A stretch of 28,931 nucleotides of DNA from IMG/VR virus record IMGVR_UViG_3300005468_000052, positions 1-28,931 of that record. One strand, 5' to 3'. A program made the translations under genes and the position numbers. Every line of letters starts with the position of its first letter. The stretch's first letter is position 1. Origin of the DNA: a virus. The notes under the pieces are model-generated. The model had not been told where the DNA came from. It did not search any database and saw only the letters and a program-made list of their open reading frames with translations. Below are positions 1 through 28,931 of the stretch, piece after piece.

Positions 1-271
1 AATCTTCCGCTCTCTACTGCATAAAAAGCTAATTTTCGTCGTGGGCTATGCGCCAAGGCGAAAAGGCCACGGATGCATGGGAGCAAAAATCTACGGCACT
101 CATGTTGATCCGCTTGTGAACACTCACTCTTTCGCGCCTCCGCCAGCTTCCGACAAACAGTTCCCCACAGTCTCATGCTAATTCAGGGTTTTTTGCAATG
201 CAATAGCCCGAACGGGTGATCTTTGTAAGCCTTGGCCGACAAAATCACGAAAACTTTACAAACTTTACTGC
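1..271. other. Left-edge region without a secure gene
   Basis: No gene can be supported here. Frame 2 is open from the window edge to a TAA at 179-181, and the minus strand is open from an ATG at 176 to the edge. Both read about 58-60 codons, neither resembles a family I recognise, and the minus ATG has no Shine-Dalgarno sequence. Either could be the end or start of a neighbouring gene, possibly an immunity or regulatory gene lying outside. At 251-268 there is a perfect 9-bp tandem repeat (AAACTTTAC twice), lying just upstream of the candidate promoter, which could be a protein-binding site. Confidence 0.3.
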
Positions 272-300
272 TTGTGCCTGATGATGCATACAGTTAAAAT
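272..300 (+). promoter_or_regulatory. Candidate sigma70 promoter for the replication operon
   Basis: TTGTGC at 272-277 and TAAAAT at 295-300 are separated by exactly 17 bases, four and five matches to the consensus hexamers respectively. The tandem AAACTTTAC repeats end 3 bases upstream of the -35. Transcription would start near 307 and run through the inverted repeat at 344-443 into the first gene at 487. This is an assignment by consensus only. Confidence 0.45.
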
Positions 301-343
301 AACCCTACAACACGCAGTGAAAAGCGTAATAGCCGGTTTGAAA

Positions 344-443
344 TTAGTCCACTTTAGTGACCAGATTCAGACCGATAACAATCGCAACGATTGGCCCCGG
401 CTCGGAATTTTCACCTGAGTCTGGTCAACCTAAAGTGGACTAA
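344..443. repeat. 100-bp inverted-repeat element (MITE-like or regulatory hairpin)
   Basis: The left arm (344-370) and right arm (415-443) are inverted copies of 27 and 29 bases that differ by one substitution and a 2-base insertion, around a 44-base loop. The arms begin TTAGTCCACTTTAG and end in TGACCAGA followed by a TCAG-type tail. If transcribed from the promoter at 272-300, the element lies wholly in the 5' leader and would form a long hairpin ending 43 bases before the first start codon. Alternatives are a small non-autonomous transposon (a 94-bp core, 347-440, is flanked by TA on both sides) or a two-site operator. TA flanks are weak evidence because they belong to the palindrome. Confidence 0.8.
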
Positions 444-486
444 TAAAAATGCAAACGCCACGCAATAAAACAGTCGGAGCCGAGTG

Positions 487-1245
487 ATGGCCGGCGACTG
501 GATCAAGATGCGCATGGACCTCCCGGAAGACCCGGCTGTGTACCGAATTGCCCGCCTGACATCCCTTGACCGCCTTGCAGTAGTTGGACGCCTTTACGCC
601 TTCTGGGCATGGGCAGATAAACACGCTGTAGACGGTCGTGTAGACGGCGGAACGTCTGAGGATGTTGACGACATCGTCTCTCATGTTGGTTTCGCTGAAG
701 CTATGGAAAAAGTGAACTGGCTTGAAATTGGCGATCAGTTCCTGGCGATACCCAAACATGACCGGCATAACGGCGAATCCGCTAAGGAACGAAGCCTAAA
801 GAATGCAAGGCAGGCGCGGTGGAGAGAGAAACAAGACGCGCCACCATCTACCACGCCGTCTACAAAAGCGTCTACCAGAGAAGAGAAGAGAAGAGAAGAG
901 AAGATAACTTCCGTACCTAAAGGTACGGGCGGCAAGCCGCCGCAAATGACCGATCCAGACGAAATCATTTTTGGATACGGTCTTGCATTGCTGACAAACG
1001 CCGGGACGGCGGAAAAGCAGGCGCGCTCTTTTCTCGGTGGATTGCGAAAACACCATGGCGATGACAACTTGATAGACAAGCTGCGCGAGTGTGCAAGGGC
1101 CAGGCCATTGCAACCGCTCGAATGGCTTGCCGCCGCGCTGCCACCGTCTGGGGCATCGCCAAAGCCGAATAAACAAGAAGCCTTAGAGGCTTCAAACGCA
1201 GCTGTGGCCGAACGATTTTTAAGGAATGGTGGATATGCGCCCTGA
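487..1245 (+). CDS. Replisome-organiser-like phage replication protein
   Basis: 252 residues. The N-terminus (MAGDWIKMR... then LYAFWAWADKH near 37-47) matches the layout of phage replication proteins in which a winged-helix-like N-terminal region is followed by a charged linker and a C-terminal helical part. These act in origin recognition or helicase loading. The linker (about 120-150) is Lys/Arg/Glu-rich and is encoded by a GAGAA pentamer repeat. The ATG at 487 has GGAG at 476-479, 7 bases upstream; a GTG at 484 is possible but too close. It overlaps the next gene by 11 bases. The family role is by general resemblance, not by a catalytic motif. Confidence 0.7.
   Translation: MAGDWIKMRMDLPEDPAVYRIARLTSLDRLAVVGRLYAFWAWADKHAVDGRVDGGTSEDVDDIVSHVGFAEAMEKVNWLEIGDQFLAIPKHDRHNGESAKERSLKNARQARWREKQDAPPSTTPSTKASTREEKRREEKITSVPKGTGGKPPQMTDPDEIIFGYGLALLTNAGTAEKQARSFLGGLRKHHGDDNLIDKLRECARARPLQPLEWLAAALPPSGASPKPNKQEALEASNAAVAERFLRNGGYAP
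878..904 (+). repeat. GAGAA pentanucleotide tandem repeat inside the replication gene
   Basis: Five perfect GAGAA units run from 878 to 902, followed by GA. They encode the Arg/Glu/Lys-rich linker of the gene at 487. Gain or loss of one 5-bp unit would shift the reading frame, so the tract could act as a slippage site. Similar charged linkers are common in this kind of phage protein. Confidence 0.85.
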
Positions 1246-1903
1246 TGACATCCCGAAATTGACAAAAATGGTCACTGATGCCCTTGCCTACTATCGGCAG
1301 GATGTGAGTGAGTTCACGCTGCACGTTTGGGTGCAAGCCTGTCAGCCGTTCACGCTGGAAGAGGTATCCAAGGCATTGACGGCACACGTCACCGATGCAG
1401 AGCGCGGCCAGTTCGCCCCGAAGGTGGCGGATATCGTTCGCGTGCTATCCGGGACCACTACCGACCGGGCGGCGCTGGCATGGGGGAAGGTTCTCGGGGC
1501 CATATCAGCCGTAGGGGCCTACAGCGATGTGGTTTTTGACGATCCGGCTATCCATGCCGCGATTGAAGATTTGGGCGGATGGGTGAAGATTTGCCGGGGC
1601 GAAGTAGCCGAGTTGTCCTACCTGCAGCATCGGTTTTGCCAGTCACACAAAGCCTATACCGGGCGTGGCACTTTTGATTTTCAACGGAAGTTACTCGGGG
1701 ATCGTTCGCCAGATTCTGACTACGAAAAAAGAGGCTTGCCCGTTCCAAAGCCCGCGATTGTCGGGGACCGTCAACAGGCCATGCTGGTGTATCAAAACGG
1801 CAATCAAGCGGCGAAAACACGAATTACGTTTAGAGGGGACTTGGGAATTGAAAATCTCAGCATCCCAATGGATCAAATCAAACGCATCAAGGGGCAGGTA
1901 TGA
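1235..1903 (+). CDS. DUF6475-like phage replication-associated protein
   Basis: 222 residues. The segments DALAYYRQDVSEFTLHVW, GQFAPKVADIVRVLSGT, VFDDPAIHAAIEDLGGW and FCQSHKAY are features I associate with the DUF6475 family of mainly betaproteobacterial phages, encoded beside the replication organiser. A helicase-loading role like that of lambda P is plausible but unproven. The ATG at 1235 is preferred because AAGGA at 1221-1225 lies 9 bases upstream; the ATG at 1226 would overlap that site. It overlaps its upstream neighbour by 11 bases and the next gene by an ATGA. Confidence 0.75.
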   Translation: MRPDDIPKLTKMVTDALAYYRQDVSEFTLHVWVQACQPFTLEEVSKALTAHVTDAERGQFAPKVADIVRVLSGTTTDRAALAWGKVLGAISAVGAYSDVVFDDPAIHAAIEDLGGWVKICRGEVAELSYLQHRFCQSHKAYTGRGTFDFQRKLLGDRSPDSDYEKRGLPVPKPAIVGDRQQAMLVYQNGNQAAKTRITFRGDLGIENLSIPMDQIKRIKGQV

Positions 1904-2349
1904 GCAATGAAACAAAACCGGGCGCATGTGAAATTTGCGGAGGCGCGGGATTCATCAATCATGATGACGCCGCATGTCGAGCGCGCAATGGTGGCAAATG
2001 GGGCAGGTGTTTGTCCTGCCATCCATATGACGAAGCCGCCCCGGCAGAAGGGTTGAGATTTTTCATTGACCACGATTGCATACATGATCGCTTGACCGGA
2101 CGACATATCCATGGTGACCGAGATGTGGAGCCAGGGGTAGCAGATGAAGCGGTGGCAATGCTCAATGAGTTGTCCGCCACTAGGGGGGCGACAACCCTAA
2201 CCGATGATCAATGCGATGCGATCTATACGGCCTTGGATGAATGGGCGGCTGAAATTAGTGTTGACGAATATGGGCTACCGGCGGTCAAAGAAAGTGCGCG
2301 TGGCATCATCCGCGCCGCTCTCGCCGCTAATCAAAAAGGGGCCGCATGA
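1900..2349 (+). CDS. Zinc-ribbon protein carrying the duplicated FIDHDC module
   Basis: 149 residues, function unknown. Cysteines at 10, 13, 26, 37 and 40 (CEIC ... CLSC) suggest a small zinc ribbon. Residues 53-91 form a module (RFFIDHDCIHDRLTGRHIHG onward) that recurs with 36 of 39 residues identical in the protein at 3953. A similar 'IDHG-IHDR-TG-H' sequence occurs in many small phage proteins of unknown role. The C-terminal third is acidic and helical. It starts at an ATGA overlap with the gene before and ends at one with the gene after. Confidence 0.75.
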   Translation: MSNETKPGACEICGGAGFINHDDAACRARNGGKWGRCLSCHPYDEAAPAEGLRFFIDHDCIHDRLTGRHIHGDRDVEPGVADEAVAMLNELSATRGATTLTDDQCDAIYTALDEWAAEISVDEYGLPAVKESARGIIRAALAANQKGAA

Positions 2350-2846
2350 AATCCCTAGACCACTTCACGCTAGATTACCTCATGGCCCACACCATAGAGG
2401 AGGGCGAATGCTTGATCTGGACTGGCAGCGCCCAGCACGGCAAATATCCCCAGGTTCGCATCGGTGGTGCGGCCGACGGTAAGACCGTGCCGGTACGCCG
2501 CATCATCTACGAAAAGGTTCACGGCGAACTGATGCCCGGCAAGCAGGTCGGCGTGAAGTGCAAGACCCTGCTTTGCGTGCATCCCGATTGTTTGGTGCAG
2601 CGCACAAAATCGCAGGCGCACAAAGGCCAGAAGCTGCGGCCTGATCACATCATGAAGATCATCGCCGGGAAACGCGCAAAAGCCAAGTTAAACATGGAAA
2701 CGGTGCGCGAGATTCGGGCCAGCGACGAGCCTGGGCATGTGCTGGACGCGCGCCACGGCCTGAGCGATGGGTATGCATCCAGAATCCGCACAAACCGCGT
2801 ATGGGTGGATCACTCTAATCCGTTTTCGGGGCTGGGGGCGCGATGA
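2346..2846 (+). CDS. Degenerate HNH-type protein, probably non-catalytic
   Basis: 166 residues. The fold is recognisable from ECLIWTGSAQHGKY (21-34), the RRIIYEKVHGEL helix (51-62) and the Cys-Pro core GVKCKTLLCVHPDCL (69-83). It is the same family as the intact HNH protein at 19242. In that alignment the catalytic His-His becomes Val70-Lys71, the central Asn becomes Thr74 and the last His becomes Cys82, while the structural Cys72 and Cys77 remain. The C-terminal helix-turn-helix-like part (KLNMETVREIR, 114-124) is kept. It may have become a DNA-binding protein. ATGA overlaps on both sides place it firmly in the operon. Confidence 0.7.
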   Translation: MKSLDHFTLDYLMAHTIEEGECLIWTGSAQHGKYPQVRIGGAADGKTVPVRRIIYEKVHGELMPGKQVGVKCKTLLCVHPDCLVQRTKSQAHKGQKLRPDHIMKIIAGKRAKAKLNMETVREIRASDEPGHVLDARHGLSDGYASRIRTNRVWVDHSNPFSGLGAR

Positions 2847-3118
2847 TCACAATGCAAGTTTCTTTGCCAGATCGAATCGCCGAGTTGATCGAAAAACACG
2901 GATCATTACGGGCCGCTGCGCGTTTCCTTGAGATTGACCCCGGCTACAGGGATAGGCAGTTCGCCTTTCGCGCTTTGAGTCAATGCCCAGCCGTCGGAGA
3001 GCGATGCGTTTTCAATGACATACGGTATGTCGTTTCCGTTGTCGAGTGGTGTTTAGATGATGACGCGAGCAATTTAGGCGGGACGCGGGTAAATATCGAG
3101 CTTGAGGAATTGACATGA
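2843..3118 (+). CDS. Small protein with a helix-turn-helix-like N-terminus
   Basis: 91 residues. HGSLRAAARFLEIDPGY (19-35) looks like the first two helices of a Cro-type helix-turn-helix, as seen in small phage regulators. The usual third-helix sequence is not evident after that, and the C-terminal half is not recognised. It overlaps both neighbours by ATGA. It could be a diverged regulator or a fusion of a helix-turn-helix start with unrelated sequence. Confidence 0.6.
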   Translation: MITMQVSLPDRIAELIEKHGSLRAAARFLEIDPGYRDRQFAFRALSQCPAVGERCVFNDIRYVVSVVEWCLDDDASNLGGTRVNIELEELT

Positions 3119-3375
3119 TTTGCGACGCATGCAGCCAATTCGCCGGCAACCCTGCCAGCGGCGCATACCGGGCAGGCTGCGCTGAATGCGCAACCCGCTC
3201 CATTGCGCTGAGCCCGGCTTTCTTTGAATCGCAGCAGCAGGGCGCGATCACAAAGCAATACAGGGCTGCGCTGGAACGGGCGTTTGCGGGCGACTGGAAA
3301 CGGGGCCATGAGGTTGTGAAGGCGTGGCCGGAAAAGTTACAAATAAATCTGATAAGCGGTAGCAAAAAGGCTTGA
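3115..3375 (+). CDS. Small zinc-ribbon phage protein
   Basis: 86 residues, function unknown. CDAC (3-6) and CAEC (22-25) form a likely four-cysteine zinc site. The rest is helical (RAALERAFAGDWKRGHEVV) and fits small early proteins found in many phages of Proteobacteria. Its stop codon lies inside the -35 hexamer of the promoter at 3372-3400, so the upstream operon segment ends here. Confidence 0.6.
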   Translation: MICDACSQFAGNPASGAYRAGCAECATRSIALSPAFFESQQQGAITKQYRAALERAFAGDWKRGHEVVKAWPEKLQINLISGSKKA

Positions 3376-3400
3376 CAGTGACGCGTCACTATTCCACAAT
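3372..3400 (+). promoter_or_regulatory. Sigma70 promoter with a palindromic operator in its spacer
   Basis: A perfect TTGACA at 3372-3377 and CACAAT at 3395-3400 have a 17-base spacer. The spacer contains AGTGACGCGTCACT (3377-3390), a perfect 14-bp palindrome. A dimeric repressor or activator bound there would sit between the -35 and -10 elements. The promoter would serve the gene at 3432 and the operon beyond. It falls in one of the few real gaps of the early region (3376-3431). Confidence 0.7.
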
Positions 3401-3431
3401 AGAGCCATCAACAACGCAAACGGGGTAAAAA

Positions 3432-3635
3432 ATGAAATTCGCAGCACACATCGGAAACATGCACGCAGCAGCCCGTGTCACCCCATTCTTTGATTCCTAT
3501 TCGGAAGCCGCAGAATATGCGAAATCAAACGGCATTGATTACAGTTTTATCCGTCAGATTGCGAACTGGAAAGAGCATCAAGTATGGAACAAAGCGAAAG
3601 TCGGATTTTATGCAGAGCGCCAAGTCAATGAGTAA
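3432..3635 (+). CDS. Hypothetical early protein under the palindromic promoter
   Basis: 67 residues, family not recognised. The sequence is a mixed helical small protein with aromatic residues (PFFDSYSEAAEYAKSNG) and a Trp-Lys-Glu centre. GGGG at 3421-3424 lies 7 bases before the ATG. It is the first gene after the promoter/operator at 3372-3400, so it is probably the most directly controlled product. No membrane segment or metal site is visible. A host-takeover or defence-related role would be speculation. Confidence 0.6.
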   Translation: MKFAAHIGNMHAAARVTPFFDSYSEAAEYAKSNGIDYSFIRQIANWKEHQVWNKAKVGFYAERQVNE

Positions 3636-3789
3636 TCCGATTGAACTCAAGGCCGCCAAAGAGCGGCTAGAGCGCAAGAAATATGCGGCGCAAGTGCTAT
3701 CGGTGTTTGACCGCCTGACGCACGCCGAAAGGCGTCAGCTTCAAGAGCGGCGCATAGTTGTCGAGCGTAAAGCCAGAGGCCAGCTATGA
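3628..3789 (+). CDS. Short charged hypothetical protein
   Basis: 53 residues, strongly basic and helical (ELKAAKERLERKKYAAQVL). The ATG at 3628 overlaps the stop of the gene before by 8 bases, which suggests coupled translation. The frame is open further upstream, and the ATG at 3610 would add MQSAK, but that would overlap more. Its stop overlaps the next ATG by ATGA. Function unknown. Confidence 0.5.
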   Translation: MSNPIELKAAKERLERKKYAAQVLSVFDRLTHAERRQLQERRIVVERKARGQL

Positions 3790-3956
3790 CTGCCAGGACC
3801 ACGGTCCAGATTAAAGCGGCCAAACGCCAAGAAGACGTAAGAGTCCGTAGGTTGATGCTTGGACTAACCGAAGTACGTGGCATCTACTTGCCTCCAGATC
3901 GGCACGCCGAGATAAAGGTGTTTGCCCAGCGGGTTTTGAAAAAGGTGAAGCCATGA
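3786..3956 (+). CDS. Short basic protein with a possible ribbon-helix-helix end
   Basis: 56 residues. The C-terminal half (VRGIYLPPDRHAEIKVFAQR) reads as a short beta strand followed by a helix, as in small ribbon-helix-helix-like phage proteins that begin their strand with 'V-G-I-Y-A-P'. It could be a DNA-binding regulator, for example of the palindrome at 3377, but nothing ties the two together. ATGA overlaps link it to both neighbours. Confidence 0.55.
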   Translation: MTARTTVQIKAAKRQEDVRVRRLMLGLTEVRGIYLPPDRHAEIKVFAQRVLKKVKP

Positions 3957-4330
3957 AAGAGCCGAGATTCTTCATTGACCATGACTGTATTCACGACCGC
4001 TTGACGGGGCGACATATTCACGGCGACCGAAGCATGGAGCCCGGTATAGCAGATGAAGCCGTGGCGATGCTCAATGAATTGAATTCTGTCGCCGCCAGTG
4101 TTGCCGAGCTTCAGGCCGCTATTTCGGCCCAATGGATTGACGCCAAGCGATATAGGTGGTTACGTTCTCAACGGGCGGTTCTTCTTGAGTCTGATCAAAC
4201 TCAATGGGAGCGCAACGACGGCACGAAATATCAATCATCCCACAGGCTTTGCGCGAATGACACGCAATTCGCCTCCTACGAAACGCTTGATGCAACTATC
4301 GACGCCGCCATGAGGGTTTGTAAGCCATGA
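3953..4330 (+). CDS. Phage protein with the second copy of the FIDHDC module
   Basis: 125 residues. Residues 5-43 repeat the module of the protein at 1900 with three changes (Asp to Ser, Val to Met, Val to Ile). The C-terminal part (DAKRYRWLR ... ETLDATIDAAM) is a common ending of uncharacterised phage proteins. Thus the module is joined here to a different partner domain, without the zinc ribbon. It is bounded by ATGA overlaps. Function unknown; the many His, Asp and Cys residues of the module could bind metal. Confidence 0.7.
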   Translation: MKEPRFFIDHDCIHDRLTGRHIHGDRSMEPGIADEAVAMLNELNSVAASVAELQAAISAQWIDAKRYRWLRSQRAVLLESDQTQWERNDGTKYQSSHRLCANDTQFASYETLDATIDAAMRVCKP

Positions 4331-4434
4331 ACGCCAACACAGAAAAGCGCATCGGCGACAACGAATTAAGTTTGGGGCTGCGCAAGGCGGTTAAAGCATA
4401 CAAGCTGGATAAGCGGATGAGGGGAACGACATGA
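4327..4434 (+). CDS. 35-residue hypothetical peptide
   Basis: MNANTEKRIGDNE at the start and a basic helix (LRKAVKAYKLDKRMRG) at the end. It is supported mainly by context: its ATG overlaps the stop before it (ATGA) and its stop overlaps the ATG after it (ATGA), so it exactly fills the space between two other chained genes. No family recognised. Confidence 0.5.
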   Translation: MNANTEKRIGDNELSLGLRKAVKAYKLDKRMRGTT

Positions 4435-4598
4435 CGCAGAAATCAAAAGTTGATGGCCGCTATATGGCGCGTGTCTATCTGGCGCAAGCGAAGGCAACAA
4501 AGCATCGCGCATGGGCGTTTACGCTGCTTTCATGGGCCGCAAAAGCACGAAGAGAGGCGGCGGCTGAATTGCCAAAGCAAAAGGAATTGGCGCTATGA
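4431..4598 (+). CDS. Small basic helical phage protein
   Basis: 55 residues. The core VYLAQAKATKHRAWAFTLLS followed by WAAKARREA resembles a recurrent small phage protein of unknown function found in early regions. It is one amphipathic helix with a short acidic tail and no predicted membrane span. ATGA overlaps on both sides. Confidence 0.55.
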   Translation: MTQKSKVDGRYMARVYLAQAKATKHRAWAFTLLSWAAKARREAAAELPKQKELAL

Positions 4599-4798
4599 CC
4601 CCAGACCAAAAGCAGCAAATCCGCGAAGACGCAGAGCGCGCGGCCCGGTCCGGCAAGACGCCGAACGAGGCTTGCAACCATCCGTTTTCGTCTGAGCAGG
4701 GCAAGTGGTGGGTGGCGTGCTACTGGGCTATTCGCCAGCCGGTACAGGCGCAGGACGCGGGCAATTGGGATGTGCAGACGGAAAGGCGGCAGGCATGA
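4595..4798 (+). CDS. Small phage protein, weakly RMF/CrpP-like
   Basis: 67 residues. The pattern AERAARSGKTPNEACNHPF followed by a Trp-rich helix (GKWWVACYWAI) recalls the layout of ribosome modulation factor and CrpP-type proteins: Gly, then a Cys/Asn-x-Pro turn, then a Trp helix. The resemblance is weak and the final Gly-Trp of that family is missing. If true, it would act on ribosomes. ATGA overlaps join it to both neighbours. Confidence 0.55.
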   Translation: MTPDQKQQIREDAERAARSGKTPNEACNHPFSSEQGKWWVACYWAIRQPVQAQDAGNWDVQTERRQA

Positions 4799-5022
4799 CA
4801 CTCGAAGAATTCGCCAAGCTCTCTGGCGTCAAGCTCATTGATTGCGAGAAAGGATGGGGCGGGGGGATTGGGTACACAACCGCCGATAGCCCTAATTGCT
4901 CTGTCTGCGGCTTCCGCACCGAGCGGGCGGCGCTCAATAGCTGGATGAAAGACACCTTTGGCGAGCAAGCGGCCAAGGCGCTGAAATTGTTGTTTGCAGG
5001 ATCGGAAAGGCGGGCGGGATGA
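4795..5022 (+). CDS. Hypothetical early phage protein
   Basis: 75 residues. It begins MTLEEFAKLSGVKL and has Cys17, Cys35 and Cys38 (CSVC) around an aromatic-rich middle, possibly half of a metal site. The frame is open upstream of the chosen ATG, but 4795 is preferred because it gives an ATGA overlap with the previous stop, the rule in this operon. Function unknown. Confidence 0.6.
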   Translation: MTLEEFAKLSGVKLIDCEKGWGGGIGYTTADSPNCSVCGFRTERAALNSWMKDTFGEQAAKALKLLFAGSERRAG

Positions 5023-5258
5023 GTCACTATCAAAATTTAGATCATCTGATCATCAATCGGTTGAAGTTTTTAGGCATCGCGGCACCTCGACGAGTTGGGC
5101 TTATGTTTATTTTCTCCCGAGAGGTACGCGATGAGTGCAAAAAACTGGCCGAGGCGACAGGACGGGAATCGTTCCGCATCATGGATGGCAGGATTCAGGC
5201 GCTGCGCAAGTCTGGGAAGATTGAATACAAAACCGGGACAGGCTGGGCAGCGAAATGA
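5019..5258 (+). CDS. Winged-helix-like small phage protein
   Basis: 79 residues. The end, FRIMDGRIQALRKSGKIEYK followed by TGTGW, looks like the recognition helix and wing of a winged-helix domain; this ending is common in small phage proteins placed near recombination genes. It probably binds DNA. It directly precedes rusA with an ATGA overlap. Confidence 0.6.
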   Translation: MSHYQNLDHLIINRLKFLGIAAPRRVGLMFIFSREVRDECKKLAEATGRESFRIMDGRIQALRKSGKIEYKTGTGWAAK

Positions 5259-5611
5259 TCACGATCGTACTTGACTGGCCGAACCCGGCGCTTATGCCCA
5301 ATCGCTCAGCCGGAAAGCATTGGAGCAACACCGCCGCGATTCGCGCTAAGGCCAAAGAAGATGCGTACTGGCTAACCAGAAAGTCAAATGACGCCTCCAT
5401 CTTTCTCGAAAAGCCACATGCGGTAAGCCTGACATTTATTGCGCCAGACAAGCGCCGCCGCGATCTGGACGGATGTTTGAGCAGCATGAAACCCGCACTG
5501 GATGGCGTTGCAAAGGCTTTGGGTCTGGATGACAGCCAATTCAGGCCGATAACGCTGGACTATGTGCATGGTGACAAGCCCGGAAGCGTGATTGTGACGG
5601 TGGGGTCATGA
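5255..5611 (+). CDS. rusA: RusA-type Holliday junction resolvase
   Basis: 118 residues, the usual RusA length. RusA is a dimeric, metal-dependent endonuclease that cuts four-way DNA junctions. The active-site region RRRDLDGCLSSMKPALDG (67-84) has Asp70 and Asp72 in the same positions as the E. coli enzyme, and Asp92/Asp93 correspond to its third acidic residue. The N-terminal PNPALMPNRSAGKHW is typical. With NinB and the Ref-like nuclease it forms the recombination set of this phage, resolving branched DNA before packaging. Confidence 0.92.
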   Translation: MITIVLDWPNPALMPNRSAGKHWSNTAAIRAKAKEDAYWLTRKSNDASIFLEKPHAVSLTFIAPDKRRRDLDGCLSSMKPALDGVAKALGLDDSQFRPITLDYVHGDKPGSVIVTVGS

Positions 5612-5637
5612 GAAAAGCTATAGGAGTTCTGAAATGA
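5608..5637 (+). CDS. Nine-residue minicistron linking rusA to the next gene
   Basis: MRKAIGVLK, then TGA. Its ATG overlaps the rusA stop as ATGA (5608-5611) and its stop overlaps the next ATG as ATGA (5634-5637). The AGGAG for the next gene (5622-5626) lies inside it. It may simply be spacer, or it may let ribosomes reinitiate across an otherwise untranslated gap. Confidence 0.3.
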   Translation: MRKAIGVLK

Positions 5638-5819
5638 AACTTTTTCGACAGCTTTTCAGATTCGCAATAATACCTTTTTGGTTGCTGGGTGGAATTCTGA
5701 TCATATGGCTTCCTTTGTTATTCTCAATTATCGACATGGGCCGCCATGGAGGACTCAGAAACTCGGCGCGCGTGAACTTCCGGATTTGGTGGATGATATT
5801 GCGTGGGGACATGCCATGA
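5634..5819 (+). CDS. Small inner-membrane protein
   Basis: 61 residues. A basic start (MKLFRQLFR) is followed by one hydrophobic span, roughly 10-33 (FAIIPFWLLGGILIIWLPLL), and a basic C-terminal tail, so the tail probably stays in the cytoplasm. AGGAG lies 7 bases before the ATG. A superinfection-exclusion or membrane-associated early role is possible but not shown. It is an early-region gene, so a holin is less likely. Confidence 0.6.
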   Translation: MKLFRQLFRFAIIPFWLLGGILIIWLPLLFSIIDMGRHGGLRNSARVNFRIWWMILRGDMP

Positions 5820-5995
5820 GCGGCAACACAGCCATCATCCTCATATTGCGCGATCACCTGATACCGCACCGGATCACTCAATCAGTCGTCGAGGTGCAGT
5901 GCAAAAACTGCGTGCATGGCGACAAAGAAGCGCCGGGCTGGATCAAGGTGCCGGACATCGTGAGCGCCTTGTGGGTTGCGGGGAAGTTGGCATGA
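5816..5995 (+). CDS. Hypothetical 59-residue phage protein
   Basis: MSGNTAIILILRDHLIPHR opens the protein; VQCKNC (29-34) is a CxxC pair; the tail PDIVSALWVAGKLA is helical. Small proteins of this kind are frequent in early phage regions. The ATG is chosen for its ATGA overlap with the membrane-protein gene; the same frame is open upstream without a better start. Confidence 0.5.
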   Translation: MSGNTAIILILRDHLIPHRITQSVVEVQCKNCVHGDKEAPGWIKVPDIVSALWVAGKLA

Positions 5996-6297
5996 TGACG
6001 CCAAAAATTAGCCTAGTGGCCTTTCTTGATCGTCCGGCGGCTACTATCTTTGTAGCGATTCCGAACGAACGAAACCGCTATCTGCGCACTGATAAAAGTG
6101 TATCCGTGGTGCGCTGTCCGCAATGCCAGTCGATTCCCGGTGAGCCATGCAAATATGGCGCGGGAGATTCGACCAAGTACGTCGGTTCAACTCACTATTT
6201 GCGTAGGCAATTGGGGCTGCGGATTTTTGGCCATGGGTACAAGGCTAATGACGTGGCACCACCTGAAATGATTGATGACGTGGAGTTTTCGTCATGA
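5992..6297 (+). CDS. Phage zinc-finger protein (CPxC...GxPC...H type)
   Basis: 101 residues. The motif VRCPQCQSIPGEPCKYG (about 38-54) followed by HYLRR (72-76) fits a small phage/actinobacterial zinc-binding motif of the form CPxC-x-x-x-PGxPC with a distal His. It probably binds nucleic acid. Two adjacent ATGs (5992 and 5995) are possible starts; 5992 forms ATGA with the preceding stop. Confidence 0.6.
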   Translation: MMTPKISLVAFLDRPAATIFVAIPNERNRYLRTDKSVSVVRCPQCQSIPGEPCKYGAGDSTKYVGSTHYLRRQLGLRIFGHGYKANDVAPPEMIDDVEFSS

Positions 6298-6515
6298 CCA
6301 TCTACATCAACCATGCCGACCAGGGCGACATACCGGCTGTGCTGCGGCAATTGGCCGACGATATTGAAAACGCATGGATAGATCAGGCTGAGCGCTGCGT
6401 TATTGTGATCGAGGCCAAGCAACTGGTCGTTGAATATGCAGGCCCAGGTGAGGCCGCACCAAACGCACACCTACTGCTATGCAAGGGCGCGGCGAAGATT
6501 GCGGGGGCGAAGTGA
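6294..6515 (+). CDS. Hypothetical 73-residue phage protein
   Basis: The sequence AVLRQLADDIENAW followed by alternating beta strands (CVIVIEAKQLVVEYAG) suggests a small alpha/beta fold. No family recognised beyond its similarity to other small phage proteins. It sits directly before ninB with a GTGA overlap. Confidence 0.55.
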   Translation: MTIYINHADQGDIPAVLRQLADDIENAWIDQAERCVIVIEAKQLVVEYAGPGEAAPNAHLLLCKGAAKIAGAK

Positions 6516-6937
6516 GCGAAAAACACATCTATCGATTAGCCAACGCATCAGCCCGTGAGATGGCCGTGTTTGATGTCAAGAATGCGCCAGATGGATTTAT
6601 CGTAACGGTGGCCCCGCCGACCCGCACGCTAGACCAAAATGCCGCCCAGTGGCCCTATCTGGATGCGTTTTCCAAGCAGTTGGATTGGCCCGTTAACGGC
6701 CAAATGGTCAAGATGACGCCAGAAGAATGGAAAGACGTGCTCACAGCTGCTTTTAAACGGGAAACGGCAAGGCTGGCGATGGGCTTGGATGGCGGGGTTG
6801 TGATGCTTGGCATGCGGACAAGCAAGATGCCGAAAAGCACATTCAGCGAGTGGATCGAGTTTTTAAAGGCGACCGCAGCAATGCGGAATGTGACGGTTTA
6901 TGACGAATCCCTATACACATCCCAAAAACATGTATAG
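6512..6937 (+). CDS. ninB: NinB/Orf-type recombination mediator
   Basis: 141 residues from a GTG at 6512, chosen because GTGA overlaps the previous stop; this start also matches the family length. NinB (Orf of lambda) is a dimeric protein that binds single-stranded DNA and SSB and replaces host RecFOR functions. The segments RTLDQNAAQWPYLDAFS, EEWKDVLTAAF and MPKSTFSEWIEFL are the conserved parts. It acts with RusA and probably the Ref-like nuclease in recombination-dependent replication. Confidence 0.88.
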   Translation: MSEKHIYRLANASAREMAVFDVKNAPDGFIVTVAPPTRTLDQNAAQWPYLDAFSKQLDWPVNGQMVKMTPEEWKDVLTAAFKRETARLAMGLDGGVVMLGMRTSKMPKSTFSEWIEFLKATAAMRNVTVYDESLYTSQKHV

Positions 6938-6956
6938 AAAACACTGAAAGGTAGAC

Positions 6957-7109
6957 ATGAAAAGCAACATAACAGCACAACTCGGATTATTCGAGCTTTA
7001 CGCACGCAAGCGCGGCATGGACCTATCCGGCGACAAGGGCCGATTCTTCAAATTATCAACAGCCCGCGCCTGGACTGCATGGCTGACGAAGGCGCGGGGT
7101 GCGGCATGA
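6957..7109 (+). CDS. 50-residue hypothetical protein
   Basis: MKSNITAQLGLFELYARK then a basic helical end with AWTAWLTKARGAA. GAAAGG at 6945-6950 lies 6 bases before the ATG. The stop forms ATGA with the next gene. Not recognised. It breaks the ATGA chain on its left side, where 19 bases separate it from ninB. Confidence 0.5.
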   Translation: MKSNITAQLGLFELYARKRGMDLSGDKGRFFKLSTARAWTAWLTKARGAA

Positions 7110-7753
7110 TATTGCGCATGCGAGCCGAGCGCGACTGCAAAAGCTGGCTGATTCGGTTCTTTTTGACCAACTTGGAAGAAGTGGCCTACATCAAACTAGG
7201 CCTATCCGGACCTGAGGCGCAAATCGAGTTTCCCTCCGATTGGCACGAGCATCGCATGGGTTGGGTTCGGCTTGGCTTCGGACTGTTCAAATTCTGCTTT
7301 GCCTTCCCATGGCCTTGGGTTGTGCCTGACGATGGCCAATGTTCGGGCCCGACATACGGATTTAGCTTCTTTGGCTCTGGTCTGCATGTTCACTGGGGCA
7401 AGAGTCACGGAAAACGCGGGGACCCGTTCACCATCATTCCTATGCCATGGCAGTGGAGGCATCGCGAACACAAGATATTGAGCGAGCCGGAAAGCCATTC
7501 CTATGTTTACACGCTACGGTCTGGCGAGGTTCAACGGCGCACCGCAACTATTCAGGCTGAATCGCGGCGCTTTACCCGCCCATGGCTACCATACAGCCGC
7601 ACTAGTTATTCCATAGACATTACCTTCAGCGATGAGGTAGGCGAGCGCTCTGGAAGCTGGAAAGGTGGGTGCATTGGTTGTTCATACGAAATGCTAGAAG
7701 GCGAAACACCTCTCACGGCATTACGCCGCATGGAAGCGGAGAGGAAGTTTTAA
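7106..7753 (+). CDS. Conserved phage protein of unknown function
   Basis: 215 residues, rich in Trp, Phe, His and Gly. It contains FALPWPWVVP-like hydrophobic and aromatic stretches, CSGPTYGFSFFGSGLHVHWG (about 86-105), MPWQWRHREHK and FSDEVGERSGSWKGG. I recognise this as a protein widespread in phages of Proteobacteria near the recombination genes, with no assigned role. There is no transmembrane profile; the conserved His and Trp residues could form a binding site. The ATG gives an ATGA overlap with the preceding gene; a start further upstream would overlap more. Confidence 0.7.
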   Translation: MILRMRAERDCKSWLIRFFLTNLEEVAYIKLGLSGPEAQIEFPSDWHEHRMGWVRLGFGLFKFCFAFPWPWVVPDDGQCSGPTYGFSFFGSGLHVHWGKSHGKRGDPFTIIPMPWQWRHREHKILSEPESHSYVYTLRSGEVQRRTATIQAESRRFTRPWLPYSRTSYSIDITFSDEVGERSGSWKGGCIGCSYEMLEGETPLTALRRMEAERKF

Positions 7754-7797
7754 TCATGCCGCGCGCCCCGGCTTAGGGCGAACAAAAGGAGAAGAAG

Positions 7798-8184
7798 ATG
7801 GACGAGTTGAAGCTTTTGATTGAAATGGTTGCTAATCTGCCAACGCTGGCCGTTTGGGTGTTGGTCGGCTATCTGGTTTACAAGATCGTCGTCATCGGGT
7901 CGATTTATGGGCTGATCCGCTACGGTATTGAGAAGCTGCATTCTTGGCTGACCAAGCCAAAGCATGAGCTGATTGAAATTCGCCCATTGGTGAACGGCAC
8001 GACCATGAGCGGGAGTGTTGATGCTCTCATGGCTCAGCTCCAGCGAGTGATTGGCCGGTCAAGTAAGTCAGTGGTCTACATTCACGGCGAGGATGTGGAT
8101 TGGCTGCGCCATGCAATTGATGATCGCATCGAAAAGGATGCGGCAGACGCTGCGCGCAAGGCAACGGAAAAAGCCAAGGGCTGA
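7798..8184 (+). CDS. Single-span membrane protein
   Basis: 128 residues. One strongly hydrophobic stretch lies at about 14-42 (LPTLAVWVLVGYLVYKIVV and following), with a long soluble, charged C-terminal part ending in an Ala/Lys-rich helix. It has a strong Shine-Dalgarno (AAGGAGAAGAAG) after a 44-base gap from the previous gene. It is not recognised as a holin, and it lies in the early rather than the late region. Confidence 0.65.
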   Translation: MDELKLLIEMVANLPTLAVWVLVGYLVYKIVVIGSIYGLIRYGIEKLHSWLTKPKHELIEIRPLVNGTTMSGSVDALMAQLQRVIGRSSKSVVYIHGEDVDWLRHAIDDRIEKDAADAARKATEKAKG

Positions 8185-8186
8185 CC

Positions 8187-8684
8187 ATGCTCCAGCGCCG
8201 CCCATTCCGCCAGCCAGCCAAGCCAGAGCGCAGAGCATTGCCATTCCCGAGCCCGGTCAAGGGCGGCATAGCTGCGAAAGTCGGGGATGGGGTGGCGGCG
8301 AGAATGAAGCCGAAGCGCAAGAAAAGCACCAAGGCGGACGAGCAGCGGCACAAGGCCCGGCTGGTATTGCTGGGCTGCATGGTCTGTCGCCGCCTCCATG
8401 GGCCGCACGAGCCCGGCGAAGTAGAGCTGCACCACTATCGCGGCGGGGGATGGGGCAAAGGCGGGTATATGACATTGATGCCGCTCTGTTTTCTTCACCA
8501 TAGGGGCGCAATCGGCGTGCATGGGCTCGGAACTAAGGGCTTTGCGGCTCATTACGGATTTGACCAGATAGACCTATTGAACGACGCGCTGGCATTGATT
8601 GAAGCTGAGGCCAAAAATGGGGAAGCCCCGGCGGACTCGCGATCTGCTGAGGCTTCGAATGCAACTGGATCTAGCGGCTCATAA
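8187..8684 (+). CDS. Ref-like RecA-dependent nuclease
   Basis: 165 residues. The core has GCMVCRRL (Cys64, Cys67), LHHYRGGGWG (His82-His83), LCFLHHRG (Cys101, His104-His105) and VHG (His112). This Cys-Cys, His-His, Cys-x-x-His-His arrangement matches phage P1 Ref, an HNH nuclease that cuts one strand where RecA has formed a filament. A basic N-terminal tail (about 1-55, KRKKSTK) fits Ref's disordered DNA-binding tail. The shorter start at 8304 is possible. It extends the phage recombination set (NinB, RusA). Confidence 0.75.
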   Translation: MLQRRPFRQPAKPERRALPFPSPVKGGIAAKVGDGVAARMKPKRKKSTKADEQRHKARLVLLGCMVCRRLHGPHEPGEVELHHYRGGGWGKGGYMTLMPLCFLHHRGAIGVHGLGTKGFAAHYGFDQIDLLNDALALIEAEAKNGEAPADSRSAEASNATGSSGS

Positions 8685-8700
8685 CTTGAAAGGAAGTCCC

Positions 8701-8778
8701 ATGCCAATAAGACATGGAGGGCGTCACGCTGGTAACGCTGAGGGAATTTTAGCACACGAAGGGCTTGTCAATGCCTAG
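8701..8778 (+). CDS. Possible 25-residue minicistron
   Basis: MPIRHGGRHAGNAEGI onward to a TAG. A good Shine-Dalgarno (AAAGGAAG, 8689-8696) precedes the ATG, and the frame overlaps the next gene's start by 8 bases. The downstream gene also has its own site (GAAGGG, 8758-8763). The peptide itself is not recognisable. Confidence 0.35.
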   Translation: MPIRHGGRHAGNAEGILAHEGLVNA

Positions 8779-8974
8779 ACCAGTTGGCCGCAGAATAAAG
8801 CAGGTAGCCGCGATCGTAGAAAAACTGGGCCCATGCAGCGCCGCGCAGGTCCACAAGCACATGCAAGAAGTGAACATCGAGAATGTGCATAAGTATTGCA
8901 GCAGGGCAGTCGGATTGCGGCTGCTGGACGTTGACAGGTCTGGCTTTCCGAAGGTTTTTTCGGGTTTTGGATAA
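8771..8974 (+). CDS. Winged-helix-like regulator-sized phage protein
   Basis: 67 residues. RRIKQVAAIVEKLGPCSAAQ then NIENVHKYCSRAVGLRLLDV gives a helix-turn-helix with a short wing, a pattern common in small phage DNA-binding proteins. The ATG at 8771 is preceded by GAAGGG. It could regulate the late genes that follow, but no target site is evident. Confidence 0.6.
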   Translation: MPRPVGRRIKQVAAIVEKLGPCSAAQVHKHMQEVNIENVHKYCSRAVGLRLLDVDRSGFPKVFSGFG

Positions 8975-8978
8975 GTCT

Positions 8979-9056
8979 GTGGTCAATGTAGCATTGCCGG
9001 GGCCAGAACCTGAGAGAGTGCCGGAACCGCATTATTTGCATGGAATCTGGAGATGA
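8979..9056 (+). CDS. Possible 25-residue minicistron (GTG start)
   Basis: From a GTG at 8979 the frame reads a Pro/Glu-rich peptide (NVALPGPEPERVPEPHY) and stops in an ATGA overlap with the gene at 9053. It fills what would otherwise be a 78-base gap. There is no clear Shine-Dalgarno and no known family. Confidence 0.3.
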   Translation: MVNVALPGPEPERVPEPHYLHGIWR

Positions 9057-9322
9057 CCAAAAAACAGCGGAAATATAAGGCCAAGGAACTGCAAAACATC
9101 CGCAGAATAGACCGCTTAGGGACAAGCATAACGCTTCAAAAAGCGCAGAAAATGTGCATGGACAAGCGAAGGTTTATATCAAAGAATGAGGCTAGGGATT
9201 TTGCACTGCGCGGCGAGGCGAGATTCCAGTCGGGCGAGATGGGGAGCTACAAATGCCAGTTATGCGGCGGCTTTCATTTGACGACCGTTACTGCGGCGAT
9301 CTGGAAAAGCGCTGGAAAATAA
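9053..9322 (+). CDS. Zinc-ribbon-like phage protein
   Basis: 89 residues. A basic N-terminus (MTKKQRKYKAKEL) precedes CMDKRRFISKNEAR and then KCQLCGGFHLTT (67-78), with CxxCG-x-x-H as a likely zinc site. Small proteins with this 'YxCxLCGGWHL' ending are common in phages. Probably a nucleic-acid-binding protein. GGAG lies 4 bases before the ATG. Confidence 0.6.
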   Translation: MTKKQRKYKAKELQNIRRIDRLGTSITLQKAQKMCMDKRRFISKNEARDFALRGEARFQSGEMGSYKCQLCGGFHLTTVTAAIWKSAGK

Positions 9323-9364
9323 CCCCAATCCTAGTTATCATCAAGCAATAACCGGAGCACCTAT

Positions 9365-9571
9365 ATGGACTTCCAGAACCGACTGGCATCATTGCTAACC
9401 CGATCCGCCCCGCAGCAACCCGCCCTAGCATCTCCGAATCTGGGCTCAGGCATGGCGCAACAAGCCGCGCAGGTCATGCAAAGTCGGCCCTATCAGCTCC
9501 ACATACGCGAATCGCAGGCATTGGGGCAAAGGCCACTGACGCCTGAAGAGTTCATGTTGCAGGGGAAGTAG
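9365..9571 (+). CDS. Hypothetical 68-residue protein
   Basis: Low-complexity, Gln/Ala/Pro-rich sequence (SAPQQPALASPNLGSGMAQQ) ending in QRPLTPEEFMLQGK. GGAG at 9353-9356 precedes the ATG. It lies at the change from early genes to virion genes, so it could be a minor structural protein. Not recognised. Confidence 0.5.
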   Translation: MDFQNRLASLLTRSAPQQPALASPNLGSGMAQQAAQVMQSRPYQLHIRESQALGQRPLTPEEFMLQGK

Positions 9572-9572
9572 C

Positions 9573-9743
9573 ATGCCATATACACCAGCCCAGCATCGAT
9601 TATTTGAAGCGGCAGCGCATAATGCGGCAATTGCAAAAAGAACAGGTATGCCCCAAGACACAGCCCGTAAAATGGCATCGGAGGGCGTCAAGAGCCCATC
9701 GAAAAGGTTATCCGAACTTTTGAAAAGCCCCAAGAAGAATTAA
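9573..9743 (+). CDS. Short basic protein before the structural genes
   Basis: 56 residues, with YTPAQHRLFEAAAHNAAIAK and a Lys/Ser-rich tail (SPSKRLSELLKSPKKN). AGGGGAAG at 9561-9568 is a strong ribosome-binding site. The pattern 'T-x-x-Q-x-x-L-F-x-A...M' recurs in small proteins next to phage head genes. Function unknown. Confidence 0.55.
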   Translation: MPYTPAQHRLFEAAAHNAAIAKRTGMPQDTARKMASEGVKSPSKRLSELLKSPKKN

Positions 9744-9758
9744 AATCATGAGGCCAAA

Positions 9759-10544
9759 ATGGCATCTACATCTCTTGCTTCTAATGCGCCATTAACGGAT
9801 GCCCGCGCTTTCCCGATCAACGTAGGGTTTAGCTTGGTCACTGGTTATCGCCGGGTAACCGCATTAGGTAATAACCCTGACGTGGATATTCTGAGCGTCC
9901 CGGAGGATGTCTGGTCAGGCGGCGGCGCGTACCCATGGATGACCGGCGCGACAGCATTGGAAATCGTCAGTGGCAGCGCAAACGACGCAGCGGCGGGGGC
10001 GGGGGCCCGGACGGTGTTAATCCAGGGACTGGATATCAATTACGCCGAGGTATCGCAAACGGTCTCGCTGAACGGAACAACCGCAGTAGCCATCCCGACG
10101 AATCTTTTTCGCATCAACTCCGCGCTAATCATGAGCGCAGGCACTGGCAAGGTGAACGCAGGCGATTTGACGATTCGGGATGCAGGGGCCGGAACAACGC
10201 GGGCCATTATTCCGCTGGGTTACGGCATTACCAAGCAATCGATATTCACGGTACCAGCAGGGTTTACCCTACAGATCGTCAGCCAGTTATTCGGCTTCAA
10301 CAGCACGACCAAAGACAACAGGTTTGCCAAGTTCGCCACCTTTTCCCAATCGCCCAATGGCTTCTATCGCCTGCCGCTGGAAATCGCCACAAGCGATGTA
10401 ACCCCATATCGCCATGATGGTGAGCCAGGGCTGATCGTGACTGAAAAGACGGATTTTTGCCACCGGGTCACAGCCGTCAGCGATGACAACTCAAACCTGA
10501 CCGCCGCATGGCTGGGCATCATGCGGTCGAATACGGTAATTTAA
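9759..10544 (+). CDS. Virion structural protein (decoration or fibre type)
   Basis: 261 residues, beta-rich and Gly/Thr/Ala-rich. Segments such as VPEDVWSGGGAYPW, ALEIVSGSANDAAAG, VSLNGTTAVAIPTNLFRINS and YGITKQSIFTVPAG are typical of a conserved phage virion protein of unknown position. It would form a repeated beta-sandwich. It stands directly upstream of the terminase, away from the other structural genes, which is unusual. No signal peptide. Confidence 0.7.
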   Translation: MASTSLASNAPLTDARAFPINVGFSLVTGYRRVTALGNNPDVDILSVPEDVWSGGGAYPWMTGATALEIVSGSANDAAAGAGARTVLIQGLDINYAEVSQTVSLNGTTAVAIPTNLFRINSALIMSAGTGKVNAGDLTIRDAGAGTTRAIIPLGYGITKQSIFTVPAGFTLQIVSQLFGFNSTTKDNRFAKFATFSQSPNGFYRLPLEIATSDVTPYRHDGEPGLIVTEKTDFCHRVTAVSDDNSNLTAAWLGIMRSNTVI

Positions 10545-10573
10545 GCCAGCAAAGTTAGCAATCACTAACAACA

Positions 10574-10858
10574 ATGGATACAGTACCAAAAAGTAAGCGA
10601 AAACCTCCTGTGGCGACAAGGAGCCGCAAGGGTGTGCCCAACAAGGCCACCAAACAGCTCAAGGACATGATCCTGACGGCACTTGATAACGCGGGGGGCG
10701 CAAGCTATCTGGAACGCCGCGCAAACGATCCTAGGACCGCTAGCGCTTTTCTCGCCTTGATTGGCAAAGTGCTGCCCATGACCGTGATTGGTGATCCTGA
10801 CAATCCATTGCAGGCCATCGTCAAGATCGAGCGAACCATTGTCCACCCTAAAAATTGA
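10574..10858 (+). CDS. terS: Probable small terminase subunit
   Basis: 94 residues. A basic N-terminus (KSKRKPPVATRSRKGVPNKA) is followed by a helical part (LKDMILTALDNAGGASYLE) and LIGKVLPMTV. Proteins with this sequence lie just before the large terminase in related phages and are taken as the packaging-recognition subunit. It is shorter than P22 gp3, and no classical helix-turn-helix is obvious. No Shine-Dalgarno is visible before the ATG. It overlaps the terL start by 20 bases. Confidence 0.6.
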   Translation: MDTVPKSKRKPPVATRSRKGVPNKATKQLKDMILTALDNAGGASYLERRANDPRTASAFLALIGKVLPMTVIGDPDNPLQAIVKIERTIVHPKN

Positions 10859-12167
10859 GACGCCCGCCGTTTTTGTGCCGCTGCTTGAGCCAGCGCGATA
10901 CAAAGGCGTTCACGGTGGCAGGGGTTCAGGTAAATCCCATTTCTTCGCCGAAAAGCTGATTGAAGACTGCATGGCAGAGCCTGGCGACTGGGGAGCGGGC
11001 ATGCGGGCGGTTTGCATCCGCGAGGTGCAAAAAGACTTGGCCCAATCATCCAAGGCGCTGATTGAGGCCAAACTTGCATCCTATGGCATCGGCGAGGCGG
11101 ACGGCTTCAAGGTCTTTCGGGACGTGATCCAGACCCCTGGCGATGGCCTGATGATCTTCAAAGGCATGCAGGATTACACCGCTGACAGCATCAAATCACT
11201 AGAAGGCTTCAAGCGTGCATGGTGGGAAGAGGCCCAGACCGCGACGGCTATCTCGCTAAACATGCTACGCCCGACACTGCGGGCCGATGGCTCTGAGCTA
11301 TGGTTCAGTTGGAATCCCCGGCGCAAGACCGATGCGGCTGATCAGATGCTGCGCGGCGCAGATTTGCCAACCGGGGCCAAGGTGCTGCAAGCGAACTGGC
11401 GCGATAACCCATGGTTTCCGAAGGTGCTGGAGCAAGAGCGCCTCGATTGCCTGAGGCTACAGCCTGAGCAATACAACCACATTTGGGAAGGCGGTTATGC
11501 AACCGTGCTGGAAGGCGCTTATTACGCCCTGAGCATCAATGAGGCGCGGCTGGGCGGGCGAATTGGCCGGGTTGCGGCTGATCCATTGATGACCTTGCGC
11601 GCCTTTGTGGACATTGGCGGAACGGGGGCTAGAGCGGACGCCTTCACCATCTGGATAGCTCAGTTCATCGGCAAGGAAATCCGGGTTCTGGACTATTACG
11701 AGTCGGTTGGGCAAGACTTGGCAACGCATTTGCGCTGGATGCGGTCACGCGGCTACACGCCCGACAAGGCGCATTTCTGGCTACCGCACGATGGCGCAAC
11801 CCATGACAAGGTGGTGGCCGTCAGCTATGAGAGCGCCCTGCGCGAGGCGGGATATAAGGTGACCGTCATCAAGAATCAGGGCAAAGGCGCGGCCAAGGCG
11901 CGTGTTGAGGCCGGACGCAGGCTGTTCCCGGCCATGTGGTTCAACGAAGCGACTACCCAGCCGGGAATAGATGCCCTGGGCTGGTATCACGAGAAAAAGG
12001 ACGAAGTGCGCAATGTTGGGCTTGGCCCTGAGCATGATTGGTCCAGCCACGGCGCGGACAGCTTCGGCCTGATGTGCGTTGCCTACGAGGAGCCGAAGGA
12101 CAAAAAACCCATCAACATGGACGATTACATGCCCAGCGGCGGAAATTCTTACCCATCTAATTATTAA
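10839..12167 (+). CDS. terL: Large terminase subunit (ATPase/nuclease)
   Basis: 442 residues from a TTG at 10839, which gives the expected N-terminus STLKIETPAVF; an upstream ATG at 10788 would add 17 residues of terS-overlapping sequence. Walker A is GGRGSGKS at 26-33, and the Walker B/catalytic Glu region is WWEEAQT at about 128-134. The C-terminal nuclease begins at FVDIGGTGARADAF (about 250-263) with metal-binding Asp residues, and the HGADSFG near the end supplies a further acidic site. It translocates DNA into the procapsid through the portal and cuts concatemers. Length and motifs fit a P22-like headful-type enzyme. Confidence 0.93.
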   Translation: MSTLKIETPAVFVPLLEPARYKGVHGGRGSGKSHFFAEKLIEDCMAEPGDWGAGMRAVCIREVQKDLAQSSKALIEAKLASYGIGEADGFKVFRDVIQTPGDGLMIFKGMQDYTADSIKSLEGFKRAWWEEAQTATAISLNMLRPTLRADGSELWFSWNPRRKTDAADQMLRGADLPTGAKVLQANWRDNPWFPKVLEQERLDCLRLQPEQYNHIWEGGYATVLEGAYYALSINEARLGGRIGRVAADPLMTLRAFVDIGGTGARADAFTIWIAQFIGKEIRVLDYYESVGQDLATHLRWMRSRGYTPDKAHFWLPHDGATHDKVVAVSYESALREAGYKVTVIKNQGKGAAKARVEAGRRLFPAMWFNEATTQPGIDALGWYHEKKDEVRNVGLGPEHDWSSHGADSFGLMCVAYEEPKDKKPINMDDYMPSGGNSYPSNY

Positions 12168-12199
12168 AACTATGCATTTTTTGCATAGTTAACTATACT
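12166..12199. repeat. Hairpin element, copy A, upstream of the portal gene
   Basis: AACTATGCA (12168-12176) and TGCATAGTT (12182-12190) form a perfect 9-bp stem with a TTTTT loop. The right arm also starts a perfect 12-bp palindrome, ATAGTTAACTAT (12185-12196), so it can pair with either side. The last bases read TATACT (12194-12199), a good -10 hexamer 7 bases before the portal ATG, but no -35 is convincing. The first 23 bases match copy B after the portal gene at 21 positions. Confidence 0.8.
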
Positions 12200-12206
12200 G
12201 GCGGGC

Positions 12207-14378
12207 ATGAAGCCATCGCCGGACGATTCAAAATCAATTCTTGATGAAGCAAATGAACGCTTCGAACTGATAGTCGCCACCGACAAGGACAACCGCGACA
12301 ACTACAAGGCCGATCTGGCCTTTGTCTATGCGCCCGGTGAGCAATGGCCGGAAGATGTCAAGACCAAGCGCAAGGCTTGGAACGAACTGTGCTTGGAGTT
12401 CAACCAGCTCAAGCAGTTCGTTTCCCAGGTGGTCAATGACCAGCTGCAAAACCGTCCCGGCATTCGCGTGCATGCGGCGGGCGGCGATGCCTCAAAGGAG
12501 GTGGCTGACATCGAGCAGGGCATGATTCGCGCCATTGAATACGACTCCAAGGCCGACGATGTCTACAAAAACGCCTTCAAACTGGCCGTAGCCGGTGGCC
12601 GTGGCTGGTGGCGCATAGTGTCGGAATACGAGGACAAAGACGGATTCGACCAGAAGCTGTGCATCAAGCCGATTCAGGACAGCAACACGGTTTACGCCGA
12701 CACCGACTACGAGCAGCCGGACGGCTCAGATCGGAAATACGTCTTTGTCATCGCGCGCTACACCAAAACCGAGTTTCTGAACAAGTGGCCGAACCACGAA
12801 CCGTTGTCATGGGACAACATTCCACCTTATTGGCAGGACGGCAAAGACAGCGTCGTCGTGGCCGATTACTACCGCCGCGTCTGCAAAAAGCGCACGGTGG
12901 TGCTCATGAGCGACGGCAACAGGGGCTGGAAAGATGAGATGCCGACGCCGCCAGAGGGTGTTTCCATCATCAAGGAGCGCGAGGTAGACGACTGGTCGGT
13001 GGAGTGGTATACGATTGCCGGTGGCCAACAGGTGCTGGAGACCTACGAATGGCCCGGTTCTGTGATCCCGGTGGTTTGCGTGGCTGGCGAGGATATGATT
13101 CTTGACGGCAAGCGCATTTATCAGGGCTTGACCCGGCATGCCAGAGATGCGCAGTCCATGCTCAATTTCGGCATGACACAGCAGGCCACACAGCTGGCCC
13201 TCTCGCCGCGTGCGCCCTGGGTCATGGCAGAAGGCCAGAATGAGGGCTATGAGTCCATGTGGCGCGATGCCAATAATAAGAACTGGTCGGCGCTGATTTA
13301 CAAGCCGGTCACGATTGATGGCAATATCGCGCCTCCTCCGCAGCGCACGCAGCCCGCCATGATTTCGGACGGCTGGGATCGCTGGTGCCAGACCATGATT
13401 GGCATGATCAAGTCAACCATTGGCATGTACGAGCAGTCTTTGGGACAAAAGGGCAATGAGGTCTCGGGCCGCGCCATCACCGCCCGCGAAAAGCAGGGTG
13501 ATACAGCGACGTTCAATTACGTGAACAACTGGCACATGGCTATCGACCTGACGGGCCGTATCTGCATTGAAGTGCTGCCCACGTTTTACGACACGGAACG
13601 CATCGTCAACACCATCGGCCCGGACGAAACCAAGAAGCTGGTCACGATCAACCAGGCCGCGCCGAATCCCGACAACCCACTCGAAGCCATCCGCAAAAAC
13701 GACATCACGCGCGGCAAATATGCCGTGACCGTCGAGGCTGGACCGAGCTTTGCCACCAAGCGCCAGGAAACCAGCGAAGCCTTACAGACGCTGGTGCAGG
13801 CCTTCCCGGACGTCATGCAGGTAGCTGGCGATCTGGTGGTCAAGTCGCTCGATATCGCCGACGCCGAGATCATCTCCGAGCGCCTCAAAGTCATGTTGCC
13901 GCCCCAAATCCAGCAGGCAGAACAAGCCAAGGCCGAGGGCCGCGAGCCGCCAGACCCGCAAGTCATGGCCGCGATGCAGGAAAAAGACGGCCAGCTACAG
14001 CAAGCTGCTCAGACCATGGAAAAGATGAACGAAGAGATTCAATCCCTGCGTTCCGGGGCTCAACAGAAGATGCAGGCCGCAGAGATAGACGCCAGTGTGA
14101 ACGAGAAGAAATTCATGATGGAGGCGCAGCTCAAGGACCGCCAAGCCGAAATTGATGCTTCATTGGAGCTGAAAAAGGCCGAAATGACCCAGGCGACCGA
14201 GCTGCAAAAAGCCGCGATGACGCAACAGACCGACATCAAGAAAGCCATGATTGACCGCATGACCAAGCTCGAAATTGCCGCCATGCAAGAAGACGGCGAG
14301 ATGGCGCAAACCCTGATCCATGCCGATTCGCAGCAGGCGCAAGCTGAAGAATCATTAGAGAACAAAGAAAAAGCATAG
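12207..14378 (+). CDS. P22-family portal protein
   Basis: 723 residues, nearly the length of P22 gp1 (725). The portal is a dodecameric ring at one capsid vertex that receives terminase and later gp4/gp10-type tail factors. LAFVYAPGEQWPEDVKTKRK, MAEGQNEGYESMW and SLGQKGNEVSGRAITAREKQ are family-typical. The last 150 residues (about 560-715) are a Gln/Glu/Lys/Met-rich coiled coil, which fits the C-terminal barrel helix that extends into the capsid. It is flanked by the two hairpin repeats. Confidence 0.92.
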   Translation: MKPSPDDSKSILDEANERFELIVATDKDNRDNYKADLAFVYAPGEQWPEDVKTKRKAWNELCLEFNQLKQFVSQVVNDQLQNRPGIRVHAAGGDASKEVADIEQGMIRAIEYDSKADDVYKNAFKLAVAGGRGWWRIVSEYEDKDGFDQKLCIKPIQDSNTVYADTDYEQPDGSDRKYVFVIARYTKTEFLNKWPNHEPLSWDNIPPYWQDGKDSVVVADYYRRVCKKRTVVLMSDGNRGWKDEMPTPPEGVSIIKEREVDDWSVEWYTIAGGQQVLETYEWPGSVIPVVCVAGEDMILDGKRIYQGLTRHARDAQSMLNFGMTQQATQLALSPRAPWVMAEGQNEGYESMWRDANNKNWSALIYKPVTIDGNIAPPPQRTQPAMISDGWDRWCQTMIGMIKSTIGMYEQSLGQKGNEVSGRAITAREKQGDTATFNYVNNWHMAIDLTGRICIEVLPTFYDTERIVNTIGPDETKKLVTINQAAPNPDNPLEAIRKNDITRGKYAVTVEAGPSFATKRQETSEALQTLVQAFPDVMQVAGDLVVKSLDIADAEIISERLKVMLPPQIQQAEQAKAEGREPPDPQVMAAMQEKDGQLQQAAQTMEKMNEEIQSLRSGAQQKMQAAEIDASVNEKKFMMEAQLKDRQAEIDASLELKKAEMTQATELQKAAMTQQTDIKKAMIDRMTKLEIAAMQEDGEMAQTLIHADSQQAQAEESLENKEKA

Positions 14379-14379
14379 C

Positions 14380-14414
14380 AAAACTATGTCTTTTTTGCAT
14401 AGATTGACTAGAAT
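14380..14414. repeat. Hairpin element, copy B, downstream of the portal gene
   Basis: CTATG at 14384-14388 and CATAG at 14398-14402 are spaced 14 bases apart, as in copy A, around a T6 tract. A further CATAG at 14374-14378 contains the portal stop codon, so the central CTATG can pair to the left or the right. TAGAAT at 14409-14414 stands where copy A has TATACT. Possible roles are a phage-specific promoter or operator, or a termination/attenuation element. Confidence 0.75.
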
Positions 14415-14436
14415 CAACGAAACCTAAGGTTTTCAT

Positions 14437-15468
14437 ATGAACACCATCACTATTCGTGCGGGACAGACCAGCCAGCCATTTCAGATTGGCGTGGGCTCTC
14501 TTGTCACGATCACGCCGAGCGCTACCGTCTCCAGTTCCGGCTACATCGAATACACCCTCGATACGGCGGTGAACGTGCAGAACAGTTCGGCGACCTGGAC
14601 GACTTGGCCCAAGGGCGCGGTATCCGCCAAGACCTCCGATACCGCCGCCTTCCCGGTATTTGTGCGCCTTGTATGCCTGACCGGCCAGCTTCAGGGTGAT
14701 TTTGGCGACGCCACGGGCTCAACGGCAACGCGCATCGTTCCATGGCAATCCGGTCAATCCAGTTCGCCATTCAACAGCTCTGGCGTATATCTGGGCGATA
14801 CCCCGGCAGGCGTCGTGTATGGCATGGGCGCGCAGCCGATGCTCTGGGCCAACCGACCAGACGCCACGCTGTACCCCGGCGCGGCCTTCCGCTTCACCGA
14901 TGTGGGCGGCAATACCGGAACGGGCGGCGGTAACTTCTTCTTTTCCAATGGCGTGCGTTACAAGACCGTGAACGGTACCGTGACGCTGGACACCATCGAC
15001 ACCGCGAATGCCGGGGTAGCCAATACCACCGAGCAGCAGCTCAACCCGAACGCCATCCTCATGCCTGCGGGGCTGCTGGGTGCCACCGACCGCCTGCGCG
15101 TCTACCTGTCAGCTTCCAAGAGCGGCGCGGCAGACACGGCAACGATTCGCCTGCGCATTGGGCCGCTGAAGACGGTAGCCGATCCGCTGATTGCCACCAT
15201 CAGCATGGCAACGACGAATATCTCCTTCGGCACACTGCTGGAATTCAAGCGCATCAGCGCGACCTCTCTGCAAAAGCAGGGCAATGGCGACCCCGCAGGC
15301 AACTACAACGGCATGTCGACCACGGCCTATGCGGCGGCAGTCGGCAGTCTGAGTAATTTCGACTCGGTCGGCCAATACCTCTCAATCACCCAGCAAATGA
15401 CGGGCGGTACCGAATTCATCACTATCCAGGATTACACGCTTGAGCTGTTCTCCACCGACAGCGCTTAA
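14437..15468 (+). CDS. Virion structural protein, two-module type (copy 1)
   Basis: 343 residues of beta-rich sequence. The N-terminal part (ITIRAGQTSQPFQIGVGSL) resembles the N-terminus of the 249-residue protein at 16272. The C-terminal part (LMPAGLLGATDRLRVYLSAS onward) has the strand pattern of a TNF/jelly-roll-like domain also present there. It probably sits on the capsid or tail surface as a decoration or receptor-related protein. It follows the portal gene and copy B of the hairpin element. Confidence 0.6.
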   Translation: MNTITIRAGQTSQPFQIGVGSLVTITPSATVSSSGYIEYTLDTAVNVQNSSATWTTWPKGAVSAKTSDTAAFPVFVRLVCLTGQLQGDFGDATGSTATRIVPWQSGQSSSPFNSSGVYLGDTPAGVVYGMGAQPMLWANRPDATLYPGAAFRFTDVGGNTGTGGGNFFFSNGVRYKTVNGTVTLDTIDTANAGVANTTEQQLNPNAILMPAGLLGATDRLRVYLSASKSGAADTATIRLRIGPLKTVADPLIATISMATTNISFGTLLEFKRISATSLQKQGNGDPAGNYNGMSTTAYAAAVGSLSNFDSVGQYLSITQQMTGGTEFITIQDYTLELFSTDSA

Positions 15469-15477
15469 GGATCAACC

Positions 15478-15768
15478 ATGACGACACCTTGTGGCTATCA
15501 GCAAATCACAGTGCTTACATCGGCGGTAGGGCTGACTGTGCCCGCTGCGGGCTCCATTCCCGGCATGCTGCAAGCGCCTACGCGCTGTTTGATCGTTCCC
15601 GAAGCCCAGGCGGTGCGCTGGCGCGATGATGGCACCGATCCGAGCGCAACCGTGGGCCAGCCCTTGGCGGTCGGCGCAGAGCTGCGCTATGACGGCGACC
15701 TGAAAAAGATCAAATTTTTCGAGCAGGCCGCAAGTGCCAAGCTCAATATCACTTACTACTACCCCTAA
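15478..15768 (+). CDS. Small virion-type protein
   Basis: 96 residues. EAQAVRWRDDGTDPSATVGQ, AVGAELRYDGDLKKIKFFEQ and the final ITYYYP match a small beta protein frequently found among phage head genes, of unknown role. It may be a head-decoration protein. Its TAA overlaps the next ATG (TAATG). Confidence 0.6.
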   Translation: MTTPCGYQQITVLTSAVGLTVPAAGSIPGMLQAPTRCLIVPEAQAVRWRDDGTDPSATVGQPLAVGAELRYDGDLKKIKFFEQAASAKLNITYYYP

Positions 15769-16208
15769 TGGTCGATACATCCGCATTCACGCCAAGCGCC
15801 TTTCTTCCGGGAGAGTGGACGCGGGCGACTTTGCCTGCTGCTGCCAACCACGAGAACATGGGCGCATGGGTGACGGATTGCCCCGGCTTCAGCGTCATGA
15901 TCAGCGACGGCACGATCTGGCGCACCATCGGCAAGCGCACCGAAACCTACAGCGGCACCACGGACGCCAGCGGCAATTATGCGGTGACGTTCGCCACACC
16001 CTATAGTGCCACGCCGCACATCAGCCCAGTGACCTTCCCCGCCGCCGATGCAACTACGCGCGTGCGTGTGACGGCGGCAGCACCAACCGGCTTCACGGTT
16101 AAAACCGAAAAGAACAACGCAGTGACCGTGCTTGCCATCGATGTATTGGCAATTGGTACTGCAAATGTCCCCAGTATCCCGGTTCGGGTGCTGGTGGTGG
16201 AAAGCTAA
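15768..16208 (+). CDS. Beta-rich virion protein
   Basis: 146 residues. WVTDCPGFSVMISDGTIWRT opens a strand-rich domain ending in IGTANVPSIPVRVLVVE. The second half (YAVTFATPYSATPHISPVTF) resembles the H-type-lectin-like C-terminal domains seen on phage surface proteins, which would suggest a surface or binding role. This is resemblance in pattern only. Confidence 0.55.
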   Translation: MVDTSAFTPSAFLPGEWTRATLPAAANHENMGAWVTDCPGFSVMISDGTIWRTIGKRTETYSGTTDASGNYAVTFATPYSATPHISPVTFPAADATTRVRVTAAAPTGFTVKTEKNNAVTVLAIDVLAIGTANVPSIPVRVLVVES

Positions 16209-16212
16209 AACC

Positions 16213-16275
16213 ATGAAATATCGCGCCTTCTTGGCTGGGCACGCATCAGTCTTTAACTACCGGAGCTACTCATGA
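16213..16275 (+). CDS. Possible 20-residue minicistron
   Basis: MKYRAFLAGHASVFNYRSYS, then TGA. It starts 5 bases after the previous stop and ends in an ATGA overlap with the gene at 16272, bridging a 63-base gap. It has no Shine-Dalgarno of its own. CGGAG at 16261-16265 within it serves the next gene. Confidence 0.3.
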   Translation: MKYRAFLAGHASVFNYRSYS

Positions 16276-17021
16276 GCACTACTTTTCTTTCTATCCCCGC
16301 TGGCACTACGTCCAGCCCCGTGTTTGTCACCCCCCTGACGAACGTTATCGTTGGCCCTTCCGTGCTTGGTGGCTCCGCTACCGTGACGTTCTCGCCCAGC
16401 CTGAGCATTCCCGCTTCGGCATGGCAGACCATCCAGACCGGCACCGGAGGCGGTTCGTTCCGTCCCACCACGACCGGCTATGTGTCGATTCAGGCGACGA
16501 CTTCGCAGGCTAACGCCTTCTTTGCCGACCTTGGCCCCGGTTATCAATCCGGTGGTGGCGTGATCGTGAACATCAACGCCCCACTGGCAAGCGCCTCGAC
16601 TACTTCCGAAGTGGTTCTGGCCTCGTGGAAAGTGCCTGCTGGTTACCTGAGCCCCAATTTCCGCATGGAAGTGGCTGGGAATGTCTCGCTGAGCAACAAC
16701 GCCAACGTCAAGACCCTGAAGCTCTACGCCAACGGCGCGGCAGGTACGGCCATGGCTACTTCGCCCTCGATTGCCTCGGCGCTGAACTTCAGTTTTGACA
16801 CCACGATCAGCGGACGGGATGGCGGCGCAACCTTGATTGGTACGGGTTTGCTGGCTTCGCAGACCTCGGCCCAGGGTGGCTCCGGCATCTCTACCACGGC
16901 CAATCCGACCCTGGCGCGGGATTTCCTCGGGCAAGAAACGGAATTCACATTGACCGCGACCAAGGCCACCGGCACCGACACCTTCCAGATTGAAAACCTA
17001 CTGGTGACGCTGTCCTCGTAA
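16272..17021 (+). CDS. Virion structural protein, two-module type (copy 2)
   Basis: 249 residues. Its N-terminus (LSIPAGTTSSPVFVTPLTNV) and C-terminal module (ASWKVPAGYLSPNFRMEVAG onward, ending DTFQIENLLVTL) parallel those of the protein at 14437, which ends ITIQDYTLELF. This suggests an old duplication with divergence. A surface decoration or fibre role is likely; nothing catalytic is visible. Confidence 0.6.
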   Translation: MSTTFLSIPAGTTSSPVFVTPLTNVIVGPSVLGGSATVTFSPSLSIPASAWQTIQTGTGGGSFRPTTTGYVSIQATTSQANAFFADLGPGYQSGGGVIVNINAPLASASTTSEVVLASWKVPAGYLSPNFRMEVAGNVSLSNNANVKTLKLYANGAAGTAMATSPSIASALNFSFDTTISGRDGGATLIGTGLLASQTSAQGGSGISTTANPTLARDFLGQETEFTLTATKATGTDTFQIENLLVTLSS

Positions 17022-17036
17022 TTGTTTCATCGCCTA

Positions 17037-17060
17037 CCGGTGAGCGAATCACCGGGTTTT
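17037..17060 (+). terminator. Hairpin with a short T-run before the scaffold gene
   Basis: CCGGTGA (17037-17043) and TCACCGG (17049-17055) form a perfect 7-bp GC-rich stem with a GCGAA loop, followed by G and TTTT. It resembles a weak intrinsic terminator or attenuator. It lies between the surface proteins and the scaffold/coat genes and could adjust their relative expression. The T-run is short, so termination would be partial. Confidence 0.5.
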
Positions 17061-17076
17061 GACTCTTGGGAATACC

Positions 17077-17940
17077 ATGAACGAAGACCTCCAGCTCTCA
17101 GTTGCTGATACGAATACTGAGCAACAGCTCGCAACCGACGAACAAAAGCCGGTTACTGGTGAATCGAGCACGCCAGAAGTGACGGAGACGGATGAGGAGA
17201 AAAACCTCCGCATTCAGCAGGAAGCAACGGAAAAGGCACGCCAGAAGGAAGAAAAGCGCCAGCAGAGCGTTCAGCGCCGGTTCGATGAACTGACCGCTGA
17301 CAAATATGCCGAGCGCAAACGGGCCGATCAGCTCGCCGAACAGAACGCCAAAATCTTGGCGCTACTGGAAGGCAAGCAGGGCGGCACGGCAAAACCAACG
17401 GGTGAGCCAACACGCGAACAGTTCACGGATTACGAGGACTTTGTGACGGCACGGGCAGAATACCGCGCCGAGCTGAAGGCCCAAGCGATGCTGGACAACT
17501 TCGCGCGGACGCAGCAGCAAGAGAGCGCCAAGGCCAGCGAGGACCAATCCAAGCAGGCGGCGGAACGCTCTTTTGTCGAGCGTCGGGCGGCGGCAGAAAA
17601 GGACATTCCTGATTACCGCCAAGTGGTCGAGGATTGGGAGCCCCAACTCCCGGATTCCGTGGTGGATTTGATTGTGCGGATGCCAGATGGTCCGCTGATC
17701 AGCTATCACATGGCCAAAAACCCGGCACTCGAGCGTCAGTTCCGCGAACAACCTGCCTATATGCATGGCATCTTGCTGGGTCAAATCTCGGCAGGCCTCA
17801 AAAGTCCCCAACAAAAAACAGTATCAGCAGCGCCCGCGCCTGGTAAGCCGGTCGGCACCAAGGTAGCCTCCTCCTCTGGAGATGGTTATTCCGGTGACCC
17901 GGAAGGCTACTACGCCTGGGCGCAAAAGCACATGAAATAA
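17077..17940 (+). CDS. Capsid scaffold protein
   Basis: 287 residues, very rich in Glu, Gln, Lys and Ala, mostly helical, and placed immediately before the coat gene. Charged coiled-coil sequence runs from about 40 to 170 (EKARQKEEKRQQSVQRRFDE). The C-terminal end (GYYAWAQKHMK) is basic-aromatic, as scaffolds that contact coat by a basic tail often are. It would direct procapsid assembly and leave before maturation. The ATG at 17077 has GGGA about 6 bases upstream and is preferred to an earlier TTG at 17059. Confidence 0.8.
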   Translation: MNEDLQLSVADTNTEQQLATDEQKPVTGESSTPEVTETDEEKNLRIQQEATEKARQKEEKRQQSVQRRFDELTADKYAERKRADQLAEQNAKILALLEGKQGGTAKPTGEPTREQFTDYEDFVTARAEYRAELKAQAMLDNFARTQQQESAKASEDQSKQAAERSFVERRAAAEKDIPDYRQVVEDWEPQLPDSVVDLIVRMPDGPLISYHMAKNPALERQFREQPAYMHGILLGQISAGLKSPQQKTVSAAPAPGKPVGTKVASSSGDGYSGDPEGYYAWAQKHMK

Positions 17941-17953
17941 GGACTTTTCAATC

Positions 17954-19195
17954 ATGGCAAATGGCTTTCAAAACCCGGTCATGTACACGGATGAAACACT
18001 CCGCGTGCTGGCAAACAACATCATCCTGGGCAAAAAGGTGTCCCGCAAATGGCAAAAGGAGTTCGGCAAAGAGGCGATGAAGATCGGTGACACGATCAAC
18101 ATCCGCCGCCCTGCCCGCTTCACCGTCACGACCGGCGCTGCCTATGCGGGCCAGGACTACACCGAAACGAGCGTGCCGCTGGTGGTCAATCAGCAAAAGC
18201 ACATCGACACGTCTTTCACCAGCGCCGATCTGACGCTCAAAGTGCAGGACTTTTCCGACCGGGTCATCAAGCCCGGCGCCATCCAGTTGGCGCAGACCAT
18301 CGACATCGACGGCTACATCAACGCCAAAAACACCGTGGGCAATCTGACCGGCACGGCGGGCACGGCACCGAACAACGTGTCTTTTCTGTTTGACATCGGC
18401 AAGAAGCTGGATGACTTTTCCGTGCCCCGTGATGGTTCGCGCTATTACGCCATGGACCAAGCCTCCAACGCCGCGCAGGTGGGCGCGCTGACCGGCTTCT
18501 TCAACCAGCAAAAGCAGGTGGGCGAACAATACACCGATGGCGTATTTGTCGATGGCACCAACACGGTGGGCCTGAAGATCGCCATGTCGCAAAACGTGGC
18601 ACGCCAGACGGTTGGCCCGCTGGGCGGTTCTCCCGTGGTCAACGGTGCCAGCCAGGGCCTGACCTCCGGATGGGCCAATACCGGTACGCTGGTAACCAAC
18701 GGCTGGACGGCTGCGGCTGCGCTGCGCCTGCGTGCCGGTGACGTGTTCACCGCTGTTGGCTGCAATTCGGTCAACCCCGTGACCAAGCAGACCACCGGGC
18801 AACTGATGCAGTTTGTGGTGCTGTCGGATACGTCTTCGGACGCCTCGGGCAACGCCACGATCAGCATCAGCCCCGCCATCATCACCGCTGGCCCATTCCA
18901 GAACGTCACCGCATCGCCTACCAACGGCGGCGCTCTGGTGGTTAACGGAACGGCCTCGACCAGCTACGTGCGCAATCTGTCATGGCATGAAGATGCGTTC
19001 GAGCTGGCTGTGGTGAAGATGGTTGATCTGGCTGAATTCGGCGGCTGGGGCTCTGTGCGTTCGCAAGACGGCTTTTCGATGCGCGTCTTCCGCCAGGCTG
19101 CGATCAGCACCGATACGGTTGGGAACCGCGTTGACGTTTTATACGGATGGGCGACACCGTACGCCGAACAGGCAACTCAGCAGGTTGGTGCATAA
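17954..19195 (+). CDS. P22-family major coat protein
   Basis: 413 residues (P22 gp5 has 430). The start MANGFQNPVMYTDETLRVLA, the IGDTINIRRPARF motif (near 48-60), the DLTLKVQDFSDRVIKPGAIQ region and an inserted domain in the middle (about 220-330) fit the P22 coat branch of the HK97 fold, whose insertion domain stabilises the capsid. AAGGA precedes the ATG. The gene is followed by the HNH gene at 19242. Confidence 0.93.
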   Translation: MANGFQNPVMYTDETLRVLANNIILGKKVSRKWQKEFGKEAMKIGDTINIRRPARFTVTTGAAYAGQDYTETSVPLVVNQQKHIDTSFTSADLTLKVQDFSDRVIKPGAIQLAQTIDIDGYINAKNTVGNLTGTAGTAPNNVSFLFDIGKKLDDFSVPRDGSRYYAMDQASNAAQVGALTGFFNQQKQVGEQYTDGVFVDGTNTVGLKIAMSQNVARQTVGPLGGSPVVNGASQGLTSGWANTGTLVTNGWTAAAALRLRAGDVFTAVGCNSVNPVTKQTTGQLMQFVVLSDTSSDASGNATISISPAIITAGPFQNVTASPTNGGALVVNGTASTSYVRNLSWHEDAFELAVVKMVDLAEFGGWGSVRSQDGFSMRVFRQAAISTDTVGNRVDVLYGWATPYAEQATQQVGA

Positions 19196-19212
19196 AGGCG
19201 TATACTCCATGG

Positions 19213-19227
19213 GCGGCATTTTGCCGC
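19213..19227. other. Short hairpin in the coat-HNH gap
   Basis: GCGGCA and TGCCGC form a 6-bp stem with a TTT loop, 18 bases after the coat stop. It has no T-run, so it is not a normal terminator. It may be the remains of a coat-gene terminator interrupted by the HNH insertion, or a stabilising 3' stem for the abundant coat mRNA. Confidence 0.35.
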
Positions 19228-19241
19228 TTATGGAGGCTTTT

Positions 19242-19811
19242 ATGAAGATTTGTTCTATTGATGGATGTGGCATTAAATCTCGGGCTCTTGGACTTTGCGC
19301 AACACACTATTCTAGAAAGATAAAAAACGGTGACCCATTAATAAAAAGTCTGAAGCCGCCGCCGAATTTGGCTGAAGTATTTATGAAGTACGTCAATAAA
19401 ATTGATGATGGATGTTGGATATGGACCGGCGCAAAGACAAAAGGATATGGCAAATTCAGGATGAAGGAAAAAAACATAGTTGCATCCCGAGCGTCTTGGC
19501 TTTTAAATAGGGATGTTCCTGAGAATTTTTCGGATTTACTGGTGTGCCATCATTGTGATAATCCTTCATGCGTCAAGCCAGATCATTTGTTTTTGGGGAC
19601 TACTCAAGAAAACGTCAATGACAAAATGGCAAAAGGACGGCATGACCCGGGGCGCGGGGTGGCTCAGAAAAATGCCAAGCTGGATGATGACAAGGTGAGA
19701 TTTATAAGGCAGAGGTCAATGACTGGGCCTCAATTGGCTGAGAAATTTGATGTCTCTCTGGCGCTAATAAAGGCAGTGAGAACCGGGAAGAAGTGGAAAC
19801 ACGTTATTTAA
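19242..19811 (+). CDS. HNH homing-type endonuclease
   Basis: 189 residues. The N-terminal zinc-finger-like part (Cys4, Cys9, Cys19, His22) is followed by CWIWTGAKTKGYG (58-70) and the intact HNH core VCHHCDNPSCVKPDHL (101-116) with His103-His104, Asn107 and His115. A DNA-binding end follows (KLDDDKVRFIRQ and a helix-turn-helix at about 162-182). GGAGG at 19232-19236 fixes the ATG at 19242; earlier in-frame ATGs exist. Its sequence is visibly AT-richer than the flanking genes, as expected for a mobile free-standing endonuclease. Confidence 0.87.
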   Translation: MKICSIDGCGIKSRALGLCATHYSRKIKNGDPLIKSLKPPPNLAEVFMKYVNKIDDGCWIWTGAKTKGYGKFRMKEKNIVASRASWLLNRDVPENFSDLLVCHHCDNPSCVKPDHLFLGTTQENVNDKMAKGRHDPGRGVAQKNAKLDDDKVRFIRQRSMTGPQLAEKFDVSLALIKAVRTGKKWKHVI

Positions 19812-19822
19812 AGGAAAGAATC

Positions 19823-20236
19823 ATGCAGAAACTTGAGATTGATTACAGCGAGATTTCTCTCCCCGCTGGCAGCGTCCAGCAGGAGGAATGGGAGCCGCCG
19901 GTACACAAGTACTTCGGCAAAAAGCTGCCCAACGGCAAGACCGAGAAAGAGCCGGTCTACAGCTACAAAGAATATCCGCGCATGATGTATGGCCTGCGTG
20001 ATGGCAAGATTGTGGCCCGCGTCGTGAACACCGATGAGGAGCGCGCCGCGCTGCCCGCCAATTGGGAGCCGACTTTTGCCGCCTTCGGCCATATCAGCGC
20101 TCCCTCGTTTGAGCAGAAGATTGCCATGGAGCGCACAGCCCAAGACATTGCCGCGCAAGGTGTACCAACCGGCGAGTCTGGCGAAACAGTGATGGCCGAT
20201 GCGCCGCGCCGTGGCCGCCCACCCAAGGCTGAATAA
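19823..20236 (+). CDS. Small head-region protein with an AT-hook-like tail
   Basis: 137 residues. EPVYSYKEYPRMMYGLRDGK and ARVVNTDEERAALPANW are recognisable in small proteins between coat and adaptor genes of related phages. The C-terminus ends APRRGRPPKAE, an AT-hook-like RGRPP sequence that may contact DNA. AAAGGAAAG precedes the ATG. It may help finish or line the head; the function is unknown. Confidence 0.6.
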   Translation: MQKLEIDYSEISLPAGSVQQEEWEPPVHKYFGKKLPNGKTEKEPVYSYKEYPRMMYGLRDGKIVARVVNTDEERAALPANWEPTFAAFGHISAPSFEQKIAMERTAQDIAAQGVPTGESGETVMADAPRRGRPPKAE

Positions 20237-20925
20237 TGTCCACGGTAGAAACTCTCGTCCGTGATGCCATGCTGGCCGCCCGTGTCATCGGGCAGGACCA
20301 GACCGTGGCATCTGGTGACGGCCAATTAGTGCTGCGTCGGCTGAATCGCATGCTGGACTCTTGGTCCAACGAAAAGCAGATGATTTTCAGCAACGATTCC
20401 GAGAGTTTCAACATGGTAGCGGGCCAGCAGTCCTACAGCACGGCCTTGCTGCCTTCCGGTCGCCCAGTGGCGATCAATTCCATGCGGGTGAGCCTGAACA
20501 ACCTCGATTACCCGGTTGATTTCATAGACCAGCTCAAGTGGAACGATATCACCTACAAGCTGACGCAATCGATCCCGCGCTGGTGCTACTACGACGGGGC
20601 TTATCCAAATGCCTCGATGTTCTTTTACCCGGTCCCCTATGCCGCCTTCACCTGCACGGTGTATGCGCAGCGGGTGCTGAGTGCGCCACTGACCCTGGCG
20701 ACAAACCTGACCATGCCAGCAGGCTACGAAGCCGCGATTGTGGCGGGACTGGCCGTGGACATCAGCCCGAGCTTTGTCAAGCAGCCGACGCCCGCGATGA
20801 TGCTGGACAAGACAGAAACCCGTGCCGTCCTCAAGCGTACCAACTTCCAACCGCTGGAGATGGAGACGCCATTTGACGGCAACACCGCAGATATCTCGAA
20901 CGCCTTCCCATATCGCACTTTCTGA
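20236..20925 (+). CDS. P22 gp4-like head-tail adaptor
   Basis: 229 residues (P22 gp4 has 166). It is the first tail accessory factor, which binds the portal ring after packaging. The helical N-terminal half (LVRDAMLAARVIGQ ... LVLRRLNRMLDSWSNEKQMI) and the later GYEAAIVAGLAVDISPSF are typical of the family. The TAATG overlap with the previous gene suggests coupled translation. It lies just upstream of the GroES and gp10-like genes. Confidence 0.85.
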   Translation: MSTVETLVRDAMLAARVIGQDQTVASGDGQLVLRRLNRMLDSWSNEKQMIFSNDSESFNMVAGQQSYSTALLPSGRPVAINSMRVSLNNLDYPVDFIDQLKWNDITYKLTQSIPRWCYYDGAYPNASMFFYPVPYAAFTCTVYAQRVLSAPLTLATNLTMPAGYEAAIVAGLAVDISPSFVKQPTPAMMLDKTETRAVLKRTNFQPLEMETPFDGNTADISNAFPYRTF

Positions 20926-20940
20926 ACAACAAGGAAAAAC

Positions 20941-21348
20941 ATGAACGCAATCGCTACTGTTGAACAAGAGGCCATCCAAATGGTCCAGGATGATTTCCCG
21001 ATCCGTCCAATTGGAGACATCATTATTGTGGAGCAGCTCACAGAAGACGTTTCCGAAGGCGGGATTATCCTGACCGGCGACCACAAGAAGTTCCCGTGCG
21101 GCAAGGTGGTGGCGCACGGCCCTGGGCGCGTCTATACGACCTACCTGGATGCCTCCGGTCACCATCTCGCGGGCCAAGTCGTGCCAGTGAGTGTACAGGT
21201 CGGTGATTATGTGATCTTCGGCAAGTACAACTCGGGCGGCGAGCCCATTGAAATCGAGGGCCGTAAATTCCTGATGTGTCGTGAAGGCGATATTGGCGGC
21301 ATCTCCAAAATCGGCCCATCCCTGCGCGTGCGTCTCGCCGTGGCGTAA
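20941..21348 (+). CDS. GroES-like co-chaperonin
   Basis: 135 residues, longer than E. coli GroES (97) by an N-terminal extension of about 20 and an insertion near 65-75. IRPIGDIIIVEQ (21-32) matches the GroES start, VSEGGIILTG (37-46) matches the mobile loop that binds GroEL (IIL in place of IVL), and GKVVAHGPGR, VQVGDYVIFGKY and MCREGDI follow in the right order. A heptameric lid for host GroEL is expected. Placed among assembly genes, its likely client is the coat or a tail protein, as GroEL assists P22 coat folding. Confidence 0.85.
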   Translation: MNAIATVEQEAIQMVQDDFPIRPIGDIIIVEQLTEDVSEGGIILTGDHKKFPCGKVVAHGPGRVYTTYLDASGHHLAGQVVPVSVQVGDYVIFGKYNSGGEPIEIEGRKFLMCREGDIGGISKIGPSLRVRLAVA

Positions 21349-21350
21349 AC

Positions 21351-22760
21351 ATGGCAAAAATCCCGGTTTTTGGCTTGGGGCTGGCGTCAAAGTCGCCGTA
21401 TGTCACCGCCAAACTGATGACCAATATGTATGCGGAGAGCCGTCCGCAGGGCGAGAAATCGGCCATGGTCGGCTATCGCACGCCGGGGCTGAATGTTTTT
21501 ACCGACATTGGCGGCATGAATCCACCACGCGGAAGCCGCACGGTCGAGCGCACCGGGGCCTGCTATGTGGTCATCGGGAATACCTTCTATCAGATCAGCA
21601 CTCTCGGCGCGACTACCAGCCTGGGGACATTGAATACCTTCACGGGCCGCGTCTCCATGAGCGACAACGGCGTGCAGGTGATGATCGTCGATGGCCTCTA
21701 TGGCTACATCTACAACGTCAACACCGGGATATTCGTTCAAATCACCGATGTGGACTTCCCGGCGAATCCGACCACGGTCACTTACCTGTCAACCCGGTTC
21801 ATTATCAGCCTGCAAGCCTCCAGCCGGTTTTATGTATCGGCGATCAATGACGGTCTGTCATGGGATGCGCTGATGTTCGCCAATGCCGAAACCAACCCCG
21901 ACCCGATTATTGCGGTCTGGGCCTCGAACGGCCAATTGATCCTGCAAGGCAGCGTTTCCACCGAATATTGGGGCGATTCCGGCGCACTCGATTTCCCCTT
22001 TACCCTGATCACCGGCACGGCCACCGAATGGGGGCTCGCTGCTACGTGGAGTGTGGCGAAATACGACAACTCCATTGCCTGCCTGACGAAAAACCGCATG
22101 GGCCAGGTCATGGTGGCGAAAATCGCCGGGTACTTGCCGCAAAAGATCAGTACGCCCGACCTCGACAACATCATCAACGGCTATGCCACGGTTAGCGATG
22201 CATCGGCATATACCTATATGCTGGGCGGCCATGCGATGTATGTGATTAATTTCCCATCGGCTGGCGCAACCTGGTTATATGACGGCCTGACCACCATGTG
22301 GAGCAAGCTCAAGAGCTTTGGCATCGCCCGGCACCGCGCCGAATTCGGCTTTTCATTCAACAACAAAACCATCGTGGCCGATTACGCCATGGGTGTGCTA
22401 TATGAACTCACCGACACCGCAAAGACCGACAACGGCCAGCAGATCGAGGCCGAAATCATCAGTGAAAACATCGGCTCGCCTGATTTGGACCGGCTGACCA
22501 TCGACAAATTCCGCGTGGATATTCAGGTGGGCCAAGGTTCTTTAGCTGTCCCCAATCCGCAAATCGGGCTGTCGGTCAGCCGCGATAACGGCAAGACCTA
22601 CGGCGCGGAGATGCTGCGCGACATCGGCCCCATCGGCAATTACCGCAATACCGTGGACTGGAATATGCTGGGCACGGCACGGGATGTTGTGTTCAAACTG
22701 CGCGTATCAGACCCATTCGACTTCACCTTGGTCAACGCCATCATCAATCCGGATAATTAA
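21351..22760 (+). CDS. P22 gp10-like packaged-DNA stabilisation/tail hub protein
   Basis: 469 residues, nearly the same length as P22 gp10 (472). It binds below the gp4 ring, keeps DNA in the head and carries the tail needle and spikes. AKLMTNMYAESRPQGEKSAM near the start, VSTEYWGDSGALDFPF in the middle and the SDPFDFTLVNAIINPDN end are family-typical. It begins 2 bases after the GroES stop and ends in a TAATG overlap. Confidence 0.9.
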   Translation: MAKIPVFGLGLASKSPYVTAKLMTNMYAESRPQGEKSAMVGYRTPGLNVFTDIGGMNPPRGSRTVERTGACYVVIGNTFYQISTLGATTSLGTLNTFTGRVSMSDNGVQVMIVDGLYGYIYNVNTGIFVQITDVDFPANPTTVTYLSTRFIISLQASSRFYVSAINDGLSWDALMFANAETNPDPIIAVWASNGQLILQGSVSTEYWGDSGALDFPFTLITGTATEWGLAATWSVAKYDNSIACLTKNRMGQVMVAKIAGYLPQKISTPDLDNIINGYATVSDASAYTYMLGGHAMYVINFPSAGATWLYDGLTTMWSKLKSFGIARHRAEFGFSFNNKTIVADYAMGVLYELTDTAKTDNGQQIEAEIISENIGSPDLDRLTIDKFRVDIQVGQGSLAVPNPQIGLSVSRDNGKTYGAEMLRDIGPIGNYRNTVDWNMLGTARDVVFKLRVSDPFDFTLVNAIINPDN

Positions 22761-22996
22761 TGGCCCTGATTAATACCCCTCCGCAAACCGGCGTAGACGC
22801 CATTCTGGGCACGGGCTGGGCTGAATGGCTCAATTCCGCATATAACATCCTGACCGCCCTGACGCAAAGCGGCACCACGGCACAGCGTCCCGTAAAACTG
22901 TTGTGGGTCGGGAGGACATTTTTTGATGTAACGCTGAATCGGCCTATCTGGTATACCGGCACGAACTGGATCCGCGCAGACGGGGTGGTGGTCTGA
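22760..22996 (+). CDS. Small tail-tip-like protein
   Basis: 78 residues. The N-terminal half (TGVDAILGTGWAEWLNSAYN) is amphipathic. The C-terminal half (LLWVGRTFFDVTLNRPIWYT) is the 'FFDTTL-x-KPIW-x-GTxW' ending common at the ends of phage fibre proteins. It occupies the position where P22 has its tail needle gp26, although it is far shorter. It overlaps both neighbours (TAATG and TGATG). Confidence 0.6.
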   Translation: MALINTPPQTGVDAILGTGWAEWLNSAYNILTALTQSGTTAQRPVKLLWVGRTFFDVTLNRPIWYTGTNWIRADGVVV

Positions 22997-23292
22997 TGGA
23001 AATAGAACACCGTTTTGGCGGCGGGGTTTATATCAAGGAAACCCATTTTTTGGCCGGAGAATCTGGCGAAAAGCATATTCATGATTACGATCATTTGTCA
23101 TATTTGGTATCGGGTCGGGTAGAATTGAAAGTGGACGGCGTGACAGTCCGGCTCGAAGGGCCAAAAACACTCACGATTGAAGCGGGAAAATCTCATCAGG
23201 TGACCGCCCTGACAAACGTAACATGGCTTTGTATCCATGCTACGGAATGCACCGACCCCGAAAAGGTTGACGGTGTTTTGTTAGGAGCATAA
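22996..23292 (+). CDS. Cupin-domain protein in the tail cluster
   Basis: 98 residues forming one cupin barrel. GEKHIHDYDHLSYLVSGRVE (24-43) is the first cupin motif with His27, His29 and His33 as likely metal ligands, and IEAGKSHQVTA (60-70) is the second with His66. Cupins of this form sit beside tail genes in many phages without a known reaction. It could be a structural barrel or a small sugar-related enzyme. Confidence 0.8.
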   Translation: MEIEHRFGGGVYIKETHFLAGESGEKHIHDYDHLSYLVSGRVELKVDGVTVRLEGPKTLTIEAGKSHQVTALTNVTWLCIHATECTDPEKVDGVLLGA

Positions 23293-23294
23293 CT

Positions 23295-24419
23295 ATGCCG
23301 TGGATCAGTGCAGCAGTTGCCATAGGCGGGAGCCTGATCAGCGGGTCAATGGCCTCTGATGCGGCGGGCGAAGCCTCCGATGCAGCCACCAAGTCAACCG
23401 AAGCGGCAACCGCCGAACAGCGCCGCCAATATGACCTGAACCGCGCCGACCAGGCGCAGTACATGCAGACAGGCAACGCCGCAAACGCGCGGCTGGCCTA
23501 TCTCATGGGGCTCTCGCCAAACAGCGGCGGCGGGCAGAATTACAACAAGACATACGACCAGTTTCGGCAAGAACTGGCTGGGCGTTATGGCGGTCAGCCG
23601 TCCTATGGTGGCGCGACCTCTGGTGGAATTCCTGACGCATCGGCGGGGTTCACTGGTGGCCGTGGATTGCTAGGCAAGGCTCAAGCCGCCTATGCGGCTG
23701 GCGCTCGCCCAGACCCCAATGCGCCGCAACTTCTTGGTGTCGATCAAGGACATTCCGATGAAGGTAATGTGGAGCGCTGGGGTCCAGCCACACAACAATA
23801 TGGCGGGCCTCAAATGGATGAGGCCGGACTCGATGCCGCGATACGCGCAGCCATGGCGCAGCAGGACAAAGACCGTGCAGCAGCCGAAGCGGGAGCGGCC
23901 GGTGATTCGTCTTATGGCTCGCTGTCGCGCCGCTTCACCATGGCTGACCGTGATGCCGACCCGGTTTATCAATCAGGGCTTCAGTTCGGACTCGATCAAG
24001 GCACCGGGGCAGTCAATGCCCGCGCCATCCAGCAGGGCGGTTATGACTCAGGCGCTACCCTGAAGGCCCTGACGCGCTATGCCAATGACTACGGCACGAC
24101 CAAGGCCGAAGGGGCCTACAACCGCTTCAACACCGACAATACCAACCTGTTCAACCGGCTCTCTGGCCTGTCTGGGACTGGGCAGACCGCTACCAATCAG
24201 GTGGCAACGGCGGGCACCAATACGGCCAACAATATCAGCAATCTGACCACCGATGCCGGTACTGCGCGTGCTGCGGGCATCGTCGGGGCTGGCAATGCAT
24301 GGACGAATGCGGTCGGTAACGTCGCCAACACCGGCTCGAATTACTTCCGCAACCTGTTGACCAGCAACCCTTACGCCACGACCAGCACCGTGCCGATGCA
24401 ACCAGGCGGGGGATACTGA
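23295..24419 (+). CDS. DNA ejection (transfer) protein, P22 gp7-like position
   Basis: 374 residues, very rich in Ala, Gly, Asn, Thr and Gln, with a short hydrophobic start (ISAAVAIGGSLISGSM) that could insert into or pass through membranes. DPVYQSGLQFGLDQGTGAVN followed by an Asn-rich repeat-like end is seen in phage DNA transfer proteins. It would be carried in the virion and ejected before the DNA. Order (first of three) fits P22 gp7, gp20 and gp16. Confidence 0.75.
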   Translation: MPWISAAVAIGGSLISGSMASDAAGEASDAATKSTEAATAEQRRQYDLNRADQAQYMQTGNAANARLAYLMGLSPNSGGGQNYNKTYDQFRQELAGRYGGQPSYGGATSGGIPDASAGFTGGRGLLGKAQAAYAAGARPDPNAPQLLGVDQGHSDEGNVERWGPATQQYGGPQMDEAGLDAAIRAAMAQQDKDRAAAEAGAAGDSSYGSLSRRFTMADRDADPVYQSGLQFGLDQGTGAVNARAIQQGGYDSGATLKALTRYANDYGTTKAEGAYNRFNTDNTNLFNRLSGLSGTGQTATNQVATAGTNTANNISNLTTDAGTARAAGIVGAGNAWTNAVGNVANTGSNYFRNLLTSNPYATTSTVPMQPGGGY

Positions 24420-24420
24420 C

Positions 24421-25668
24421 ATGGCCCTGAATGTAGGCTTTATCGCCAACCCAGCTACTCCAAAAATCGACATAGTCGATCCGCTTGAACAGCAATCCAA
24501 GCAAATTCAGTTGCGCCAATTGCTGACCGGGGAGCAGGACGACCGCACGCAGCGGGATGCCATGACGCAATCTGGCGGCGATGCGGCAAAATACCTGCAA
24601 GCCTTGGCGGCTGGCGGCAATTACAAGGCGTATCAGGCCGCGCAAAAGGCCGGTTTGGATGCCGAGAAAGCCCGCGCCGATGTCACGCATACCGGCGCAC
24701 AAACCGGCAAGCTACTCAGCGAAACCGAGGAAATGCAGATCAAGCGCCACCGCGACAACCTGGCGGGCGTGAACGATCCGCAGACTGCCGCACAGTGGAT
24801 CCAATCCGGTTATGCTGACCCGGTCATCGGCAAGCGCATGGCATCGCTCGCGCCGCTGGATCAGGCCATCTCGCGCATTCCACAAGACCCGGCAGGCTTC
24901 CAGCAATGGAAACAGCAGCAGGCGTTGGGCGCGACCAAGTACATTGAAATGAACAAGCCGAGCTACCAGACGCGCAATCTGGGCGGAACGACAGACACGA
25001 TCGCATTGCCTGGGCTGGGCGGCACACCTGCGGTAGTCAGCTCACAGCGCAATACACCAAGCCCGGAAAGCCTGATAACGCAAGCCACGGCGATTCGTGG
25101 GCAGAACATGACGGATGCGCGGGCCAAGGAGGCTAATGAGGCTGGCAAATGGCAATATGACCCAAGCCGAGGCGTTAGCGTGAACCCCAGGACTGGCGAA
25201 GCCCGACCTGTGATGCAGGGTGGTCAGCCTCTCTCTGCAAAAGATGCGGCCAAAGAAAATGCCAAGGTTACTGATGCAAAAGACGTTCTATCGCTTTTGG
25301 ATCAAGCTGGCCCCTTGATTGACAAGGCCACAAATAGTTATGCGGGCGTCGGCATTGATGAGGTCGGGCGCGCATTTGGCGGGGCTACCGAAGGCGCAAA
25401 GGCGGCGGCCCAACTTCGCGCCCTAGAAGGCGCATTGATTTCCAAAATGCCGAAAATGTCCGGCCCGCAGTCCGACAAGGATGTGTTGCTGTATAAGCAA
25501 ATGGCGGGCCAGATTGGCGACCGCACCATTCCCGCCGAGCAAAAGAAGGCGGCAATGCAGACTATCCGTCAAATCAATGAACGACACGCTGGTCAAAATG
25601 GCGTGACCGGCGATTTCCAGGCCTCACCGGCCAAAACCAAAGCTGGCGCATCGGTTTCTAACTGGTAA
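24421..25668 (+). CDS. DNA ejection protein (second of three)
   Basis: 415 residues, Gln/Ala/Lys-rich and largely helical. The C-terminal region (LEGALISKMPKMSGPQSDKD and KQMAGQIGDRTIPAEQKKAA) is a segment shared by many phage internal virion proteins. It probably travels with the proteins before and after it through the cell envelope. GGGGGA lies 9 bases before the ATG. Confidence 0.72.
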   Translation: MALNVGFIANPATPKIDIVDPLEQQSKQIQLRQLLTGEQDDRTQRDAMTQSGGDAAKYLQALAAGGNYKAYQAAQKAGLDAEKARADVTHTGAQTGKLLSETEEMQIKRHRDNLAGVNDPQTAAQWIQSGYADPVIGKRMASLAPLDQAISRIPQDPAGFQQWKQQQALGATKYIEMNKPSYQTRNLGGTTDTIALPGLGGTPAVVSSQRNTPSPESLITQATAIRGQNMTDARAKEANEAGKWQYDPSRGVSVNPRTGEARPVMQGGQPLSAKDAAKENAKVTDAKDVLSLLDQAGPLIDKATNSYAGVGIDEVGRAFGGATEGAKAAAQLRALEGALISKMPKMSGPQSDKDVLLYKQMAGQIGDRTIPAEQKKAAMQTIRQINERHAGQNGVTGDFQASPAKTKAGASVSNW

Positions 25669-25674
25669 ACGGTA

Positions 25675-27441
25675 ATGCCGCGCAATATCACCGTTACCTT
25701 TGCCGATGGCACCAGCCACGTTTACCAGAACGCGCCCGACGATATTACGCCGGACGCCGTGCAGAGCCGCGCGGAAAAGGAATTCGTCAAGACCGTCAAG
25801 GGCATTGATGGCGGGAAGAGGGCGGCACAAGCCCCGGCCCCGGATTATTCGCCGACCCAAGGCCAACCCGATGATGCATCTTTGGGCATGAAAATCTCCC
25901 AAGGTGCGCTCAATCTGCTGGCTGGTGGCGTGCGCGGCGCGGGCTCTATCGGGGCCACGCTGGCACGTCCTTTTGAGTCGGCAGAAGAAAACGCCGCCCG
26001 CCGCCAAGGTCTGGAAGAAAACCTGAAGGGCGTCGGCGCTGACCCGAATTCGTGGATGTACAAGGGCGGCAAGCTGGGCGCAGAGATCGCCGGAACGGCT
26101 CCCATTGGTGGCGTGCTGGCCAAGCCCGTGGGGGCCATTCTCGGCAGGGTTGCGCCATCGATTGCCGCGCCGGTCACAGCTGCGCTAGGCTCCAGTGGCA
26201 TGACAACCGGGCTTGCGCCTGTCGGGCTGGGCGCTAAAGCGGTTGATCTGGGGCTGCGCACCGGGGCTGGAGCTGCTGTAGGCGGCGCTTCTGCTGGGCT
26301 GGTCAATCCGGAAGAGGCTGGGTTGGGCGCGCTGATTGGCGGCGCTGCACCTTCTGTTTTGAAGTTGGCGGGGCTGGCCGGATCAAAAATCGGCAATGTG
26401 ATCAAGGGGCCAGCACAAACACCCGAAGCCCTGGCAGCGATCCAATCAGCCAATGCATTGGGCTATGTGATCCCGCCTAGTCAGGCCAAGCCCACATTGG
26501 CGAACCGGACTCTGGAGGGATTCGCTGGAAAGCTTACCACTGCCCAGAATGCCAGCGCCCGAAATGCCGAGGTTACCGCCGATATTGTTGGGCGGGATTT
26601 GGGATTGACGAAGGGAACGCAGATCACACCACAGATTCTTGGCGACATCCGCAACACCGCAGGACAAGCCTATGAAGCGATTGGGAATTCTGGTGTTATT
26701 ACCCCTGGCAAGTCGTATGCTTCCGCACTTGACAACATTGCTGCACCTTATCAGAAGGCTGCGCAAGGCTTCCCGAATGCCAAAACAAGCCCCGTACTGG
26801 ACCTGGTGGAGTCTTTGCGCTCGCCGTCTTTTGATGCGGGCTCTGCGGTAGCCAAAATCAAGGAGTTGCGCAGCGCGGCCGATGACGCCTTCCGCACCGG
26901 AAACACCGATGTAGCACGCGCCAGCAAGTCCGCCGCCAATGCGCTGGAAAACGCCATAGAAGACCATCTGTCCATCTCCGGGCAGCAGGGCTTGCTTAAG
27001 GAATTCCGCGATGCGCGGCAGTTGATCGCCAAAACCTATACGGTAGAAAAGGCGCTGAATCCCACGACCGGAGCAATCGACGCCAAAAAACTGGGCTCTA
27101 TGCTGGAACGTGGCAAGCCTTTGACTGGTGAAATGCGCCAGGCCGCAGAGTTTGCCCTGCGCTTCCCGAAGGCCGTGCAGACCGTGGAGAAAATGGGAAG
27201 TTTGCCGCAAACCAGCCCATTAGATTGGGCGGCGGGTGGCCTTGGAAGTGCAGCAACCGGGAACCCTGCCGTGATGGCTGGCGTGTTGGCGCGGCCCGCT
27301 GCACGATCACTGGCGTTGTCCAAGCTCGTGCAGAACAAACTGGCCCAGCCTGCGGGCAATAGCCGTCTGGCTGACTTGCTACAGAACCCGGAGGTTCAAC
27401 AGCTGCTGTTGCGCGGTGCGCCTATTTCCGGGGCGCAGTGA
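25675..27441 (+). CDS. DNA ejection/membrane-channel protein (third of three)
   Basis: 588 residues (P22 gp16 has 609). A small N-terminal domain (NITVTFADGTSHVYQNAPDD) of the kind found at the start of internal virion proteins is followed by long Gly/Ala-rich hydrophobic stretches (about 75-270, such as IAAPVTAALGSSGM) and a charged helical C-terminal half. This fits a protein that forms or lines the DNA channel in the inner membrane. It ends where the antisense gene 27422-27520 begins its overlap. Confidence 0.75.
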   Translation: MPRNITVTFADGTSHVYQNAPDDITPDAVQSRAEKEFVKTVKGIDGGKRAAQAPAPDYSPTQGQPDDASLGMKISQGALNLLAGGVRGAGSIGATLARPFESAEENAARRQGLEENLKGVGADPNSWMYKGGKLGAEIAGTAPIGGVLAKPVGAILGRVAPSIAAPVTAALGSSGMTTGLAPVGLGAKAVDLGLRTGAGAAVGGASAGLVNPEEAGLGALIGGAAPSVLKLAGLAGSKIGNVIKGPAQTPEALAAIQSANALGYVIPPSQAKPTLANRTLEGFAGKLTTAQNASARNAEVTADIVGRDLGLTKGTQITPQILGDIRNTAGQAYEAIGNSGVITPGKSYASALDNIAAPYQKAAQGFPNAKTSPVLDLVESLRSPSFDAGSAVAKIKELRSAADDAFRTGNTDVARASKSAANALENAIEDHLSISGQQGLLKEFRDARQLIAKTYTVEKALNPTTGAIDAKKLGSMLERGKPLTGEMRQAAEFALRFPKAVQTVEKMGSLPQTSPLDWAAGGLGSAATGNPAVMAGVLARPAARSLALSKLVQNKLAQPAGNSRLADLLQNPEVQQLLLRGAPISGAQ

Positions 27442-27520
27442 TGGACTTGAAAATGCCATACAAAAACGCTAGCACGGCAAGAATGCCGAGCTTCCAAAGC
27501 ATGAAATCGGTGAACTCCAT
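27422..27520 (-). CDS. Antisense 32-residue membrane peptide
   Basis: MEFTDFMLWKLGILAVLAFL then a Tyr-Gly turn and a basic tail (FKSITAPRK), a single-span membrane peptide with a cytoplasmic basic end. AAGGAG on the minus strand (27533 down to 27528) lies 7 bases before the ATG. It overlaps the last 20 bases of the ejection gene and lies opposite the gap before the tail fibre, so it is the only minus-strand gene I find. Small single-span proteins like this are frequent in phages, but the function is unknown. No clear promoter is seen upstream. Confidence 0.65.
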   Translation of the reverse strand: MEFTDFMLWKLGILAVLAFLYGIFKSITAPRK

Positions 27521-27574
27521 TGCTGGACTCCTTCAAGAAATGAGGGATTCATTCTATACCTATAAGGAGCCGTC

Positions 27575-28931
27575 ATGGCCGTAAATCCGAGTGCATTGGG
27601 TCCAAAACCGCAGTTCGTTGATTCGGCTGGTAATCCAGCTGTGGGCAACAAGTTGTTTTTCTACGTCGCGGGCAGCACCAGCACGAAGCAAAACACCTAC
27701 ACCGATTCCACCGGGGCATCGGCAGACGCGAATCCGATTGTTTTGAATGCCCTTGGGGAGCCGACGAATCAAATCTGGTGGACCCAAGGCCAATCGTACA
27801 AGATCGTTTATGCGCCATCGACCGACACAGACCCGCCTACGTCGCCAATCTGGACCATCGATAACCTCTGGGGCATCAATGACCCGGTTAACTCTCCGGC
27901 AAACTCCGAGTGGATCGCGTTTGCTGGTACGCCTACTTTCGTCAGCGCCACCTCATTCACGGTAGCAGGCAATCAAACCTCGACCTTTCAGCCTGGGCGG
28001 CGCATTCAGACCTCTAATACCGCAGGCACGGCCTATTCAACGATTGTCACGTCTGCCTTCACAACGCTGACGACGGTAACTGTCGTCAATGACTCGACCG
28101 TACTGGATTCGGGCTTGTCAGCCGTGTCCTACGGCATTCTTTCGGCCATCAACCCGTCGCTTCCGAACGCCGTGAAGGTCCGGAACATAATGGGCATTTC
28201 CGAAAACATCGCGCCCATTACCGCATCGGTCGGATCGAGCGCATTGACGTTGACGCTTAACCCATGCTCACTTAATTTCAGGTCAGCCACGCTGGGCAGC
28301 GGCACGACCAATCAGCGCTCTATCAATACAGCGATTTCCTTGGTGATTTCCTCCGGTTCGACGCTTGGCTCCTTGAGCGCCATAGCTTCGCGCATTGCGG
28401 TCATTGCCATAGACAATGCTGGAACCGTTGAACTGGCGGCGGTCAATCTGGCGGGCAGCGCCAATCTTGACGAAACCACGCTTATTACGACAACAGCAGA
28501 GGGCGGCGCAGGCGCGGCGGATAGTGCCAGCGTGATTTATTCCGCAACGGCTCGCGCCAGCGTTCCATTCCGCGTGGTCGGCTATGTTGAAAGCACGCAG
28601 GCCACGGCGGGAACCTGGGCGACGGCCCCCAGCACCATCCAGGGCCAAGGCGGGCAAGCTATCACCGGACTGTGGCAAAAAAGCACCAGCGGCACGACCC
28701 TGACGACCACCAGCGGCACAACTGCTGGGTTTACCGGAATTCCCAACTGGGCCAAGAAGATCACGATGAATATTCGTGGCGTCAGCTTGAGCGGCACCGA
28801 CAACTACCTTATCCAAATTGGCGCGGGCAGCTTCACGGCGGCGGGTTATTCCGGGGCATCGGTCACGCTGGCCAATACACCCGCGATTGCGGCGGCGCAG
28901 TTCAGTACAGGATTTTTGCTCATCGGCGGCG
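27575..28931 (+). CDS. Tail fibre/tailspike, head-binding part (cut by window end)
   Basis: At least 452 residues; the frame is open at the window edge. The start (MAVNPSALGPKPQFVDSAGN, then LFFYVAGSTSTKQNTYTDST and NPIVLNALGEP) is a recurring N-terminal virion-binding domain of podovirus fibres. A second module (SEWIAFAGTPTFVSATSFTV) and Ser/Thr/Gly-rich beta repeats follow, as in receptor-binding fibres. AAGGAG at 27563-27568 precedes the ATG. The receptor-binding end lies outside, so specificity cannot be judged. Confidence 0.85.
   Translation, partial: MAVNPSALGPKPQFVDSAGNPAVGNKLFFYVAGSTSTKQNTYTDSTGASADANPIVLNALGEPTNQIWWTQGQSYKIVYAPSTDTDPPTSPIWTIDNLWGINDPVNSPANSEWIAFAGTPTFVSATSFTVAGNQTSTFQPGRRIQTSNTAGTAYSTIVTSAFTTLTTVTVVNDSTVLDSGLSAVSYGILSAINPSLPNAVKVRNIMGISENIAPITASVGSSALTLTLNPCSLNFRSATLGSGTTNQRSINTAISLVISSGSTLGSLSAIASRIAVIAIDNAGTVELAAVNLAGSANLDETTLITTTAEGGAGAADSASVIYSATARASVPFRVVGYVESTQATAGTWATAPSTIQGQGGQAITGLWQKSTSGTTLTTTSGTTAGFTGIPNWAKKITMNIRGVSLSGTDNYLIQIGAGSFTAAGYSGASVTLANTPAIAAAQFSTGFLLIGG

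Follow-up and report, generated by a model that had tools for sequence, protein, structure and literature searches.

Paired palindromes flanking the portal gene of a P22-like phage resemble a Burkholderiales gdhA operator

LysR-type transcriptional regulators (LTTRs) recognise a T-N11-A site that often lies near position -65, and binding there is often tied to repression (PMC8407307). A regulator of this class is known to act on a gene set of phage P22: OxyR of the host activates and represses the gtr operon, according to which of two sites, overlapping or upstream of the promoter, is occupied (PMC2909390). The late genes of P22 and of phage L are arranged as terminase, portal, scaffold and coat; the late operon of P22 is transcribed from a single promoter, and paired operators of the kind considered here are not described for it (PMC8022706).

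The window analysed here, i.e. the whole stretch of 28.9 kb, comprises positions 1-28,931 of the IMG/VR fragment IMGVR_UViG_3300005468_000052 and shares this order of late genes: the gene for the large terminase subunit (terL) is followed by an intergenic element A, the portal gene, a second element B, four further genes, and the scaffold and coat genes. The terL–portal gap (39 bases) and the gap between the portal and P0003 genes (58 bases) are both AT-rich. A second contig, 99.99% identical over the overlap, contains A and B as well. The features of this region, all on the plus strand, are as follows.

10788-12167, plus strand: terL, terminase large subunit (PF04466, PHROG 2); the actual start is possibly further in.
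12166-12188, plus strand: element A, AAAACTATGCATTTTTTGCATAG, with the operator core CTATGCATTTTTTGCATAG at 12170-12188 and a palindrome with 9-base arms at 12168-12190.
12191-12196, plus strand: third arm AACTAT, to the right of A.
12194-12199, plus strand: -10-like hexamer TATACT following A.
12207-14378, plus strand: P22-type portal gene (PF16510, E 1.8e-150), flanked by A and B.
14373-14378, plus strand: third arm GCATAG, to the left of B; its TAG is the portal stop codon.
14380-14402, plus strand: element B, AAAACTATGTCTTTTTTGCATAG, with the operator core CTATGTCTTTTTTGCATAG at 14384-14402.
14409-14414, plus strand: -10-like hexamer TAGAAT following B.
14425-14429, plus strand: TAAGG, a Shine-Dalgarno-like sequence ahead of the gene that follows the portal.
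14437-15468, plus strand: P0003, first gene past B, with relatives at 55-62% in three contigs and no Pfam or PHROG match.

Elsewhere in the window, the structural module encodes a GroES-like co-chaperonin (Cpn10, PF00166; 20941-21348) between the coat and head-closure genes; in phage DSL-LC05, a GroES-like co-chaperonin gene stands immediately ahead of the portal gene. An HNH-endonuclease-like reading frame lies directly 3' of the coat gene (19212-19811; matches slightly under the Pfam cut-offs), and the tail region encodes a small cupin-domain protein (PF07883; 22996-23292). A 125-nt segment occurs twice with 80% identity (2048-2172 and 3957-4081), within two open reading frames that have the peptide stretch FIDHDCIHDRLTGRHIHGDR in common and no Pfam match. 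The Rfam and tRNA scans were empty.

Elements A and B agree in 21 of 23 bases, as the preliminary description of this DNA had stated, and both have a T6 tract and CTATG and CATAG starting 14 bases apart. Nine bases lie between CTATG and CATAG in each element, so that the search string proposed in that description, AACTATG-N8-CATAG, would miss A and B alike. With up to three mismatches, the pattern CTATGNNTTTTTTGCATAG matched the window twice, compared with 0.11 matches expected, and none of 100 shuffles gave two; in a search of the whole record it was found at A and B only. The twin elements are real and not a product of chance. With its 9-base arms, A is also the only perfect inverted repeat of the window with arms of at least 8 bases and a loop of 3-10 bases.

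In P22-like relatives, the terL and portal genes usually overlap or are separated by no more than about a dozen bases, or an extra gene is interposed, and the P0003-like gene after the portal overlaps the portal gene in two relatives (L044 and L223). The junctions occupied by A and B are wider than the matching ones in these phages. The element is absent from all of the approximately 40 related terL–portal and post-portal junctions, in agreement with the earlier statement that it is not a known feature of the P22 module. Conservation in relatives, which had been put forward as a check, thus fails for the phages of close gene order and holds for phages at large, in which the site recurs (see below). 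At these joints, several relatives show (by eye) a hairpin resembling a terminator or a promoter of sigma70-like type, and control at these positions may therefore recur by other means. Terminator-like hairpins with T-runs stand directly after or before the portal gene in L225, L040 and L109 (by eye). The terminase has relatives at 64-78% identity, whereas the portals of those relatives that encode one of P22 type show only about 26-36% identity. This contrast, together with the location of A and B at unusually wide joints, would fit short repeats left by, or promoting, the exchange of portal genes between phages. We regard such an origin as scarcely probable: unequal evolutionary rates can yield the same contrast in identity, and exchange leaves unexplained the -10 hexamers, the fit to a host operator and the presence of the same core in other phages, which are described below.

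The third arms noted previously exist on both sides, GCATAG to the left of B and AACTAT to the right of A, and the two elements differ in how they are predicted to fold as RNA. The 23-mer of A folds strongly (-10.2 kcal/mol, z -5.8) without using its third arm. The central hairpin of B is weak (-4.2), and a fold in which the left arm pairs with CTATG is preferred (-8.4 kcal/mol, z -3.4). This left hairpin (AAAAAGCATAG / CTATGTCTTTTTT) might end or slow the post-portal message, which would make the elements RNA attenuators or terminators; phage L has a putative intra-operon terminator (PMC8022706), and the hairpins beside the portal genes of the three relatives named above point in the same direction. 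However, B has an AT-rich stem and its T-run takes part in the pairing, while A has neither a left arm nor a T-run after its stem, so that the twins would not share an attenuator function. A terminator scan reported nothing at A or B, and neither has the G+C-rich stem followed by a T-run that defines an intrinsic terminator. We consider this explanation improbable. The attenuator function suggested in the preliminary description finds no support at A, where no T-run follows the hairpin, and only little at B, with its AT-rich stem.

A -10-like hexamer follows each element, as had been noted, 5 (A) and 6 (B) bases past the palindrome. Scored with a simple -10 matrix, TATACT and TAGAAT rank 5th and 8th among the 28,925 plus-strand hexamers of the window, ranks that reflect consensus scores and are not evidence of transcription. 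The corresponding -35 hexamers at 17 bp spacing are poor (TATGCA for A, ATGTCT for B); as sigma70 -10/-35 pairs with a spacing of 16-18, the two sites rank 25th (A) and 15th (B) of 28,895, and a stricter scan lists neither. The predicted start at A (about 12206) adjoins the portal ATG, and a portal message from A would therefore be almost leaderless. The predicted start at B (about 14421) leaves space for TAAGG ahead of the next ATG. The palindromes would span about -38 to -16 of these predicted promoters.

A scan of 84,980 species (257 Gb) with the 19-base pattern returned 21 loci, 17 of which lie upstream of the glutamate dehydrogenase gene gdhA in Burkholderiales. These many gdhA matches represent one orthologous locus and not independent events, which counts against a link between the phage elements and gdhA. 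A gene for a HypT-like LysR regulator adjoins 14 of the 17 (HypT is the closest named family of this LysR-type gene, which scores under the family cut-off). With a looser pattern applied to 196 genomes of the same GTDB family, 9 of 12 matches fell at the regulator–gdhA junction, with variable centres as expected of an operator. Junctions were also regathered via the regulator protein, and not via the motif, to remove the bias of a motif search; this gave 30 loci, 26 of them with gdhA adjacent within the DNA covered. In each of the 26 junctions, the best site retains at least 8 and up to all 10 of the arm bases of CTATG-N9-CATAG; ATG and GCAT are constant, and all 26 have another box, ATGC-N7-GCAT, 3 bases farther downstream (by eye). 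A conserved two-box operator of LysR type, described from sequence, lies between the HypT-like regulator gene and gdhA in Burkholderiales (L227-L256); our literature searches found no paper describing a gdhA regulator or operator of the HypT-like LysR type.

On a position matrix built from 19 distinct host sites (host score range 21.5-32.4), A scores 32.4, equal to the host maximum, and B scores 26.5, equal to the host median. The next-best site of the window reaches 10.5, reverse readings of A and B excluded, and 1.41 Mb of related viral loci contained no site scoring as high as B. Both elements are oriented toward the downstream gene as in the hosts, and both have the dyad symmetry of an LTTR box: A has ATGC-N7-GCAT exactly, and B has ATGT-N7-GCAT with T-N11-A kept. 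The unusual GTC centre of B is shared with one host site, and A is identical to three host sites over 24 bases, an identity that, taken alone, is at chance level in a search with the whole window. It also speaks against a relationship to gdhA that, among random palindromes built around the same centre, 0.23% match the score of B. Since their best match is a host operator, the earlier description of the elements as phage-specific is not supported. Its promoter or operator reading is favoured by the host-operator fit, the good -10 hexamers and the fact that the site is found again ahead of late genes in other, unrelated phages.

The phage elements and the gdhA operator are alike in the 19-base core, its orientation and the T-N11-A symmetry, but differ in layout. 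The second box was not found after A or B. The core lies near -65 of gdhA in the hosts (by eye) and would lie near -28 in the phage, where the core centres are 28 (A) and 44 (B) bases ahead of the start codons, away from the usual siting near -65 with an activation site at -35. As A and B lack the second box and do not lie at -65, the usual LTTR activation geometry is absent. Activation of this usual kind was also rejected for both elements, as transcription that starts 65 bases from the core centre would begin within the genes. LTTR sites located over a promoter are known for repression.

We therefore put forward, tentatively and at somewhat less than an even chance, that A and B are operators for a regulator with the specificity of the gdhA-adjacent HypT-like LTTR of Burkholderiales, gating weak secondary promoters of late genes. 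In this hypothetical mechanism (i) a dimeric regulator would bind A and B as double-stranded DNA; (ii) each operator would lie over a weak secondary promoter with a good -10 and a poor -35, that of the portal gene (A) and that of the gene after it (B); (iii) binding at a site that lies over the promoter would allow the regulator to block or gate it; and (iv) release of the regulator would allow extra message for the portal and the following genes. We infer regulator binding, promoter activity, the direction of control and a Burkholderiales host for this phage. Such a mechanism would resemble the gtr operon of P22 in that a host LysR-type regulator acts on a gene of a P22-like phage (PMC2909390). 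It would differ in that gtr is a conversion operon under phase variation by OxyR and Dam, whereas the elements described here suit a different regulator class, lack a GATC switch and accompany structural genes. Internal promoters would also set this phage apart from P22, whose late operon has only one promoter.

The same core is found in other phages. A degenerate pattern search yielded the 23-base sequence AACTATGCATTTWTTGCATAACC in eight further phage contigs, of which about six are distinct (L258, L259, L260, L261, L264, L265, L268 and L271), with diverged flanks and host-matrix scores of 31.7-32.1 in all eight; the core was fixed by the query, and the independent evidence in these contigs is the conserved ACC after the core and the diverged surroundings. 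In five of them (L259, L260, L265, L268 and L271) the site lies 270-370 bases ahead of a small-terminase gene of the Sf6 type, with terL next after it where the contigs reach far enough; other genes lie downstream in L261 and L264, and the L258 contig ends too soon to tell. These phages share the core with the present one but carry one copy per stretch, farther from the gene, with unrelated flanks and two downstream gene sets. Among relatives of this second group, Sinorhizobium phage phiM5 and two Manatee Spring records have no good site. Polynucleobacter was considered as a host of the second group and rejected, as matches were scattered (9 of 186 genomes). Viral contigs contain the exact pattern about as often as expected by chance (19 matches; the reversed control gave 16), although several of the matches have an AGCTATG...CATAGCT extension in common. 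This related palindrome, AGCTATG-N9-CATAGCT with T6, reaches beyond the searched core in L005, L008, L010, L012, L017, L018, L020 and L021. In three further phage contigs, AACTATGCAAGTTTTGCATAGTT occurs a short distance ahead of a near-consensus sigma70 promoter (TTGACA, 16 bases, TACAAT), at the following positions.

L128, 3946-3966: AACTATGCAAGTTTTGCATAGTT.
L129, 673-693: AACTATGCAAGTTTTGCATAGTT.
L130, 10007-10027: AACTATGCAAGTTTTGCATAGTT.

The presence of the core in other phages and of the longer palindrome in still others is compatible with a different regulator, one encoded by the phage itself and perhaps outside this fragment, in which case the likeness to the gdhA site would be a convergence of short AT-rich palindromes. 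The record is a genome fragment, and two operators, each over a promoter with a good -10 hexamer, suit any dimeric regulator. We consider this explanation unlikely, although it is the most serious competitor of the gdhA-type operator, as it leaves unexplained the detailed agreement with the 19-position host matrix, the orientation and the GTC centre that B has in common with a host site.

In a search of 257 Gb, a palindrome may resemble an operator somewhere by chance, so that the weight of the gdhA reading depends on what the host is. The closest match of the coat protein (47%) is encoded in a genome of the family to which GTDB assigns Duganella, and the nearest portals include that of a Rhodoferax phage, while the terminase points to EBPR, Bradyrhizobium and Sulfitobacter phages. 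The five genomes whose prophage-like portal or coat genes come closest to those of this phage contain no CTATG-N9-CATAG. A DNA search of window positions 9000-28900 against the genus Duganella gave no prophage or clear spacer, only chance-level pieces and the gdhA site, and each spacer, compared by BLAST with known phages, gave weak matches only. In Duganella-type hosts, the perfect site CTATGC-N7-GCATAG occurs exactly once in 17 of 18 genomes with a match and twice in the remaining one, so that two sites per phage copy could compete for the regulator. The replicating phage genome might accordingly act as a decoy, titrating the host regulator and thereby altering both the expression of gdhA and the nitrogen metabolism of the cell, and the operator fit needs no promoter geometry for this. 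Yet decoys need no promoter, and high-ranking -10 hexamers follow both sites at nearly equal distance; we consider titration very improbable.

In summary, the twin elements suggest, as far as sequence comparison can, that a host metabolic regulator acts on late genes of this phage. A broader hypothesis, which we regard as doubtful, is that unrelated phages have each brought their hosts' gdhA-type operator to the promoters of late genes, with a nitrogen or glutamate regulator gating packaging and portal genes and tying virion assembly to host metabolism. The analysis also outlines a conserved LysR-type gdhA operator across Burkholderiales, on which, as stated above, the literature searches found no paper. 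Action of a host LysR-type regulator on a phage gene is documented for a conversion operon, by OxyR at P22 gtr. If the operator reading is true, two copies of a metabolic regulator's operator within the head-assembly cluster would extend host control to a new place and offer a testable link between the nitrogen state of the host and virion production.
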